A stretch of DNA of 64,000 nt from Microbacterium trichothecenolyticum. GTDB taxonomy: Bacteria > Actinomycetota > Actinomycetes > Actinomycetales > Microbacteriaceae. Below, in pieces: positions 1 to 64,000 of this stretch. How positions within the stretch are numbered: position 1 is the first letter of the stretch; each line of letters opens with the position of its first letter. Where the stretch lies: assembly GCF_030818955.1 (NCBI RefSeq), contig NZ_JAUTBF010000001.1:3658001-3722000 (forward strand). The letters run 5' to 3'. Under the pieces are notes generated by a model. That model made no database searches. It was not told the DNA's origin and saw only the letters and a program-made list of their open reading frames with translations. A program made the position numbers and the translations under genes.

Positions 1-1
1 C

Positions 2-520
2 GTGTTCTGGGACAGGGCGCGCCGACGGAGAGTATTTCAGGCGCTTGTCGCGATGGGCATGGCTGGCCAACTCCAGGAACGAGAGCGGGATCTCGCCCAG
101 TCCGGAGAGCCACTGAGCCTCGCCGCACTCTGGTCCGTGACGCAGGAACGCATCGAGTATTACCACCAGATTGTGACCACTCAATCTGAGGTGAGCTTCC
201 GCAACGGGGCCATCACCAGTTACCTGGGGCTGGGCCTGCTGCTGACCCTTGCGGTTGTGGCCATTTTCGCTGCTGGAAACCTGGCCACCTCGATAACTAT
301 CGGCGTCCTCGGGGCGGTTGGAGCGGCCCTGTCCGGCTACCTCGGTGCAACCTTCATCAAGCTTCACACCGAGTCGTCCGCTCAGCTGCGTGAGTTCTTC
401 TCTCAGCCTGTCGAGTTCTCCCGTCTGCTCGGCGCCGAGCGGTTGATCGAATCTCTTCCGCCGACAGAGAGAGCTGAATCGGTCCAACTAGTGATCCGCG
501 CCATGATGGGCGATGACTAA
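2..520 (+). CDS. Two-TM membrane protein resembling a TRADD-N-associated conflict-system domain (may be 5'-partial)
   Basis: The frame is open from the window edge and GTG at 2 is only the first possible start, so the gene may continue upstream. The 172 visible residues have a very basic N-terminus (residues 6-10), a helical stretch, two hydrophobic segments at about 72-92 and 96-118, and a helical tail. The patterns YYHQI (53-57), SFRNG (65-69) and EFSRLLGAERLIESL (138-152) resemble, from memory, the two-TM domain associated with TRADD-N modules in bacterial NTPase-based conflict systems. If so, it would be a membrane-embedded adaptor or effector of an abortive-infection type system. Its codon use is less GC-biased than its neighbours and it lies directly beside a gene cut off at its 5' side, which suggests transfer. 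Being a membrane protein is well supported; the conflict role is inference. Confidence 0.6.
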   Translation: MFWDRARRRRVFQALVAMGMAGQLQERERDLAQSGEPLSLAALWSVTQERIEYYHQIVTTQSEVSFRNGAITSYLGLGLLLTLAVVAIFAAGNLATSITIGVLGAVGAALSGYLGATFIKLHTESSAQLREFFSQPVEFSRLLGAERLIESLPPTERAESVQLVIRAMMGDD

Positions 521-551
521 GCGAGACTGCGCGCGGTAGACCTGTCGAAAA

Positions 552-665
552 ACTGCGACGATGGCGGCCGTCGCCTTCGCCGGGCTGCTGGTCATCATCA
601 TGCGCAGCGACGAGGTGCGCGGAATTCTCACGGAGCTGGTGCGTCGCGCGTTGACGGTGCAGTGA
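552..665 (+). pseudogene. 5'-truncated DUF4244 (Tad pilus locus) gene remnant
   Basis: The frame ending at the TGA at 663-665 encodes a short C-terminal piece: an alanine-rich start, the hydrophobic run AFAGLLVIIM, then SDEVRGILTELVRRALTVQ. This is what I know as the end of DUF4244 proteins, small prepilin-like products found between tadC and tadE in actinobacterial Flp pilus loci. The expected conserved N-terminal part with the GAATAEYA-like pilin motif is missing. Reading upstream, the similarity stops near 552 and a stop codon (TAG, 537-539) follows at once. An internal ATG at 561 could still give 34 residues but lacks a good ribosome site. The remnant overlaps the following tadE start by GTGA, as expected of an original operon. 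The loss fits insertion of the foreign segment on its left. Confidence 0.7.
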
Positions 666-1021
666 GACGCGGGCTGAGCGTGCACGTCACGCGATGGCGT
701 CGACGACTCGATGATCGGGGATCCGTCGCCGCTGAATTCGCCGTGGCGCTTCCCGCCGTGGTCGTCGTGCTGGCACTGGCGGTCGGAGCGCTCGGCTCCG
801 TGGCCACCGCGGTTCGCCTGCAGCACGGCGCGGCCGAAGCGGCGCGCCTGCTCGGTCGCGGTGACGGCGACGGGCTCGCAGCGGTCGAGGGCGGGGGCGT
901 GGCGGCCGTCGTCGAGCACGCCGGTGGCCTCGTGTGCGTCACGGCATCCGCTCCCGTGGCGGCCGCACTTCCCCTTCCTCCCGTCACGGCACGTGCCTGC
1001 GCCCTCGACGGCGGCCGCTGA
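662..1021 (+). CDS. TadE-family pilus assembly protein
   Basis: The product has 119 residues with a basic N-terminus, a prepilin-like junction (DRGSVAAEF, residues 18-26, with Glu25 in the conserved position) and one hydrophobic segment at about 27-50, followed by an alanine-rich extracellular part. This is the TadE layout: a minor pilin of the Flp/Tad apparatus, anchored in the membrane with its C-terminus outside. The GTG start at 662 overlaps the stop of the truncated DUF4244 gene as GTGA, and its own stop overlaps the next start as TGATG, so it is one translationally coupled operon. The upstream tadA/B/C genes are outside the window or were displaced. One Cys pair (about 95 and 113) could form a disulfide. 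Confidence 0.8.
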   Translation: MRRGLSVHVTRWRRRLDDRGSVAAEFAVALPAVVVVLALAVGALGSVATAVRLQHGAAEAARLLGRGDGDGLAAVEGGGVAAVVEHAGGLVCVTASAPVAAALPLPPVTARACALDGGR

Positions 1022-1341
1022 TGGCGGGCACGGTGGCGACGGTCGGCGTGACGGTCGTCGTGGTCGCGACCGGCGCCGCGTTCGGGCTGGTCCTCGGCGC
1101 CGTGCTGCACGTACAGCGACTCGCCGACACGGCGGACGCTGCCGCGCTCGCCGCCGCCGACACGGCGAGCGGGGCGGTCTCCGGCATCCCCTGCGACGCC
1201 GCATCTGCGGTCGCCGCGGCGGCGGGCGCGAGGGTCCAGGAGTGCGACGTCGACGGCCTCGTCGCGACCATCACCGTCGCGGGGGCGTACGGTGGAGTTC
1301 CATTCGATGTGCGCTCGCGGGCCGGCCCCCCGACGTCTTGA
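1021..1341 (+). CDS. TadE/G-like protein of the Tad locus (Rv3654c-type)
   Basis: This 106-residue product starts at ATG 1021, overlapping the tadE stop. It has an N-terminal hydrophobic segment (about 5-30), then HVQRLADTADAAALAAADTA (about 31-50), which is characteristic of the small TadG/TadE-like proteins that close actinobacterial pilus operons, and two cysteines (about 58 and 75). It probably sits in the membrane as a minor pilus or secretion component. An in-frame upstream ATG at 934 exists but lies inside tadE, so the overlap start is preferred. The gap to topA is about 70 bp. Confidence 0.75.
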   Translation: MAGTVATVGVTVVVVATGAAFGLVLGAVLHVQRLADTADAAALAAADTASGAVSGIPCDAASAVAAAAGARVQECDVDGLVATITVAGAYGGVPFDVRSRAGPPTS

Positions 1342-1409
1342 GCCCGTCAGACCTCCCGGAACCCGGATAGGGAGGCGTGTGTATGGTGTGCATCGACGAA
1401 AGGACCCCA

Positions 1410-4124
1410 GTGGCAAACGGCAAGAAGCTCGTCATCGTCGAGTCCCCGACGAAGATGAAGTCGATCCAGGGATACCTCGGCGACGACTACGAAGTGCTCA
1501 GCTCGGTCGGTCACATCCGCGACCTGGCGTCGAAGAAAGAGATCCCGGCCGACAAGAAGGCGGCGTACGGCAAGTACTCCATCGACGTCGAGAACGACTT
1601 CGACCCCTTCTACGTGGTCAACGACCGCAAGACGAAGACGGTGGCCGAGCTCAAGCGGGCTCTCAAAGGCGCCGACGAAGTCCTGCTCGCCACCGATGGC
1701 GACCGCGAGGGCGAGGCCATCGCGTGGCACCTGCTCGAGGTGCTGAAGCCCAAGGTCCCCGTGCGCCGCATGATCTTCCACGAGATCACCAAAGACGCCA
1801 TCCGCGACGCCGCCGAGCACACGCGCGACCTCGACGTGTCGCTCGTCGACGCGCAAGAGACCCGCCGCGTGCTCGACCGCCTCTACGGCTGGGACGTCTC
1901 GCCGGTGCTGTGGCGCAAGGTCGGCTCCGGCCGCGAGGGCACCGCCCTCAGCGCCGGTCGGGTGCAGTCCGCCGCCACCCGTATGGTCGTCGAGCGCGAA
2001 CGCGAGCGCATGGCGTTCGTGTCCGCGTCGTACTGGGATGTCGAGGCGCTCGCCTCCCAAGCGGGATCGTCGTTCACCACCCGCTTGGCACGTCTCGACG
2101 GTGCGCCCATCGCCCGAGGCGGCGACTACGACGACAACGGAAAGCTGAAGAAGGCCGTCGTGGCCCTCGACGAGGCGCAGGCTCGTGCCCTTGCAGAGGC
2201 CGTCACCGCCGCGGGCCGCGCCACGGTCGCCAAGGTCGAGGCCAAACCGGGCACGCGCAGCCCCCGTGCCCCCTTCACGACCTCCACCATGCAGCAGGAG
2301 GCGGGTCGCAAGCTCTCGATGAGCGCCAAGCACGCCATGGGCGTCGCACAGCGGCTCTACGAGAAGGGCTTCATCACCTACATGCGTACCGACTCCGTCG
2401 CCCTCTCGGGTCAGGCGATCTCGGCCGCGCGCGCGCAGGCGGTCGCGCTGTACGGCGACAAGGCGGTGCCCGCCAACCCGCGCGTCTACAAGAGCAAGTC
2501 GAAGAACGCACAAGAGGCGCACGAGGCGATCCGCCCCTCCGGCGAGACCTTCCGTACGCCGTCGTCTGTTGCCTCCTCGCTCGACCGCGACGAGCAGAAG
2601 CTGTACGACCTCATCTGGAAGCGCACGATCGCCAGCCAGATGTCCGACGCCAAGTACGAGACCACGACCGTCACCCTCACGGTGCAGGCGGGCGGACAGG
2701 TCGCCGAGTTCACGGCATCCGGAACGGTTTACACCTTCAAGGGCTTCCTCGAGGCGTACGAAGAGGGCGCCGACGAGAAGCGCAACGGTCGAGATGACGA
2801 CGACGACCAGTCGCTGCCCGCCGTCGCCGAGGGCCACGAGCTCAGCGTCAGCGAGGTGGAGCCGAAGGGCCACAGCACCTCGCCGAAGCCCCGCTACACC
2901 GAGGCGAGCCTGGTGAAAGCTCTCGAGGAGAAGGGGATCGGACGCCCCTCGACCTTCGCCAGCATCATCGGCGTGATCCTCGACCGTGGCTACGTGTCCA
3001 AGCGCGGCCAGGCGCTGGTTCCCAGCTGGCTGGCCTTCAGTGTCGTTCGTCTGCTCGAGGAGCACTTCGCCGACCTGGTCGATTACGACTTCACGGCGGC
3101 CCTCGAAGACGACCTCGACGCGATCGCCCGCGGCGAGCAGCGCCGCACCGAGTGGCTGAAGGCCTTCTACTTCGGCTCCGACAAGCAGGTGGGTCTGCGT
3201 CACATCGTCGACAACCTCGGCGAGATCGACGCGCGCGAACTCAACTCCACGCGCATCACCGACACCGCGACCCTCCGCTTCGGCAAGTACGGTCCCTACC
3301 TCGAGGTCACCGACCCCGCGGCCGACCCCGAGGCCAAGCCTCGCATCGTCAACATCCCCGAAGACCTCGCCCCCGACGAACTCACCCCCGAGAAGGCGCA
3401 GGAGCTCATCGATGCCCCCGTCGCGGGTGACCGCGTGCTGGGGGAGAACCCCGAGAACGGCAAGCTGGTCGTCGTGAAGGACGGCCGGTTCGGTCCGTAC
3501 GTGCAAGAGGTCGACGCCGAGGAGCCCGAGGAGGTCGACCAGGCCACGGGCGAGGTCGTCGAGCAGCCGAAGAAGCGCGCGACGAAGAAGGATGCCGCCC
3601 CCAAGCCCCGCACGGCGTCGCTGTTCCGGTCGATGTCGGTCGACACGATCGACCTCGACACGGCGCTGCAGCTGCTGTCGCTCCCGCGCGTGGTCGGCAC
3701 GGACCCCGAGACGGGCGTCGAGATCACGGCCCAGAACGGCCGGTTCGGCCCGTACCTGAAGAAGGGCACCGACTCGCGCTCGCTCGACAACGAGCAGCAG
3801 ATCTTCGACATCACCCTCGACGAGGCGATCGCCAAGTACGCCGAGCCCAAGTACGGGGCTCGCCGCGCGTCGAGTGCGCTGAAAGAGTTCGACGCCGACC
3901 CGGTCAGCGGCAAGCCGATCAAGCTGAAGGACGGCCGCTTCGGCCCGTACGTCACCGACGGCGAGACGAACGCGACAGTGCCGCGCGGCGAGAACGCGAT
4001 GGAGATCACCTTCGAGCGCGCCGTCGAGCTCATCGCCGACAAACGTGCCAAGGGCCCCGCGCCCAAGAAGACCACGACGCGCAAGACCACGACCACGCGC
4101 AAGGCGCCGGCGAAGAAGTCGTGA
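1410..4124 (+). CDS. topA: DNA topoisomerase I
   Basis: A type IA topoisomerase of 904 residues that relaxes negatively supercoiled DNA by transient single-strand breakage. The N-terminal TOPRIM domain begins with KLVIVESPTKMKSI and carries the acidic DGDREGE motif near residues 95-101. The catalytic tyrosine is Tyr324 within GFITYMRTDS. The C-terminal part contains repeated topoisomerase C-terminal modules (several LKDGRFGPYV-type motifs, at about 690, 775 and 845) instead of zinc ribbons, and ends in a Lys/Thr-rich tail that probably binds DNA, as usual in Actinobacteria. I chose GTG 1410 because AAAGGA at 1399-1404 is well placed and the N-terminus then matches the family; an upstream ATG at 1377 would add 11 atypical residues. 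Its end overlaps tmk by GTGA. Confidence 0.97.
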   Translation: MANGKKLVIVESPTKMKSIQGYLGDDYEVLSSVGHIRDLASKKEIPADKKAAYGKYSIDVENDFDPFYVVNDRKTKTVAELKRALKGADEVLLATDGDREGEAIAWHLLEVLKPKVPVRRMIFHEITKDAIRDAAEHTRDLDVSLVDAQETRRVLDRLYGWDVSPVLWRKVGSGREGTALSAGRVQSAATRMVVERERERMAFVSASYWDVEALASQAGSSFTTRLARLDGAPIARGGDYDDNGKLKKAVVALDEAQARALAEAVTAAGRATVAKVEAKPGTRSPRAPFTTSTMQQEAGRKLSMSAKHAMGVAQRLYEKGFITYMRTDSVALSGQAISAARAQAVALYGDKAVPANPRVYKSKSKNAQEAHEAIRPSGETFRTPSSVASSLDRDEQKLYDLIWKRTIASQMSDAKYETTTVTLTVQAGGQVAEFTASGTVYTFKGFLEAYEEGADEKRNGRDDDDDQSLPAVAEGHELSVSEVEPKGHSTSPKPRYTEASLVKALEEKGIGRPSTFASIIGVILDRGYVSKRGQALVPSWLAFSVVRLLEEHFADLVDYDFTAALEDDLDAIARGEQRRTEWLKAFYFGSDKQVGLRHIVDNLGEIDARELNSTRITDTATLRFGKYGPYLEVTDPAADPEAKPRIVNIPEDLAPDELTPEKAQELIDAPVAGDRVLGENPENGKLVVVKDGRFGPYVQEVDAEEPEEVDQATGEVVEQPKKRATKKDAAPKPRTASLFRSMSVDTIDLDTALQLLSLPRVVGTDPETGVEITAQNGRFGPYLKKGTDSRSLDNEQQIFDITLDEAIAKYAEPKYGARRASSALKEFDADPVSGKPIKLKDGRFGPYVTDGETNATVPRGENAMEITFERAVELIADKRAKGPAPKKTTTRKTTTTRKAPAKKS

Positions 4125-4795
4125 CCACCGATCGGACCCGGCCGTTGCACGCCCCGCGTGGGGCGACGGCCGAGGGCCCTGGCCTGTTCATCACGCTCGA
4201 AGGGGGCGACGGGGCAGGGAAGACGACCCAGGCGACGCTTCTCGAGGAGTGGCTGCGTCGCCAGGGACGCGAGGTCGTGCGCACGCGCGAACCCGGCGGA
4301 ACCGAAGTCGGTGTGCGCATCCGCGACATCGTTCTTCACCATCGGGGTCACATCGCCGCGCGCGCCGAAGCGCTGCTCTACGCCGCCGACCGGGCCCACC
4401 ACATCGAGACCGTCGTGCAGCCCGCCATCGCGCGGGGCGCCGTCGTCATCCAGGACCGCTACCTCGACTCCTCTGTCGCATACCAGGGCGCGGGTCGTGT
4501 GCTCGACGCTGACGACGTGCGCGCGCTGTCGCTGTGGGCCACCGACGGCCTGCTTCCCGATCTCACCGTGCTGCTCGATCTCGACCCCGCCGCCGCTCGG
4601 GCCCGCCTCGACGCCGACGACAAGCCCTTCGACCGTCTCGAGGCCGAGAAGGGCGAATTCCACGCGCGCGTGCGGGCGGGTTTCCTCGACCTCGCGCGCG
4701 CCGAGCCGGAGCGCTTCCTCGTGCTCGACGCGACCCATCAGCCCGCCGCGCTCGCCGACCGCGTCCGCGAGGCCGTCGTGGCGCGACTCGGCTGA
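4121..4795 (+). CDS. tmk: Thymidylate kinase
   Basis: dTMP kinase, making dTDP from dTMP and ATP on the only route to dTTP. The 224-residue protein has the P-loop GGDGAGKT at residues 28-35, the EPGGT substrate motif at about 57-61, and the DRYLDSS motif at 112-118. The N-terminus is about 20 residues longer than in E. coli; a later start is possible, but the GTG at 4121 overlaps the topA stop in the GTGA arrangement typical of coupled genes. It is followed after 42 bp by holB, an order conserved in actinobacteria. Confidence 0.96.
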   Translation: MTTDRTRPLHAPRGATAEGPGLFITLEGGDGAGKTTQATLLEEWLRRQGREVVRTREPGGTEVGVRIRDIVLHHRGHIAARAEALLYAADRAHHIETVVQPAIARGAVVIQDRYLDSSVAYQGAGRVLDADDVRALSLWATDGLLPDLTVLLDLDPAAARARLDADDKPFDRLEAEKGEFHARVRAGFLDLARAEPERFLVLDATHQPAALADRVREAVVARLG

Positions 4796-4824
4796 CCCCC
4801 AGTGGGAGTGTCGGACCCCGAGGT

Positions 4825-4830
4825 TAGGCT
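4825..4830 (+). promoter_or_regulatory. -10 box of leaderless holB promoter
   Basis: TAGGCT is followed by 7 nt and then the holB ATG at 4838. No Shine-Dalgarno sequence precedes the start. This spacing predicts transcription starting at or next to the A of the ATG, that is, a leaderless mRNA. Confidence 0.6.
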
Positions 4831-4837
4831 GAAACCC

Positions 4838-6016
4838 ATGTCCACCGCCCTCGACCCGCACGCCGCCACGACCGGTGCGGCGCCGTTCCCGTGGAACGCC
4901 GTCTGGGGGCAAGACGACGCTGTCCACACATTGCGCGCCGCCGCGTCCGACCCTTCCGCGCTTGCGCACGCGTGGCTCATCACCGGGCCCCCCGGATCCG
5001 GGCGGTCCACTCTGGCGTACGCCTTCGCCGCGGCGCTCATCGCCGAACCGGGCGACGAGCGCGCCCAGCACCAGGTCCTCGCCCGAACGCATCCCGATCT
5101 CACGGCCCTGCGCACCGAGCAGGTCGTCATCCGCATCGACGAAGCGCGTCGACTCGTCGAGCGGGCGTCCTTCGCCCCCTCGCTCGGGCGGTACCGGGTG
5201 ATCGTCGTCGAAGACGCCGATCGCATGGCCGAGCGCACCTCGAACGTGCTGTTGAAGGCCCTGGAGGAGCCGCCCGAGAAGACCGTCTGGGTGCTGTGCG
5301 CCCCCAGCGACGCCGATCTGCTGCCCACGATCCGTTCGCGCGTGCGCCTGCTGCGCCTGACAGAGCCCTCCGTCGCCGACGTCGCAGCCCTCATCGTCGA
5401 GCGCACCGGCGTCTCGCCCGAGGTCGCCGAGGAGTCGGCCCGGCATGCCCAGCGGCACATCGGCATGGCACAGCGGCTGGCCACCGACGACGACGCCCGG
5501 GCCCGCCGTGCCGAGAGCCTCTCGGCGGTTCTCGCGGTGCGCGGTATCGGCGACGCCGTCGAGGTCGCCGGGCGCATCGTGCGGCTGGCCACCGACGACG
5601 CCAAGGCGCTCACCGCCACGCGCGACGACGAGGAACGGCGTGCGCTGCTGCGCACGCTCGGGGTCGCCGAAGGTGCGGCGGTCCCGCCATCGGTGCGGGG
5701 CCAGGTGAACGCCCTCGAAGACGATCAGAAGCGTCGCGCCACGCGCAGCCTGCGTGACGGCATCGACCGGGTGCTGACCGATCTTCAGTCGTTGTTCCGC
5801 GACGTCGTGATGATCCAGTACGGCCGCGAGGGCGATCTGGTGAACGAGGAGCGTCTCGAGGACCTGCGCGCGCTCGCGGGGGAGTGGACGCCTGCCCGTA
5901 CCCTCGGTGTGCTCGAGCGCATCTCCGATACCCGCCGCAACCTCGAGCAGAACGCCGCCCCCCTGCTCGCGCTGGAGAGTCTCATGATCACCGTCGCGAA
6001 CGGTTCCGCCCCGTGA
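4838..6016 (+). CDS. holB: DNA polymerase III subunit delta'
   Basis: A 392-residue AAA+ clamp-loader subunit. It has the degenerate Walker A GPPGSGRST at 50-58 and the conserved LLKALEEPPEK segment near residue 140. The zinc-binding cysteines seen in proteobacterial delta' are not apparent, as in other actinobacteria. Delta' works with delta and tau/gamma to load the beta sliding clamp. The frame is open from 4802, but ATG 4838 is chosen because a TAGGCT box sits 7 nt upstream, indicating a leaderless transcript. The end overlaps the following lipoprotein gene by GTGA. Confidence 0.93.
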   Translation: MSTALDPHAATTGAAPFPWNAVWGQDDAVHTLRAAASDPSALAHAWLITGPPGSGRSTLAYAFAAALIAEPGDERAQHQVLARTHPDLTALRTEQVVIRIDEARRLVERASFAPSLGRYRVIVVEDADRMAERTSNVLLKALEEPPEKTVWVLCAPSDADLLPTIRSRVRLLRLTEPSVADVAALIVERTGVSPEVAEESARHAQRHIGMAQRLATDDDARARRAESLSAVLAVRGIGDAVEVAGRIVRLATDDAKALTATRDDEERRALLRTLGVAEGAAVPPSVRGQVNALEDDQKRRATRSLRDGIDRVLTDLQSLFRDVVMIQYGREGDLVNEERLEDLRALAGEWTPARTLGVLERISDTRRNLEQNAAPLLALESLMITVANGSAP

Positions 6017-7545
6017 GCGCGCGTCGCCGGCTCACCGCCGTGGTCGCCGGAGCCATCGGCGTCGCTCTGGCGCTGTCCGGGTGCCTGTACGCCCAGATCC
6101 CGCCCCTGGCGCCCGACGACGGCCCCTCCCTCGCGCCGCAGACCGAGGGCATCGACGCCTCGCTTCTGCCCTATTACGGCCAGACCCTCACGTGGGAACC
6201 CTGTGGTGCCGGCTTCGACTGCACCTCCGTCACCGCGCCGCGCGATTATGCCGACCCTTCGGCGGGCGACCTCCGGCTCGCGGTCATCCGCCATCGTGCG
6301 ACATCGGGTGCGCCTCTCGGCTCCCTGCTGACCAATCCCGGCGGACCGGGGGTCAGCGGCGTCGACACCGTTCGCGACTCGCTCTCGCTCGTCGCCGACG
6401 ACAAGCTCACCAGCTCCTACGACATCATCGGGTTCGACCCGCGCGGTGTCGGGCAGTCCTCGCCCGTCACCTGTTTCGACGCGGCCGGCATGGACGCGTA
6501 CCTCTACGACATCCCGCCGGGGGAGCGGGGCAGCGAAGAACGCACGGCGGCCCTCGAGAAGCGACAGGCCGACTTTGCGAAGGCGTGCCAAGACAACAGC
6601 GACGGCATTCTGCCCTACGTCTCCACCGAGAACGCGGCGCGCGACATGGATGTGCTGCGCGCCGTCCTGGGCGATCCGAAACTCAACTACCTCGGATTCT
6701 CGTACGGATCGCTGCTGGGCACGACCTATGCCGATCTGTTTCCCGAGCGCGTGGGGCGTATGGTCCTCGACGGCGGGATCGACCCCAGCCTGCCGGCGGA
6801 GGCCAGCGGCGTCGCTCAGGCGGTCGGGTTCGAGAACGCTCTGCGTGCCTTCATGGCCGATTGCCTCACCACGTCGGAGTGTGCGTTCTCGGGTTCGGTG
6901 GACGACGCCATGGCCGATCTGTCATCGATGCTCAAGCGCGCCGACGCACGGCCGCTCACCGCTGGCGACGGTCGGCGGCTCGGAGCAGACTCATTGATGA
7001 CCGCGATCATCGCGGCGCTGTACAGCGATCAGAGCTGGCCCTACCTGCGCACAGCTCTCGCCGGCGTGCAGAACGGCGACCCGACCGTCGCGTTCCAACT
7101 CGCCGACTTCTACAACGGTCGCGTCGACGGGGCGTACACCGACAACACGATGGAGGCGCTGCGCGCCTACAACTGCATCGACTACCCGGCTCAGGGCGAC
7201 GACGACAGCCTCCTGGCGCAGCTGGAACAGCAGGCGCCGATCGTGGCACCGTACTGGGTGGGCCCCGACCCCTGCGATGTCTGGTCGGCACCCGCCACGG
7301 GCGCACCGCACGTCATCACCGCCCCCGGCTCACCGCCGATCGTCGTGCTCGGTACCACCGGCGACCCGGCGACGCCCTACACCGAGGCGCAGAGTCTGGC
7401 CGAGCAGCTGTCGCAGGGTGTTCTGGTCACCTACGTCGGTGAGGGGCATCTGGCCTACAACAAGGGCAACGTCTGCGTGAACGACGCCGTCGACGACTAC
7501 CTGATCGACGGCACCGTTCCCACCGACGGGCTGCGCTGCGAGTGA
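6013..7545 (+). CDS. Secreted lipoprotein alpha/beta hydrolase of the tripeptidyl aminopeptidase type
   Basis: The 510-residue product starts with a signal peptide and lipobox (ALSGC, Cys near residue 24), so it should be anchored outside the membrane. The oxyanion region is NPGGPGVSG, the nucleophile Ser230 lies in GFSYGSLLG, the acid is in TTGDPATPY and the histidine in GEGHLAYN. This arrangement belongs to the mycobacterial/Streptomyces TAP and Slp family of exported peptidases that release short N-terminal peptides. GTG 6013 overlaps the holB stop. Cell-surface peptide hydrolysis is likely; the exact substrate is unknown. Confidence 0.85.
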
Positions 7546-7573
7546 CGCCGCGCGCCTCAGCACCGCTCGCACC

Positions 7574-7579
7574 TAGGCT
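7574..7579 (+). promoter_or_regulatory. -10 box upstream of deoC
   Basis: TAGGCT lies 28 nt before the deoC ATG. Unlike the leaderless cases, there is room for a short leader containing the ribosome site TGAGGAG at 7594-7600. Confidence 0.5.
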
Positions 7580-7607
7580 GGATCCGTCACACCCTGAGGA
7601 GATCCCT

Positions 7608-8279
7608 ATGACCGCGCCGATCGCCGACCTGGCGTCGTACATCGACCACACCCTGCTCAAGCCCGAGGCCACCCGCGCCGATGTCGAACGCGTCATCGCC
7701 GAGGGGGCGGAGCTGGGCACGTACAGCGTGTGCCTGTCGCCGTCGTTCCTCCCCGTCGAGATCCCCGAGGGGCTCAAGCTCGCCGTGGTCTGCGGTTTCC
7801 CCAGCGGCAAGCACCACGCCGAGGTCAAGGCGGCAGAGGCAGCGCTGGCCGTCGCGCAGGGTGCCGATGAGATCGACATGGTGATCGACGTGGGCGCCGC
7901 GATCGAGGGGCGTTACGACATCGTCGAGGCCGAGATCCGCGCCGTGCGCCTGGCCGCGCCGGCCCCCACGGTGCTGAAGGTCATCATCGAGTCCGCTGCG
8001 CTCGCCGACGAGGCCATCGTCGCCGTCTGCGAGGCCGCGGTGTCGGCCGGCGCCGATTTCGTGAAGACCTCGACCGGCTTCCACCCCGCCGGCGGCGCGA
8101 GCGTCCACGCCGTGGAGCTGATGAAGCGCACCGTCGGCGACCGCGCCGAGGTCAAGGCATCCGGGGGAGTGCGCACCCGCGCTGCGGCCGAGCAGATGAT
8201 CGCGGCCGGGGCGACCCGCCTCGGGCTGTCGTCGAGCCGTGACATCCTCGCCGATCGCACGGCGGCCGGCGACTACTGA
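7608..8279 (+). CDS. deoC: Deoxyribose-phosphate aldolase
   Basis: Class I aldolase of 223 residues that splits 2-deoxyribose 5-phosphate into glyceraldehyde 3-phosphate and acetaldehyde in deoxynucleoside breakdown. The N-terminal [10 protein letters not shown] motif, the central [13 protein letters not shown], the VLKVIIE strand and the Schiff-base segment DFVKTSTGF are all present, as is the C-terminal KASGGVRT phosphate-binding motif. ATG 7608 is preceded by TGAGGAG. It is monocistronic; the next feature is tRNA-Thr. Confidence 0.96.
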
Positions 8280-8350
8280 GCCGTCCCGCGTACGCCGGAC
8301 CCCGCTGGAGCATGTAAGATCGATGATCGTGCACGCGACAGCGCGCACAT

Positions 8351-8426
8351 GCCGCCTTAGCTCAGACGGCAGAGCGATTCACTCGTAATGAATAGGTCAA
8401 GGGTTCGATTCCCTTAGGCGGCTCCA
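8351..8426 (+). tRNA. tRNA-Thr (anticodon CGT)
   Basis: A complete cloverleaf with acceptor GCCGCCT/AGGCGGC, D arm TTAGCTCAGACGGCAGAG, anticodon stem ATTCA/TGAAT around the loop CTCGTAA, T arm with GGTTCGATTC, and an encoded 3' CCA after discriminator T. The anticodon CGT reads ACG threonine codons. Confidence 0.95.
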
Positions 8427-8428
8427 GC

Positions 8429-8462
8429 AGGCCCTCATCCGCAGCGCGGGTGGGGGCCTTTT
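8429..8462 (+). terminator. Rho-independent terminator after tRNA-Thr
   Basis: AGGCCCTC at 8429-8436 pairs with GGGGGCCT at 8452-8459 (one G-U pair) and is followed by a T run ending at 8462. Confidence 0.65.
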
Positions 8463-8508
8463 GGTTCACCGGCGAGATATTCGGCGGGGCGCGTTCGCGG
8501 TGAGGCTC

Positions 8509-8514
8509 TAGCCT
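8509..8514 (+). promoter_or_regulatory. -10 box upstream of the G-rich repeat
   Basis: TAGCCT matches the -10 form used elsewhere in the window. Transcription would begin near 8521, exactly where the heptamer repeat begins, so the repeat would form the 5' end of the mRNA of the gene at 8579. Confidence 0.4.
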
Positions 8515-8520
8515 CGGGCC

Positions 8521-8555
8521 GGGGGCCGGGGGCCGGGGGCCGGGGGCCGGGGGCC
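8521..8555 (+). repeat. Five tandem GGGGGCC heptamers
   Basis: Five perfect copies of the 7-mer GGGGGCC follow a partial copy (CGGGCC). The tract lies between a candidate -10 box and the ATG at 8579. Such a run can change copy number by slippage and its G5 blocks could form a quadruplex in DNA or mRNA. Confidence 0.9.
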
Positions 8556-8578
8556 GTCGGTCTCGGGAAGGGGCGCGC

Positions 8579-9136
8579 ATGTCCGGTGTGACGACGGCGA
8601 GACCGGCGGGTGTCGGCGCTGGAGAGCGCCGGCGGCTGCTCCGTGAGATCCGGATCTGCCTGGGGGTCGTCGTCGCGGGCCTGCTGGTCAGTGGGGTCAC
8701 CGCTTTTCCGCTTCGCGAGGAGCTCTCGTTCGCGAGCGGTGTGCTCGCACGCGTAGGGGCCGCCTCGTTGGCGCCCGAGGCGGTCGGGTGGGTCGATCGT
8801 GTGTCGGAAGGGTTGGATGCCACGGCCGCGGCGTACCCGTTCATCGCCTACGGCACCGACTGGTTGGCGTTCGCGCATCTGCTCATCGCGGTCGCCTTCC
8901 TCGGGCCGCTGCGCGACCCGGTCCGCAACGTGTGGGTGACGGCGTGGGGCGTCATCGCCTGTGCCGGTATCGTCCCGCTCGCCCTCATCGCGGGGAGTTT
9001 CCGGGGCCTTCCGTTCGGCTGGCAGGTGATCGACATGTCGTTCGGCGTCGTCGCCGCCGTTCCGCTCGTGCTCGCCCTGGTCTGGACGCGACGGCTGGAG
9101 CGGTCGTTCTCGAAGACGACGGTGACCGCCCGATAG
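8579..9136 (+). CDS. Uncharacterised four-TM membrane protein
   Basis: The 185-residue product has a cytoplasmic basic N-terminus, hydrophobic segments at about 26-46, 99-116, 122-142 and 153-172, and a long loop between the first and second. I do not recognise a named family; similar small membrane proteins occur in Microbacteriaceae. ATG 8579 is preceded by GGGAAGGGG. The 5' leader contains the heptamer repeat. It is followed by another small membrane-protein gene with its own promoter. Confidence 0.75.
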   Translation: MSGVTTARPAGVGAGERRRLLREIRICLGVVVAGLLVSGVTAFPLREELSFASGVLARVGAASLAPEAVGWVDRVSEGLDATAAAYPFIAYGTDWLAFAHLLIAVAFLGPLRDPVRNVWVTAWGVIACAGIVPLALIAGSFRGLPFGWQVIDMSFGVVAAVPLVLALVWTRRLERSFSKTTVTAR

Positions 9137-9139
9137 GCT
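9134..9139 (+). promoter_or_regulatory. -10 box upstream of gene at 9202
   Basis: TAGGCT overlaps the TAG stop of the preceding gene and lies 62 nt before the GTG start at 9202, leaving a leader that carries a ribosome site (CAGGAGT). Confidence 0.4.
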
Positions 9140-9201
9140 GAGACCCGCCTCGTCCCGTTCTGTGGCCCGGCGCCCCTCGCTCGACGACCACAGGAGTCTC
9201 C

Positions 9202-9597
9202 GTGTCGAACGCACTCGACGCCCTCATCGAGATCTTCACGTGGGTGGGGTTGGGTGGCGGCATCCTGCTGGCGTTCATCGCGGTGGTGCTGCTGTTGGCC
9301 GACGGCACGTGGGTGTCCGCCCGAGCCGTGGTCGAGGTCGTCGACGGCCGTCGCGTCGTGCGCTGGTTCGACGAGGGCGGGGGAGTGAACGAGGCTCCGC
9401 TGTCGCCGCACGACGACGCGCGCGTGGGTGACGACGATATGGCCGACATCTTCTTCCGTCGGGGGACGCCGAATCGTATGCGGTTGACGCGGTCGTCGCC
9501 GACGGTACGGTTCGTCTCGCTGTTGTCGGCGGGCGTGCTCGCTCTGGGTGCGGTGTCGTTCATCGCGTCGATCGTGGTGCTCTTCGTGCGGGGGTGA
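9202..9597 (+). CDS. Small two-TM membrane protein, function unknown
   Basis: The 131-residue product has TM segments at about 10-33 and 104-128 separated by an acidic loop with a VNEAPLSPHDDARVGDDDMA stretch. GTG 9202 has CAGGAGT at a good distance. I do not recognise the family. It ends about 40 bp before the MmpL operator. Confidence 0.7.
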   Translation: MSNALDALIEIFTWVGLGGGILLAFIAVVLLLADGTWVSARAVVEVVDGRRVVRWFDEGGGVNEAPLSPHDDARVGDDDMADIFFRRGTPNRMRLTRSSPTVRFVSLLSAGVLALGAVSFIASIVVLFVRG

Positions 9598-9612
9598 GGG
9601 GTTGACGCCACG

Positions 9613-9643
9613 GGCATATCGCTAGATAAGCTAGCTATATGCC
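9613..9643 (+). promoter_or_regulatory. Palindromic operator overlapping promoter and start of the MmpL gene
   Basis: GGCATATCGCTAG at 9613-9625 and CTAGCTATATGCC at 9631-9643 form an inverted repeat with one mismatched pair around a 5-nt centre. It covers a TANNNT -10 box (TAAGCT, 9627-9632) and the ATG at 9639, 6 nt after that box; TTGACG at 9602-9607 is a possible -35. A bound repressor would block both promoter and start of a leaderless mRNA. TetR- or MarR-type control is likely, but no such regulator gene is adjacent. Confidence 0.65.
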
Positions 9644-11906
9644 TGTGGAGCCTGCCTCGAACCGTCCTTCCTCGACACATTCCGCGCCCCGCGGCGACCG
9701 CCGTCGCCGCGCGGCCCCGAGGGTCTCGCGGTGGCTGCGCATCGGCATCCCGAGCGTGCTCGTGCTGCTGTGGGTGGTGGGCGGATCCATCGGCGGGCCG
9801 TTCTTCGGCAGAGTCGACCAGGTCGCCACGAACGACCAGTCATCGTTCCTGCCGCAGTCGGCAGATGCCACGAAGGTCAGCGAGCGGCTCACCGACTTCA
9901 CCGGTAGCGACACGATCCCCGCCCTCGTCGTGGCCGCCACCGATGACGGCAGCAGCCTCACCGACGCCCAGCGGACCGCGCTGCAGACGCTCGCCACCGA
10001 CGTCGCCTCGACCGACGGGGTGACGGGTCAGGCGTCGCCCCCTGTCGTGTCCGCCGACGGGCAGGCGGCGCAGATCTTCGTGCCCATCGACAGCGGGAGT
10101 GAGGTGCGAGAGGTCGTCGAGCAGATTCGCGAGCGGGTCGGCGCCGATCTTCCCTCCGGCGTCGAGGCCTGGGTCACCGGACCGGCCGGTTTCACCGCCG
10201 ACCTGGTCAAGGGCTTCCTCGGTATCGACGGCCTGCTGCTGGTCGTGGCCCTCGTCGCCGTGTTCGTCATCCTCGTCGTGGTCTACCGCTCGCCGCTGCT
10301 GCCGCTGCTCGTTCTGCTGACCTCGGTCTTCGCGCTGTGCGTGGCGCTGCTGACGGTGTGGTGGCTCGCGTACGCGGGGGTCGTGGTGCTGAACGGGCAG
10401 GTGCAGGGCATTCTGTTCATCCTGGTCATCGGAGCCGCCACCGACTACGCGCTGCTCTACGTCGCCCGCTTCCGCGAGGCGATCGGAGAGGGCGAGGGCC
10501 GGTGGGATGCCACGATCCGGGCGTGGAAGGGAGCGGTCGAGCCGATCCTCGCATCGGGGGGCACAGTGATCGCGGGCCTGCTCTGCCTGTTGCTGTCGGA
10601 TCTCGCGACCAACCGGGCGCTGGGACCCATCGCATCGATCGGCATCGCCTTCGCGGTGCTGGCGGCCCTCACCTTCCTGCCGGCTCTGCTCGCGCTCGTC
10701 GGGCGCGCCGCGTTCTGGCCGTTCGCGCCTCGACCCGGCGCCGCGACGATCCCGGCCGACCTCACCGCCCCCGTGACGGGCGTGTGGGCACGCCAGGCCC
10801 GCTTCGTCGCCCGTCGCTCACGACCGGTGTGGATCGTGTGCACCCTGGTGCTGTTGACCGCGTGCGTCGGCGTCACGCAGCTGCGCGCCGACGGCGTGCC
10901 GGCGAGCGACCTCGTGCTCGGTGCGTCCGAGGCGCGCGAGGGCCAAGCCGCCCTGGCCGAGCACTTCCCGGGCGGATCCGGCAGCCCGGCGTACGTGCTG
11001 GTGCCGGAGGACCGCGCGGCCGAGGCCGTCGCCGTGCTCGACGCGGCCGCGGGCATCGACAGCGTCGCCGTGCTCTCCACCGAGGCCCCCGGCGGGCAGG
11101 CGCCCGTCGCCGTCACCGACGGTCGCCTGCAGACCACGGCGGTCGGCGCGCCCGGAACCCCGGCGCCGGCTCCGACCGTCTCCGACGGCGACGTGCTGCT
11201 CGCCGCCACTCTCGCTGACACCGTTGATTCGCCGGCCGCCGACGACACCGTCCGCGCCCTACGCGCCGATCTGAGCACCGCCCTCGGCGAGGGCACGGCC
11301 CTGGTGGGCGGGGTGACGGCGACCGACATCGACTCGATCGACACGTCGATCCGCGACCGCACCCTCATCATCCCGCTCGTGCTCGTCGTCATCCTGCTGA
11401 TCCTCATGGCGCTGCTGCGCTCGATCGTCGCGCCGCTGATCCTGATCGGCACCGTGATCGTGTCGTTTGGGGCGGCGCTGGGGGTGAGCGCAGTGGTGTT
11501 CGACGGCGTCTTCGACTTCCCCGGCGCCGACCCCTCCGTTCCGCTGTACGGGTTCGTGTTCCTCGTCGCCCTGGGCGTCGACTACAACATCTTCCTCATG
11601 TCGCGCGTGCGCGAGGAATCCCTCGTCCACGGCACGCGCGCCGGCATCCTGCGGGGACTCGTGGCCACGGGCGGGGTCATCACCTCCGCCGGTCTCGTGT
11701 TGGCCGCGACCTTTGCCGCGCTCGGCGTCATCCCGATCCTGTTCCTCGCGCAGATCGCGTTCATCGTCGCCTTCGGTGTGCTGCTGGACACCTTCGTCGT
11801 GCGGTCACTGCTGGTGCCGGCGCTCGCGTACGACCTGGGGCGCCGGATCTGGTGGCCGTCGACGCTCGGCCGCACGGATGCCGACGCGCGTAGGCTCGGA
11901 GCATGA
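9639..11906 (+). CDS. MmpL/RND-family exporter
   Basis: A 755-residue integral membrane protein with the MmpL duplication: an N-terminal TM, an extracellular domain (about 60-185), five TM segments (about 190-360), a second TM and extracellular domain (about 390-565), and five more TM segments to the end. Proton-motive RND pumps of this group export lipids, drugs or other hydrophobic compounds. The dyad operator over the start suggests tight, inducer-dependent expression, as often seen for drug-responsive pumps. ATG 9639 fits the leaderless spacing. The stop overlaps the start of the nicotinamidase-like gene by ATGA. Confidence 0.88.
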   Translation: MPVEPASNRPSSTHSAPRGDRRRRAAPRVSRWLRIGIPSVLVLLWVVGGSIGGPFFGRVDQVATNDQSSFLPQSADATKVSERLTDFTGSDTIPALVVAATDDGSSLTDAQRTALQTLATDVASTDGVTGQASPPVVSADGQAAQIFVPIDSGSEVREVVEQIRERVGADLPSGVEAWVTGPAGFTADLVKGFLGIDGLLLVVALVAVFVILVVVYRSPLLPLLVLLTSVFALCVALLTVWWLAYAGVVVLNGQVQGILFILVIGAATDYALLYVARFREAIGEGEGRWDATIRAWKGAVEPILASGGTVIAGLLCLLLSDLATNRALGPIASIGIAFAVLAALTFLPALLALVGRAAFWPFAPRPGAATIPADLTAPVTGVWARQARFVARRSRPVWIVCTLVLLTACVGVTQLRADGVPASDLVLGASEAREGQAALAEHFPGGSGSPAYVLVPEDRAAEAVAVLDAAAGIDSVAVLSTEAPGGQAPVAVTDGRLQTTAVGAPGTPAPAPTVSDGDVLLAATLADTVDSPAADDTVRALRADLSTALGEGTALVGGVTATDIDSIDTSIRDRTLIIPLVLVVILLILMALLRSIVAPLILIGTVIVSFGAALGVSAVVFDGVFDFPGADPSVPLYGFVFLVALGVDYNIFLMSRVREESLVHGTRAGILRGLVATGGVITSAGLVLAATFAALGVIPILFLAQIAFIVAFGVLLDTFVVRSLLVPALAYDLGRRIWWPSTLGRTDADARRLGA
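11891..11896 (+). promoter_or_regulatory. -10 box of leaderless nicotinamidase-like gene
   Basis: TAGGCT inside the end of the MmpL gene, 6 nt before ATG 11903. The gene can therefore be transcribed independently of the MmpL gene as a leaderless mRNA. Confidence 0.55.
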
Positions 11907-12481
11907 CCCGGGCGCTGTTCATCGTCGACGTACAGAACGACTTCACCGAGCACGGTGCGCTGGGCGTCGAGGGGGGAGATGCGGTGGCGGAACGCATCTC
12001 GCGCTACCTGGACGCTCACGCCGACGACTACGCGGTCGTCGTCGCCTCGCGCGACTGGCACAACGCCGACGACGACAACGGGGGCCATTTCTCGGCCACA
12101 CCGGATTTCGTCGACACCTGGCCGGTGCACTGCGTCGCCGGGACGCCCGGCGCCGCGTACGACGACGTCTTCGACACCACGCGTGTGACGCACCACCTCA
12201 AGAAGGGTCAGGGGCGACCCGCCTACTCGCTGTTCGAGGGCGTGTCAGACGACGGTGAGACGGCCGCGACGATCCTCGACCGGTACGGCATCCGCGACAT
12301 CGACCTCGTCGGTATCGCCACCGACTACTGCGTGCGCGCCTCGAGTCTCGACGCGCTCGCCGCGGGCAGGGGCGTGCGCGTGCTCACCGACCTGATCGCC
12401 GGCGTCCATCCCGCCTCGAGCGCCGCGGCCCTGGCCGAGGTGGCCGAGGCCGGTGCGCAGCTCACGCACTCTCCGCGATGA
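11903..12481 (+). CDS. Nicotinamidase / isochorismatase-family hydrolase
   Basis: The 192-residue protein has the catalytic triad of PncA-type enzymes: Asp9 (IVDVQNDF), Lys100 or Lys101 (HHLKKGQ) and Cys143 (ATDYCVRAS). It also has metal ligands in SRDWHN (Asp51, His53) and GGHF (His62). Such enzymes deamidate nicotinamide to nicotinate for NAD salvage. The fit to PncA is good, though other isochorismatase-like hydrolases cannot be excluded. Its last 20 bp overlap the convergent histidine kinase gene. Confidence 0.88.
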   Translation: MTRALFIVDVQNDFTEHGALGVEGGDAVAERISRYLDAHADDYAVVVASRDWHNADDDNGGHFSATPDFVDTWPVHCVAGTPGAAYDDVFDTTRVTHHLKKGQGRPAYSLFEGVSDDGETAATILDRYGIRDIDLVGIATDYCVRASSLDALAAGRGVRVLTDLIAGVHPASSAAALAEVAEAGAQLTHSPR

Positions 12482-13484
12482 CGTCGTCGGCGCGCGGGAT
12501 CGTGATCGTGACGGTGGTCCCCGCGCCCGGCTCGCTCGCGATCCGCAGTGCCCCGCCGTGGGCGGAGACCACTTGCCCCACGCTGGCGAGTCCGAGCCCG
12601 CTCCCGCCGTCGTTGTTGTCGGCGTAGCGCCCGCGTTGCCCTTCGGCGGTGATCGTCGACAGGTCGTCGGGATGGATGCCACGACCGTGATCGCGTACGC
12701 GCACGACGGCGCCTTCGTCGGTCTCGAACAGGTCGATCTCGATGAGGTCGTCGGAGTACTTCGCCGCGTTCTCGAGCACGTTGGCGACCGCGCGGCGCAG
12801 CCCCAGCACGTCGCCGACGACGGGGACGGCGTCGATGTGCGCGAAGACGACGCGCGTGATCCCTTCGCCCGGCAGAACGAGGGAGACCGCCTCGCGCGTG
12901 ATGCGTTCGAGTGTCGTGCGCCGCTGCCCGCGGTCGGGGGTCGCGGTGACCTCGGCGAGAAGCGCCTGAGCCATCGCGACGAGGTGGTCGCTCGCCTCGC
13001 CGGCCAGGCCCACGAGACGGTGGCCGGGCAGCTCTTCGGCGATCAGGTCGAGGTATCCGCGCAGGGCCGTCGCCGGCGACAGCAGGTCGTGCGCGAAGGT
13101 GCGCTGCAGGGCGGCGCGCTGGTCGGCATCCCGCTTCTCGCTCGTGAGGTCGCGCACGATCTTCACGAAGCCCAGCACCTGGCCCTGATCGCTGCGGATC
13201 GCCGAGATCGTCACGCGCGCCCAGAACTCGCTGCCGTCCTGGCGCACCCGCCAGCCGGTGTCTTCGACGTGCCCGTCGCGCTGCGCTGACGCGAGCAACC
13301 GGTCGGGAACGCCTCGGCGACGATCCTCTTCGCGGTAGAAGCGCGAGAAGTGGGATCCGACGATCTCGGCCTCGGTGTAGCCCTTGATGAGCTGCGCACC
13401 GAGGTTCCACCCGCGCACGAACCCGCCGCTGTCGATCTTGACGATGGCGAAGAGGTCGACCTGGTGGTCCCAGTCGGTCGGCAT
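12462..13484 (-). CDS. PAS-domain sensor histidine kinase, orphan
   Basis: With the ATG at 13484 the protein has 340 residues: a PAS domain (about 8-115, including SHFSRFYREEDR), a HisKA helix with the phosphoacceptor His132 in FAHDLLSP, and an HATPase domain with N box NVLENAAKYS (235-244), G1 box DHGRGI and G2 box GSGLGLASV. There are no TM segments, so it senses a cytosolic signal. No response regulator gene is adjacent. The frame is open further upstream and a start at an upstream GTG (about 13552) is possible; neither has a strong ribosome site. The 3' end overlaps the nicotinamidase-like gene tail to tail. Confidence 0.85.
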   Translation of the reverse strand: MPTDWDHQVDLFAIVKIDSGGFVRGWNLGAQLIKGYTEAEIVGSHFSRFYREEDRRRGVPDRLLASAQRDGHVEDTGWRVRQDGSEFWARVTISAIRSDQGQVLGFVKIVRDLTSEKRDADQRAALQRTFAHDLLSPATALRGYLDLIAEELPGHRLVGLAGEASDHLVAMAQALLAEVTATPDRGQRRTTLERITREAVSLVLPGEGITRVVFAHIDAVPVVGDVLGLRRAVANVLENAAKYSDDLIEIDLFETDEGAVVRVRDHGRGIHPDDLSTITAEGQRGRYADNNDGGSGLGLASVGQVVSAHGGALRIASEPGAGTTVTITIPRADDVIAESA

Positions 13485-13681
13485 GGAACGACGCAGGGCA
13501 ACGGGTCGCGGCTCAGCCGCGTCGGCGGCGGGAGATGGGATCACGAGTGTCTCGCTCTCGGCGGTGCTCAGGAATGCACGCGCGAACGGATCGGGGTGCT
13601 TGCTGAAGGCACCGTCCGATGATGCCCGCCAACCCGTCCCCGGCGACAGTGATTGACAAGACCGTCTCGCTCCCCATCGGC

Positions 13682-15268
13682 TCAGGACACCGTCACGAGC
13701 GTGCGCTGCCAGCCACTGGATCCGTCGGGTGCGATCGGGGCGGATTGCTCGATCTGCACGTTGCCCTGCTTGTCGGTCGCTCGCACGGCGATGTAGTGCG
13801 TACCCGCCTCGGCGGTCCAGTCGAACTTCCACTGCACCCACGACTGGTCGTTGATGGGCGTCGAGAGCTGCGTCTGCTGCCAGTCGCCGTTGTCGATGCG
13901 CACTTCGACCTTCTGCACGCCGATCGGCTGTGCCCAGGCCATCCCGGCGACGGTCACGGCGCCCGCCGGAACGGGGGATCCGATCTTGGGCGTGTCCACG
14001 CGCGACGACATCTTGATGGGCGCCTCGGCGGAGTATCCGCGCGGGGTCCAGTACGCCTCGTCCCTGTCGAAGCGGGTCACGGTGAGCTTGGTCACCCACT
14101 TCGTCGCCGACACGTAGCCGTACAGTCCGGGTACGACCATGCGCACGGGAAAGCCGTGCTCGAACGGCAACGGCTCGCCGTTCATGGCGACGGCGAAGAT
14201 GGCATCCAGGTTGTCGTCGGTCAGCGACGACAGGGGAGTGGATGCCGTGTACCCGTCGACGCTCTCGGAGAGCACCATGTCGGCGTCGGCCTGCACGCCG
14301 GCCATGCGCAGCACGTCGCGGATGGGGACGCCGGTCCAGATGGCGTTGCCGACGAGGTTGCCGCCGACCTCGTTCGAGACGCACGTGAGCGTCACTCCAT
14401 ACTCGTCGAGTCCCATGCTCACCAGGTCGTCGAAGCTCAGCTCGACCGGGGTGTCGACCATTCCCTCGATCGACAGGCGCCACGTCGTGGGGTCGACGTT
14501 CGGCACCGTGAGGGCGGTGTCGACGCGGTAGAAGTCGGCGTTGGGCGTGATGATCGGGCTCAGCCCAGGGATGTTCCAGCTCGCGCCCTCGGGCACGGTC
14601 ACGGTGGTGCGAGCCGACGGAAGGCGCAGTGCCTCGCGCGCGGCGGCGACGGAGCCGGCCGTGGCGTTCAGCACACGGGCGCCGACTCCGACCACGACGG
14701 CGCCGATGGCGGTGAGCCCGGTGAAGAGCAGAAAGCTGCGACGATCGGTGGCGCGGGCGTCGGCGTCGTCGGTTTTCGCGGCGGTCATCCAGCGCCGCAA
14801 GCGGGCGACCGAGAAGACGATCACGACCACGCCGGCGATCGTGCCCAGCACCGGGGGCAGCCAGGCGAGCGCGCCGGCGCCGGCGCGCGTGATGATCGCG
14901 ACGGTCGCGAGCACGCCGCCGATGCCGATGAGCACCGCGCCCGTGGGCCGGAAGCGGTACTGCAGGACGCCGGCGACGGCCGCGGCGACCGCGGCCCCGA
15001 GCCCGACTCCCACCAGAAGGGCGATCTTGTCGGTCTCGCCGAACAGCGTGATCGCGAGTTCCTTGAGGGGACGCGGCACGATATCGACGATGAAAGATCC
15101 GACCGCCAGCACCGGGCTCGCCGAGCGGGCGAACAGCGCCGCGAACAGTTCCGCCACGGCGAGCAGGGCGGCCGCCGACACGATCCCGGCGAACGCGGCC
15201 CACGGCCATGCGCGGGGGGTGCGCGTCTTCGCCCGGGTGTCGTTCGTGGCCGCGGTGTCGGTCGTCAT
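13682..15268 (-). CDS. Membrane-anchored molybdopterin-dependent oxidoreductase (sulfite oxidase family)
   Basis: The 528-residue protein has an N-terminal membrane part with about five TM segments (22-48, 52-75, 82-103, 107-128, 138-158), a further TM near 180-200, and an extracytoplasmic molybdopterin domain. Cys296 in LTCVSNEVGGN is the expected molybdenum ligand. A C-terminal immunoglobulin-like dimerisation domain (about 420-528) completes the sulfite oxidase layout. The natural substrate is not clear from sequence; YedY-like reductases and sulfite oxidases share the fold. ATG 15268 is the start giving the expected N-terminus. The gene is close to but probably separate from the upstream DMT exporter gene. 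Confidence 0.88.
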   Translation of the reverse strand: MTTDTAATNDTRAKTRTPRAWPWAAFAGIVSAAALLAVAELFAALFARSASPVLAVGSFIVDIVPRPLKELAITLFGETDKIALLVGVGLGAAVAAAVAGVLQYRFRPTGAVLIGIGGVLATVAIITRAGAGALAWLPPVLGTIAGVVVIVFSVARLRRWMTAAKTDDADARATDRRSFLLFTGLTAIGAVVVGVGARVLNATAGSVAAAREALRLPSARTTVTVPEGASWNIPGLSPIITPNADFYRVDTALTVPNVDPTTWRLSIEGMVDTPVELSFDDLVSMGLDEYGVTLTCVSNEVGGNLVGNAIWTGVPIRDVLRMAGVQADADMVLSESVDGYTASTPLSSLTDDNLDAIFAVAMNGEPLPFEHGFPVRMVVPGLYGYVSATKWVTKLTVTRFDRDEAYWTPRGYSAEAPIKMSSRVDTPKIGSPVPAGAVTVAGMAWAQPIGVQKVEVRIDNGDWQQTQLSTPINDQSWVQWKFDWTAEAGTHYIAVRATDKQGNVQIEQSAPIAPDGSSGWQRTLVTVS

Positions 15269-15309
15269 GGCATCCCTCGTTCCTGCTCGCCGCGCACGCG
15301 CGGATCGCC

Positions 15310-16251
15310 TCACTCTCTCTTCGGAGCGGCGGGGCGATCGGATGCCGTGGCGGGCGACAGCGTGAACACGGCGACGCCCGCGGCGATGAGCGCCATTGCG
15401 ATCGCGAGCCCCGAGGTGAGGGGTTCGTGCAGCAGGGGGACGGCGACCGCCGCGGTCAGGACGGGGCTGAGCGCTCCCGCCGTCGCGGTGATGCTGCTGC
15501 CGAGGTTCTTCACCGCGATCACGTAGCACGCCGTCGACAGCAGGCCGGTGCCGACGCCCTGCACGAGCGCGTACCAGCCGAACCCGGACAGATCGGCGGT
15601 TCCCGCCAGAATGCGCGACGGTAGGAAGCCGGTCGTCGCCAGTGCGAGCGCGGCGATCGTCGAGGTGACCGAGACGATCAGGATGACTCCGATGGGGTCC
15701 AGGCGCGTGCGGGCGAGGCCCAGCGTGTACAGGGCCCACACCAGACCCGCCGTGACGAGGACGCAGATACCGCCGATGTCGGCGGTGCCGCCGGTGAGCA
15801 GAGCGCTCGCGGCGACCCCCGCGACGACCGCGAGCAACGCCAGCAGGCGTCGGCCGCGGATCACCGTGCCCTCGCGCAGGAACAGCAGGATGGCGACGAA
15901 CAGGGGCACCGTCCCCGGAACGAGGAGCCCGGTGAGTGCGGCCGAGGTGAGGTGGGCCCCCTCGGCGAACAGCAGGAAATGGGGGAGGCCCGCGAGCAGG
16001 ACCAGGGCGATCACGAGGGGGCGTTCCGTGCGCAGTGCCCGCACCGTGCGCGGGAGGAAGGGTGAGAGCAGCAGCGCGGGCACGGCGAAACGGGCGAGGG
16101 CGGCGTCGACCGTCGTGAGACCGGCGGTCTCGAGCGCGCGCGTCGACAGCGCGAAGGCCGCCCAGAGCGTCACGACCGCGGCGAGAGCCGCACCCCCGAC
16201 GAACAGGCGCGGCGAGAGGCTCGGGCGGCGGGCGAGGGCGAAGGTGGTCAC
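15310..16251 (-). CDS. EamA/DMT-family transporter
   Basis: Ten hydrophobic segments in 313 residues, organised as two EamA repeats, mark a drug/metabolite transporter, usually an exporter of amino acids or other metabolites. GTG 16251 is the first in-frame start with the expected N-terminus. It is divergent from an Lrp/AsnC regulator 80 bp away, a common pairing for amino-acid exporters, so the regulator probably controls it in response to an amino acid. Confidence 0.85.
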   Translation of the reverse strand: MTTFALARRPSLSPRLFVGGAALAAVVTLWAAFALSTRALETAGLTTVDAALARFAVPALLLSPFLPRTVRALRTERPLVIALVLLAGLPHFLLFAEGAHLTSAALTGLLVPGTVPLFVAILLFLREGTVIRGRRLLALLAVVAGVAASALLTGGTADIGGICVLVTAGLVWALYTLGLARTRLDPIGVILIVSVTSTIAALALATTGFLPSRILAGTADLSGFGWYALVQGVGTGLLSTACYVIAVKNLGSSITATAGALSPVLTAAVAVPLLHEPLTSGLAIAMALIAAGVAVFTLSPATASDRPAAPKRE

Positions 16252-16331
16252 GAGTCGACGCTAAAGACTTCCGCCCCGCAGTCGATTGCGAATATTGCTG
16301 AGAATACGTTCACATTGGCAGAATCTGCTAC

Positions 16332-16802
16332 ATGCACGATCTCGATAGCATCGACCTCCTGATTCTGCGCGAGTTGCAGCACGACGGGCGTCTCACCAAC
16401 CAGGAGCTCGCCGACCGCGTCGGCCTCTCGCCCTCACCGTGTCTGCGCCGCGTGCGGCACCTCGAGCAGACGGGGGTGATCGAGGGCTACCGCGCTGTCG
16501 TGTCGCCGAAGGCCGTGGCGCTGCCCATCACCGCCTTCGTGCGCCTCCGACTCGCTTCTCACGAAGGCGCGACCGTCGATGCCGTGGAGGAGCGCCTGCG
16601 CAGCATCCCGCACATCGTCGAGGCGCACCTGCTCGCCGGTGACTGGGACTACCTCGTGCGCATCGTGGTGCCGAGCTTCGACGCGTACGAGCGGCTGTTG
16701 CGCGAGCATCTGCGGGGGATCCCCTCGATCGCGTCCATCGACACCACCTTCGCCTTCGGCGTGACCAAGCCTGTCTCGCCCCTGCCCCTCGACGCCCGCT
16801 GA
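16332..16802 (+). CDS. Lrp/AsnC-family transcriptional regulator
   Basis: A 156-residue protein with an N-terminal winged helix-turn-helix (about 5-60: LTNQELADRVGLSPSPCLRRVRHL spans recognition and turn) and a C-terminal RAM ligand-binding domain (about 68-145) with the GDWDYLVRIVV strand. Members form octamers that sense amino acids. The divergent DMT transporter is the likely target. No strong Shine-Dalgarno is present before ATG 16332. Confidence 0.9.
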   Translation: MHDLDSIDLLILRELQHDGRLTNQELADRVGLSPSPCLRRVRHLEQTGVIEGYRAVVSPKAVALPITAFVRLRLASHEGATVDAVEERLRSIPHIVEAHLLAGDWDYLVRIVVPSFDAYERLLREHLRGIPSIASIDTTFAFGVTKPVSPLPLDAR

Positions 16803-16909
16803 GCGCGCGCGGCGCTCGCCGCGCCGGAGTCGACCGTCGTGCGTCGCTACGATGTGACCAGCCCGCGGTCATGGCATCCGGGATCACTCGGACGAGAGGA
16901 CGCCGCCAC

Positions 16910-17608
16910 GTGGACGACATCGCCCGGTGGGCTGCGGCCCTGATGACGATGATCGGTCTCGGGCTCACCCTCGGACTCAACCCGGCGCTGTACGGAGCGA
17001 CGGCCGAGATGCTCGCGCAGAACACGCGCATCGCCGCCCGCATGGCGTGGATGATCGGCGGCCTCGCGAGCGGAGCGACCCTGCTGTACGTGCTGTTGCA
17101 GAGCTTCGATCCCGCCGAGTTCGTCGCCGTCGCCCAACGGCGCACCGCCGAGGCGGTCTTGGACCGACGGGTCGATCTCACCGCCGGAGCGCTGTTCCTG
17201 GTCGGCGCGGCCGCCATGGCGTGGTGGAAAGTGAGGGTGCCGATCCGGCCGCGTGCGCGCACACCCGCGAAATCGCGCTCCCGCTCCTGGAGCTACTACG
17301 TGCTGGGGATCAGCTGTTCGGTCATCGGTTTCACCACCCTGCCGATCATGTACATGACCGGCAGGGTCGCCGACGGCGTCAGTGACCACCCGCTGCTGCG
17401 CTGGCTGGCGTACGCCGTGTTCCTCGTGGCGCTGGCCGCGCCCTTCGTGCTGCTCGCCACCGCGTGGGTGCACTTTCCGACCACGGCCGCCCGGGTGAAC
17501 CGCGTGTACACCCGAGTGATCGACATGGATCACCGGTGGGTGTACGCCGCCGTGCTCGGCGTCGCCGGCGTCGCGTGCCTCGTGCTGGGCGTGATGCCCT
17601 GGCGCTGA
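16910..17608 (+). CDS. Six-TM membrane protein, function unknown
   Basis: The 232-residue product has hydrophobic segments at about 5-27, 38-60, 84-103, 124-146, 160-185 and 205-228. I chose GTG 16910 because ACGAGAGGA is well placed at 16893-16901; an upstream ATG at 16871 would add a basic, non-family-like extension. I do not recognise a named family, although the layout resembles small LysE- or GAP-like transporters. It is convergent with the small gene at 17615. Confidence 0.7.
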   Translation: MDDIARWAAALMTMIGLGLTLGLNPALYGATAEMLAQNTRIAARMAWMIGGLASGATLLYVLLQSFDPAEFVAVAQRRTAEAVLDRRVDLTAGALFLVGAAAMAWWKVRVPIRPRARTPAKSRSRSWSYYVLGISCSVIGFTTLPIMYMTGRVADGVSDHPLLRWLAYAVFLVALAAPFVLLATAWVHFPTTAARVNRVYTRVIDMDHRWVYAAVLGVAGVACLVLGVMPWR

Positions 17609-17614
17609 CGTCGG

Positions 17615-17800
17615 TCAGCGACTGGTGCGCTGCTTCAGCACCTTGGCCTGTACCTTGCGGCGCACCTTCTGCACCTTCGGGTCCTTCCAGACCCGGTAGG
17701 CGACCGTGCCGGCGGCTACCGCCCGCCCGATCGCGGTGCGCGCGAGCACCGCTCCCGCAAGTCCGACCGCTCCCGTTCCGATCCATCGTCCGACACCCAT
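17615..17800 (-). CDS. Small basic membrane-associated protein, unknown
   Basis: A 61-residue protein with a hydrophobic N-terminal half (about 5-35) and a strongly basic tail (WKDPKVQKVRRKVQAKVLKQ). A strong ribosome site (GAGGAGG on the minus strand) precedes the ATG at 17800, which supports translation. Function unknown. Confidence 0.65.
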   Translation of the reverse strand: MGVGRWIGTGAVGLAGAVLARTAIGRAVAAGTVAYRVWKDPKVQKVRRKVQAKVLKQRTSR

Positions 17801-17902
17801 GGCGCCTCCTCGTTCTCGCGTCGTGAGGTCTCCACTCAACGCGAGGGGATGCCGGATGCCAGGGCGGTTGCGCATCCGGCGCCGATGTGGGTGAAGGAGA
17901 AC

Positions 17903-18964
17903 TCAGACGGTCGCGCCGACGAGCTCCTCGCGCAGCAGGCGCGCTCCCGCCGACAGGGCGCTCAGCTTGTCGAAGGCGACCTGGCGCGGAAGGGGCGCCA
18001 TGCCGCAATTCGAACTCGCGATGAGCTTGTCGGCATCCACGTACTCCAGTGCCCGCCGCAGCGTCTCGGCGACCTCTTCGGGCGTCTCGACGCGCTCGCT
18101 GGCCACGTCGAGGGCACCGAGCATGACCTTCTTGCCGCGGATCAGCTCGATGAGCTCGACAGGAACGTTCGAGTGGTGGCTCTCCAGCGACACGACGTCG
18201 ATGCGGGAGCGCTGCAGCAGCGGGAACGACTCCTCGTACTGGCGCCACTCCGAACCGAGGGTGGCCTTCCAGTCGTTGTTCGCCTTGATGCCGTAGCCAT
18301 AGCAGATGTGCACCACGGTCTCGGCTTTCAGGCCCTCGGCGGCCCGCTCGAGAGCGGCGACGCCCCAGTCCTTCATCTCATCGAAGAAGACGTTGAACGC
18401 GGGCTCGTCGAACTGGATGACGTCGACACCGGCCGCTTCCAGCTCGCGCGCCTCCTGGTTGAGGATCGTCGCGAACTCCCACGCCAGCTTCTCGCGGCTG
18501 CCGTAGTAGCGATCGGACAGAGTGTCGATCATCGTCATCGGACCGGGCAGTGCCCACTTGATCGGCCGGTCGGTCTGCCGGCGGAGGAACGCGGCGTCGT
18601 CGACGAAGACGGGGGCTCGCCGGCTGACCGCGCCGACCACGGTGGGAACGCTCGCGTCGTAGCGGTTGCGGATGCGTACGGTCTCGCGGTTCTCGAAGTC
18701 GACCCCGTCGAGATGCTCGATGAAGGTCGTGACGAAGTGCTGGCGGGTCTGTTCGCCGTCGCTGACGATGTCGAGACCGCGTCGCTCCTGCTCCTGCACG
18801 GCGGAGCGCAAGGCATCGTGCTTGCCCTCGACCAGCGTGTCGCCGTCGAGCTCCCAGGGCGACCAGAGCACCTCGGGCTTCGCGAGCCAGGCGGGCTTGG
18901 GAAGGCTGCCGACGATGGCGGTGGGAACGAGCGTGGGCACGGTGGCGGATCCTTCGGTGGTCAT
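17903..18964 (-). CDS. mesD: MetE-core methionine synthase (MesD type)
   Basis: A 353-residue protein with only the C-terminal catalytic barrel of cobalamin-independent methionine synthase and no folate-binding N-terminal half. Visible motifs include the N-terminal VGSLPKP, ALPGPMTM, VIQFDEPAF and the zinc-ligand region VHICYGYG plus SSNCGMAPL near the end. It lies directly downstream of, and overlaps by ATGA, a DUF1852 gene. That pair is the hallmark of the MesD/MesX system, reported as an oxygen-dependent methionine synthase that does not use methyl-tetrahydrofolate. Homocysteine methylation is therefore the expected role, with an unusual methyl donor. Confidence 0.85.
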   Translation of the reverse strand: MTTEGSATVPTLVPTAIVGSLPKPAWLAKPEVLWSPWELDGDTLVEGKHDALRSAVQEQERRGLDIVSDGEQTRQHFVTTFIEHLDGVDFENRETVRIRNRYDASVPTVVGAVSRRAPVFVDDAAFLRRQTDRPIKWALPGPMTMIDTLSDRYYGSREKLAWEFATILNQEARELEAAGVDVIQFDEPAFNVFFDEMKDWGVAALERAAEGLKAETVVHICYGYGIKANNDWKATLGSEWRQYEESFPLLQRSRIDVVSLESHHSNVPVELIELIRGKKVMLGALDVASERVETPEEVAETLRRALEYVDADKLIASSNCGMAPLPRQVAFDKLSALSAGARLLREELVGATV

Positions 18965-20034
18965 CGGACGGGCGCCGCGTAGTCGGCGGCCCATTGGTCG
19001 AGGATGCGCCGGTGGGGTTTCACGAAGTGCTCCTCGGCGTAGCGGCCCTGGACGACGGCGAGTTGGCTGCGTTCCTCGCGGTCGTAGTCGATGTCGGTGC
19101 GCACGAAGTCCGGCTCGTCGAGCGTGGGGCGATACACCGCACCCGCCGCGCTGACGGCGTTGTAGACCTCGGGCCGGTAGATCTTCTGGAAGGTCTCCAT
19201 GGTGGAGATCAAGCCGATCAGCTGCAGGTCCGAGTAGTCGGTCGTGAGGTCGCCACGGAAATAGAAGGCGAGGGGCGCGACGCTGCCGCGGGGCATGAAG
19301 TAGCGCACCTGCAGGCCCATCTTGCCGAAGTACTCGTCGGTCAGCGAGAAGGCGTCCTGTTCGTACTCGACGCCGAGCACGGGGTGGACCGTGCCGGTAC
19401 GACGGTACGTGCGGCTCGTCGAGACGCTGATGCAGATGACCGGCGACTGCGGGAAGCGCTCGCGGTAGGCGTCGGAGGCGAGGAAGTGCTGGAAGAGCTT
19501 GCCGTGCAGGTCGCCGAAGTCGTCGGGCACGGTGAAACCGGTCGCCCCCGCGTTGGCGGCGGGAAGCACGACGCTGAAGTCGTAGTCGCGCAGGTACGAC
19601 GAGAAGTTGTTGCCGACGATGCCCTGGTGCCGCTCTCCCGTGAGCGTGTCGACGATGTGCACATCGAGCACCTCGATGACGGGGAACTGCTCGTCGTCGG
19701 CACCGTCACCGAAACGCAGCTGCACCGACACGATGTCGAGCTCTATCCGGTAGCGGTCGCCGCGCGGGTTGTCGGTGGCCGCGAGATCGTTGAAACGGCG
19801 ATCGATCATCGACAGGGCGTTGCGCAGGTTCTGCTGACGCCCCTCGCCGCGGGCGAGGTTGGCGAAGTTGGTCGTCACGCGCGAGTTCTCGGCCGGGGCG
19901 TAGTCCTCGTCGAAACGGGTCGTGGTGATGCTGAACGTGATGTCGTTCGCCATGGGATGCCAATCGGAGACGGGCGGGGCCGGGTCGGTCGCGCGGGAGT
20001 CGGTGTCTTCATGGTGCGCCGGGACATCGGTCAT
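18961..20034 (-). CDS. mesX: DUF1852 protein, putative oxygenase partner of MesD
   Basis: The 357-residue product matches my memory of DUF1852 throughout: FSITTTRFDEDYAPAENSR near the start, NNFSSYLRDYDFSVVLP in the middle and RGSVAPLAFYFRGDLTTDY near residue 265. The first 27 residues before MANDITFS are acidic and variable, so translation may begin at that internal ATG (about residue 28). DUF1852 proteins (MesX) are required with MesD for methionine synthesis and were proposed to act with oxygen. The gene is first in a two-gene operon and divergent from a LysR gene across 42 bp. Confidence 0.85.
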   Translation of the reverse strand: MTDVPAHHEDTDSRATDPAPPVSDWHPMANDITFSITTTRFDEDYAPAENSRVTTNFANLARGEGRQQNLRNALSMIDRRFNDLAATDNPRGDRYRIELDIVSVQLRFGDGADDEQFPVIEVLDVHIVDTLTGERHQGIVGNNFSSYLRDYDFSVVLPAANAGATGFTVPDDFGDLHGKLFQHFLASDAYRERFPQSPVICISVSTSRTYRRTGTVHPVLGVEYEQDAFSLTDEYFGKMGLQVRYFMPRGSVAPLAFYFRGDLTTDYSDLQLIGLISTMETFQKIYRPEVYNAVSAAGAVYRPTLDEPDFVRTDIDYDREERSQLAVVQGRYAEEHFVKPHRRILDQWAADYAAPVR

Positions 20035-20052
20035 CGGGTAATTCGGTCGTTC

Positions 20053-20070
20053 TATGACGTCATATAGCCT
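20053..20070 (+). promoter_or_regulatory. Palindrome and -10 box between mesX and the LysR gene
   Basis: TATGACGTCATA at 20053-20064 is a perfect 12-bp palindrome abutting the -10 box TAGCCT (20065-20070) of the LysR gene, whose ATG follows after 6 nt. In the 42-bp divergent gap this is the natural site for autoregulation and for control of mesXD. Confidence 0.6.
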
Positions 20071-20076
20071 GGCGCT

Positions 20077-21045
20077 ATGCCTCGGCCGTCGAGTGGGATC
20101 ACGCTCCAGCAGCTGCAGTACTTCATCGAAGTGGCGGCGGAGGGGTCGATCTCCGCGGCGGCGGATCTGCTGTACGTCGCGCAGCCGACGTTGTCGGCCG
20201 CGATGAAGGACCTCGAGGGCCGCGTGGGGCGATCGCTGCTGAACCGTTCGGCCCGCGGGGTCACGCTCACCATCGACGGCGTGGAGTTCCTCGGCTACGC
20301 GCGGCAGGTGGTCGAGCAGGCCGAGCTGCTCGAGCAGCGCTATCTCGGACGGCCGCCGTCACGACGCTTGCTCGGCGTCTCCGCCCAGCACTATTCGTTC
20401 GTGGTCGACGCGTTCGTGCGCATGGTGAAGGCGACGGATGCCGCCGAGTACGAGTTCTCGCTGCGGGAGACGCGCACGTTCGACATCATCGAAGACGTCC
20501 GCACACTCCGCAGCGAAGTCGGCATCCTGTTCCGCAACGACTTCAACCGCAACGTGCTCGAAAAGCTGCTGCGGGACTCGGGGCTCGCCTTTCACCCCCT
20601 CTTCGTCGCGGAGCCCCACATCTTCGTCTCGCGTCGTAACCCGCTGGCATCCCGTTCCCGGGCGACGCTCGACGACCTCGTCGACCTCCCCCGCCTCACG
20701 TTCGACCAGGGAGCGAACAACTCGTTCTACTTCGCGGAGGAGATCCTCTCGACCCTGTCGAGTGCGCAGGAGATCCGCGTGTCCGACCGTGCGACCATCT
20801 TCAACCTCATGATCGGTCTGGGCGGCTACACGATCTCCACCGGCATCATCAGCGACGACCTCGACCCCGAGATCGTCGCCGTGCCCCTCGACGTCGACGA
20901 GCGCATCGAGATCGGCTGGATCGGCCGAACCGCCATCCCCCTCACCGAACAGGCACAGCGGTATCTCGCCGAGGTGCGCGAGGTGGTGGCGGAGTTCGGG
21001 GTGGAGGTGCTGGGGGAGGGATCCGGCGGAGTTCATCGCTCCTGA
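20077..21045 (+). CDS. LysR-family regulator, probably of mesXD
   Basis: A 322-residue LysR protein with an N-terminal winged helix (about 7-66: LQQLQYFIEVAAEGSISAAA) and a C-terminal periplasmic-binding-like effector domain (about 95-300). It is divergent from mesXD and leaderless (TAGCCT plus 6 nt). LysR genes divergent from a metabolic operon usually control it; sulfur-amino-acid status is the likely input, by analogy with MetR/CysB. Confidence 0.87.
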   Translation: MPRPSSGITLQQLQYFIEVAAEGSISAAADLLYVAQPTLSAAMKDLEGRVGRSLLNRSARGVTLTIDGVEFLGYARQVVEQAELLEQRYLGRPPSRRLLGVSAQHYSFVVDAFVRMVKATDAAEYEFSLRETRTFDIIEDVRTLRSEVGILFRNDFNRNVLEKLLRDSGLAFHPLFVAEPHIFVSRRNPLASRSRATLDDLVDLPRLTFDQGANNSFYFAEEILSTLSSAQEIRVSDRATIFNLMIGLGGYTISTGIISDDLDPEIVAVPLDVDERIEIGWIGRTAIPLTEQAQRYLAEVREVVAEFGVEVLGEGSGGVHRS

Positions 21046-21126
21046 CCTCGCCGGGGTCGTCTTGTGAAATTCATCACGCCAGAGCGAATATCGTCTGATC
21101 GGATGATTTCGATGGGTCGTATGAAT

Positions 21127-21570
21127 TCACTCCTGAAGGCGAGAGATGTCGACATCCTCCACCTTTAGTTGATCTTTTTGGAGATCTCTTGCCTCAGGAG
21201 TGGAGGCCCAAATTCCCGTGGCTTGCCGCTCTTCCACGAGCGCGACGCCCAGGCCCGCCACCCCCCAATTCACGAGATGATACGAACGGGCGGGCGTGTT
21301 CGACCCTTGACTGACGATGACCCCACCGACGGAGGGAACGGTCACGCTCGCACCGTCAGGGAGGGCGAGAGTCGAGCCCGCCAGGTCGCATTCGGGAGCG
21401 CCAGCGCCGTCGAGAGAGGCCACCGACATGCTCCTCGCCTCGCATCTGTCGAACCTGTCCGGGACCGGCGGCACCGTGACACCCTGGGGCGATGAACAGC
21501 TCGTCAAAAGCACTGTGAATGCGATAATGGCGGCGCCGGCTATCTTTTTCGCCGAGTGATGCATTATCAC
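21127..21570 (-). CDS. Small lipoprotein, unknown
   Basis: A 147-residue product with a basic N-terminus, a hydrophobic segment and the lipobox LLTSC (Cys near residue 25), so it is exported and lipid-anchored. The remainder has two further Cys (about 43 and 60) and no recognised domain. The start may be the ATG at 21570 or the one two codons later. The region is less GC-rich than the neighbours. It is divergent from the secreted-protein gene at 21677. Confidence 0.65.
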   Translation of the reverse strand: MIMHHSAKKIAGAAIIAFTVLLTSCSSPQGVTVPPVPDRFDRCEARSMSVASLDGAGAPECDLAGSTLALPDGASVTVPSVGGVIVSQGSNTPARSYHLVNWGVAGLGVALVEERQATGIWASTPEARDLQKDQLKVEDVDISRLQE

Positions 21571-21676
21571 ACCCTATGTGATTATCGCCGGCCTGTCACG
21601 GGTGAGCTTTCGATATCACGCGAGGTGATGTAATTCAAGGGTGACATGAAGCGAAGTGCCTGCGAGGCTGATTTGT

Positions 21677-23053
21677 GTGAAACTGATATCGAAAAGTAAA
21701 CCATCCCGAATTCTTTCTTCCGGACTCGCATGCATCGGAATCTGGGGTCTCGTCATCGCTGCCGCGCCGGCACACGCGATGACGAAGGCGTCGGGCGAGA
21801 GGGGCAGCGCCGCTCCGGCCGTCGAGCTCGACGCGCCGGTCGAGGAGTTCTCCGACGTCGTCGACGCCCGAGGCGAACGGCTTCGGGTTGTTTCCGAGGA
21901 AGGTCGAGGGTCGGCCGACCGTTCGGCCGTTGCGCTCACCGAAGACGACGAAGCCGTCCTCTTGAAGAGCTTGCACGGGGACAAGGACCCGTCTTCTCTC
22001 CAGTCGCCGTCGCAGCTGCAGGAAGCGAGGGAGCCCGGTCTCGACGGGTGGGTGGAGGGTGAGAACTACTTCGTCGATGGGCGTGCCCAGACCTCGACGC
22101 AAGAGCTCGCCTTCGACGACATCGCGGCGTTGGACGAGTCTTCCTTGGACGTGCTCGTGTCGACGGCGACAGGAAGCAGCAGCTTCTCTGCAGCGTGGGC
22201 CGCGGACGGTGCGACCTCCTACGAGATCTACCGTGACGGGCAGTTCGTCACGAAGACGGACCGTCACTCCTTCGCCGACGCCGGGCTCGAATCCGACCGG
22301 GATTACGTATACGTCGCTCGCGCGGCCGACGGATCCACGGCAGGGACCGAGACGATCTTCCAGGCGCACACGCTTCCCTCGGACGCGAGTCGGATCGCGC
22401 AGTCGTCGCGTTCGCCCGTGCAGACGCTGGCCGTCCCGCGCGAAGCCTCATGGTTCGTCTACAACACCTTCATTCAGCAGGACAAGGTCGCGTGGGACAT
22501 CTACAAGGCTGTGGGCGGCCAATGCGCGGGTGTTCCGGGGGATCAGTACGGTGGCGACAACCGCTCGTTCCGCACCCCGCTCGTCGGCGAGGACCCCTGG
22601 GCCAGCGGCTCGTTGCGCACGGGTGCGCGCGTGAAGATCGACTTCGGATCAGCCGCTGTCATCGAACAGAAGAACGTCGGGACGACGTATCTGTACAACA
22701 GCTCGGGTGGTGTGAAGGAGACGCGCACCGCTTCCACGGCGGGCATCACGTTCAGCGAGCGATCCGTGGGGGCCACCCTCTACAAGGTGCGGATCCAGCA
22801 GCAGGTGGGAAACCCCTTCTGCCAGTACGGTGCCATCCGCGCGAACGTCTACGTGAACATCTGGAAGAGCGGGACCATGCAGATCAACGGGTCCCGCCAC
22901 CCCGTTCCCGCGCACGAGGCCTATGGGCTCTTCACGAACTCGAGCGGAGGGCAGTACTGGCTGCGCATGTACGAGGGTGCCCAGGGCGACTTCCACTGCG
23001 TGTCGGGAACGTGCCCGGAGCAGGTGATCGGGAGGACCCACACCCCGTCCTGA
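21677..23053 (+). CDS. Large secreted protein with a fibronectin-III-like segment, unknown
   Basis: With GTG 21677 (GCGAGG nine bases before it) the 458-residue protein starts with a signal peptide ending near APAHA (about residue 34). An acidic region follows, then a segment with fibronectin-type-III character (about 165-230: SYEIYRDGQFV, RDYVYVARA). The C-terminal half is rich in Trp and Tyr with four or more cysteines, including a CVSGTC pair near the end. An upstream GTG at 21656 is possible. I do not recognise the C-terminal domain. It lies between a lipoprotein gene and a surface protease gene, so this stretch is devoted to the cell surface. Confidence 0.65.
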   Translation: MKLISKSKPSRILSSGLACIGIWGLVIAAAPAHAMTKASGERGSAAPAVELDAPVEEFSDVVDARGERLRVVSEEGRGSADRSAVALTEDDEAVLLKSLHGDKDPSSLQSPSQLQEAREPGLDGWVEGENYFVDGRAQTSTQELAFDDIAALDESSLDVLVSTATGSSSFSAAWAADGATSYEIYRDGQFVTKTDRHSFADAGLESDRDYVYVARAADGSTAGTETIFQAHTLPSDASRIAQSSRSPVQTLAVPREASWFVYNTFIQQDKVAWDIYKAVGGQCAGVPGDQYGGDNRSFRTPLVGEDPWASGSLRTGARVKIDFGSAAVIEQKNVGTTYLYNSSGGVKETRTASTAGITFSERSVGATLYKVRIQQQVGNPFCQYGAIRANVYVNIWKSGTMQINGSRHPVPAHEAYGLFTNSSGGQYWLRMYEGAQGDFHCVSGTCPEQVIGRTHTPS

Positions 23054-23152
23054 TCACCGGACCGCTCGGGCGGGGGTGAGTCCAGAAGTCGTTCTGGAGG
23101 CTTCGGCACCCCGCGGTGCCCTTCGAGGTGCGCGAGGTGCGCGCGCAACCTC

Positions 23153-25861
23153 TCAGCGAAGGGCACGCCGCCGAACGGCGGCCATCGTGGCAGCCCCGGC
23201 GCCGAGCACCACGGCGAGGATGCCGATCAGCCCGCCCACGGCGAGACCATCAGTGTCCTGACCCGTCTTCGCGAGCCGCCCCGCGCTGGCGGCCGACGAC
23301 GGAGTCGGGGCAGATGTCGGTGTCGTCGTGGGGGTGGGGCTGAGAGTGGGTGTCGGCGTCGGGGTGGGTGTCGGGGTGGGCGTCGGTGTCGGCGCGGGCT
23401 GATCGATCGCGGCGCGCATCACGGCCGCCCACTTCCACGGCGCCTCGGGGCCACCGGGGAGCGAATTGAAGTACTCCCAGCCCGCCACTCCGCCGAAGGT
23501 GGGGGAGTCGACCTTGATCTGCTGGATTTCCGCTGTCAGCTCCTCGAGCGGGATCCACCCGCTGCCGCAGTTTTTCGGGTTGGTGAGTGCCGCCATCACG
23601 ATCTTGCTCGCGGGGATGCCGGCACCCTCGGTGTCCTGGTACTCGACGATCCTGCGGTACTCGGCCGCCGTCGGCTCTCCCCACCCGCAGTAGAACTGCG
23701 TGTTGAACCAGTCGATCGATTGCCCGGAGCTCGCGTAGAGGTCGTCGTAGTCGAAGCCGGAGAGGTTCCCTTCGCCGACGAGCGCGTCGGTGACGGGCGA
23801 CAGGGTGATGAGGAACGACGGGCCGAAGTCGGCGTCGAGGTCGGCGATCACTCTTTCGACGACGGAGATGTCGGTCTCGGTCTCCACATCGAGGTCGATG
23901 CCGTCGAGCGAATACCTTGTGACGAAGTCGTGAAGTCGTTGGTACTGCACGTCGTAGTCGTCTGTCAGGCTCTCCCAGGTCGCGTTCTGCGCGCCGCCGA
24001 TCATGCCGACGACCGGCACACCCGCGGCTTGGATCTCGGCCAGCTCTTCCCACATGCGGTCGAACGACGGATCATCCGGCAGGAGGTCGTTCAGCTTGAG
24101 CTCGTCGCGGTTCATGTGCACGGCGGCGAGATTGACGACGTCGACGCCGGTGTTCTCGGTGACGAGCGGCAGCGGTGAGATGAAGGGGCCCGTCGAGCCG
24201 TCGACGAACTGCTTCTGGTAGTACACGATCACCCGGCCGCTGTCGCGCACGACGCGGTGGAAGCTGTCCAGCAGGGCGTAGGCGTCGATGCGGCCTGCGC
24301 CGGTGACGTTCTCGTCGGCGAACCCGAATTGCGCGTAGGGGTTCTGCACGGGTGCTGCGGTCTCGAGCGCTGCGCGCGTGAGGGCCTCGGCTCCGGCTTT
24401 CGGAGCGTATTGTGCGGCGAGTGCGAGTACGCCCGCGGCGTTCGGCGCGGCCGCGGAGGTGCCTTCGAAGCGGTAGACCTTCTCGCCGTCCTCGACGGAT
24501 TGCCAGCCGAAGAACGAGGTGCGGACGTCGTCGACCCCGACGAGGTTGGGGGCGTTCACCGTCACGGGTGCAGCAAGCGCCGCCGACGGCTTGCCCGACG
24601 TCACATCGACCGGTTCGAATCGCAGCGTGCCCGGCCCGATGGACTGGGTCTCGCGGACGACATCGGGCGCCGACAGGTCCACCGTGCCCACCGATAGAGC
24701 GGTGCCGTCGGACTGATGCCCGTAGGTGCTGGGGCCCACCACGTCTGCACCGGAACTGCGGTCGTACTCCTGAGACAGGATGACGCGGGTGTTCGATGTC
24801 TGCCCGATCCACATGGCGGGAAGCGAGCCATCGTCGGCGGCCGACGTTCGCATCACGACGAGTTCGTAGGAGCGGTCCTCGACGGGCTTGTCGATCGAGA
24901 GGGTGACGATCGGCTCGTCGTCGCTCACGCGGATCGCCTCACCGATGGGAGTGCGAGTGCCGGCATCCACCGAATACAGCTGGAGCTCGAAATCGGACGA
25001 GACGCCATAGACGGGCTCGGCCCACTGCAGAATGAACGTCGGCGCCGCGCCCTCGTCGGTGTCGATGGTGTTGGTCGGGTCCTCACCCGTACCCGGGTCG
25101 AAGTCGAGGCAGTCCAGGACCTTCCCCTCGGCGCTGTGTACCCACTCGGGGCACGCCATGGGACGGTAGGCGGCCGTCTGCCACCCGCCGATGGGGCGAC
25201 CGGCGCTCGGCCAGCCTTCGTCTCCCACGACGGTCTCGTTGCCCGCGGAGGTGAGATAGAGGACGCCCTCGGCCTTCACTTCTTCGATCGTCTGCGACAG
25301 CTCGCTGCGTTGGAAAGCGAGTTCCCCGGCCGGTGACACGTCGTCGACGATGATCGTGGCGCCGGCGTCGGCGAGCATTCGCACGGCCTCGGCGGCAGTC
25401 GCGACCTCGCCGCCGTCGGCGGCGAACAGAATCCGAGCGCCCGGGGCGACGCCATGCACGAGCTGGGCCATCGCGCGGCCCTCGTCTGCGCCGGATACGC
25501 CCTCGCGCAGCACGTCGACGGGGGTGGTGTAGCCGCAGGGGTTACCGGGGCCGGGCAACACCCCGGCACGCACGTCGTCTTCCGGGGTCGTGATCGTGGT
25601 CGCCCGCGCCCAGGAGTCGGAGACGATGCCGACGGTCACACCGCTGCCGTCGACACCGAAGGTCTCGCGAGCCAGTCCGGAGCGGAGGGGTCCGTCGGCC
25701 TCGACCGGGATGCTGCGACAGCCCTGTGTCGCTTCGGCGGTGCGGGCGATCGCGGTCGAGGTCGAGGCCCCTGCGGCGGCGGCTGCGGTGCCGGGTGCGA
25801 GCACGGCGGCGCACAGCACAGCAGACACGATGAACGGTAGGACGGCCCGGTGGTTCCCCAT
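23153..25861 (-). CDS. Cell-wall protein: subtilase-like domain fused to a GH18 domain, LAXTG anchor
   Basis: A 902-residue exported protein. After the signal peptide (to about residue 34) comes a divergent S8 subtilase region (about 45-530) with the aspartate segment VGIVSDSW, a degenerate histidine region (AQLVHGVAPGA) and the serine motif GTSAAAPNAAGV. A second domain (about 545-820) has the glycoside hydrolase 18 catalytic signature DGIDLDVE and WEYFN near its end. Thr-Pro repeats (about 830-860) lead to LAKTG, a TM segment and an Arg-rich tail, a sortase E type sorting signal. The GH18 part suggests chitin or peptidoglycan-like glycan binding or cleavage. I prefer ATG 25861, which begins an ordinary signal peptide, over the frame's first ATG at 25915. 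Confidence 0.8.
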   Translation of the reverse strand: MGNHRAVLPFIVSAVLCAAVLAPGTAAAAAGASTSTAIARTAEATQGCRSIPVEADGPLRSGLARETFGVDGSGVTVGIVSDSWARATTITTPEDDVRAGVLPGPGNPCGYTTPVDVLREGVSGADEGRAMAQLVHGVAPGARILFAADGGEVATAAEAVRMLADAGATIIVDDVSPAGELAFQRSELSQTIEEVKAEGVLYLTSAGNETVVGDEGWPSAGRPIGGWQTAAYRPMACPEWVHSAEGKVLDCLDFDPGTGEDPTNTIDTDEGAAPTFILQWAEPVYGVSSDFELQLYSVDAGTRTPIGEAIRVSDDEPIVTLSIDKPVEDRSYELVVMRTSAADDGSLPAMWIGQTSNTRVILSQEYDRSSGADVVGPSTYGHQSDGTALSVGTVDLSAPDVVRETQSIGPGTLRFEPVDVTSGKPSAALAAPVTVNAPNLVGVDDVRTSFFGWQSVEDGEKVYRFEGTSAAAPNAAGVLALAAQYAPKAGAEALTRAALETAAPVQNPYAQFGFADENVTGAGRIDAYALLDSFHRVVRDSGRVIVYYQKQFVDGSTGPFISPLPLVTENTGVDVVNLAAVHMNRDELKLNDLLPDDPSFDRMWEELAEIQAAGVPVVGMIGGAQNATWESLTDDYDVQYQRLHDFVTRYSLDGIDLDVETETDISVVERVIADLDADFGPSFLITLSPVTDALVGEGNLSGFDYDDLYASSGQSIDWFNTQFYCGWGEPTAAEYRRIVEYQDTEGAGIPASKIVMAALTNPKNCGSGWIPLEELTAEIQQIKVDSPTFGGVAGWEYFNSLPGGPEAPWKWAAVMRAAIDQPAPTPTPTPTPTPTPTPTLSPTPTTTPTSAPTPSSAASAGRLAKTGQDTDGLAVGGLIGILAVVLGAGAATMAAVRRRALR

Positions 25862-25940
25862 GGCTGCATCATGGCGGATACCGGGGCCGGTCCCCGTCGC
25901 GTTAGGCGAAACCACCTAGTCGACGGCGATCCCGCGACGA

Positions 25941-27122
25941 TCAGTCGAGAGGCAGGCGCGCCCGCAGGGTGCTGCCGCGCTCGCCGATCCCGCCGGGATT
26001 CACGACCAGCGCGCCCCCGCGCAGGAGTGCTTGCCGGGACAGACGGGCGAGCCCGGAGTGCACGGCAGTGGCCTCGATCCCCACACCATCGTCGGCGACG
26101 GTTACCTCGACCCACCGTTGCTCCGCCTCGTGAATCCCGATCCGGATGCGGGAGATGGCGCCGTGCTTCACGGCGTTGGTGACGCCTTCTTCTGCGATGT
26201 GTACCAGCAGCAGCGCGAGTGCATCGCCGTCCGGCGGCCGCTCATCCGTGGCCCGCGCGTCCAGGGCACGCGCCCCCGCCCGGTAGCCGTCTTCGACGGC
26301 GATCGAGGCGGGCAATCGTGCGACCAGGGCGTCGAGCGCCGCCTCGACGCCTCGATCCAGGTCGGCCGGAAACAACCTCGACGTGAGACGGCGCAGCTGT
26401 TCGTCGCGGATCACCCGGAGCGACTCGGCGACCGCCGCGAGCTCGGCCGAGTCGACGGGGGAGGCGCCATCCGCGTTCGCGGCCAGGTGATGCACGTGGG
26501 CTTCCGCGATGACGAGTGCTCCCTGCACGGTGCCGTGGAGTTCTTGGGCGACCTCGCGTCGGATGCGGATCTCCTCGGCTCGGAGTTCGTCGTGGGCGGC
26601 CAGGGCGAGGGCGTGGTTACGTTCTCGCTGGCGTTGCTCCGAACGCTGCCGACGCCACAGGAGGGCGACGGCGAGACCGATCCCGAGCGTGAGGAGTGCC
26701 GCGCAGGTGGTCGTCGCGATCTCTGTGACGACGACGGGCACGTCTGTGCACGGGTAGAGGCCGGAAGCCACTTGCGCTATGGCGCGCATCACGGCTGCCG
26801 CAAGCGCGATCAGGACGGCGAGTGCGATCCGCAGGACTGGTCGCTGGCGAGCGAGGTCGACCAGTACCGCCATGCCGAGCATCACCGCGACGGTGCCCAG
26901 ATTGATGAGCCCCCGTGCGACGAGCTCCGCGGCGGGACTCGCCGCGACAGCGCGCATCTGGACGGAGAAGATGCCGAGCGCCATCACCGATTGCGTGGTC
27001 GTCGCTACCGCGAAGAACGTTCCCACCACCGCGACGGCCGCCTCGAAGACTCGACGCTCGGCGCGTGCGTCCTCGATCTGCGTGGATGTCGTGTCCGACG
27101 GCGGCGCGGGGGGACGCATCAT
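25941..27122 (-). CDS. Membrane sensor histidine kinase (NarX/DesK-like)
   Basis: The 393-residue protein has four or five N-terminal TM segments (about 25-170), then a HisKA_3 dimerisation helix with REVAQELHGTVQGAL (His near 220) and an HATPase domain with EEGVTNAVKHG and DDGVGI. It belongs to the family that pairs with LuxR-type response regulators. The ATG at 27122 overlaps the stop of the upstream regulator gene (TGATG), so the two are co-translated. The signal is unknown. Confidence 0.87.
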   Translation of the reverse strand: MMRPPAPPSDTTSTQIEDARAERRVFEAAVAVVGTFFAVATTTQSVMALGIFSVQMRAVAASPAAELVARGLINLGTVAVMLGMAVLVDLARQRPVLRIALAVLIALAAAVMRAIAQVASGLYPCTDVPVVVTEIATTTCAALLTLGIGLAVALLWRRQRSEQRQRERNHALALAAHDELRAEEIRIRREVAQELHGTVQGALVIAEAHVHHLAANADGASPVDSAELAAVAESLRVIRDEQLRRLTSRLFPADLDRGVEAALDALVARLPASIAVEDGYRAGARALDARATDERPPDGDALALLLVHIAEEGVTNAVKHGAISRIRIGIHEAEQRWVEVTVADDGVGIEATAVHSGLARLSRQALLRGGALVVNPGGIGERGSTLRARLPLD

Positions 27123-27796
27123 CAGCGCGTGTGATCCAGGAACAGAGAGGCGGCCGTGACGCGCGCGTTCGTCTGCGCCGTCGCCGTGACGCCGAGGGCG
27201 AGATAGACGGCGTTGACGTGGTTGTCGACGGATCGCACGGCGATTCCGAGCTCCGCGGCGATGGCGGCGTTCGTGAGGCCCGCGGCCAGCAGCTTCAGTA
27301 CCTCCAGCTGTCGACCGCTCAGGGCGTCGAGCGGGCTGTCGGGGAGGACGACGCGACGCTCGGCGAGTCCACGATCGATGACGGGGCGCCCTTCCGCCGC
27401 GCTCATCAATGCCTGGAGCAGGGATGCCGCCGACAGCGCCGACGTCTTTGAGAGATAGCTCCACGCGCTCCGTTCCGACGAGGGAAGTGCCCGGATGCGA
27501 TGACTCGCATCGGCTGCCGACAGGAGTACCACGTGCAGCGTCGGTGCTTCCGCCCTCAGTTCTCGAGCGAGATCGATACCGTCGCCGTCCCCGAGGTCGA
27601 GGTCCACGAGCACGACGTCGATATCGTGGACGGGAAGCGCCCGACCCTCGCAAGCCGAGGACACCGACGCCCGCACTCTCACTCCCGGAGCGGCATGCAG
27701 AAGGCCGGTGAGCATTTGGCGGTAAAGCGGCTGGTCTTCCACCACTGCCACACGAACCCCACTTGCCACATCATTAATCGTAGCCACACGGGGCAC
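27122..27796 (-). CDS. NarL/LuxR-family response regulator
   Basis: A 224-residue protein with a receiver domain (VAVVEDQPLYRQML near the start; phosphoacceptor Asp in VVLVDLDLGDGDG near 66) and a C-terminal LuxR helix-turn-helix (about 155-215: LSGRQLEVLKLLAAGLTNAA). It forms a two-component system with the kinase encoded just downstream. The N-terminal dozen residues before VRVAVVED look extra, so a later start is possible. The 217-bp stretch between this gene and 28014 shows no gene. Confidence 0.87.
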   Translation of the reverse strand: MPRVATINDVASGVRVAVVEDQPLYRQMLTGLLHAAPGVRVRASVSSACEGRALPVHDIDVVLVDLDLGDGDGIDLARELRAEAPTLHVVLLSAADASHRIRALPSSERSAWSYLSKTSALSAASLLQALMSAAEGRPVIDRGLAERRVVLPDSPLDALSGRQLEVLKLLAAGLTNAAIAAELGIAVRSVDNHVNAVYLALGVTATAQTNARVTAASLFLDHTR

Positions 27797-28013
27797 TTTT
27801 GGACTTGCGTGTCAGCGTTGTATGGCGGCGATATCTTGGGATTCATATTCTCTCGATGGAAACCGAACATCTCTCGCACGAGACCTTTTCTTCAGACGCC
27901 GAGAAGATGGGAGAAGTCTGATTGGGCCGGTTTCGGCGCCGCGAGCTGGGCGTCTCGAGAGCGGGAGTTATCGCGAGGCCGTATACACGAATCCGATTTG
28001 GGGCGGCGATGCT

Positions 28014-29429
28014 TCATCGCGCGCCGAAGCGCAGCGGAGGTCGATGCAGCCGCACACCCCGGGCACCTCGGTAGCTGTCTACCGGGTGCGGTGCGCTCAG
28101 TCGGGGCCCGTTACCGAAAAGGCGCTCCCGAAGCGTCTGGGCCGACGCCGGACGTTCTCGGATGCGGCCACGCCGGCGGAGCTCGGGAACGACGAGCTCG
28201 ACGAAATCCCGGGCCGTGTCGAAGGAGTGGTATTGCCGCAGATTGATGCCGTCCACCCCGTCTTCGTCCAGCCAGCGCTCGATCTCGTCAGCCACGACCG
28301 TCGGTGTTCCGGCCACGAAGAAGCGCCCCTCGCGCTGCTGCGCGAACCGGTCGAGCGTCGCACCGACCGTCGTCTCGGGATCGATCGGACCCATCGCCTT
28401 CGCGGACAGCCCTGCGTCCGCCAGCGCCGCGCGGATGGTCTGCTCCCGGGGCAGGTTGGGCAGATCGAGCGGGGCGCTCGCATGCGCCAGGATGGCATCG
28501 AGGCTGCGCCGCTCACGGTATCGCTGCCACTTGTCCGCCGCTTCCTTCTCGGTTCGTCCGGTGATCACACCCGCTTGGACGATGAATCGCAGATCGTCCG
28601 CGCCGCGGCCGTTGGCGACGGCCGCGGCGCGCATCGCGCCAGCGTGACGTCGGAAGTCGTCGGCGGTCCGGCCGCCGGTGAAGACCAGCTCGGCGTGCCG
28701 ACCCGCGAACGCGATCCCGGCCTCAGACTGTGTGGCCTGGTACAGCACGGGCGTGCGTTGCGGCGACGGCTCGACCAGGTGGGGGCCGGCGACGCGGAAA
28801 TGCTCCCCGGCGTGGTCGATGTAACGCACTTTCGCGGGGTCCGTGTACACGCCCCGGTCTCGGTCGGCGAGAACGGCGTCGTCGTCCCACGATCCTTCCC
28901 ACAGTTTGTAGACGACCTCGAGGAACTCGTCGGCGATCTCGTAGCGCGTGTCGTGGGGAATCTCCTCGGCCAGTCCGAAGTTGCGGGCGGCGTTGGGGAG
29001 ATACGAGGTGACGATGTTCCACCCGACGCGTCCGCCGGTGAGGTGGTCGAGCGTTGACATGCGTCGAGCGAACGAGAACGGCGGCTCGTAGCTCGTCGAG
29101 AAGGTGACGCCGAATCCCAGATGCGTGGTGGCGGACGCCATCGAAGGGATCACGAGGAGGGGATCGTGGGAGGGGATCTGGAGTCCCTCGCGCACGGCTG
29201 TCTCGGGGCCTCCGCGGAAGGTGTCGTAGGCGCCGACCACGTCGGCCAGGAAGACGCCGTCGAAGTCTCCCTCTTCGAGGAGCTGCGCGAGCTCCGTCCA
29301 GAAGCCGATCTCACCGAACCGGTGACGGTTGTTCTCCGGCAGCGACCACAGACCGTGGGAGATGTGGCTGACGGTGCTCATCTCGAAGAGATTGAGAATG
29401 AGGGGCTTCTTCTCGGAATCCGAGGTCAT
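28014..29429 (-). CDS. FMN-dependent monooxygenase of the NtaA/SnaA/DszA (LLM) family
   Basis: A 471-residue luciferase-like monooxygenase. Family hallmarks are LNLFEMSTVSHISHGLW near the N-terminus, DPLLVIPSMASATTHLGFGVTFSTSYEPP, and SLDAILAHASAPLDL. These two-component enzymes use reduced FMN and oxygen to cleave C-S or C-N bonds, as in sulfone or nitrilotriacetate breakdown. Its neighbours are two DszC/SfnB-like flavoproteins and a methionine-type ABC importer, so organosulfur desulfurisation is the likely job. The C-terminal 30 residues are Arg-rich and probably variable. The separate flavin reductase is not in the window. Confidence 0.85.
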   Translation of the reverse strand: MTSDSEKKPLILNLFEMSTVSHISHGLWSLPENNRHRFGEIGFWTELAQLLEEGDFDGVFLADVVGAYDTFRGGPETAVREGLQIPSHDPLLVIPSMASATTHLGFGVTFSTSYEPPFSFARRMSTLDHLTGGRVGWNIVTSYLPNAARNFGLAEEIPHDTRYEIADEFLEVVYKLWEGSWDDDAVLADRDRGVYTDPAKVRYIDHAGEHFRVAGPHLVEPSPQRTPVLYQATQSEAGIAFAGRHAELVFTGGRTADDFRRHAGAMRAAAVANGRGADDLRFIVQAGVITGRTEKEAADKWQRYRERRSLDAILAHASAPLDLPNLPREQTIRAALADAGLSAKAMGPIDPETTVGATLDRFAQQREGRFFVAGTPTVVADEIERWLDEDGVDGINLRQYHSFDTARDFVELVVPELRRRGRIRERPASAQTLRERLFGNGPRLSAPHPVDSYRGARGVRLHRPPLRFGAR

Positions 29430-29447
29430 GACGTGTCCTTCTCGTGC

Positions 29448-30659
29448 TCATGCCTCGCCGCTGGTCCACCAGGACACGACGGGGGTGCCGTTGACGAGGT
29501 GATCGCCGACGCTGCGCGCCTTGTATCGAGCCGGGTTGTGGGAGGCGATCGTGCGGGCGTTGCGCCAGTGGCGGTCCCAGGCGAGGTCGGCGCCCACGGC
29601 GGTGGCTCCGCCCACCTCGAACAACTCGGTCGTGGCACGCAGAATCGCGGGGATGATCACCAGTTGCGCCCTCGCCGTGGCGAGGTGCGCTGCGGCGGGG
29701 TCGTGGTCGGGGGCGGTAGGCCGACCCCCGTCTGTCTCCCGGAGTGGAGCGGCGACGCGGTCGAGAACCGTTACCGCCGCCGCCAAGGCGGCATCCGCGC
29801 AGAACGAAGCCGCCGAGAGATCGCCGATCACCTCCTGGACGAGGGGATCGTCTTTCGGGCGCGCGGCGCTCGCGTGGCTGTAGGAGCGCGTGCGCTCGCC
29901 CACGTACCGCGTCGCATCGTCGACGACTGCTCGACCGATGCCGGTCAGGGTCGCGAGAAGGACCAGCTGTACGAACGCGCCGGCGTGACTCGGTTCGGGG
30001 GAGCGGGAGACGAGGTCGCTCTCGTTCACACGGACACCCTCGAACACCGTCGAGCCGCTGCCGGTCAGGCGCTGGCCGAATCCATCCCAGTCGTCGATGC
30101 GGGTGAGTCCGGGTGCGTTCGTCGAGACGAGGACCCCGACCGTTTCGCCGGGCACTCCCGACCGCGCATCGGGAGCGGCGAGCACCGACACGATGTCGGC
30201 GAAGAGTGTGCCGGTGCTGTAGAACTTGCGGCCGTCGAGCCGCAGCCCGCAGTCGTCACGTGTCAGGACGGTGGAGTACGAGCCCACCCGAGCAGAGCCC
30301 CGCTCGAAGCTTGCGTTGCCGTGTATGGCTCCCTCGGACAGGCGGCGGAGCAGGGCGCTCGAGAACTCCGACCGCGGTGCGTGAAGCGCGCGGTCGATGA
30401 CGGAGAAGTGAGAACGGAAGAGCTGTGCGAGATTCGGATCGCGCCGGGCGAGCTCCGCGAGCAGTTCGAACAACGCGAGGTGGTCCGCTCCATCGCCGCC
30501 CAGTTCGACGGGCAACGTGACGCGGGTGAAACCGGACGCGCGCAACGTCTCGATCTCGGCGTACGGCAGTCGTCGCTCTTTCTCTCGCGCGATGGCATCG
30601 GCACCGACCTCGTCGAAGACGGGAGCGAAGCGCTGGATGAGGTCCGCGGTGTGGCTCAT
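29448..30659 (-). CDS. Acyl-CoA-dehydrogenase-like flavoprotein (SfnB/DszC type)
   Basis: A 403-residue protein with the acyl-CoA dehydrogenase fold, including GNASFERGSA, LDGRKFYSTGT, DDWDGFGQRLTGSGS (about 205-219) and a C-terminal WRNARTIASHNPARYKARSVG. The FYSTG and DGFGQRxTGSG motifs are shared with SfnB and DszC, which act in dimethyl sulfone and thiophene sulfur acquisition as flavin-dependent monooxygenases rather than dehydrogenases. The ATG at 30659 overlaps the stop of the upstream paralogue by ATGA. Substrate is inferred from context only. Confidence 0.82.
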   Translation of the reverse strand: MSHTADLIQRFAPVFDEVGADAIAREKERRLPYAEIETLRASGFTRVTLPVELGGDGADHLALFELLAELARRDPNLAQLFRSHFSVIDRALHAPRSEFSSALLRRLSEGAIHGNASFERGSARVGSYSTVLTRDDCGLRLDGRKFYSTGTLFADIVSVLAAPDARSGVPGETVGVLVSTNAPGLTRIDDWDGFGQRLTGSGSTVFEGVRVNESDLVSRSPEPSHAGAFVQLVLLATLTGIGRAVVDDATRYVGERTRSYSHASAARPKDDPLVQEVIGDLSAASFCADAALAAAVTVLDRVAAPLRETDGGRPTAPDHDPAAAHLATARAQLVIIPAILRATTELFEVGGATAVGADLAWDRHWRNARTIASHNPARYKARSVGDHLVNGTPVVSWWTSGEA

Positions 30660-31843
30660 GCGCCCGGCGCCTGCCACGGAGGGAGCGTGCCGTGAAGAGC
30701 CCACTGGCCCAGTGCGCGTGTGCGCTGGGCCACCGGGTTGTGGGAGGCGATGGTGCGCACGTTGCGCCAGTGACGATCGAGCGCGGGTCCCGCCCCGACG
30801 GCCGAGGCCCCTCCCACCTCGAACAGCCGCGTCGCGGCATCCAGCACGAGCCGCGGAACGATCTCCTGCAGTCGATAGACCTCGAACTGGATCTCGCGCA
30901 GCCGAGCGACGGCTTCGTGTCCGTCGAGAGCCGCGCCGAGCTCTGCTGCCGTCGACAGGACGAGTCGGCGCGCCGCGGAGGCGACGGCCCCGACTTCGCC
31001 CACGACGATCTGCACGAGCGGATCGTCCGCGGGGACGGATTCTCCCGCGAAGCCGTACGTCCGACGGCGCGGGAGCACGTACGCCACCGTATCCTCGAGC
31101 GCTCGCTGGGCGATGCCCGCGATGACCGCCAGGAGAGACAGCTGGAACACGCTTGCGAGCGCGGGCCCACGCCGTTCGTCGTCGGTTGCGGCGACGATGT
31201 CGGCGGGGTCCACCGGCACGCGGTCGAACGTCGTCGTTCCGCTCCCGGTGAGGGTTTGCCCGAAGCCGTCCCAGTCATCGACGCTGCGCACGCCGGGGTG
31301 ACGGGCCGACACGGTGAGCGCGACCCGCTCATCACCGTCGAGGGCGGCGAGATGGATCCAATCGGCGTAGATGCTGCCCGTCGTGTAGAACTTCCTCCCA
31401 CTCAGCAGAACCTTGTCGCCGTCTCGTTCGATGCGCGACTCCAGGCGAGCCGTCGTCTGACGTTCCGACTGCGCGTTGCCGATGAGATCCCCTCGACCAA
31501 CCCGCCTCCACCAGTCTTCGGACGCGTCGGCCCCTTGCATCCGCAGGTCTTCGACGAAGGCGAGGTGTCCACGCCACACATGCGCCAGGCTCGCGTCGGC
31601 GGCAGCCAGGCGGATCAGACGGTCGAAGACCGCATCGAGAGGCATGTCGACACCTCCCCGTGAGGCAGGGACGCGCAGCGCGCCGAACGACAGGTCGTGC
31701 AGGTGTGCGATCTCGTCGTGCAGCAGCCGACGGTCGCGTTCTCGTTCGACGGCACCGTCTGCGGCTTCCCGGAGGAAGGCGTCGAACGCGACGTCGTCGA
31801 AGAGGCGCGAGGGGTGCGTGGCGGTGGGGGAGGCAGCACTCAA
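30656..31843 (-). CDS. Second acyl-CoA-dehydrogenase-like flavoprotein (SfnB/DszC type)
   Basis: A 395-residue paralogue of the protein encoded next to it, with the same blocks (GRKFYTTGS, DDWDGFGQTLTGSGT, WRNVRTIASHNPVAQRTRALG). Tandem paralogues suggest successive oxidations or different chain lengths of substrate, or a heteromer. It overlaps the permease gene by ATGA, tying sulfur import and oxidation in a single transcript. Confidence 0.82.
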   Translation of the reverse strand: MSAASPTATHPSRLFDDVAFDAFLREAADGAVERERDRRLLHDEIAHLHDLSFGALRVPASRGGVDMPLDAVFDRLIRLAAADASLAHVWRGHLAFVEDLRMQGADASEDWWRRVGRGDLIGNAQSERQTTARLESRIERDGDKVLLSGRKFYTTGSIYADWIHLAALDGDERVALTVSARHPGVRSVDDWDGFGQTLTGSGTTTFDRVPVDPADIVAATDDERRGPALASVFQLSLLAVIAGIAQRALEDTVAYVLPRRRTYGFAGESVPADDPLVQIVVGEVGAVASAARRLVLSTAAELGAALDGHEAVARLREIQFEVYRLQEIVPRLVLDAATRLFEVGGASAVGAGPALDRHWRNVRTIASHNPVAQRTRALGQWALHGTLPPWQAPGA

Positions 31844-32502
31844 TGCAGCACCCGTCGCGCGATGCGGTTACCGATGAACTGAGCGAGCTGAACCAGCACG
31901 ATGAGGGTGATCACGACCAGCAGAACCGTGATCCAATCGAACCGCGCGTAGCCGAACTTCAGGGCGAGATCGCCCAGACCCCCGCCGCCCACGACACCCG
32001 CGACGGCGGTGGCGTCCACCAGCGCGACCAGGATGTAGGTCAAGCCGAGCGTCAACGGGCCGAGCGCCTCCGGGATCACGATCGTGAACAGCACCCTGGC
32101 CGGACTGGCGCCCATCGCTGCCCCCGCTTCGATGGCCCCGGGATCGACGGACACGAGATTCGACTCGGCGACCCGTGCGATCGCCACGCTCGCCACGAGA
32201 ACCAGCGGCAGCGTCGCCGGGAGGGGGCCGATTCCCGTACCGAAGACGAACCGTGTCAGGGGAATGAGCGAGATCGCGACGATGAGGAACGGAATGGGGC
32301 GGATGATGTTGATCGCACCGTTCAGGACGGCGAACACCACGCGATTCTCCAGCAGATTGCCGGGGCGGCTGGCATAGAGCAGGAGCCCGAGGAGAACCCC
32401 GAGCACGGAGGCGGCGAGGAACGCGACCGAGACCATCAGCCCCGTCTCTGCCAATGCCGTGAGGAAGCGGGGGAGGAAAGCGTCGAAGCTGAATTCACGC
32501 AT
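31840..32502 (-). CDS. metI: Methionine-type ABC transporter permease
   Basis: A 220-residue inner-membrane permease with five TM segments and the EAA loop (EAGAAMGASPARVLFTIVIPEALG). The length and motif match MetI, the permease of the D/L-methionine MetNIQ importer. Co-occurrence with desulfurisation enzymes suggests that the imported substrate may be an organosulfur compound other than methionine. Overlaps metN by 8 bp. Confidence 0.88.
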   Translation of the reverse strand: MREFSFDAFLPRFLTALAETGLMVSVAFLAASVLGVLLGLLLYASRPGNLLENRVVFAVLNGAINIIRPIPFLIVAISLIPLTRFVFGTGIGPLPATLPLVLVASVAIARVAESNLVSVDPGAIEAGAAMGASPARVLFTIVIPEALGPLTLGLTYILVALVDATAVAGVVGGGGLGDLALKFGYARFDWITVLLVVITLIVLVQLAQFIGNRIARRVLH

Positions 32503-33541
32503 GGATTGCCTCCGGGGTGGGGGCGGACGGGATTTCGGTGACGGAGGTGATCGCCTTCAGATCGGCGACCGCGGCGGCCACGTCGGCGTCAGCGCCGACG
32601 AGTTCGACGGTGAGAGTTCCGAACGCGCGGCCTTGGAGCTCGTCGACGCCGCCGAAGACGACATTCACGTCGACATTGCGGACCCGCGAGATGCGCGAGA
32701 GGAAGGCGTCGCCGTGCTCGGTCACACGAACGTGCAGCAGGCGGCCCGGGTGCAGGGCCCGGATGCGTTCGAGGACCTCCGGCGTCGGGAGGTGTCGAAG
32801 CACCGAGGCCACGAAGCGCTGCGAAGTGGGGTTCTGCGGCGCGGAGAAGACGTCGTACACGCTGCCGGTCTCGACCACGCGCCCGCTGTCCATCACGGCG
32901 ACGCGGTGGGCGATCTCGCGCACGACGTCGATCTCGTGCGTGACGAGAGCGATGGTGACCCCGCGTTCGCGATTGGTCCGGCGCAGCAATTCGAGGACTT
33001 CCCCGGTGGTCTCGGGATCGAGTGCACTCGTCGCCTCGTCGGAGATCAGGATGCCGGGATCTGTCGCCAGTGCGCGAGCGATCCCCACTCGCTGCTTCTG
33101 ACCGCCCGAGAGTTGCGACGGATAGGCGAGTGCCTTGTCCGCGAGTCCGACGAAGTCCAGCAGCTCTTCGACACGGTCGAGGATGCGGTCCTGCGACCAG
33201 CCGGCAAGGCGCATCGGGTAGGCGATGTTCTTGTACACGTTCCGTGAGCGCAGCAGGTTGAACTGCTGGAAGATCATCCCGATCCCTTGGCGAGCGGCGT
33301 ACAGATCCCGGCCCGTGAGGTCGGAGATCACTTTGCCGTCCACGACGACGCGGCCCGAGGTGGGGCGTTCCAAGGCGTTGACGGTTCGCAGCAGCGTGGA
33401 CTTGCCCGCACCCGAGTACCCGACGATCCCGAAGATCTCCCCGCTTTCGATGGCGAGATCCACTCCGTGGAGAGCTTCGACTCGACGCCCTTCGATATCG
33501 AACGACTTCGATACGTTCTCGAAGACGATGGCAGCACTCAT
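32495..33541 (-). CDS. metN: Methionine-type ABC transporter ATP-binding protein with NIL domain
   Basis: A 348-residue ATPase: Walker A GYSGAGKST (41-49), signature LSGGQKQRVGIARAL, Walker B ILISDEATSALD, and a C-terminal NIL regulatory domain (about 265-340) that binds the transported ligand in MetN and mediates trans-inhibition. It powers import with the metI and metQ products. Confidence 0.92.
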   Translation of the reverse strand: MSAAIVFENVSKSFDIEGRRVEALHGVDLAIESGEIFGIVGYSGAGKSTLLRTVNALERPTSGRVVVDGKVISDLTGRDLYAARQGIGMIFQQFNLLRSRNVYKNIAYPMRLAGWSQDRILDRVEELLDFVGLADKALAYPSQLSGGQKQRVGIARALATDPGILISDEATSALDPETTGEVLELLRRTNRERGVTIALVTHEIDVVREIAHRVAVMDSGRVVETGSVYDVFSAPQNPTSQRFVASVLRHLPTPEVLERIRALHPGRLLHVRVTEHGDAFLSRISRVRNVDVNVVFGGVDELQGRAFGTLTVELVGADADVAAAVADLKAITSVTEIPSAPTPEAIHA

Positions 33542-33560
33542 GCGTTCCCTCTTTCAGCAC

Positions 33561-33590
33561 GGTGGGGCCGGGACTCATCCCGGCCCCACC
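33561..33590 (-). terminator. Strong hairpin between metQ and metN
   Basis: GGTGGGGCCGGG and CCCGGCCCCACC pair perfectly (12 bp) around a 6-nt loop, just after the metQ stop on the transcribed strand. No T run follows. It probably attenuates read-through or stabilises the metQ message, giving more binding protein than transporter. Confidence 0.6.
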
Positions 33591-33600
33591 GTGGCCGTGG

Positions 33601-34590
33601 TCACTTCTTCGACGCGGACTTCTGCAACTCGGCGAGCTTGTCGCGGAGCGTGTTCACGTCCACGTCGACCAGCACGCTGTTACCGAACTGCTCCTTCTCC
33701 AACGCGTCCGCGACACGAGGGTCGGCGTAAGCCTCTTTGAGGGTCGCCCACGCGGGGTCGTCGGCGTTGTCCGCCCGCGTGGCGACCACGTTGACGTACG
33801 GCAGGTTCTTCTCGTCGAGGGAGTCGTCGAGAAAGAGCGCGTCATCCTTCGACACGTTCTGTGCGGGGTCGAAGTAGGACGTGCCGACGACGACGGCCGA
33901 GAGGCTGGGGTCATTGAACTGCAGCGGGATGTCACGGGCCGGAAGCGCCACGAACTGCAGGTTCTTGGGGTTGGACGTGACGTTCTCGACCGTGGGGAAA
34001 TCCCCCGCGTCGGCGGCGAGCTCGATCAACCCGGCCGAGGCGAGGATGTTGAGCGCACGGCCCCCGTTCGACGGGTCGTCCGGGATCGCGACGCGGCCGC
34101 CCGAGGGAATCTCGGACACGTTCTTCAGCGTGGACGAGAAGATGCCCCACTGCGTGATGACCGTTGAGAACACCGGCGTCAGATCCGCGTTGTTCTGCGC
34201 GTTGAAGGCGCTCAGGTAGAGAATGTGCTGGAAGGCATTGGCGTCCACCGACCCGGCGACGAGTTCCGTGTTCGGCAGCACCCAGTCGTCGACGTTCACC
34301 CACGTGACGTCCAAGCCCTTCTCCGAGGCGACGGCTGCGATGGCATCCTGGAATTGGCTGTCTTCGGCCGTGGCGATCTTGACGCTACGACGCTCACCGG
34401 CTGCCGGGGTGCCGGCAGCGCTGGAGGCGGTTCCGCCGAGGTTGGAGACGATCGCGACCACCCCGACGATCAGGGCGACGGCGACCACGGCGGACGTGGT
34501 CAGGATGATGGTGCGGCGCTTCTTGCTGCCGGCTGCGACGGCGCTGCGCAGGTCGCTCGGTCCGGAAGAAGGCGGGTTCTGGTCGGACAC
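33601..34590 (-). CDS. metQ: MetQ/NlpA-type substrate-binding protein, TM-anchored
   Basis: With GTG 34590 (GAGGAAC before it) the 329-residue protein belongs to the NlpA/MetQ family: VKIATAEDSQFQDAI, GLDVTWVNVDDWVLPN and NAFQHILYLSAFN are typical. The usual lipobox cysteine is absent. A KKRR stretch and a single TM segment (about 23-47) probably anchor it instead, which is an uncommon arrangement. It is the first gene of the sulfur operon. An ATG at 34704 is in frame but the intervening sequence looks non-coding. Confidence 0.87.
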   Translation of the reverse strand: MSDQNPPSSGPSDLRSAVAAGSKKRRTIILTTSAVVAVALIVGVVAIVSNLGGTASSAAGTPAAGERRSVKIATAEDSQFQDAIAAVASEKGLDVTWVNVDDWVLPNTELVAGSVDANAFQHILYLSAFNAQNNADLTPVFSTVITQWGIFSSTLKNVSEIPSGGRVAIPDDPSNGGRALNILASAGLIELAADAGDFPTVENVTSNPKNLQFVALPARDIPLQFNDPSLSAVVVGTSYFDPAQNVSKDDALFLDDSLDEKNLPYVNVVATRADNADDPAWATLKEAYADPRVADALEKEQFGNSVLVDVDVNTLRDKLAELQKSASKK

Positions 34591-34850
34591 AGTTGTTCCT
34601 CTCGTGGTTCGGGTCCCTGGTGTGGGAGAGCCAGTACACCCCACGGAGGGCGGCCGATTCGACTTCGATGACACGCAAGGAATCGTCGCGAAACAATCGG
34701 ACACCTCGGGGTGCGGGTCGTGCCGTAGCCGTTGTTCTCGTCAGCCGTGAGGAACCGACGCCGACGTGGGATTCGGCGCTGTCGAGTGGTGACGCGCGAT
34801 GTCCGCAATGCGATTGCGCCGACTGATCGTGAGGATGCGACACTGCCCGC

Positions 34851-35159
34851 GTGCACATCAACGATCTGAGCGAACACGTCGAAGCGGTGTCGGCGTTCTA
34901 TGCCGAGCGTCACGACATCGACCGCACCGGTGACTGGTTCGTCCTCAAGCTCAACGAGGAAGTCGGCGAACTCACGCAGGCGTATCTGGCGCGGGAGGGT
35001 CAGGCTCGCGACAAAGGGCGCACCCGGGACGAACTCGAGACCGACTTCCGGTCGGAGCTGGCCGATGTCCTCGCTCAGGTGCTCCTGATCGCACGCCGCT
35101 TCGATGTCGACCTCACCGCGGAGGTCGAGAGGAAGTGGCTCGTGTGGAAACCGTCGTGA
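34851..35159 (+). CDS. MazG-like nucleotide pyrophosphohydrolase
   Basis: A 102-residue all-alpha protein with the MazG metal-binding pattern NEEVGEL (about 35-41) and SELADVLAQVLL (about 68-79). Such small MazG proteins hydrolyse (d)NTPs or aberrant nucleotides to monophosphates. GTG 34851 lies 6 nt after GACACT, a possible -10 of leaderless type. It stands alone between two minus-strand operons. Confidence 0.8.
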   Translation: MHINDLSEHVEAVSAFYAERHDIDRTGDWFVLKLNEEVGELTQAYLAREGQARDKGRTRDELETDFRSELADVLAQVLLIARRFDVDLTAEVERKWLVWKPS

Positions 35160-35386
35160 TCCCGGTGGGTCGCATCACGCCCACGGCGACGGCCCGGACG
35201 ACGAGCCGAGCGATGCCGCCCGGTCAGATGAAGGACGCGGGCAGGTCTCACTCCGCCGTGTAGGACGCCGCGCTCGCCGCGGAGCGAGGGCCCCCGCGAT
35301 CGTCGGCATCATCGTCGGAGCCGGGCTCGATCGACGAGGATCGGGCCGGAACGGCCCCGGACTCATCGTCACCCGTCCCGCCCGCT

Positions 35387-35419
35387 GCCGGGCTCCGCGC
35401 GGTTCACGCGGAGCCCGGC
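35387..35419 (-). terminator. Hairpin after the siderophore-binding protein gene
   Basis: GCCGGGCTCCGCG and CGCGGAGCCCGGC form a perfect 13-bp stem with a 7-nt loop, 8 bp past the stop of the minus-strand operon. It lacks a T run on that strand but is well placed as the operon's end. Confidence 0.55.
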
Positions 35420-35427
35420 GGGCTCTC

Positions 35428-36447
35428 TCAGCCGAACGAGGCGTCGGGGTAGAGCGCTTCGGCGATCTGGCGCACGACCGAGACGTTTCCGAGGGTGCCC
35501 GGGAACATGTCGGAGCTCGAGACCGCGATCAGGCGACCGTTTCGCACCGCCGGCATGTCGGGGAACGTCGCGGTGAGGTACGCGCGTACGGCTTGCTCGT
35601 GGGCGGGATCGGTGACCGCGAACACGAGCGCGTCCGGTGCCTGGGCGGCGAGGGACTCGGGGGTGATCTCCGCGGCGAAGAAGTCGGCGAACTGGGGGTC
35701 GTCGGGCGTGTAGATCGTGTCGGCGCCCGCGTGACGGAGGATGTCGTACTCGACCCCCGCGCCGATCGCGCTGAGCGTGGTGCCGTCGACGTAGATCTGC
35801 GCGACGCGGGGCTTGGTACGGCCCTGGATCGCCGTGTCGACGGAGGCCAGCTGCGCTTTCGCGTCGGCGATCAGCGCCGCAGCTTCGTCGTGCACGTCGA
35901 AGATCTCGCCGAGGTTGTTCAGATCGACGAACAGGTCGTCGACCGTGCCGTCCATCCGGCGCGAGAAGCATCCCCCCGTCGCGGTGTACGCCGCGACTCC
36001 CGCCTCGGCGAGCTGCTCGATGCTCGCGAAGCCCTGCTCGGCCGTGAACTCGTAGGTCGTGGGGGAGTAGACGAAGTCGGGGTGGACGGCGAGGAGGTCC
36101 TCTCGGCTCGGGGGCGTTTCGCCTCCGATGACGGGTACGTCTGCCGCGAGGGGCGCCACGTCTGCCGGGAGCTCCTGCACGGTCGCCTGGGCTTGGCCGA
36201 CGAGGTGGTCGGCGAGTCCCAGGCGCAGCAGGAGCTCGGTCTGCGAGGGGTGCAGGCCGACCGCGGCGGTGGGGACGTGGGTGATCGTGACCGGTGCGCC
36301 GCAGTTCTCGATGACGAGGGCGTCCCCGGTGGGGGTGGCCGCACCTTGGGGCGCGACGGCGGAGCCGCAGGCGGTGAGCGCGAGTGCGCCGAGGCCGCCG
36401 GCGATCGCCATCATCAGGCGGGCGGGTCGAAGGGAGTGCTGTGTCAT
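35428..36447 (-). CDS. Siderophore/metal ABC transporter substrate-binding lipoprotein
   Basis: A 339-residue FecB/BtuF-like binding protein with a signal peptide and lipobox (LALTAC, Cys near 27). It has the two-lobed periplasmic-binding fold: AVGLHPSQTELLLRLGLADHLVG in the first lobe and SVVRQIAEALYPD at the end. An internal Cys pair (49 and 153) is possible. It delivers an iron or other metal chelate to the FecCD-type permease encoded upstream. It is last in a five-gene operon of overlapping genes that starts at the Fur-like box. Confidence 0.88.
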   Translation of the reverse strand: MTQHSLRPARLMMAIAGGLGALALTACGSAVAPQGAATPTGDALVIENCGAPVTITHVPTAAVGLHPSQTELLLRLGLADHLVGQAQATVQELPADVAPLAADVPVIGGETPPSREDLLAVHPDFVYSPTTYEFTAEQGFASIEQLAEAGVAAYTATGGCFSRRMDGTVDDLFVDLNNLGEIFDVHDEAAALIADAKAQLASVDTAIQGRTKPRVAQIYVDGTTLSAIGAGVEYDILRHAGADTIYTPDDPQFADFFAAEITPESLAAQAPDALVFAVTDPAHEQAVRAYLTATFPDMPAVRNGRLIAVSSSDMFPGTLGNVSVVRQIAEALYPDASFG

Positions 36448-37256
36448 TCGTTTCTCTCTGTCGGGGTATCGGATGGGGAGGGACCGCGAAGCGGACGGGG
36501 GTGAAAGGCCATGACGCGCGCGCCCGTGTCGATCTCCGTCGCCACGCGCGCCGTGACGCGGAAGACGCCGCCGACCAGGTCGGGGGTGAGAACGGCATCC
36601 GGCTGCCCGACCGCGACGAGGTGACCCTCATCGAGGACCGCGACCTCGTCGCAGAACGCCGCGGCGATGTTGAGGTCGTGGAGGGCGGCGATCACGGTCG
36701 TTCCGAGGCCGCTGACGACCCGCATGAGGTCGAGCTGGTGAGCGATGTCGAGATGGTTGGTCGGTTCGTCGAGCACGAGGATCTCGCCGTCCTGTGCCAG
36801 GGCGCGCGCGAGCATCACGCGCTGCCGCTGGCCTCCGGAGAGCCGGCGCACGAGGCGGTCCTCCAGATCGAGCACGTCGGCGGTGCGCAGCGCCTCCGTG
36901 ACGATCCGGCGGTCGTCGTCGGTGTCGCGGCTGAAGGGCGCGTGATGCGGAGCGCGCCCGACCATCACGGTCTCGCGCACCGTCAGGTCGAACTCCGAGG
37001 GGGCGTCCTGCAGCATGACCGCGACCCGGCGGGCGAGGGTGCGCGGCGGCAGCGTCGAGACGTCGACGCCGTCGATGCGTACGCGGCCGGCGTGCGGCCG
37101 GCGGCCCGTGAACAGGGTGCGCAGCAGGGTCGACTTGCCGCTGCCGTTGGGCCCGAGCAGGCCGAGGATCCGGCCGCGGCCGACCTCCAGCTCGACGTCG
37201 TGCAGAACGCGCCGTCCGCCGAGCTCCACGCTCACGGACTCGAAGGACACCGTCAT
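36444..37256 (-). CDS. Siderophore-type ABC transporter ATP-binding protein
   Basis: A 270-residue FecE/FepC-like ATPase: Walker A GPNGSGKST (about 37-45), QDAPSEFDLTV Q-loop, signature LSGGQRQRVMLARAL and Walker B ILVLDEPTNHLD. It powers import of metal chelates with the permease encoded just upstream, which it overlaps by ATGA; the ATG at 37256 is thereby fixed. Confidence 0.92.
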   Translation of the reverse strand: MTVSFESVSVELGGRRVLHDVELEVGRGRILGLLGPNGSGKSTLLRTLFTGRRPHAGRVRIDGVDVSTLPPRTLARRVAVMLQDAPSEFDLTVRETVMVGRAPHHAPFSRDTDDDRRIVTEALRTADVLDLEDRLVRRLSGGQRQRVMLARALAQDGEILVLDEPTNHLDIAHQLDLMRVVSGLGTTVIAALHDLNIAAAFCDEVAVLDEGHLVAVGQPDAVLTPDLVGGVFRVTARVATEIDTGARVMAFHPRPLRGPSPSDTPTERNE

Positions 37257-38362
37257 CGGTCGAACCCCGCCCTCTCGCCGCCGCGTCGCATGAGCCACAG
37301 GAAGAACGGCGCCCCGACGAACGCGGTGAGGATGCCGAGGGGGATCTCGGTCGGTGTGGCAACGGTCCGCGCGAGGAGATCGGCCACCATGAGGAAGAGC
37401 GCACCCCCGAGCACCGCGACCGGGACCATCCGGCGATGGTCCGAGCCCACCAGCAGACGCGCGACGTGCGGGACCACGAGCCCCACGAATCCGATGCCGC
37501 CGCTCACCGCGACGATCACCCCCGTGAGCAGGGAGGCGATCACGAGGAGGATTGCGCGCACCCTGGTGGTGCGCACCCCGACCGCGAGAGCGGACTCGTC
37601 GCCGGCTAGCAGGGCGTTCATCGATCGCGAGAGTCCGAAAGCGGCGATCAGAGCGATCGCGAGCGCGATCGCGGGGATCGTCAGCGACGACATGGTGGCG
37701 GCGGACACGCTGCCGAGGAGGAAGAACATCACGCTGACGACGTTCTGCGCGTCCGTCGTCAACGTCAGGTAGCTCGTGACGGCGCTCAGCAGGGAACCGA
37801 GAGCGACCCCCGCGAGGATCATGCGGGTCGGTGACAGCTCTCCGCGCGTCCGCGCCAGGAGCGCGACGAGCACGCAGGACCCGACGGCTCCGGCGAAAGC
37901 CGCCCCGCTCATCGTCACGCCGAGGAACGCGGCGCCGCCCGAGACGATCACGAGCACGGCACCCACGCTCGCGCCCGAGGACACCCCGAGGATGTAGGGC
38001 TCGGCGAGAGGATTGCGCACCACGGCCTGCATCATCGTGCCCGCAAGGGCCAGCCCCGCCCCGGCGAGTCCCGCGAGCAGCGCCCGCGGCAGACGGAACT
38101 GCCACACCGCCTGATCCTGCAGCGGGGTGAGAGAGCCGTCCGTCATCCACGGCATCCCCGGCACCAGGTGCCCGATCACGAGCTTCGCGGCGTCGATCGG
38201 CGGCACGGGCACGGGGCCGATCGCGCCGGAGAGCACGACCGTCACCACGAGCAGGACGGCGCTGACCGTCACTGTCACCCCGAGCGGCACGACCCTTCCT
38301 CCCTGCCGCGCGGCGCGCGGGACTGTCCGCCAGCGCGCGGTGCGCTGCGTCGTCGCGGTCAT
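37253..38362 (-). CDS. FecCD-family siderophore permease
   Basis: A 369-residue permease with about ten TM segments and the family motifs NPLAEPYILGVSSGASVGA, LAGVALGSLLSA and GGIGFVGLVVPHVARLLVGSDHR. As a single gene it should form a homodimer, unlike systems with separate FecC and FecD. The ATG at 38362 overlaps the stop of the S9 peptidase gene by ATGA. Confidence 0.92.
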   Translation of the reverse strand: MTATTQRTARWRTVPRAARQGGRVVPLGVTVTVSAVLLVVTVVLSGAIGPVPVPPIDAAKLVIGHLVPGMPWMTDGSLTPLQDQAVWQFRLPRALLAGLAGAGLALAGTMMQAVVRNPLAEPYILGVSSGASVGAVLVIVSGGAAFLGVTMSGAAFAGAVGSCVLVALLARTRGELSPTRMILAGVALGSLLSAVTSYLTLTTDAQNVVSVMFFLLGSVSAATMSSLTIPAIALAIALIAAFGLSRSMNALLAGDESALAVGVRTTRVRAILLVIASLLTGVIVAVSGGIGFVGLVVPHVARLLVGSDHRRMVPVAVLGGALFLMVADLLARTVATPTEIPLGILTAFVGAPFFLWLMRRGGERAGFDR

Positions 38363-40044
38363 CGGATGCCTCCGCTCGTCACGTCGGCGGCGAACTCGAG
38401 CACCGTGAGACCCAGTGCGTGCAGGTCGTCGAGCGCGTTGGCTCCGTGCCCCGCCGATGGAGCGGTCCACATCCGCGCGGGCGCGCCCAGTCGCTGCAGG
38501 GCGTCGACCGTGCGGCGCGTGTCGATGGCCCGGACGCGGGTGTCGCGGCCCAGGGTGATCCCGAGGAAGGCGGGGAGGCCCTCGGCATCCGTCCGCTCCT
38601 CGACCAGAGCGAGCGGGGAGAGACGGCGGAGCCGGTTGCGGGATGCGGCACTGCCGTCGTCGCCGAACTCCGATCGCCAGCCCGCCCCGAGCGGGTGCTC
38701 CGCGAGCGAGAGGAGGTCGAGGGGCGCGGCCGTCGTCACGACGCCCGCGCAGAGACCGGGATGCTGGAACGCGCAGCTCGCGGCGACGACTCCCCCCAGC
38801 GACGCGCCGACGAGCACGAGGAGATCGGGTCGTGTGATCCCCCGGTCGATGAGGGCACGCGCGATGTCGGCGAGGTCGTCGACCGCCTGCTGCTTACGCG
38901 CACCGCTGCCGGCCGCGCGCCACGAACCACCGCGCTCGCCGCCGCCGCGGATCTGGGCTGTCACGTAGGCGCCGCCGTGCGCGACCCAGGCGGGGACGGT
39001 GGGCTCGAAGACGGGGAGATGCGGAACCCCGAAGCCCCCGTAGCAGGCGAGGAGGAGCGGCCTCGGCCCGGAACCCTCGGCGGGTGCGGTGAGGTGGGCG
39101 GTGAGGGTCTCGCCGTCTCGCGCCGGGACATCGAGGCGGCGCGTCTGGCCCGTCGGCGCCTCGGGCGCGGCATCCGTCTCGGTGACGATCCGCGGCGGCG
39201 TGAGCGGGCCCTCGACGGCGAGATACAGGATGCCGTCGTCGATGCGCACCCCGGTGGTCGTCGACTCGCCCACCGCGGCGATGGTCGCCTCCCGTGCGCC
39301 CGTGGCGTCGACGCCCGAGACGACGGTCCGACCGTCGCGGACCCCCAGGATGACGATGCGGTCGTCGGCGACGGTGACATCGGTGATCCGCAGCGAGTCG
39401 TCGCGACGCGTCCAGCGGGTCGTGCCGGAGCAAGCGAGAGCGTCCACCCCGTCCGCGTGCCAGACGAGCACGCCGTCGGTGAGCGGGAAGGCGCCGTGCA
39501 ACGCGTTCCATCGCCCGAGCTGTCGTCCCGTGGCGCGATCGAACAGGCTCGTGCCCTGGCCGCGCGTCGTGCGGGCGAGCAGCCCGCGCGTGCCGCCGGG
39601 GAACAGGCGGCTGCGATGAGCGGGTTCCAGGGGCGTGGACGTCCACGCGCCGGAGTCGACGTCGAGGGTGACGAGTGCGTCGTCACGACTGGCGACGACC
39701 TCGAGGCAGCGCGAGTCGTCGCTCCACAGCACGGTGTCGTAGCGCAGCCGGATCTCCGGATGCAGGCGGAGGGCGCCGGATGCCACGTCGACGATGCCGA
39801 GCACGGCGTCCTCGCTCGCGTCCGCGGCCCATTCGATCGCGATGTGCCGGCGGTCGGGGGACGGGCTCATGCGATGGATGTGCCCGTCCGGGGCGATCAC
39901 GGTGCGGCCGTCGGCATGCCGGAGAGCGGGTCGGGGAGTGCCCGCCGCGCGGTCGAGGACGAATCCGCGAACGGGCAGCCCCGGGCGGGGGTGGCGCTCG
40001 TGCGCGGTGAGCGCCTCGTCGAGCGCGTCGCGGAGCGCGGTCAT
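38359..40044 (-). CDS. Cytosolic prolyl-oligopeptidase-family (S9) hydrolase
   Basis: A 561-residue protein with an N-terminal beta-propeller-like part (about 30-330) and a C-terminal alpha/beta hydrolase domain: LLACYGGFGVPHLP, TAQIRGGGERGGSW, nucleophile motif GASLGG (Ser near 438) and SAGHGAN for the histidine. No signal peptide is present, so it acts inside. S9 enzymes cut short peptides after proline; relatives also open siderophore backbones. Inside a metal-chelate import operon it may hydrolyse the imported chelator to release metal, or act in self-protection or maturation of the adjacent RiPP. Overlaps both neighbours by ATGA. Confidence 0.8.
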   Translation of the reverse strand: MTALRDALDEALTAHERHPRPGLPVRGFVLDRAAGTPRPALRHADGRTVIAPDGHIHRMSPSPDRRHIAIEWAADASEDAVLGIVDVASGALRLHPEIRLRYDTVLWSDDSRCLEVVASRDDALVTLDVDSGAWTSTPLEPAHRSRLFPGGTRGLLARTTRGQGTSLFDRATGRQLGRWNALHGAFPLTDGVLVWHADGVDALACSGTTRWTRRDDSLRITDVTVADDRIVILGVRDGRTVVSGVDATGAREATIAAVGESTTTGVRIDDGILYLAVEGPLTPPRIVTETDAAPEAPTGQTRRLDVPARDGETLTAHLTAPAEGSGPRPLLLACYGGFGVPHLPVFEPTVPAWVAHGGAYVTAQIRGGGERGGSWRAAGSGARKQQAVDDLADIARALIDRGITRPDLLVLVGASLGGVVAASCAFQHPGLCAGVVTTAAPLDLLSLAEHPLGAGWRSEFGDDGSAASRNRLRRLSPLALVEERTDAEGLPAFLGITLGRDTRVRAIDTRRTVDALQRLGAPARMWTAPSAGHGANALDDLHALGLTVLEFAADVTSGGIR

Positions 40045-41249
40045 CGGCCCACCGGGTCGGTGAAGCGCCCGGGAGGGGCGGGCCACAACAGGTGCCCGCC
40101 CTCGTCGAGGGAGTCGGGCATGTCGATCGTGGTGAGGCCGCCCTCGTCGTCGACGAGATGGATGACGCCGTCGCCGCCCGCTGTCACGGCGATGATGCCG
40201 GAGCGGGGATCGATCGCGACCGCTCGCCTGTGCGCGGGGCGCCCGTCGACGCCGTCCCACGGCATGCGGCCCGGGTGCGGCGGTGAGCCGAGCGGGGGGA
40301 GGGGAACCACTCGGGCGATGCGCCCCCTCACGCGGTCGATCACGACGAGGGCGTCGCCGTCGGGATGGATCACGGTGGTGGCGGCGATCCCCTGGGCCAG
40401 TGCGAAGCGGAAGACGAGGCCGTTCGGCAGCGGCACGGTGCGTGCGGCACCCGAGTGAAGGTCGATCTCGGCGAAGACGTTGGTCCACTCCGTCCAGCGC
40501 GACGGGTTCGTCGGGCCGCCGCGGAGCACGCCCGTCGCGTTCCCGGTGTCACTCGCGCGGCGCAGGTAGTAGGCGCGTCCGTCCGCGGGCCAGGGGATCA
40601 CGCCAAGGGCGTGCGGGGCGCCGTCGTCGATCGCGAACCTCTCCAGACCGCGCCCCGTGGCGACGCCGACGACACCCGTCTCGTGGTCGACCACGTCGCC
40701 GTGCCCGTCGTCGGCGAGGTCATCGCACACGCTGCCACGCAGTACGGGCACGTGCGCACCGAGGTCGAGAGCGCTCGCGAGCGGTATCGCCTCGATCGCG
40801 CCGGGATCGCGGTGGCGCAGCACGATCGTCGGCCGCCCGGTCGCCCGGTCCGGCGCTATCACGACGCCGGGCTCACCGGTGCGGGTTCGGAACCGCACGG
40901 AGGAGTCGCGAGCGAGATCGACGACCGTCACGACATCGTTCCACGCGTCGTCGTTCGCGCCGAGCCCGGGGGTGACGACGACCTGGGATCCGTCCGCCGA
41001 GGCGGCGAGGTGCTCGGCGGGGATCGCGATCGGGATGCGACGGATGCCATCCGGACCGCAGACGACGAGAGCACCGCCGCGGTCGTCCGCGAACGCCCAG
41101 GAGTCTCGCGCCTCGGGAGGGAGCACGAGGAAACCGGCGTGCTCGGCGAGCAGGGCGTCCGAGGCGACGACATGCCGAGAGTCCCCGTCGAGGGAGAAAA
41201 CGGTTCCTGCCCGGTGATCGGCGGCGAGAAGAGCAGTCCCTGAGAGCAT
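40041..41249 (-). CDS. Beta-propeller-like protein, unknown, first gene of the metal-uptake operon
   Basis: A 402-residue protein without a signal peptide. Repeating short strands with turn motifs such as DHRAGTVFSLDGDS, DRATGRPTIVL and DPRSGIIAVTAGGDGVIHLVDDE suggest a seven-bladed propeller. No catalytic motif is seen. It resembles the N-terminal part of its S9 neighbour, so the two may form a complex, or it may bind the peptide or chelate. The ATG at 41249 lies 7 nt after a minus-strand TAGCAT box, making it leaderless, and just downstream of the Fur-like palindrome. Confidence 0.65.
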   Translation of the reverse strand: MLSGTALLAADHRAGTVFSLDGDSRHVVASDALLAEHAGFLVLPPEARDSWAFADDRGGALVVCGPDGIRRIPIAIPAEHLAASADGSQVVVTPGLGANDDAWNDVVTVVDLARDSSVRFRTRTGEPGVVIAPDRATGRPTIVLRHRDPGAIEAIPLASALDLGAHVPVLRGSVCDDLADDGHGDVVDHETGVVGVATGRGLERFAIDDGAPHALGVIPWPADGRAYYLRRASDTGNATGVLRGGPTNPSRWTEWTNVFAEIDLHSGAARTVPLPNGLVFRFALAQGIAATTVIHPDGDALVVIDRVRGRIARVVPLPPLGSPPHPGRMPWDGVDGRPAHRRAVAIDPRSGIIAVTAGGDGVIHLVDDEGGLTTIDMPDSLDEGGHLLWPAPPGRFTDPVGR

Positions 41250-41256
41250 GACGGCG

Positions 41257-41285
41257 ATGCTACTAGATATTGAGAATCATTCTCA
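41257..41285. promoter_or_regulatory. Fur/Zur-like palindrome between the uptake and RiPP operons
   Basis: TGAGAATCATTCTCA at 41271-41285 is a perfect 7-1-7 palindrome close to the Fur box core (TGATAATNATTATCA) and to actinobacterial Zur boxes. On the minus strand it sits just upstream of a -10 box (TAGCAT, 41262-41257) of the propeller gene. On the plus strand TAGGGT (41288-41293) follows it. One metal-sensing repressor could therefore control both divergent operons. The site does not resemble the DtxR/IdeR consensus. Confidence 0.75.
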
Positions 41286-41363
41286 TTTAGGGTCGATGAC
41301 GTTCACGACGGTGAACGCCGCTTCGCACCCGCGGAGTGGACGTAACGAGAGAAGGAGAAGGAA

Positions 41364-41462
41364 ATGGACAAGCAGATCCTGTCCGAGATCGAAGAGACCG
41401 AGCAGCTGGCGCACCTGTCGGCGACCCACTCGAACGCGCTCGTCGAGAACCCCTTCGAGTGA
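41364..41462 (+). CDS. Candidate RiPP precursor peptide (32 residues)
   Basis: A short gene with a strong ribosome site (GAAGGAGAAGGAA) at the head of the RiPP operon. The peptide has an acidic, helix-like N-terminal half (DKQILSEIEETEQLAHL, residues 2-18) typical of a leader. Its C-terminal part contains Ser19, Thr21, His22, Ser23 and ends ENPFE. There is no cysteine, so a YcaO enzyme could only make oxazol(in)es from Ser/Thr. The only proline is Pro30. A 13-bp hairpin separates it from the enzyme genes, a common way to raise precursor dosage. It was chosen by position, size and ribosome site; the core boundary is unknown. Confidence 0.7.
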   Translation: MDKQILSEIEETEQLAHLSATHSNALVENPFE

Positions 41463-41470
41463 TCCTCGAG

Positions 41471-41525
41471 GTCGCGTCACGCTGACGCGACCCCCGGCCG
41501 GGCGCCTCGCGCCCGGCCGGGCTTT
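41471..41525 (+). terminator. Double hairpin (partial terminator) after the precursor gene
   Basis: GTCGCGTCA/TGACGCGAC (9-bp stem, 41471-41491) is followed by CCCGGCCGGGCGC/GCGCCCGGCCGGG (13-bp stem, 3-nt loop, 41493-41521) and CTTT. It probably ends most transcripts after the precursor and lets a fraction continue into the enzyme genes. Confidence 0.7.
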
Positions 41526-41538
41526 CGGAAAGACATCC

Positions 41539-42342
41539 ATGCCTCACCACCCCCGAATCACCCCCGTGCCCGCAACCGGTGCCCATGTCGTCGCTGTCGA
41601 CGAGGACGCGCCGCTGCTGCGACTTCGCACCGGAGACCACGCCGCGATCGGCTCCCCGCCGTCGGAACTGCACGGCGTCCTCGACTCGCCTGCCCCGGGT
41701 GCCGCCGCATCCGCGTATCGGGATCGGCTGGTCGGCGAGGTCCAGGAGCGCGAGCGCGCCGACGACGAACGCCGCTGGCCTTCGGCCCGCCGCCGCATCG
41801 GCGTGGTGGGCACCGGCGTGCTGTCCGACGAGATCGCGCGTGCACTGGGGGCGTGGGGCGCTCGGGTGGGGAGGGGCATCTCCGCCGCGGAGGCGCGAGA
41901 TTCCGTCGCGCTGGTCATCTCGGTGTCAGACGGGGCGTCGGAGCGCCGCGATCACGCCGTGCTCGACGACCTCCTCGCCACCGGCACCGCTCGGTTGCGC
42001 GTGTACCGGGAAGGGGAGTGCGTTCTCGTCGATCCGCTCGCGGTCGATGTCACCGACATCACGGCCGCGCAGGTCGCGCGGCGTCGGATCGCCGCCAGCA
42101 CCGTGCCGGACGCTCTCGGCGCGTGGCAGCGCCACGGACCTGTGGCGGATCAGCCCGTGGACTCGGCGACCGTCAGCCTCGTGACGGCGCGCGTGCTCAC
42201 GATGACTCTCGCGTGGGCGCAGGACGACGAGGCGCTGCCCCGACTGCGCACCACACTCTGGAAACTGGTGCCCGCGCTCGGCCGAGTGACCGAGCACCCG
42301 GTGCTGCCCTACCCGACGCCGTACCCGGGAGCGGGCCGGTGA
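41539..42342 (+). CDS. E1-like / leader-recognition protein of azole RiPP synthesis
   Basis: A 267-residue protein whose middle has a nucleotide-binding-like strand IGVVGTGVLSDEIARALG (about 87-104). Its end VTEHPVLPYPTPYP is typical of the truncated ThiF/E1-like partners of YcaO enzymes. Such proteins bind the precursor leader and present it to the cyclodehydratase. CxxC zinc motifs of true E1 enzymes are lacking, as in ocin-ThiF-like partners. ATG 41539 follows GGAAAG. The gene overlaps the CocE-like gene by GTGA. Confidence 0.75.
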   Translation: MPHHPRITPVPATGAHVVAVDEDAPLLRLRTGDHAAIGSPPSELHGVLDSPAPGAAASAYRDRLVGEVQERERADDERRWPSARRRIGVVGTGVLSDEIARALGAWGARVGRGISAAEARDSVALVISVSDGASERRDHAVLDDLLATGTARLRVYREGECVLVDPLAVDVTDITAAQVARRRIAASTVPDALGAWQRHGPVADQPVDSATVSLVTARVLTMTLAWAQDDEALPRLRTTLWKLVPALGRVTEHPVLPYPTPYPGAGR

Positions 42343-43313
42343 TCCCGCCGCGGGACGCCCGCCCGCACGTCTGGCGCACCGACGACGGCGTCGCTCTGCA
42401 CGGCTGGATCTGGGAGCCCGAGACCCCGCGGGGCATCGTCGTGGTGCGCACGCCCTACGGCGTCTGGCGTCACGGGGACACCGCCCGCTCCTGGGTGCGG
42501 CGCGGGTACCGCTGCCTCGTGCAGGACGTGCGCGGCCGCCACGACTCCGGGGGCGAGTGGAACCCCTACCTCCACGAGCGTCGTGACGGCGCATCCGTCG
42601 TCGCCGCGCTCCGCGCCCAGGATCCGCACCTCCCCGTCGTGCTCTCGGGAGGGTCGTACGACGCCCACGCGGCGCTGGAATGCGCCCGCGACGTCGACGT
42701 CGACGCGCTCGTGCTCATGGTGCCCGCCCTCGGACTCGCCGAGACCGCCTGGGACGCGGAGGGTCGCCCCCAGCTCTTCGACCGCATCGGGTGGTGGCAT
42801 CAGCACGGACGCGGTCCCCGCTCGTTCCCCGCGTTGACGGAGGGCGAGCTGCACGCGCGGGTTGCGAGCGCTGAGCGGCGGGGCGTGGAACGGGCGGCTC
42901 GGGACTGGGAATGGGCGCCGGCCGTGCTCGCGGGGTGGCGGAGACTGTGGACGACTCCGCCCGTCGACCTGGACCGCGCGTACGGGGCGATCGACGCCCC
43001 GCTTCTGCTCATCCGCGGCGACGACGACTTCTTCTACGCCGATGCCGGGCGACTGGCCGCCGCGTGGGGAGCCGACGTGCACGTCGTCGACGGGCCGTGG
43101 GGCCATCGCCTCGGAGCCGACATCCACGATGAGGATGTGCGTGCTCGCCTCCGGGACTCGGGCGGGATCGGCGGTGTGCTCGATGCGTGGCTCGCACGTA
43201 CCGGCCTGCCCTCGGGAGTCGCCGGCACTCGCCATGTCGTGCCGGTGGGCCGACGATCGCGGTCCGCCTTCGAGCCGCGCTCCGGTCGCTGGCATCACGA
43301 AAGGACAGCATGA
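42339..43313 (+). CDS. CocE/NonD-family (S15-like) alpha/beta hydrolase
   Basis: A 324-residue cytosolic hydrolase: RTPYGVWRHGD, QDVRGRHDSGGEW, nucleophile in SGGSYDAH (Ser near 106), acid in RGDDDFFY and histidine in DGPWGHR. The family includes Xaa-Pro dipeptidyl peptidases and cocaine esterase. Within the RiPP operon it may remove the leader or trim the modified peptide; the precursor's single Pro30 would suit an X-Pro specificity. It is shorter than classical CocE, lacking the C-terminal jelly roll. Confidence 0.8.
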   Translation: MIPPRDARPHVWRTDDGVALHGWIWEPETPRGIVVVRTPYGVWRHGDTARSWVRRGYRCLVQDVRGRHDSGGEWNPYLHERRDGASVVAALRAQDPHLPVVLSGGSYDAHAALECARDVDVDALVLMVPALGLAETAWDAEGRPQLFDRIGWWHQHGRGPRSFPALTEGELHARVASAERRGVERAARDWEWAPAVLAGWRRLWTTPPVDLDRAYGAIDAPLLLIRGDDDFFYADAGRLAAAWGADVHVVDGPWGHRLGADIHDEDVRARLRDSGGIGGVLDAWLARTGLPSGVAGTRHVVPVGRRSRSAFEPRSGRWHHERTA

Positions 43314-44701
43314 CCCGCGACAGCATCTCGTCCCTCCCGCCTCTTCCCGTCGAGACCCTGGTGGACGCCGAGACCGGTGTCATCCGGTCGATCCGCGCGG
43401 TTGCGCACCCGGCGGGGGCTCCGCACCGCTACCTCGCGCTCACGGCATCCGTCTCCGACGCCCGAGCCCTGGGCGAGTGGCCGGCCGATCGGGTCTCGCT
43501 CGGCACGTCGTTCGGCGACCCCGCCCAGGCCCGGATCGCGGCGATCGGCGAGGGCGTCGAGCGGTACTGCGGCAATTGGCTCCCCGAGACCTTGCCGCAC
43601 GACGACCTGCGCGTCGCCACCGCCGACGAGCTGCGGGCGGACGGGCACCCGGTGATCGCGCTCGACGACCTGCCCCGGTTCGCCGATTGGCAGCTCGCCC
43701 GGGAGGGCTTCGCCTACCGGGAACTGGATGCCGCGACCCCCGCGCTCTGGGCACGGTGCCGGGATGCCGAGGGCAGGCCGATCTGGCTGCCCGACGCCCT
43801 CGTGCACCTCAACTGGAGGCAGTCGCGCTTCCGGCACCTTCCCCGCACGCACCACCTCAACTACGCCGGTATCGCCACCGGAACGAGTGTCGACGACGCG
43901 CGCGACCGCGGGATGCTCGAGGTCGTCGAACGCGACGCGCTCGAGGTGTGGTGGCATCTCGACGGGCCGACGTTCGGCATCGATCCCGCGAGTGTTCCCG
44001 GCCTGGTGGACGACCTGCGGGGCAGCAGCTTGAGGGTCTGGCTGGTGGCGATGCCGTCGGAGTTCGCTCCCGCGATCGCGGCCCTCGTACACGACGCGGA
44101 TCGCGGGCTGTACGCCGCGGGCTTCTCCGTCGCGCTCGACCCCGCGAAGGCGGCACGCAAGGCCGTGCTCGAAGCGGTCCACACGTGGATCTACACCCAG
44201 GGCTGCACGGATGCCGACGGGTGGGTCTTCCGCGCCGTGCAGGCCGGGGTCATGGCGAAGGGGCTGATGCTGGACTTCCGCCCCGACGCCGACTACCTCA
44301 CCGCGGCCGGCCCGCAGTTCGAGCGGGTGATCGATCTCGGAGCCCATGTCCAGGTCTGGCTCGATCCCGCCGTTCACGGCGAGGCGCGGCGGTTCACCGA
44401 TCCCGCGCTCGGGGTGCGACCGCTCAGCGCCGTGCCCGCGGTCACGATGGCCGAGGTTCACGACCGACTGCGTCGGCGGGGCCATCGCGTGCTCACGCGC
44501 GACCTCACCACCGCGGATGTGCGCCGCACCCCGCTGCGGGTCGTGCGCACATTCGTCACGGGGCTCGTGCCCAATGCTCCGGCGGCCTTCTCGTACCTCG
44601 GGATGCCGCGACTGCGCGACGCGGCGCACGAGCGAGGGTGGCGCGCGGCCTGGAGCGGCGGACCCGAGGATTTCACGCTCCTGCCCGCGCCCCACATGTG
44701 A
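43310..44701 (+). CDS. YcaO-domain cyclodehydratase
   Basis: A 463-residue YcaO protein. ATP-binding motifs are visible: AAIGEGVERY (residues 77-86, with Glu81, Glu84 and Arg85) and MLEVVERDALEVWW (202-215, Glu207-Arg208-Asp209). The C-terminus LLPAPHM is a short version of the proline-rich tail of azoline-forming YcaO enzymes. These enzymes phosphorylate the amide backbone and cyclise Ser, Thr or Cys side chains to azolines. No TfuA partner is present, so thioamidation is less likely. ATG 43310 follows GAAAGGA and overlaps the preceding stop by ATGA. Confidence 0.88.
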   Translation: MTRDSISSLPPLPVETLVDAETGVIRSIRAVAHPAGAPHRYLALTASVSDARALGEWPADRVSLGTSFGDPAQARIAAIGEGVERYCGNWLPETLPHDDLRVATADELRADGHPVIALDDLPRFADWQLAREGFAYRELDAATPALWARCRDAEGRPIWLPDALVHLNWRQSRFRHLPRTHHLNYAGIATGTSVDDARDRGMLEVVERDALEVWWHLDGPTFGIDPASVPGLVDDLRGSSLRVWLVAMPSEFAPAIAALVHDADRGLYAAGFSVALDPAKAARKAVLEAVHTWIYTQGCTDADGWVFRAVQAGVMAKGLMLDFRPDADYLTAAGPQFERVIDLGAHVQVWLDPAVHGEARRFTDPALGVRPLSAVPAVTMAEVHDRLRRRGHRVLTRDLTTADVRRTPLRVVRTFVTGLVPNAPAAFSYLGMPRLRDAAHERGWRAAWSGGPEDFTLLPAPHM

Positions 44702-44711
44702 GGCGGACGAC

Positions 44712-45749
44712 GTGATCGATCCGCGACCGGCCGTTCTGCCGCACTCCGTCGGCCTTCTCGACGGCCCTCTCGCGCGCGTGCTCACGACGGACCCTCCGGG
44801 GGAGCCGTTGCCTCCGGGACCGCGCGTCAACGCCTGGCACCGTGCCGGTGCGGTGGCGGGGAGTCCCGGGGCGGCGCTGATCGCCCTCGTCGAGGCGCTG
44901 TGGCATCCGGGGGAACCGCATCGCGCCTCGAACGGCACCGAGACCGCAATCCCGCGCCGTCCGGTGCCGTCGGCGGGGGCGTGCTACCCCGTGCAGACGC
45001 ACCTCGTCGTCGACGGCGCGCGCTGGGTCTACGACCACGACCACGGTGTCGCCCGCCGCAGGGATCCCGCCATCGAGCGCGCCGCGGGGTGGCCCGGCGG
45101 CGACGTCACGGCATCCGACACCGCGACGCTCGTCTTCACCGTGCAGCCGGGACGATCGTTCGGCCGGTACCGGCACCGCGCATGGCCGCTGTGGATCGCC
45201 GACGCGGCCTACGCGCTCGCGGCCTTGGAGTTCGTCCTCGGACGCCTCCCGGCCTCCGTGCGATACGGTCCTTCCGCGTCTCTTCGCACGGTGCTCGCCG
45301 TCCCTCGTGCGGCGCAGACGCCCTCGTGGACAGGTCTCGGGCTCGCCCCGGAGATCCCGCTCGTCGCCGTCGACGTGCCCTCGCGTCCCGAGCTGATCGG
45401 CGACGCCGTCCAGACCCTCGCGCAACGACGTTCGCCGAGCCTCGACCTCTTCCTCGCGCGCGCCGCGTCGCGTCGCCCGACGCCGTGCCTCGAGGATGTC
45501 GCCCGCGCCTCCGGTCAGGCATGGGTCCGCGGGGCGGCGGCGGTCCGCTCGTGGTCGGTTCGGATCCCGTCCTCGCCCGCTCAGCTCGCCCGGGCGGTGT
45601 GGACCGGTCATCTCGCCGCCGCCCGCCTCGCGTACGCCGGGGCGTTGCGCGGCGCGGACTCCCGCCCCGTCTCCGGTCTCGCCGCCCAGGGGGACCGGTG
45701 GATCTTCCACGCCCTCGCCTTCCTCGACCCTCCGGGAGATTGCCCATGA
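44712..45749 (+). CDS. SagB-type FMN dehydrogenase
   Basis: The 345-residue product has the nitroreductase-like signature RRPVPSAGACYP (82-93), QTHLVV and RYRHRAWPLWIADAAYAL (about 155-172), as in SagB/McbC enzymes. These use FMN to oxidise azolines to aromatic azoles. The sequence is diverged, and the C-terminal third (about 230-345) looks like a second, incomplete nitroreductase-like half. GTG 44712 is 10 bp after the YcaO stop; its own stop overlaps the exporter start as ATGA. Confidence 0.78.
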   Translation: MIDPRPAVLPHSVGLLDGPLARVLTTDPPGEPLPPGPRVNAWHRAGAVAGSPGAALIALVEALWHPGEPHRASNGTETAIPRRPVPSAGACYPVQTHLVVDGARWVYDHDHGVARRRDPAIERAAGWPGGDVTASDTATLVFTVQPGRSFGRYRHRAWPLWIADAAYALAALEFVLGRLPASVRYGPSASLRTVLAVPRAAQTPSWTGLGLAPEIPLVAVDVPSRPELIGDAVQTLAQRRSPSLDLFLARAASRRPTPCLEDVARASGQAWVRGAAAVRSWSVRIPSSPAQLARAVWTGHLAAARLAYAGALRGADSRPVSGLAAQGDRWIFHALAFLDPPGDCP

Positions 45750-47390
45750 TGATCGTCCCCGCACTGTGGCGGGAGGCGTGGCGCGCCCCACGCCTCCTCG
45801 CCGCGAGCGTCCTGCTCCAACTCCTCGTGTTCGCGACGCACGTCGCGCAGGCCGTCGCTCTCGCGGTCGCCCTGGCGGCGCTCGTGCACGGCGATGCGGG
45901 AGGTGCGCTCCTCGGCATCGGTGCCATCCTCGGGAACCGGCGTCGCGCGCCTGCTGCTGGGCCTCGCTCAGCGCGACGCCGCCGTGCGGCTCGGCGGCCG
46001 CGTGCGCGAAGAGCTGCGAGCGCGGGCCGTCTCGGCCGTGCTCACCCCGGAACGGCTCCACGACGTGTCGTTGCGCGACGGCTCCACCCGCCTCACGCTC
46101 GGCGACGGCATCGACGGCACCGAGGCCTACGTGTCGAAGTACATCCCGGCGGTCGTGCAGCTGGGCGTCGGCGGCATCGGCGTCGTCGTCGCCCTCGCGA
46201 CGCTCTCTCCGGGGCTCGCCGCGGGGATCGGCCTCGCCCTGATGCTCGCGGTGCTCGGGCCGATGGCATGGAAGAAGATGCTCGCGCGCCGAGGATTCAC
46301 GCACTGGGATACGTACGAGGCGCTCAGCGGCGACCTGCTCGAGGCGCTCCGTGGCATGTCGACGCTGCGCGCGCTGGGCGACGTCCCCGCGACGCGCGCG
46401 CGCCTCCAGGCACGCTCGGAGGCGTTGCGTCAGGCGACCGAACGGGTGATGCGCTCGTCGCTCGCCGAGACGGCGATCACGGATTTCGCGATCCAAGCCG
46501 GAGCCGTACTCGCCGCGGGAGTCGCGATCGTCGCCGTGCTCACCGGGCAGGCGCCGGCGACGGAGGTGTACGTGCTGTTGCTGCTGTCGTCCGAGGCGTT
46601 CCGTCCGGTACGCGAGCTCTCGCGTCATTGGCACGCGGGGTTCCTCGGCCTCACCGCGGTGCCCGGGCTGCGCGCACTGGGTGCCTTCTCCGACGCCGAC
46701 TCCGCGGATCGCCGACACCCGGCATCCCTCCCTCCGGCGAAGGGAGCGGGGGCGGAGCTCGTGATCACCGGCCTGTCCTACCGCTATCCCGGGGCCGAGT
46801 CGCCCGTGCTGGACGGCGTGTCCCTGCGCGCCGAGCGTGGTGCGGTCCACGCCATCATCGGCCCGTCGGGAGCGGGCAAGTCGACCCTGTTCGATCTCGT
46901 GCTCGGCTTCCTCCGCGCCGACCGGGGGAGCGTCGAGCTCGACGGTCGACCTCTGCGCGCCGACGACGTCGCGGTGGTCTCTCAGCGTCCCGTCCTGTTC
47001 GCGGCGACCGTGCGCGAGAACATCGACCTGTTCGGATCGCCGCAGGGCGAGCTCGAGCGCGCCTGCGCGGATGCCGGGGTGCTCGACGAGATCCTCGCCC
47101 TGCCCGGAGGCTTCGACGCGCCCGTCGCCGAGGCCGGGGCGAGCCTCTCCGGGGGCCAACGGCAAAGGCTCGCCCTCGCCCGTGCCCTCCTGGCCCGCCG
47201 CCCCGTGCTGCTGGTCGACGAGCCGACGAGCGCCCTCGACGACGCCAACGCGGAGCTGGTCGCACAGACCCTGGAGCGGGTCGCCGCCGATCGCATCGTC
47301 CTGATGATCAGCCACCGTCCCGAGGCGCTCCGCCGCGTCGCTCACGTGCACGTGCTCGAGGGTGGCGCTCTCGTGGAGGCGGCGTCGTGA
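45746..47390 (+). pseudogene. ABC exporter half-transporter, frameshifted near residue 64
   Basis: The protein starts at ATG 45746 and runs through a TM region ending LLGIGAILG, then loses frame. The remainder (ARLLLGLAQRDAAVRLGG, then the full TMD and ATPase) continues one base further on from about 45938. Removing one A from GGGAACC (45932-45938) would restore a single CDS of about 547 residues with Walker A GPSGAGKST, signature LSGGQRQRLALARAL and Walker B VLLVDEPTSALD. Together with the next gene it should form a CydDC-like heterodimer for peptide export. Either the gene is broken, the base is an assembly error, or expression needs frameshifting. The downstream part could start at ATG 45894. 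Confidence 0.8.
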
Positions 47391-49054
47391 GCGGCGGGAC
47401 GGCCTCGGTCCTGGCCCGCCTGATCCCGCCGCTGCGGCCCGAGTGGCGGCGCATCGTCGGCAGCTACGTCCTCGCGACCACGAGCCTGCTCGCCCTCGCG
47501 GCGATCGGCGTGCTCGCCGCCCTGAGCGTCGGCGGCGCCGTCGTGCACGGTCAGTGGCCGTCCGCGGCCTGGTGGGTCGCCCTGGTCGCGCTCGTGCTGC
47601 TTCGGACCCTTCTCACCTGGCGGGAGATGGACGTCTCGCACGCCCTCGCGTACCGGGTGCTCGCCCGCTTGCGAGTCGCCCTGTTCGACGCCTACGCCCG
47701 CAGTGTCCCGGCCCGCCGCCGCGAGCACTCCGGGAGGGCCGCATCGGTGGCGATGACCGACATCGAGAAGCTCGAGTTCTTCTACGCGCACACCCTCGCC
47801 CAGCTCGGCGCCTCGGTGACGCTCTTCGTGGCGGCGCTCGGGGTCGCGGCGGTTCTGATGCCGGCCGCGGCCGTCGTCATGGTGCTCGGTGCCGCCCTCG
47901 TCGCCCTGACGGCATGGGTGGGCGCCGGGGCGACGCGGCGCGTCGGCGAAGAGGAGCAGGGGGAGCGCGAGCGCCTGTCGGAGCGGCTGGTCGACGCCCT
48001 GGGGGCGTTGCGCGAGGTGCTCGCGTACGGGCTGCAGGACCGTGTCGTCGCCGACGCCGTCGCGGCCACGCGGCGCTCGGTCCGAACCGCTCGTCGCCGC
48101 GAGTTCCTCGCGGGCGTCATCGACGGGTCGCGCGAACTGATCCTCACCGGTGTCCTCATCGGTGTCGTCGCCTCGGCCCTGTTCGTCGGAGGCGTCGGTG
48201 ACCCCCGGTCGGCGGCGCTGGCTCCGGCGGTCCTCGCCCTCGCCGTCGCCGGGGTCGCGGCGATCGCCGATGCGGCGCACACTCTCTCGGAGCTGCACCC
48301 TCTGGTGGCCAGCGCAGCCCGCGTCGACGAAGGACTGCGTCGGTCGCCCGTCGTCGCTCCGGTCGTCGACGCTCGTCCCGTGCCGGCCGGACCGCTCGGC
48401 ATCCGCTTCCACGATGTCGAGTTCTCCTACGACGATCGCACGCGGGTGCTGCGGCGCTGGTCGGCCGAGGTGCACCCGGGCGAGCACGTCGGGATCGCAG
48501 GGCCGTCCGGTGCGGGCAAGAGCACCGTGATCGCCCTGGCCGCGCGGCTCTGGGACCCCGACGGCGGCGAGATCGCGCTCGTCGACAGCAACGGACGGGG
48601 GATGCCACTGCGTGAGGTGGCGGAGGAGGATCTCCGTGCCGCCGTGGCCGTCGTCGAGCAGGACGCGCGTCTGTTCCACGGCACGGTGCGTGACAACCTC
48701 CTGCGGGGCACGGCCGGTCGAACGGACGCGGACCTCGTCGGCATCCTGGACCGCGTCGGCGCCCGCGACTGGATCAGCCTCGACGACGAGCTCGGCGAGC
48801 ACGGCGTCCGTCTCTCGGGAGGCCAGCGCGCCCGGCTCGCCCTCGCCCGCGCGCTCTGTCGCGAGCCGCGGATCCTGATCGTCGATGAGATCACCGCGAG
48901 CCTGGACCCGACGACCGAGAAGGCGATCTCGCAGGTGCTCGCCGAGGTCGACGCGACCGTCGTCGTCGCCTCGCACCGTCGGGAGACACTCGCCCGGCTC
49001 GGCCGCGTGCTGCGGGTGGAGCCACCGGCCGGTGCAGCCTCACCCTCCGAGTGA
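47387..49054 (+). CDS. ABC exporter half-transporter (TMD-ATPase)
   Basis: A 555-residue protein with six TM segments (about 20-300) and an ATPase domain: Walker A GPSGAGKST, QDARLFHGTV Q-loop region, signature LSGGQRARLALARAL, Walker B ILIVDEITASLDP. It resembles CydC/CydD- and multidrug-type exporters. GTG 47387 overlaps the preceding ABC gene by GTGA, so the pair is translated together. It is the last gene of the RiPP operon and presumably exports the finished peptide. Confidence 0.88.
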   Translation: MSGGTASVLARLIPPLRPEWRRIVGSYVLATTSLLALAAIGVLAALSVGGAVVHGQWPSAAWWVALVALVLLRTLLTWREMDVSHALAYRVLARLRVALFDAYARSVPARRREHSGRAASVAMTDIEKLEFFYAHTLAQLGASVTLFVAALGVAAVLMPAAAVVMVLGAALVALTAWVGAGATRRVGEEEQGERERLSERLVDALGALREVLAYGLQDRVVADAVAATRRSVRTARRREFLAGVIDGSRELILTGVLIGVVASALFVGGVGDPRSAALAPAVLALAVAGVAAIADAAHTLSELHPLVASAARVDEGLRRSPVVAPVVDARPVPAGPLGIRFHDVEFSYDDRTRVLRRWSAEVHPGEHVGIAGPSGAGKSTVIALAARLWDPDGGEIALVDSNGRGMPLREVAEEDLRAAVAVVEQDARLFHGTVRDNLLRGTAGRTDADLVGILDRVGARDWISLDDELGEHGVRLSGGQRARLALARALCREPRILIVDEITASLDPTTEKAISQVLAEVDATVVVASHRRETLARLGRVLRVEPPAGAASPSE

Positions 49055-49204
49055 CGCGGCCTCGCCGGGGAGAGCCGCTGCCAGTGCCTACGGTGTCTCG
49101 GCCGGCTGGGCATGGTGATCGAGGATGCGGCCAGGGGTCTGCTGCACGGATAGGTGACATCTGATCTGGCTTGCTCCGAGGGGTGGGCCTGGAAGGATGC
49201 CATC

Positions 49205-49522
49205 GTGCCCAAGCCTTATCCGAAGGAGTTCCGTGACGACGTGGTGCGCGTTGCGGAGAACCGTGAGCCCGGCATGACGATCGAGCGGATCGCCGCCGAT
49301 TTCGGTGTTCACCCGATGACCCTCATGAAGTGGCTCGCCCGATCGCGTGCCGAGAAGATCGCCTCCGAGACGGGCTCGCCGTCGCCCAGCGACTGCGACG
49401 CCGAGCTTCGCGAGTTGCGCCAGCGCAACCGGCTGCTCGAGCAGGAGGTCGAGGTGCTGCGCCGGGCGACGGCGTATCTGTCACAGGCGCATCTGCCGGG
49501 AAAAGGCTCTACCCGCTCGTGA
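49205..49522 (+). CDS. IS3 transposase OrfA
   Basis: The 105-residue product has the helix-turn-helix (PYPKEFRDDVVRVA, then IERIAADFGVHPMTLMKWL) and a leucine-zipper-like coil (ELRQRNRLLEQEVEVLRRA) of IS3 OrfA proteins. GTG 49205 is taken as start because the family N-terminus begins there. Near its end the heptamer GGGAAAA (49498-49504) fits a -1 slippery site leading into OrfB. Confidence 0.88.
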   Translation: MPKPYPKEFRDDVVRVAENREPGMTIERIAADFGVHPMTLMKWLARSRAEKIASETGSPSPSDCDAELRELRQRNRLLEQEVEVLRRATAYLSQAHLPGKGSTRS

Positions 49523-50382
49523 AAGAGCTCGCCTGTGACGGGATCCCCGTCGCGGTGACGTGCCGGGTCCTTACGCTCGCCCGCCAGCCCTACTATCGCT
49601 GGCTCAAACAGCCCATCACCGAGTCGGAACTGGTGGAGGCCTATCGCGCGAACGCGCTGTTCGACGCGCATCGCGACGACCCCGAGTTCGGGCATCGCCT
49701 CCTCGCTGACGAGGCCCGGGATGTCGGGGAGGCGATGTCGGACCGGACTGCGTGGAAAATCGCGTCCGAGAACGGCTGGTGGTCCGCATTCGGCAAGAAG
49801 AAGGCACGCGGCAAGGGCCGCAAGACCGGCCCGCCCGTTCACGACGATCTCGTGCAGCGGGAGTTCACCGCCGACGCTCCGAACCGGCTCTGGCTGACCG
49901 ACATCACCGAGCATCGAACCAGCGAGGGCAAGCTCTACCTCTGCGCGATCAAGGACGTCTTCAGCAACAAGATCGTCGGCTACTCGATCGACGCGCGGAT
50001 GAAATCCCGCCTCGTGGTGAACGCGATCGACAACGTCGCCGCGCTGCGCGGAAACGTCGCCGGCTGCGTCGTACATTCCGACCGCGGATCGCAGTTTCGC
50101 TCCCGGAGAGCGATTCGCGACCTGGCCCGTCACCGCATGGTCGGATCGATGGGCAGAGTCGGTGCCGCGGGCGACAACGCCGCCATGGAGTCGTTCTTCT
50201 CGCTCCTGCAGAAGAACGTCCTCAACCGACGCTCCTGGACCACCCGCGAACAGCTGCGCATCGCGATCGTCACCTGGATCGAGCGAACCTACCACCGACG
50301 CCGCCGACAAGACCGCCTCGGCCGTTTGACCCCGGTCGAGTTCGAGACCATGATGACCAAAACCCTGGCCCTCGCGGCCTGA
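49519..50382 (+). CDS. IS3 transposase OrfB (rve integrase core)
   Basis: Contains the HTH_21 region and the DDE integrase core: LTDITEH (first Asp), VVHSDRGSQF (second Asp) and NAAMESFF (Glu). The frame is open from 49330; it is normally made as an OrfAB fusion by -1 slippage at GGGAAAA. GTG 49519 is the first plausible independent start, giving 287 residues. The full DDE set suggests an intact element. Confidence 0.9.
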   Translation: MKELACDGIPVAVTCRVLTLARQPYYRWLKQPITESELVEAYRANALFDAHRDDPEFGHRLLADEARDVGEAMSDRTAWKIASENGWWSAFGKKKARGKGRKTGPPVHDDLVQREFTADAPNRLWLTDITEHRTSEGKLYLCAIKDVFSNKIVGYSIDARMKSRLVVNAIDNVAALRGNVAGCVVHSDRGSQFRSRRAIRDLARHRMVGSMGRVGAAGDNAAMESFFSLLQKNVLNRRSWTTREQLRIAIVTWIERTYHRRRRQDRLGRLTPVEFETMMTKTLALAA

Positions 50383-50515
50383 CTAACCCCTGTCACCCAT
50401 CCGTGCAGCAGACCCCGGACCGGTGATGCTTTTCGGGCTACACGAAAGCTCTTCGTGTTGAAAGCGCTGCCCTCGGCCCGGCACGCATAGTCCGCAGACC
50501 GATGGCGAGCGCGAC

Positions 50516-52771
50516 TCAGCTAAACGACTGATGCCAGCGTTGCAGGGCCAAATAGAGTTGCAGCCGATTCCTTCCGTAGATCATTGAACTGTCAGTGAGG
50601 CCGCCGTCATCGGTCCACGAATTGTTGTACCCAGTGCACATCGCCATGATCTGGCTTGGAGTCATTGTTCGCAACTGGTCCGATGCCGGCGCCACGGGAC
50701 TGGTTAGCGCTTCCATAATCATTGTGTACGCAGCGAAGCGAATGCACTGCTCCTCGTCGCCTTTCAACATCTTCCACACCGCCCAGCGGTCCCGCCAGTT
50801 GGCCGCGTCATACTTCGTACCGGTAATGAGCTTCTTCTCGATGAGCCAATTGTTGGCTCGGATCGCGGTCCGAGCGAACACTTGGCAGCATCCCGTTGAG
50901 CTATCATCGTTCGACCAGCTAGGAGGAGTGGCGCCCCGTTCGATTGCCTCGTAGTGAGCAATGACGAGAAGGTCGGCTGCGTCGTCATCGACACGAATTA
51001 CCATTCCTTCCCAAATGAGCGGAGTCATGATGAGTGCTTTTGGGCAGTTCAGTTCCGTCGCGAGCTTTGTAATGAATGTGTCTCTCGTTTGCACCCTCAC
51101 AGCAATGATTGTCTGATTCTCCGGCATCAAGACTTTCTGGGCTAGAGTATCTTCGTGTTCAATGCATTCGGTGAACCAATCCTCCTGCATGCCCTTCAGT
51201 TTGTCCTGGGGAATCAGAGGATCAGGCCGCGTGAGAATCGTCGTCGAAATCGAGTTGATGCCGGGCTCAAAACCCGACACGATATTCTTGTCGAATTCGA
51301 TGGCACTTGACCCCGACCCGAGCGTGAGGGTCTGCACCTGGTCGTACGCCCAGTTCTTCGGAAGCGGCTTTCCAATGTTTCCGGCGTAGCCGGTCGACAT
51401 GTCCGACACGAACGCGCTCGATGCCAAGCCTGCTTCCATGATGGTGCGACAGACATCTCTAGGCCCGTATACGCCCACTTTGTAGCGCCGTCCAGTCCGG
51501 CTCATACGCTCAGGAAGCGCTCGAAAGTAGGGAATCACTGAGTCTTCGACTTGATATGGAAGCGCGTCGAAGTCGACAGAGAAGTAGATTGTTGTGTCAT
51601 TCGGAAGACCGTACGCCCATGCAGCGTTGGCCGCCTCTTCGCCACACTCAAGCCCGCGCCGAGGCGTGAAATGAGAAAGGCTGCCACCGCCGGTCTGAAA
51701 AAGCGGGAAGACACGCCCCCCTGATGCATAAATCCGTTGCAACTCGCCAGACTTGATACACTTATCTAGAGACTGGTCGGGTGAATTGGTGAGATATCGA
51801 CCGAAATGAGTGTACCCCGCGTTGCGCAGCGTGGCGAGCTTAGCGGCGGTTAGTGTTGTAACGCAGTCAGCGCCCGTTCCGACGCGATCTGGGTCGCCCG
51901 TACTGACGAGCAAACTGGCCCAAGTCTGAATGTTGGCGGTTCCGGTGACTGGCAGCTTCGCAAACGACTGAAACGATTTCACGAAGTTGGACGTTGTCGT
52001 CGTGAAACTCCCGACGAAGGATGTGGCGTAGCCATTCACGCGGAGCGCTAGGTTGAACCAGCGGCAGAAATACTTGGTGCTGTCCGTCGATCCAATCTTC
52101 AGGTTCCCCTGCTCCGACAGCCTCTGCTTGGTGGTGGGCCCGAAGTATCCATTCGCGATGCCATCCCCCAGACCTACCTCGTACTGAATCGAATAGAGGA
52201 GCGCTTGGTGTGTATCGCGGAGGAAGATTCCATCGGTCGGTACCGCATAGAAGTCTCGTCGCGAAAGATAGCGTCTGTTCATAGCCATCTGCGCTGACCG
52301 GATAACCGAGTCACCCCCCGCTAGCAACTTGGTTGCACTCATGTTCAAAAGCGCCTTGAAGACTTTCGCTTCCAACTCACCAGTACCAGAACTCAGGCCC
52401 ATGTCGGTTCGAAGTGACCTGATAGCCGACTGCGTCGTTGAGTTCCAGAGACCGCTCAGTGCGCCATTATCAGCGTTGTACCCCTTGCAGTATAGAGCGC
52501 CTTGAGCAATCCTCACTATATTTGACCCGCTCGCGCTTGGCGCAGGGTTAGATGTCGTGAGAGGGCCATATTTCGAAACGGCCGCGTAAAGGTTATCGGT
52601 AAAATTGTCCGACAAGGTGATCTGGTTGAGTTCTTTTGCGAGGGCTCGAGTCAGCGCGAATATTGTGGCCCAACCGGGCACTCCATCTTCATCCAGAAGG
52701 GCGGTACCCAAGCTCCGCCCGTATGTCTTATTGAACCACTTCTGCGTGTTTTCAACCCAGGGGTCGGTCAT
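50516..52771 (-). CDS. Large protein with Rv2525c-like (DUF1906) glycoside hydrolase-like domain
   Basis: A 751-residue protein without a signal peptide. The N-terminal third (about 1-290) contains peptidoglycan-binding-like repeats (ALYCKGYNADNGALSGLWNS, NGYFGPTTKQRL). The central domain (about 298-500) matches DUF1906: CVTTLTAAKLATLRNAGYTHFGRYL, TTIYFSVDFDA, RYKVGVYGPRDVC, WAYDQVQT and EFDKNIV. The C-terminal quarter is unrecognised. Such proteins are thought to act on cell-wall glycans and are often encoded near phage or secretion genes. Composition is AT-richer than the core genome. Absence of a signal suggests release by a dedicated pathway or lysis. Confidence 0.75.
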   Translation of the reverse strand: MTDPWVENTQKWFNKTYGRSLGTALLDEDGVPGWATIFALTRALAKELNQITLSDNFTDNLYAAVSKYGPLTTSNPAPSASGSNIVRIAQGALYCKGYNADNGALSGLWNSTTQSAIRSLRTDMGLSSGTGELEAKVFKALLNMSATKLLAGGDSVIRSAQMAMNRRYLSRRDFYAVPTDGIFLRDTHQALLYSIQYEVGLGDGIANGYFGPTTKQRLSEQGNLKIGSTDSTKYFCRWFNLALRVNGYATSFVGSFTTTTSNFVKSFQSFAKLPVTGTANIQTWASLLVSTGDPDRVGTGADCVTTLTAAKLATLRNAGYTHFGRYLTNSPDQSLDKCIKSGELQRIYASGGRVFPLFQTGGGSLSHFTPRRGLECGEEAANAAWAYGLPNDTTIYFSVDFDALPYQVEDSVIPYFRALPERMSRTGRRYKVGVYGPRDVCRTIMEAGLASSAFVSDMSTGYAGNIGKPLPKNWAYDQVQTLTLGSGSSAIEFDKNIVSGFEPGINSISTTILTRPDPLIPQDKLKGMQEDWFTECIEHEDTLAQKVLMPENQTIIAVRVQTRDTFITKLATELNCPKALIMTPLIWEGMVIRVDDDAADLLVIAHYEAIERGATPPSWSNDDSSTGCCQVFARTAIRANNWLIEKKLITGTKYDAANWRDRWAVWKMLKGDEEQCIRFAAYTMIMEALTSPVAPASDQLRTMTPSQIMAMCTGYNNSWTDDGGLTDSSMIYGRNRLQLYLALQRWHQSFS

Positions 52772-52794
52772 GAAATTTCTCCGTATGGCACTGG

Positions 52795-53778
52795 TCAGTT
52801 GGCGGTCTCAACTACGTATGTACTGAGATGAGAGCCAACGTTCGTAAGGGGGAAGCAAGACATCATGTTTGTTTGGCGCATGCCGTTCGAGGCCGTTTCC
52901 GTTTGCAGCGCCAACCTGGGAACAATGGGCACGATCATTGTGGGCTCAGAGTCCGACACACTTGCTGCGAAGACGAGATACGTCGACGTTTCCGCGGGGA
53001 TCGCCTCTGTCGTCACAATGGTCGCCGTCGTGACACCATCGGACACTTGGGTGGTGATCGAGAGATAGCGTTCTTCCGACTCATCGAGCGCAGCCTCGCT
53101 GACTTCGCCGGCCGACGCTGGGAAGGAGAAGACAAAGGCCACGCCGACCTCGATAGGCGATGGTCCGACGCTCTTGATGGTCGCTCTGCTGGGCGTAATT
53201 TCCTCGCTCAGTGATATCCAATCGACCGCGAGTTCCACGCCCCACGCGGAGACGTCCTCGCTGGCTACCGGAAGTTCGACCTTTTGTACTTCTGCACCAT
53301 TCGTGTCACCGATGCTGATGACGCTAGCGCGGGGCTTTCCGATGTTCTCACTCGGGTACAGGTTGACTGTACGGCTGGGAAGATAGACGCGTTCGGCACC
53401 CAGAGGAAGCCGCAGGGTCGCAATACCGTCGGCGCGATCTGCGAACGTGACAGACGTGATCTGCCCCCTCACCGTCAGCAACGCAGTTCCCGTGATCTCG
53501 AAAACACGAGCATCCCAAGTGACAGTGAGCGTGCTGGCGTCCCCAGAGGTCAAGGCAATGTCCCGGGGGAATGGGGTGTCGAATCTCTGACCCCACGTTG
53601 ACTCATATGTCGTCGCAACGACTGTCGACGATCTGCCCAAATCGACGGTTGGAAGAACCTGACGTCTTGCGGTCGTGGCCGAGTTCGCGGACGCGGAAGA
53701 CGCTCCGACGTCGATTGAGACAGCTACCCCTGCTGTAACCACCAGACTTTTCAGAACAGCGCGACGAGAAAAATGCAT
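52795..53778 (-). CDS. Tat-exported protein of unknown function
   Basis: From the ATG at 53778 the 327-residue protein begins with a Tat-type signal (SRRAVLKSLVVTAGVAVSI). The mature part is beta-rich with no recognised domain. The frame is open up to 53868, but that start would put 30 charged residues before the twin arginines and overlap the next gene. It sits between the DUF1906 gene and a small membrane protein gene on the same strand, so it may be co-expressed and displayed on the surface. Confidence 0.65.
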   Translation of the reverse strand: MHFSRRAVLKSLVVTAGVAVSIDVGASSASANSATTARRQVLPTVDLGRSSTVVATTYESTWGQRFDTPFPRDIALTSGDASTLTVTWDARVFEITGTALLTVRGQITSVTFADRADGIATLRLPLGAERVYLPSRTVNLYPSENIGKPRASVISIGDTNGAEVQKVELPVASEDVSAWGVELAVDWISLSEEITPSRATIKSVGPSPIEVGVAFVFSFPASAGEVSEAALDESEERYLSITTQVSDGVTTATIVTTEAIPAETSTYLVFAASVSDSEPTMIVPIVPRLALQTETASNGMRQTNMMSCFPLTNVGSHLSTYVVETAN

Positions 53779-53842
53779 TTGAAACCGATCAGCGTCAGAA
53801 CGAGCACGAGAAAACTTGACGCGCAGCCGCTTGGCCTCGCTA

Positions 53843-54193
53843 TCAAGGGACGGTATTAACAGGTGCAAAAAACACTTGTGCTAGAACTGCACCTGACAGT
53901 GATGCCGCGGCACTGAGCGCTAGCGCAATCAAGATCCCGGACCACCAAACTCGCCGAGCCCGCACTCCCAAGGCGATTAAGACCAGCGGGGCAATCACCT
54001 GGACCGTGAAGGTTGGAATTGTTCCAAGATAAAGCACGTTCGCGCTGGTGATTTCGGCGCCGCCCTGCCCGACGTCCTTCAGGGCCGTGTCAGTTACGGC
54101 CGCGAGCCAAAACCACGACCCGAAAAGTGCTGCGCTACACAAGGCGGCTCCGATGAGAAAGCCTATGTAACGCTCGCCCCGCCAACCTCTCAC
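53843..54193 (-). CDS. Small three-TM membrane protein, unknown
   Basis: A 116-residue protein with hydrophobic segments at about 9-32, 58-77 and 84-108. No recognised family. It is probably the first gene of the minus-strand set 54193-50516. Confidence 0.6.
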   Translation of the reverse strand: MRGWRGERYIGFLIGAALCSAALFGSWFWLAAVTDTALKDVGQGGAEITSANVLYLGTIPTFTVQVIAPLVLIALGVRARRVWWSGILIALALSAAASLSGAVLAQVFFAPVNTVP

Positions 54194-54332
54194 GACTGAT
54201 CCACTCCTAAACCAGAAAGACGGTAATTACAGCTGTACAAGGGGCCGCTGAGGAATTCCCTCAGGGCATCTGACGCAACCGGCCGTCGTGTTGGCTTTCC
54301 TGCAGGCTACCTGGACATCGACACCTCCGTCT

Positions 54333-54350
54333 GTCCACCAAATGGTGGAC
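54333..54350. promoter_or_regulatory. Inverted repeat in the island's divergent region
   Basis: GTCCACCA and TGGTGGAC form a perfect 8-bp inverted repeat with a 2-nt spacer in the non-coding region between divergent gene sets. A second one, CTGAGG/CCTCAG, lies at 54248-54264. They are candidate operators; apart from these and the short gene at 54428 I see nothing else in this 346-bp gap. Confidence 0.45.
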
Positions 54351-54427
54351 AACCAGGTTTATGGGCCGAGACTCTCCACAGCCACCGACCCACCGATGTG
54401 TTGTCCGTTTGACATAGGAGGGGAACG

Positions 54428-54526
54428 ATGCGAGGGTGGCCACTAAGCGCAGAGGGGTGCAACTTTACGCGGTACAACGACGCTGAAGTGTCAAAATTCG
54501 CGTTAGCTGTGCGTTACGTATAGCTC
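54428..54526 (+). CDS. Possible short gene (32 residues) ahead of the secreted-protein operon
   Basis: ATG 54428 follows a very strong ribosome site (TAGGAGGGGAA) and a frame of 32 codons ends at TAG 54524-54526, 13 bp before the next start. The peptide has one Cys and no recognised motif. It may be a leader peptide or a small protein; coding is supported only by the ribosome site and position. Confidence 0.4.
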
Positions 54527-54539
54527 AATTGGGGGAAGT

Positions 54540-55106
54540 GTGAGTTATTTTTCGAGCGCGCCGATAGATAGGAGTAGTCTTTTCGCGGTAGCGATCTTTG
54601 GTGGTATCTCAGCCTGGGCTTTCTCGCCGGTGGTGGCAAATGCCGAAGAGCTGCCGATTGACCCGTCGGAGGTGCCCGAATACGTTGAGAAGACGGTGGG
54701 AAGCGGCTTCACGGATCTCGCGGGGATTCACCAGGAGTATCGCGAAGCCGTTGCGTCGTTCCCATTTCCTCTGCCAGATGGTCAGCAGTTCCCACCCGAA
54801 TCGAGTCTGAACGACGACGCTCCAACATCCGACGCGGTTAGGCGCAGAGTCGTCTGGCAGAAGGGTAGCGGCGTCGCCGAGGCGTACATGTACTGGGAGA
54901 CCGCTACGGTCGTCGCCGCCAGCGAGGCGCAAGATCGCGGCGAGTTCATCCGCGCGCAGGCCTTACTCGACACGCTTGAAGCGGGCTACAACTCGGACTT
55001 CCGACGTCTTGTGCTCATTGACCGCGGGAATGAGTTTGTGCGAACGCAAGTCGGCGCGGCGAGGTCTGGTGACTTCGGCCCACTGCGGGATGCTGTCTGC
55101 GCATAA
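54540..55106 (+). CDS. Secreted protein, unknown
   Basis: The 188-residue product has an N-terminal hydrophobic segment ending in an AFSPVVANA-type cleavage site (about residue 35) and an acidic, helical mature part. GTG 54540 follows GGGGGAAG. No family recognised. It heads a row of three plus-strand genes for small extracellular or unknown proteins. Confidence 0.6.
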   Translation: MSYFSSAPIDRSSLFAVAIFGGISAWAFSPVVANAEELPIDPSEVPEYVEKTVGSGFTDLAGIHQEYREAVASFPFPLPDGQQFPPESSLNDDAPTSDAVRRRVVWQKGSGVAEAYMYWETATVVAASEAQDRGEFIRAQALLDTLEAGYNSDFRRLVLIDRGNEFVRTQVGAARSGDFGPLRDAVCA

Positions 55107-55226
55107 GTTGAAACGCCGCCTTCGTTAAGACGACGGTAAAACCAAAATCCTCCGCCACCGATGGCGGTCTCACACACTCCAACGCGAACGCTAACGGCTC
55201 GCGTGTACACCTGGAAGGATCCGCCA

Positions 55227-55586
55227 ATGGCGTGGACCTACGACAGCACGAACGCAGAGCAAGGTAGCGATGTAATCAACTACTGGAAGTATCGCCAAGT
55301 GCGCGGGAACTTGCAGATGCGGTTGACTGACGTCGCGATCGCAAACGGTGAGCGCTGGTACTCGGCCGTGTATTTCATCTGTGTGATCGACCGCTCGGGC
55401 AGAGTCCATGGCGACACTTCCATAACCAAAACATGGGGGCAGGCTGCGAACTACAAAACGATCGCTGTCGTCCCTAACCTGGCTGTGCGCTTCCAGATTC
55501 GCGCGTCCGTTCGCAGAAGCAACGGAATCGAAGTCTACAACTGGTGGAGCGCACAGATGCGCTGGGACAACACGAGCATCTCGTAG
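55227..55586 (+). CDS. Small Trp/Tyr-rich protein, unknown
   Basis: With ATG 55227 (GGAAGGA seven bases upstream) the product has 119 residues rich in aromatic residues and predicted beta strands, and lacks a signal peptide from this start. The frame extends to 55161, but the added residues are not signal-like. No family recognised. Confidence 0.6.
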   Translation: MAWTYDSTNAEQGSDVINYWKYRQVRGNLQMRLTDVAIANGERWYSAVYFICVIDRSGRVHGDTSITKTWGQAANYKTIAVVPNLAVRFQIRASVRRSNGIEVYNWWSAQMRWDNTSIS

Positions 55587-55637
55587 GCGACGAGTCGATC
55601 AGACCCCGGGGACACTACTCAGAGATAGGGTTCAGGC

Positions 55638-56195
55638 ATGGCCTCCAAGTCGAAACTCGTGGTCGGCGTCACATGCGGAGTCGTGATGGCGGGCCTCATT
55701 GCGCTTGCCACGCCGGCCGTCGCGTTTGTGGGTGACACAATTGAACGTGCACGAACGGCGGCGTCGGTCGTCGAAACAGGTTCCCCACAGCCTGCAGGGT
55801 CTTTGCCCGCCTTCAACGGCGAGCTCACAGACTACTCCGGGTGGACAGACGAACAGCTCGCCGAAGCCCGGGCGGAGGATCCCTTCCCCGTGATGGTGAA
55901 CCACCCATCGCGCTTCGCCGGAGACTGCCGACAGAACTCGGTCATGACCAAGACCGGCGCCTTGCAGGGTGCGCAGACGCTCGTCGATATGGGCCCGTCA
56001 GCATTGGCGGCGGGAGCGGTCGAACGTACCGCAGACGGACGAATCAAGTCCTACACTGTCGCGGCCGGAGACGCGGGGGACTCGATCGGCGAGCGATTCT
56101 GCGTCGACTACGTGACCGTCTTCCAGTTCAATCACGTCTGGCCGTACCCCCAGCCCGGAGACGTGTTGTCCCTGTTGCCGGCAGGCGCCGACTAG
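55638..56195 (+). CDS. Exported protein with a C-terminal LysM-like domain
   Basis: A 185-residue protein with a signal peptide (about 1-29, ending TPAVAF) and a C-terminal segment (about 137-183) reading SYTVAAGDAGDSIGERFCV and ending GDVLSLLP, which matches the LysM pattern for binding peptidoglycan glycans. Two Cys (about 97 and 155) may pair. It probably sits on the cell wall together with the other island products. Confidence 0.7.
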   Translation: MASKSKLVVGVTCGVVMAGLIALATPAVAFVGDTIERARTAASVVETGSPQPAGSLPAFNGELTDYSGWTDEQLAEARAEDPFPVMVNHPSRFAGDCRQNSVMTKTGALQGAQTLVDMGPSALAAGAVERTADGRIKSYTVAAGDAGDSIGERFCVDYVTVFQFNHVWPYPQPGDVLSLLPAGAD

Positions 56196-56501
56196 ACAAG
56201 GGTCGTCGGTAGCTACCGGCCAGGGGATCGAGGGACGTGAAGGTTTTTCGCGAAGTCGGGCTTGGACGACAAACCTGCAGCCTGTGCGCGCATGGACACG
56301 AGTCTGCGTCCAACAAAACGATCTGTTCCTGAAGCGCTGCGTCGGGGAGATGGGTCGTATCCATGCTCCAGGGTGCGCGTGAGAGCAGTTTGGAAGTAAA
56401 GAGTTGTGTTCGTGGGTGGAGCGAGCCTCAACAGACACCTACAGTGCGCATGCGCGTACGGATGCGCCTCTGAGCACACGGCAGTCTCAGCCTGAAGCTA
56501 C
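56196..56501. other. 306-bp gap without a recognisable gene
   Basis: Neither strand shows a convincing coding pattern, ribosome site or repeat here. The stretch lies between the LysM-like gene and two pseudogenes and is probably decayed sequence. Confidence 0.5.
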
Positions 56502-56698
56502 CTACTTCGCAGCCTCCAGAACGGCAGAGATCGTCGCTTTGAGTCGCTGCGCACTGTCGAAGGTAACGGCGAAGAATCGGTGCCCATCTTCGAACGGCCC
56601 AACGTAGAGGTACGTGGCTTGGCTTCTTCGATCGCGACGACGAAGTCGTCGGCGAAGAGCTGCGCGGGATTGCCGTCGAGGCTCTCGGGTTTCGTCAT
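56502..56698 (-). pseudogene. Frameshifted small conserved protein gene
   Basis: From the ATG at 56698 the frame encodes TKPESLDGNPAQLFADDFVV and on to AKPR. After a one-base shift near 56605 the next frame continues coherently as YLYVGPFEDGHRFFAVTFDS and ends AVLEAAK at the TAG (56502-56504). Joined, the product would be about 64 residues. I do not know its function. It is divergent from the XRE-like pseudogene, so the two probably came as a unit. Confidence 0.65.
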
Positions 56699-56749
56699 CG
56701 TGCGGGATGATCGGTCTTCTGGGTCAGGCTGGGACAAGGTGAGACACCC

Positions 56750-57477
56750 GTGAGCGATGGTACGAACCCGCTGGCGTCGATTCCGTCGACGTGGGCAAAG
56801 TTTGGCGTGGGGCTGCGGCAGCTGCGAGCGGTCAGCCTGCGGGCGCCGGAGACCCAGCAGTTGGCGGGCCCAGCGGGCGTGGTTCTGTCCCGGTCGCAGC
56901 TTCAGCGCTACGAGGCTGGGACGTCGCGACCCTAGCTCGCCTATCCCGACCACCTGGATCAGGTGTACTGCGCGGGTGGGTGGGTGTCGCTTGCGATCCG
57001 GTCACTGTACGGGGCTCTATGGGATCCGTGGGATGAGGCGCAGGCGTTGCCCGGCTCCATCACGCCCATCGATGGCCCGCTCGGTATGACGGCATCGTGT
57101 GGATAGCGCTCAAGCCGCTGCCCGGACACGCCGACACACAGCACGCCCTCGCCCTTACATCGGGACCATGGCGGCTCGCTCTCAGTCCGCTCATTCCGGC
57201 CTCAGGCATCGTGCTTATGACCGGCAAAGCGGAAGACTCGTCCGGTGAGGCGGCCACGCTCAACCTGGACAGTACGCTGCCGGTGTTCTGCCTGCGCGGG
57301 GCAGGCGCGCCACCCAATTCGGTGGCGGTTATCGACATTCGTCGGCGGTGGCAGCACCAGAACATCGAGCCGAGAGAAGGCCGCCCGCGACTGCGAGAAC
57401 TCGGGCGAAGGCCGCGGCAGGTGGATCCCGCTTCCGAGGTCGCGAGGGCGGAGACGGCGCGCCTCAAGGTGAGGTGA
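56750..57477 (+). pseudogene. XRE-like regulator gene, inactivated by stop and frameshift
   Basis: GTG 56750 opens a frame with a helix-turn-helix-like part (FGVGLRQLRAV, then LSRSQLQRYEAGTSRP) that stops at TAG 56933-56935. Beyond the stop the same frame continues sensibly (LAYPDHLDQVYCAGGWVSLA, then RSLYGALWDPW). After a frameshift near 57050 it resumes as RWPARYDGIVWIALKPLPGH to about 57420. The whole looks like one DNA-binding regulator of over 200 residues, with at least two disabling changes. Confidence 0.65.
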
Positions 57478-57955
57478 TCGATCCGCCGCGGCAACTGCGC
57501 GCCTCGCCCAGAAGACAGGGTCGCTCAACCAACGACGCCTCCGGCAAGAGTGCGGAGGCGTCGTACTCGCGTGGGGACACGAGTGTGAGGGGGGGTATCA
57601 GGACGGGCTCGGCGGCTGCGGCCTTGTACGCCTCGACGATGGTCGCGGGCACCCGGCCGCGGTCGCTGACAGTGTGCCCGTTCTCCCGCGCCCACTTCCG
57701 GACCGCCGCAAGATTCACGTCGCTCTTCGCCCTCGTGGCGCGGCTACCGGCGCGCGGGGTGGCGGCGGATCCTGTGGGGCGGGCGGCGTTCACAAACGGG
57801 GCAAGTGCCTGGAAGAACGTGTCGGCGTTCTTGTCGGAAAGGTCGATCTCGTAGACGCGGCCCTCGATGGAGAAGGTAATCTGCTTTCCTTCACCTTCCT
57901 CGAGCGGGGTTCCGTCGAGGTCGTCGATGAGCTGAGCAACGTGTCGAGTAGCCAT
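57464..57955 (-). CDS. lsr2: Lsr2-family nucleoid-associated protein with C-terminal extension
   Basis: From the ATG at 57955 the product has the Lsr2 N-terminal dimerisation domain (VAQLIDDLDGTPLEEGEGKQ, then ITFSIEGRVYEIDLSDKNA), a linker, and the AT-hook-like DNA-binding domain RKWARENGHTVSDRGRVPAT (about 90-109). Lsr2 coats and silences AT-rich foreign DNA. Here about 50 extra residues follow the normal C-terminus, probably because the native stop was lost. The upstream frame to 58018 is not family-like. An island-borne Lsr2 may silence or protect the island's own genes; the main chromosomal copy is expected elsewhere. Confidence 0.85.
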   Translation of the reverse strand: MATRHVAQLIDDLDGTPLEEGEGKQITFSIEGRVYEIDLSDKNADTFFQALAPFVNAARPTGSAATPRAGSRATRAKSDVNLAAVRKWARENGHTVSDRGRVPATIVEAYKAAAAEPVLIPPLTLVSPREYDASALLPEASLVERPCLLGEARSCRGGSITSP

Positions 57956-58079
57956 ACTCGTAAATCTGCACAGTCGGACATATCCCATTGCCCCGACATT
58001 CGTGCTCACGACGGTCACGGTGATTCGCCAAGTGACTTCTTGAACTCCGAATGGGTCTTCGCTCGTTTCGCAAGGGACA

Positions 58080-58117
58080 GATCGGCCCGTCGCTCTTTGT
58101 GAAGCGACGGGCCGATC
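58080..58117 (-). terminator. Terminator-like hairpin after the surface-protein remnant
   Basis: GATCGGCCCGTCGC and GCGACGGGCCGATC pair perfectly (14 bp) around a 10-nt loop, 24 bp beyond the stop of the minus-strand gene at 58141. Confidence 0.6.
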
Positions 58118-58140
58118 CGGTGCTTACCTCTGCCTCTCTT

Positions 58141-58818
58141 TCAAGCGCGCGCCTTCGCGCGGCGGCGAGCGACCATCATGAAGGCGATCCCGCCGAGGAT
58201 GAGCGCGCTCGCCCCAATTCCTGCAGCTGTCGTGCCGGTGCTGTCATAACCCGTCAATGCCAGCCCGTCGGTCACGATGAGGGATGCGTAGACCGAGCCG
58301 CTGGTCGCGCCACGTACCTCGATCTTGCGGGCTCCGAAGTCAGTTCCGGACGGAATGGTGATCGTCGCGGATACGGTGCCGTCGGCGCTGGCCGTGGTCG
58401 AGAGCAGCTTGATCGGCGTGGAGTGCAGCCAGATCTCAACCGCCTCGCCGGGTGCAAAGCCACTGGCTTTCACTGTGACCTGGTTGCCGCGGGCGACCGT
58501 GCTTGTCGACACCGAGGCCGCGATCGACGGAGCTGAGGCAGTCGGCGAGGTGAGCGGCGTCTCTGTCGGCGTCGGCGTCGATGTCGGCACCGGGGTCGGC
58601 GTGGGAGTCGGATCCGGCGTGGGCGTCGGTTCCGGCGTGGGAGTGGGGGTGGGCGTGGGAGTCGGCTCGGGCGTCGGTGTCACGCAGTCGCCGGGCAGTG
58701 TGTACACGTGCTCACCGACGGGCGCGGTGAGCGTCGGGCGGTAGTGCTGAACGACACTCAGCGTCGTGGGCCCCTCGCTGGCAAGCGGAACGTATCGAGC
58801 AGTTCGCTCGTACGCCAC
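58141..58818 (-). pseudogene. N-terminally truncated surface protein with LAXTG anchor
   Basis: The remaining 225 residues contain a Thr-Pro repeat linker (about 46-85), an Ig-like domain (about 95-185: GNQVTVKASGFAPGEAVEIW) and a sorting signal LALTG followed by a TM segment and RRRAKARA. There is no signal peptide; the N-terminal part beginning near 58818 is atypical and the frame runs into the recombinase fragment. I infer that the element's insertion cut off the N-terminal part of a sortase E substrate. Confidence 0.65.
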
Positions 58819-58820
58819 AG

Positions 58821-59065
58821 GTGCGTCGCGGTCGACAAGCTACTGATCCGGCCTATGACGGCAACCCCGACGACAGGGGGACTCGCGCCGTCATCTATCT
58901 CCGCGTGAGTAGCAAGAAGCAAGTCGACACTGACTACGACCCAGAAGGAATCTCGCTCCCTGCCCAACGCCTCGCCTGCGAGAAGAAGGCTGAGCAGATG
59001 GGGCTCCAGATCGTCGATGAGTACGTCGACGCGGGCTTCTCTGGTACTGACGTCGCAGGGCATCC
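58821..59065 (+). pseudogene. Serine recombinase, N-terminal fragment
   Basis: Encodes the first part of a large serine recombinase: AVIYLRVSSKKQ with the catalytic Ser region, EGISLPAQRLACEKKAEQMG and DEYVDAGFSGTDVAGHP. Similarity ends at the junction near 59066, before the rest of the catalytic domain. Beyond it the frame reads antisense of another recombinase part. Confidence 0.8.
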
Positions 59066-59622
59066 CTTCTCGACAGTCTTGCGGAGCCCCACACGAGCCG
59101 CAGCAATGAATCCGGGGCTCACCCGCAGCTGGTCCCAGTACCGTTCAACGGCGTCTTCGACGCGGGCCATCTGCATGTATGGTGCGTCGCAAAGCTTGTC
59201 CTGACTGCGACGACAGAAGAAGTAGTCGTACGTTCCGCCGCGCCCGTTCACGTGAGCCACAATGATCCGTCCGTGCGCATCATCTGTTGAGTGGCAGTTG
59301 CCGCAATAGAGCGTGCTCTTCAAGTAGTGGTGATGAATGCGCCGCCGCTCGCCCGTGGCACGAACAGAGATGACCTCCTGGACACGGCCAAAAAGATCTC
59401 CATCAACGAGCGGGTCATGACGGCCGGGGTAGATGTTGCCCTTGAACCGCGTGAAGCCCAGATAGTACGGGTCCTGGAGGAGTCGAAGTAGCTGATTGTC
59501 GGAGAGCTGCTTGGACGGCCAGCGCGCCGAGGCCCGCGTCTTCAGCCCGCGAAGGTAAAGCTCATCTGCGAGCGCTGGGATGCTATACGCGCCCGTCGCG
59601 TACAGCTCAAACGCGGCGGCGG
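59066..59622 (-). pseudogene. Serine recombinase, central fragment in inverted orientation
   Basis: On the minus strand this encodes the recombinase domain (AAAAFELYATGAYSIPALAD, LLRLLQDPYYLGFTRFKGNI) and the zinc ribbon (LYCGNCHS through CRRSQDKLCDAPYM), ending RVGLRKTVEK. It should lie between the two plus-strand fragments in the same direction, so it has been inverted. About 100 or more codons of the catalytic domain are missing between this and the N-terminal fragment. Confidence 0.8.
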
Positions 59623-60110
59623 CACGCTCGCTGCACACGCAGCTGACGGAGAATCTGCGGAAGCTCGATCAGCGGGAAGAGAACCTGTTGGACCTGGCCG
59701 CCGATGGCACGCTTCCACGCGAGACGATTCAGAAGCGGATGAACGCCATCCTGCGAAACCGAGCCGCGATGAGCGCGCGCCTTGAGAAGACGGAGCAGAA
59801 GTTGGCAGTCGTCGTGGACTACCTGGACGCGGCGCTGTCGCTTCTCGAGCGCCCGGGCGAGTTGTACGCAAATGCAACGGATGAGCAGCGGCGCATGCTG
59901 AATCAGGCGGTCTTCTCGCGCATCTACGTATACGCGGATGAGATCACGGACGTCGAGTTCAACGAGCCGTTCGACATGCTGATGGCGGCGGGGGAATTGT
60001 ACGAGAGCCCAACGAAAACCGCCCCTGAGAACAGGGGCGGGGACGTATCTGCCGAGGCAGCGAGTCTCGTAAACATCGCTCTCGGCGATATTTCGAGTAA
60101 CGCTGACGTG
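59613..60110 (+). pseudogene. Serine recombinase, C-terminal fragment
   Basis: Encodes the coiled-coil and C-terminal part: AAARSLHTQLTENLRKLDQR, then ENLLDLAADGTLPRETIQKR, RMLNQAVFSRIYVY and FNEPFDMLMAAGELY. It joins logically to the end of the inverted fragment. The open frame runs on into the antisense of tRNA-Lys up to 60173, so the original stop or att junction has been replaced at the tRNA 3' end. Confidence 0.8.
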
Positions 60111-60184
60111 GTGGGCCCCGTGGGGCTCGAACCCACGACCCGCGGATTAAAAGTCCGATGCTCTACCGACTGAGCTAGAGGCCC
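60109..60184 (-). tRNA. tRNA-Lys (anticodon TTT)
   Basis: On the minus strand: acceptor GGGCCTC/GGGGCCC, D arm AGCTCAGTCGGTAGAG, anticodon loop CTTTTAA (anticodon TTT), T arm GGGTTCGAGCCC, discriminator A and encoded CCA. Its 3' end abuts the recombinase fragment, the usual side for element integration. Confidence 0.95.
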
Positions 60185-60690
60185 TCGGCATCCACCCTAC
60201 CGGCCCTGACGGGGCGCACGTGTTCATCGGGGCGCGTTCGTGCGACGATCCAGAACAGGTGGGGGCCGCCGATCGCGGCGGTGAGCAGGCCCACGGGAGC
60301 TGTAGGGGTGCGAGGGCGCGCTGGGCGATCACGTCGGCGACGACGAGCACGGTGGCGCCGGTCACGGCCGAGCCGATGACGGGCACTCCGCTGGTGCCCA
60401 TCGCGCGGCGGGCCAGCTGCGGCGCGGCGAGGGCGGTGAAGCCGATGGGTCCCGAGACGGCGGTGGCGGTTCCGGTCAGCAGCGCCGCGACGATGACGAG
60501 CGCGAGGCGCACGCGTGCGGTGCGCACGCCGAGGGAGCGGGCGGTTTCGTCGTCGAGTTCGAGGGCGCGGAAGTCGCGATAGATCACGGCGAGGACGAGA
60601 CCCAGGATGCCGATCGAGACGAGCAGCAGGGCGACGTCGGCGAACGAGGTGGCCGCGAGGCTGCCGTGCAGCCATTGGTCGGCGGTGCGG
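60175..60690 (-). pseudogene. FecCD-family siderophore permease remnant
   Basis: The C-terminal half of a FecCD permease is recognisable: QWLHGSLAATSFADVALLLV, DDETARSLGVRTARVRLALV, SGPIGFTALAAPQLARR and GLLTAAIGGPHLFWIVARTR. The N-terminal half is missing beyond about 60690. A one-base deletion near 60294 (CCGTGGG for an expected CCGGTGGG) splits the rest into two frames. Its apparent stop lies within the 5' end of tRNA-Lys. It is a second, decayed iron-uptake locus, unrelated in position to the operon at 35-41 kb. Confidence 0.75.
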
Positions 60691-60725
60691 GCGATTCGAA
60701 CTGACGCGAAGACACGACATGCAGA

Positions 60726-60764
60726 GCGAGCGCCGGACCCCCTCGCCTGGGGTCCGGCGCTCGC
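60726..60764 (-). terminator. Hairpin terminator after the fasciclin gene
   Basis: GCGAGCGCCGGACCCC and GGGGTCCGGCGCTCGC form a perfect 16-bp stem with a 7-nt loop, about 60 bp past the fasciclin gene stop on the minus strand. No T run follows. Confidence 0.65.
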
Positions 60765-60821
60765 CGTCTGCTCCGATCGATCATCGATCGGTCGGGTGCG
60801 TGAGCTCACGCATCCGAAGGA

Positions 60822-61490
60822 TTACATCGGGGGCATCAGCACCGAGTCGATGAGGTACACCGTGGCGTTGGCGGTCTGGACGCCACCGCAGACGACGTTG
60901 GCGGTGCCGTTGACCGTGATCGAGTCGCCCGAGCCGGCGACGGTGACGTCCTGGCCCTCGACCGTGGCGTGCGTGCCGTCGATCTCGTCGGGCGCGATCT
61001 GGCCGGGGACCACGTGGTAGGTGAGGATCTTGGTCAGCGTGGCGGAGTCGGTCTTCAGGCCCTCGATGGTGGAGGCGTCGATCTTGGCGAACGCGTCGTC
61101 GACGGGGGCGAAGACGGTGAACTCGCCGCCGTTGAGCGTGTCGACGAGGTTCACGTCGGGGTTCAGCTGGCCGCTGACAGCCGCGGTGAGCGTGGTGAGC
61201 AGCGGGTTGTTCGATGCGGCGACGGCGACCGGGTCGGCAGCCATGCCCGCGACCGAGCCGGCACCCGAAGGAACGGCTGCGGCGTAGTCGGCGCAACCGG
61301 GGCCGACGAGGTTGGCGGCGGGGTCCATCGCCGACGACGAGGCCGAGGGGGATGCGGCCATGGAGGGCGCGGTGCTCTCTTCGGCCGTGGAGCCGCCCGA
61401 GGTGGTGCCACCCGAACATGCGGTGAGTGCGAAGGCCGAGCCCAGAACGAGGGCGAGACCAGCGACGACAGGCTTCTTGTTGGTGAGCAT
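60822..61490 (-). CDS. Fasciclin-domain lipoprotein
   Basis: A 222-residue exported lipoprotein (lipobox ALTAC, Cys near 25), a Ser/Ala-rich linker, and one fasciclin (FAS1) domain (about 90-222) with [14 protein letters not shown] and [10 protein letters not shown]. This is the layout of mycobacterial MPT83/MPT70. In mycobacteria such genes are SigK targets, and a sigK-rskA-like pair is divergently encoded next door. GGAGGAA precedes the ATG at 61490. Confidence 0.9.
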
Positions 61491-61794
61491 GACATTCCTC
61501 CGAAATCGTTCGGATCGCGTTCACGATCCGTCAGGGACACCCCGGTGCGAGGGGCGGTTCGCCGTGGAGCGGCTTACACAGGGTCTTCGGGACTCCCCGG
61601 GGATCGGATTGCGAAATGTTGCGGATCGGCGCCGAATGCATGGTTCGAGCGTCATAAATTCCCAGATCAGCGCAGGATAAATATTCTCCGGAATATTTCT
61701 TCATCACGCTCGCCCGGTCGCTCCGTCAGCCCGATGCGCCCTACGCGCACCATCGGCTCGCGCGCGCATACGTGAGTCTTTGTACGGGTAGGCA
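61491..61794. other. 304-bp divergent intergenic region with an inverted repeat
   Basis: The region between the fasciclin and sigma-factor genes holds no gene. AAATATTC/GAATATTT at 61679-61698 is a perfect 8-bp inverted repeat with a 4-nt centre in an AT-rich patch and may be a regulator site. ECF-type promoters are expected here, but I could not assign -35 and -10 elements with confidence. Confidence 0.5.
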
Positions 61795-62398
61795 ATGATG
61801 GATGCCATGGTGATCGACGGTTTTGATCTGCCCGACGACGGGGCGGAGCACGTCGACCATGTCGGGGAACTGCTGCAGCGCACCGCCACGGGAGATCGCG
61901 CCGCGTTCACCGAGTTGTACGACGTTCTGTCCGGCCCGCGCCTTCGGCCTCATCCTGCGCGTGCTCGTCGATCGTTCGCAGAGCGAAGAGGTGCTGCAGG
62001 AGGTCTTCGTGGAGATCTGGCAATCCGCTGCGCGTTTCACTCCGAACAAAGGGCAAGGAAGATCGTGGGTTCTCACGATCGCCCACCGACGGGCCGTCGA
62101 CCGCGTGCGGTCGTCGCAGTCGAGTGTCGATCGTGACGTGCGCGCGGGATTGCGCGATATGGACGTCGCCTATGACGACGTTTCGGAGAAAGTCGAGATG
62201 AGGATCGAGGGACGACGCGTCGTCGATGCATTGGCGGCGCTCCCCGACGCGCAGAAAGAAGCACTCACCCTGGCCTACTTCGGTGGATACAGCCAGAGCG
62301 AGATCGCTGCCCTCGTCGGGGCGCCCCTCGGAACGATCAAGACGAGGATGCGCGACGGATTGTCACGCTTGAGGATGGAGATGGGGGTGGACAAGTGA
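61795..62398 (+). pseudogene. sigK: SigK-like ECF sigma factor gene with a frameshift
   Basis: The first frame from ATG 61795 gives the sigma N-terminus (ELLQRTATGDRAAFTELYDV) and then degenerates. The next frame continues with ARAFGLILRVLVDRSQSEEV (region 2), GRSWVLTIAHRRAVDRVR, and region 4 (LTLAYFGGYSQSEIAALVGA). Removing one C from TGTCCGG (61929-61935) would rejoin them into a product of about 200 residues. It overlaps rskA by GTGA and matches the SigK group. As written, no full sigma factor can be made; an assembly error is possible. Confidence 0.85.
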
Positions 62399-63198
62399 AC
62401 GAGAGGGATTTCGCCGACCTCGCTGCCGGTCACGCGCTCAACGCGCTGTCGGACGCAGATGAACGCGCGTACCAGGAGGCTCTGGCGGGACATCCGCAGT
62501 GGGAGCTCCATGTCCGCCGTGCCGCCGACGCGGTAGCCGCCATCAGCGACACCATCGAGCCCGTCGAGCCGCCGGCGTCCGTTCGCGCCTCGCTGTTCGC
62601 CCGGATCTCGGAGCTGCCGCAGGAGCAGCCTGCCTTCGCAGCCGATCCCCTCGAGTCCGATGCCGAAGACTTCGCCGCCGCAGGCCCCGCACCGGTCGAT
62701 CCCGAGGCCGACGTCCCGCGTCCCGCGGCGTCCTTCGGGTGGGGCCGGCGCCGATGGTTCACGTTGGCCGCCTCGGTCGCAGCCGTCCTCGTGCTGGGCT
62801 TCGGCGCCGTCACGGTGGGGCAGCTGATGGCTCCTCCGGCCGCCGTCGTCGCGCTGGAGCAGATCGAGCAGGCGCCCGATGCCCGCTCGGCGTCGACCAC
62901 CATGGCCGATGGCACGGTCGCGACGGCGCACTGGTCACCATCGACGGGGCAGAGCGTGCTGGTCACCGACGGCATGCCCGCCCTCGCGTCGGGAACGACC
63001 TACGAACTCTGGTTCGTTCGCGGAGAGACGCCGATCGCCGCGGGCACCTTCGAACCGGATGCCGACGGCAAGGCCGTCGCGGTTCTCGACGGCGAGATGC
63101 ACGCCGGCGATGTCATCGCCGTCACGATCGAGCCCGCGGGAGGCTCGCCAGACGGTACCCCCAGCACGGAGCCGGTGGTCGCGGTCGCGACGGCCTGA
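62395..63198 (+). CDS. rskA: Anti-sigma-K factor RskA-like
   Basis: A 267-residue protein with an N-terminal anti-sigma domain (LAAGHALNALSDADERAYQE), a TM segment (about 120-143) and an extracytoplasmic RskA domain (about 150-267) with GTTYELWFVRGETPIAAGTF. It should hold the sigma factor until regulated proteolysis. GTG 62395 overlaps the sigma gene stop. With the neighbouring sigma gene frameshifted, its present partner is uncertain. Confidence 0.88.
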   Translation: MNERDFADLAAGHALNALSDADERAYQEALAGHPQWELHVRRAADAVAAISDTIEPVEPPASVRASLFARISELPQEQPAFAADPLESDAEDFAAAGPAPVDPEADVPRPAASFGWGRRRWFTLAASVAAVLVLGFGAVTVGQLMAPPAAVVALEQIEQAPDARSASTTMADGTVATAHWSPSTGQSVLVTDGMPALASGTTYELWFVRGETPIAAGTFEPDADGKAVAVLDGEMHAGDVIAVTIEPAGGSPDGTPSTEPVVAVATA

Positions 63199-63235
63199 GC
63201 CGCCGGGGCTCGGCCCTCGGCGAGGGCCGACGCCC

Positions 63236-63241
63236 TAGCCT
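63236..63241 (+). promoter_or_regulatory. -10 box of leaderless gene at 63248
   Basis: TAGCCT followed by 6 nt and ATG 63248; no ribosome site is present. Confidence 0.55.
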
Positions 63242-63247
63242 GGGACG

Positions 63248-63886
63248 ATGAGCGATTCCCCGCGCGAGTTCCACAAGCCGGTGCGGCGACCTGCCGAGCT
63301 GTTCGACCGTCTGTTCTCGGCCGAAGACCCGGCCGAGGTGTCGCGCGTGGCGCACAGCACCGCGCAGGCCCTGCTCTCGCGGGTACGTGCAGACCCGACG
63401 GTCGACGTCGTCGAACGCCTGGTCGCTTTCACCGACGATCACGGCATCGACGACATCGCCGAGCTGTGGTCGCGTTCGCCGGCTCGCTCACTCCCGGGCG
63501 CGCTGTGGCGGCTGTACCTGCTGCAGCTGATGATCCACGACGACGCAGCGACCGCGGCCCTGCTGTACGAGCGTGGACGCGTCGAGATGACGACGGTCGA
63601 TCCCGTGGTGGCCGGGGCGCCGGCCCCCGCCGGACCGGAAGAACTGGTGCAGCTGATCGACACGATCCTCCGGGGGCTCTTCGAGGGCGATTTCGCCGTC
63701 GCCCTCGATCGTGCCGCGGCGTTCTGCCGCGTTCAGGCGGCCGGCTCCACCCACCTCGCCGACGACTACGAGAACACCGAGTCGGAGCGGGCGACGGCAT
63801 TGACCACGCGGGCGCTGCGCCTGTCGACGTACGCCGACGACCTCGCGGCCGCGGCATCGTTGTGGCGCCGAGACGCACTGTCCTGA
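63248..63886 (+). CDS. Conserved actinobacterial protein, unknown
   Basis: A 212-residue soluble, mainly helical protein (REFHKPVRRPAELFDRLFSA near the start; DDIAELWSRSPARSLPGALW in the middle). I recall close relatives in Microbacteriaceae, sometimes labelled as RNA polymerase beta subunit in error; no polymerase motif is present. It is leaderless. The 114 bp after it to the window end show nothing. Confidence 0.75.
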   Translation: MSDSPREFHKPVRRPAELFDRLFSAEDPAEVSRVAHSTAQALLSRVRADPTVDVVERLVAFTDDHGIDDIAELWSRSPARSLPGALWRLYLLQLMIHDDAATAALLYERGRVEMTTVDPVVAGAPAPAGPEELVQLIDTILRGLFEGDFAVALDRAAAFCRVQAAGSTHLADDYENTESERATALTTRALRLSTYADDLAAAASLWRRDALS

Positions 63887-64000
63887 GGCGCTTCCCGGGC
63901 GGCGATCGACCCGCGGGACGCTGCGTCGGCAGAACTGCCGCTGACTCCCCGTGGTGGGCGCCCGCGTGAGGGCGGCGCACAGACGACCTGCGAAAAGAAA

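Follow-up and report, generated by a model that had tools for sequence, protein, structure and literature searches.

Two divergent operons were found at positions 35428-49054 of the window (the whole 64-kb stretch of DNA analysed), and they flanked a perfect palindrome, TGAGAATCATTCTCA, located at 41271-41285 (no strand; a 7-1-7 inverted repeat, 100% complementary and common to both operons). The plus-strand operon was composed of amiA (41364-41462), encoding the 32-aa precursor MDKQILSEIEETEQLAHLSATHSNALVENPFE (NF040714; core HLSATH as in streptamidine, PMC8442711); amiB (41539-42342), for an E1-like partner with a leader-binding part plus an E1-like fold (model and PDB fold matches); amiC (42339-43313), for an S15/CocE-type hydrolase (PF02129, 2.7e-16); amiD (43310-44701), for a YcaO cyclodehydratase (PF02624, 3.3e-40); amiE (44712-45749), for a SagB/nitroreductase-like dehydrogenase (TIGR03605; PDB nitroreductase and SagB-type chains); and the ABC half-exporter genes amiT1 (45746-47390; PF00005 and PF00664 on the larger piece) and amiT2 (47387-49054; PF00005 and PF00664). 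The minus-strand operon contained, in order outward from the promoter, an amiX-like beta-propeller gene (40041-41249; AztD-like fold from model, fold matches, and alignment), a gene for an S9 prolyl-oligopeptidase-type hydrolase (38359-40044; PF00326, 5.7e-26), and the three amiF importer genes: a single FecCD-type permease gene (37253-38362; PF01032, 7.9e-93; start codon at 38362), a FecE-type ATPase gene (36444-37256; PF00005, 7.9e-33), and a gene for a FecB-type Peripla_BP_2 solute-binding lipoprotein (35428-36447; PF01497, 3.3e-21; lipobox LTAC recognised by eye).

Neighbouring genes overlapped by 4 bases, except for gaps of 10 bp 3' of the YcaO gene and 76 bp 3' of the precursor gene. No Pfam match was obtained for the E1-like protein, the dehydrogenase, or the propeller, which were placed via fold or profile. 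Scanning the intergenic region for promoters and terminators yielded nothing useful. Divergent peptide and importer operons around a perfect palindrome, as given in a preliminary description made from the same DNA, were thus confirmed by the genes and the repeat found.

Streptamidine-type biosynthetic genes

The precursor scored 65.1 bits against the streptamidine family NF040714 (cut-off 40), and the ami gene set of the window was that of the published ami cluster, importer included; judged from sequence, the locus almost certainly belongs to the streptamidine (ami) family. Streptamidine was obtained from Streptomyces albidoflavus J1074, its ami cluster was published in 2021, and the product structure and required genes have been established in Streptomyces by others (PMC8442711). 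The azole RiPP proposed in the preliminary description was not supported as stated, the precursor being of the streptamidine family and streptamidine as isolated (HLSATH, HLSAT, and HLSA forms) having an amidine, not azoles (PMC8442711). The precursor core pattern across the family was HxSA(S/T)H; counts of core conservation rest on a search pattern that fixed most positions, and the informative figure is the 76 of 80 loci that matched it.

The remaining biosynthetic proteins agreed with the family to different degrees. AmiD matched TIGR03604 at 4e-55 and 187.2 bits, which is below the cut-off of 219.25. The AmiB model (pLDDT 90.3) had LynD/TruD-type heterocyclases and McbB as best PDB fold matches; in a profile search of the PDB with AmiB, a doubtful formyltransferase (E 0.0015) ranked above a weak TruD match (0.3). 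With E values of 1 or lower accepted, 23/25 AmiE family members matched TIGR03605 (SagB; best 5.7e-13; 0.054 for AmiE of the window), and the AmiE family profile matched PDB nitroreductase and SagB-type chains. Both exporter genes were present; amiT1 was split over two frames near 45.93 kb in the assembly, and its counterpart was read in one frame in all six relatives inspected.

A Zur-type box in the genome and in related loci

The box lay upstream of both operons, 21 bp from the ATG of the propeller gene and 78 bp from that of the precursor gene, and it matched exactly the Zur ChIP motif of S. coelicolor (tGaNNatSatNNtCa), being the only exact match in the 64-kb window; at no more than 1 mismatch, three matches were found there, against an average of 0.34 in shuffles. 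TGANAATNATTNTCA occurred at three exact places genome-wide, and the backward control at none. The genome also had three places at 2 mismatches. Zinc-type genes adjoined five of the seven other close box copies in the genome; a gene for a Fur-family regulator (PF01475) was present at 2803001-2803414 beside znu genes, and a ZnuA protein with a box was encoded 1.7 kb before it. In pattern, the palindrome agrees with the motif of the zinc regulator Zur and not with a DtxR-type iron box, and Zur very probably controls the cluster. One metal-regulator box common to the RiPP and importer operons, as claimed in the preliminary description, was supported by this repeat; its "Fur/Zur-like" label held as to the metal-regulator type and was narrowed to zinc, with Zur as the most likely regulator, by the ChIP motif and the 5/7 co-sites. 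Because this DNA switch resembles the bacterial zinc-shortage switch, the peptide may help to scavenge zinc.

The sequence comparison was extended to the best 80 of 203 confirmed loci. Box counts were applied to the 76 of these 80 with a precursor-pattern match (of 21 genus labels used for relatives, one is a family name for a MAG); L029, L069, L072, and L094, in which no more than about 2.4 kb of sequence precedes amiD, were left out, and L116 and L117, which resemble L068 and L061 repeated, lay outside the 76. The Zur ChIP motif was found at no more than 1 mismatch within 300 bp upstream in 57 of the 76 precursor-bearing loci, compared with 0/380 shuffles. For 75 of these loci, the best motif match was on the upstream side of the core at a distance of 117-152 bp. 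Exceptions to the box were a Jiangella locus with 4 mismatches and one Nocardiopsis and one Streptomyces locus with 3 mismatches each. An importer-side box was absent in 3/7 loci of the third layout, and three of ten divergent AmiD-like loci (L100, L101, and L115) had neither a box at no more than 1 mismatch nor a close one beside the precursor. In Streptomyces coeruleorubidus, the strict pattern gave two sites in 9.3 Mb, one at the ami importer and one at an Opp-type operon, while its three ZnuA genes had (i) a 1-mismatch ChIP-motif site at the start, (ii) two 2-mismatch sites upstream, and (iii) no ChIP-motif site in the stretch covered; the strict pattern alone therefore does not capture a complete zinc regulon there.

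FecCD permeases were present in 75 of the same 76 precursor-bearing loci (among the best 80 of 203). The preliminary description had counted a consistent lack of the importer in related clusters against a metallophore; the importer was kept, and this genomic comparison therefore did not refute the metallophore reading. No S9 match was seen in the 34 two-permease loci, and 2/10 divergent AmiD-like loci had no FecCD. In the two-permease Streptomyces loci, the amiA promoter is situated 3' of the importer genes, and an amiF1-F4 deletion has been published. Exporter, importer, propeller, and peptide genes co-occurred in each of three layouts and with either of two importer types, and box and importer were kept even with a second precursor type that had neither core histidine.

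A DtxR/IdeR-type iron box (in a form that we take to be the usual one) was also tried and rejected: its best match had at least 8/19 mismatches in all 76 upstream regions, which is the shuffle level. It is highly improbable that the locus is a siderophore-like system for iron controlled by Fur or DtxR/IdeR; the box also resembles the classical Fur 7-1-7 pattern, but the genome co-sites lay mostly at zinc-type genes and the DtxR-type pattern was absent upstream. The FecBCDE-type importer genes were named iron transporters in the 2021 paper, whereas the CAS assay was negative (PMC8442711).

Propeller and importer proteins

The propeller model (pLDDT 92.6) had the zinc chaperone AztD as best structural match, with a lead of no more than about 3 Z units over the remaining propellers (NirN 27.0), and in Foldseek a YVTN surface-layer propeller was nearly level with AztD by E-value (3.4e-11, TM 0.48). 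The AztD profile NF038015 was matched by 1/33 propeller homologues (E 0.092), not by the window protein, and nowhere in the whole genome; membership of AztD by sequence was rejected, and the likeness was kept as a fold resemblance only. A profile search of the PDB with the propeller gave no convincing sequence match, and a viral fold search gave generic propellers only. In the alignment, H37 and H183 were present in 33/33 homologues and H80, H146, and H295 in 32/33; these may include equivalents of the three-His central zinc site of AztD. No signal peptide was seen by eye. The narrow AztD margin, the near-level YVTN propeller, and the single profile match among 33 count against the zinc-acquisition reading proposed below.

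The best NCBIfam matches of FecE were the F420-0, EitC, corrinoid, heme, and FecE types, none of which reached its cut-off; the F420-0 importer name, although among the best NCBIfam names for the importer, was far below cut-off and was rejected.

Proposed zinc acquisition and known systems

Metal import was proposed for the ami cluster in 2021, together with the naming of iron transporters; yet streptamidine bound no Fe, Co, Cu, Mg, Mn, Ni, or Zn in CAS or LC-MS assays, the amiD mutant equalled the wild type under metal starvation, and amiX was dispensable for production (PMC8442711). Nor did streptamidine act against bacteria or fungi, and the discoverers, who reported streptamidine-like peptides in more than 230 species, stated their role as unknown and suggested signalling or development (PMC8442711). 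The metallophore idea of the preliminary description keeps its importer and metal box, but it had been raised already in 2021 and the binding and starvation tests were negative (PMC8442711). A link between the streptamidine family and Zur was absent from the matches listed in the open-licence PMC literature (subscription papers, preprints, and supplements being outside it).

A Zur-repressed ami RiPP cluster acting as a zinc-acquisition system is considered the best explanation, at a probability of about 0.6, and a zinc-ligand function of the peptide is slightly favoured. In zinc-replete cells, Zn-Zur would occupy the box at 41271-41285 and shut both operons, which would open in zinc shortage. 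AmiB would then present the precursor to AmiD, which would cyclodehydrate the core serine, and AmiE and AmiC would oxidise and trim the peptide. After export by AmiT1/T2, the peptide would capture zinc outside, the FecB-type lipoprotein and FecCD/FecE would return the zinc-loaded peptide, and the propeller and S9 hydrolase might remove the zinc or recycle the peptide. The isolated streptamidine (HLSATH, HLSAT, and HLSA) would be a side form, or one already spent, rather than the ligand itself.

Another metal (copper, cobalt, or nickel) could instead be bound, with the cluster in the zinc regulon since the ligand also affects zinc; the core HxSA(S/T)H contains His and Ser and metallophores are often unselective, but the box was zinc-type in most loci, and this alternative is improbable. 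The streptamidine binding tests were negative for these three metals, too (PMC8442711). Alternatively, the cluster could be under Zur with a peptide that is no zinc ligand, serving as a signal or competition factor in zinc shortage, and the importer would take up the signal or a foreign zinc complex. The lack of metal binding and of a starvation phenotype, the role suggested by the 2021 authors (PMC8442711), and the precursor type without core histidine fit such a peptide; in contrast, the joint retention of exporter, importer, propeller, and peptide genes is more than a signal seems to need, streptamidine had no antibacterial or antifungal activity (PMC8442711), and this alternative is rather unlikely. 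Against zinc acquisition, the negative streptamidine metal tests, the dispensability of amiX, the second precursor type without the two core histidines, the box exceptions, and the two divergent AmiD-like loci lacking FecCD are to be set.

More tentatively, and at somewhat under even odds, the whole streptamidine family may be a Zur-controlled ribosomal zincophore system, in which streptamidine would be the returned zinc-free remnant, the ligand would be larger or oxidised, and AmiX would be a cytosolic AztD-like receiver of zinc or of the loaded peptide. With a Zur-type box found at most ami loci, zinc depletion becomes a condition that can be tested, and the earlier blanks could be explained by the wrong molecular form having been tested or by the continued presence of other zinc importers. 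A ribosomal peptide would, if the zinc reading is true, join the non-ribosomal and opine-type zincophores.

Compared with the streptamidine cluster of S. albidoflavus J1074 (PMC8442711; comparison drawn from its text and from other Streptomyces loci), the locus shared the HLSATH core, the ALV follower motif, AmiB-AmiE, AmiT1/T2, a Fec-type importer, and an AmiX-like gene, but it had one FecCD permease instead of two, an importer divergent from the precursor with one shared box, an importer operon that includes a gene for an S9 hydrolase, and, in this assembly, a frame-broken first exporter gene. AztABCD includes AztD, the best fold match of the window propeller; aztD is Zur-controlled, and many AztD proteins carry a signal peptide (PMC6689063). 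The window propeller differed in having neither sequence-level membership nor a visible signal peptide, and the window importer was FecCD-type, whereas that of AztABCD is of the cluster A-I zinc type. Klebsazolicin and bottromycin are not known to have a zinc or importer link, and the S. coelicolor zincophore cluster compared here is presumably that of coelibactin. The former two are amidine RiPPs that have YcaO-made amidine chemistry in common with streptamidine (PMC8442711). The S. coelicolor cluster, like the window, has biosynthesis genes with Zur sites (PMC5472717); coelibactin is described as non-ribosomal (PMC3430247), while the window product is ribosomal.

Gene content and family of the cluster

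A preliminary description had placed two divergent operons at window positions 35428–49054, and the genes were present there: (i) minus-strand products matched Pfam models for a binding protein (Peripla_BP_2), an ABC ATPase, a permease (FecCD), and a peptidase (S9; 38359–40044), and (ii) plus-strand products matched those for a hydrolase (S15), a YcaO, and a pair of ABC half-exporters. Among the window proteins searched, no Pfam match was found for the propeller (minus strand, 40041–41249), the E1-like protein, or the dehydrogenase. The SagB model was matched by 23 of the 25 dehydrogenase family members at E ≤1 (best, 5.7e-13) and by the window dehydrogenase at E of only 0.054; the family profile matched PDB chains of the nitroreductase and SagB types, and the enzyme was placed by profile as SagB/nitroreductase-like. 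The first exporter gene amiT1 (45746–47390) was split over two frames by a frameshift near 45.93 kb and lay in a single frame in all six relatives inspected; the break would be either an assembly error or a real, recent loss. Directly downstream of the cluster was a transposase pair (HTH_Tnp_1 and rve; 49154–50382), which we take to be IS3-type. Further on, in a stretch of lower G+C, a gene at 50516–52771 encoded a 751-aa protein that combined a peptidoglycan-binding domain with an Rv2525c-like glycoside hydrolase domain.

The 32-residue precursor matched the NCBIfam model NF040714 (streptamidine family RiPP) at 65.1 bits, above the cut-off of 40, and this match adds the cluster to the already known streptamidine family as a new member. 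The major ami cluster type, comprising over 90 clusters, has amiA–amiE (amiD being the YcaO), four FecBCDE-like genes amiF1–F4, and two ABC transporters, and the Streptomyces albidoflavus cluster additionally has amiX (PMC8442711). Comparison with the S. albidoflavus J1074 cluster was by published description, not by J1074 DNA; the window propeller is probably an amiX homologue, judged from the position beside the importer in Streptomyces loci.

The palindrome and its copies in the genome

The metal-repressor-like palindrome proposed between the two operons was borne out: TGAGAATCATTCTCA (41271–41285) was a perfect 7-1-7 repeat and the only exact match in the window to the S. coelicolor Zur motif tGaNNatSatNNtCa, derived from 172 ChIP regions (PMC5472717), and by sequence it is a Zur-type box. 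Across the whole genome, TGANAATNATTNTCA occurred at three exact places and at eight with ≤1 mismatch, and its backward control had zero places genome-wide, even at two mismatches; three more places at two mismatches stood outside the zinc-gene tally. Zinc-type genes were found at five of the seven other places (≤1 mismatch, neighbours read), the seven being (i) 2800256, with znuA (PF01297) and a Fur-family gene (PF01475) 1.7 kb further on; (ii) 137098, heading a run of plus-strand genes that includes one for a surface protein, with a ZnuA-domain protein 7.8 kb on; (iii) 3247963, with a CobW gene (PF02492); (iv) 1227622, with a second CobW-like gene, named by its sequence; (v) 1822549, with a ribosomal gene that is L36-like by sequence and divergent from the gene for a CobW_C protein (PF07683); (vi) C1:128629–128643 (L001/L004), with an Opp-type ABC importer operon, the box lying at the start of a gene; and (vii) C1:1351107–1351121 (L016), where the one-mismatch box overlapped the start of a minus-strand magnesium-chelatase-like AAA+ gene (by sequence). 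Two Fur-family genes were present in the genome, the one at 2803001 being the natural candidate for a putative Zur.

In S. coeruleorubidus (9.3 Mb), the strict box pattern gave two sites, one at the ami importer and the other at an Opp-type operon (L119/L121), whose binding protein resembled, by eye, one near site 128629 here; the box-bearing Opp-type operon is possibly a conserved, little-known zinc-related importer.

Conservation of the box and the importer

A search with 23 aligned AmiD (YcaO) proteins gave 80 ami loci, the best 80 of 203 confirmed, with distant clades under-sampled, and a precursor was found in 76 of them. Within 300 bp upstream in these 76 loci, which are not independent because of common ancestry, the ChIP motif had 0, 1, 2, 3, and 4 mismatches in 32, 25, 16, 2, and 1 loci, respectively; shuffled upstream controls reached ≤1 mismatch in 0/380 and two mismatches in 12/380, and other 300-bp tiles of the same loci reached ≤1 mismatch in 51/4883, importer promoters counted in. 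In all loci but one (75 of 76), the best match lay 117–152 bp ahead of the core; in the exception, Jiangella, it had four mismatches and lay at 167 bp. With loci weighted by label (21 in all: 20 genera plus one MAG at family level), positions in the box averaged 1.31 bits versus 0.2–0.41 in the 60 bp either side; the flanks, unlike the box, had diverged among the ami loci. Such conservation indicates that the box belongs to the ami family, beyond this one strain.

FecCD was present in 75 of the 76 precursor-bearing loci, the exception (L051) being a 7.4-kb contig. Three layouts were found: (i) divergent with one permease (34 loci), as in the window; (ii) codirectional with two permeases (33 Streptomyces loci and one Microtetraspora locus), in which a second box separates the importer from the amiX homologue, at ≤1 mismatch in 32/34 and at two mismatches in L060 and L093; and (iii) importer downstream (seven loci), with a box at ≤2 mismatches upstream of FecCD in L053, L061, L068, and L080 and none at that threshold there in L074, L075, and L098, the two-mismatch match of L074 falling inside FecCD. 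The importer travels with the cluster and, where relocated, takes a box along. That another importer type sits under the same kind of box argues for a functional need.

A wider survey covered 396 phylum genomes (8 with a match) and 398 family genomes (11 with a match), and 10 divergent AmiD-like (L100, L101, L108–L115), 4 close (L102, L103, L116, L117), and 4 unrelated YcaO (L104–L107) loci were taken. In the close loci, the precursor had a box next to it with 0, 1, 0, and 2 mismatches, respectively, L116 and L117 appearing to repeat L068 and L061. FecCD was found in 8 of the 10 divergent loci and was absent from L101 and L115. The precursor of L108–L113 was of another type, its core ...VLSAPQGPGTNALVHNPF... 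occurring in two units and lacking the two core histidines; these loci kept both the importer and the box, the latter beside the precursor at one (three loci) or two (three loci) mismatches. The box was close to the importer in L114, and at one mismatch it was absent from L100, L101, and L115. None of the four unrelated YcaO controls had a FecCD match or a one-mismatch box; L104 was a second, unrelated YcaO-like match in the genome that holds the window (C1:1755208–1755690), with neither feature in 19 kb.

In ten loci, nine from Nocardiopsis and one from Glycomyces (L026, L028, L030–L033, L035, L037, L039, and L040), the precursor carried the core unit twice. Glycomyces fuscus (L040) also had an exact Zur-type box (15992–16006) and a second FecCD permease (~18104) downstream of its ami genes. 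One genome of the same order (G139) had three near-equal AmiD matches on contigs C1 and C5, a possible duplication or assembly effect.

Proposed zinc control and comparison with streptamidine

We infer most strongly that both operons would be under zinc-dependent Zur repression. The gene set further suggests a cycle in which the ami peptide would bind zinc after export, the Fec-type importer would recover the zinc-laden peptide, and the propeller and the S9-type hydrolase would unload it. The main text of the founding streptamidine paper does not mention Zur (PMC8442711), and a link between Zur and this family was not found in the open-licence literature among the matches listed, where PMC12982422 contains both "streptamidine" and "zinc"; it may have been reported elsewhere.

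Streptamidine is HLSATH with a six-membered amidine, and its discoverers proposed metal import and then tested it: binding of Fe, Co, Cu, Mg, Mn, Ni, and Zn was negative throughout, and an amiD mutant under metal starvation had no phenotype (PMC8442711). Production was lost on deletion of amiB, amiC, amiD, amiE, or amiF1–F4 and reduced on deletion of amiT1–T2, and amiX was not needed (PMC8442711). The export and recovery cycle would account for three odd features of the published product if streptamidine, along with the shorter HLSAT and HLSA, were a leftover: it needs a dehydrogenase yet is unoxidised, it needs the importer genes, and it binds no metal; loss of an oxidised part is one option raised by the streptamidine authors themselves (PMC8442711). 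For the need for importer genes, a polar effect of their deletion would be an equally simple reason. The ami peptide may instead be a signal produced when zinc is scarce. With a family-wide Zur link, the purpose of streptamidines would become approachable directly by zinc depletion.
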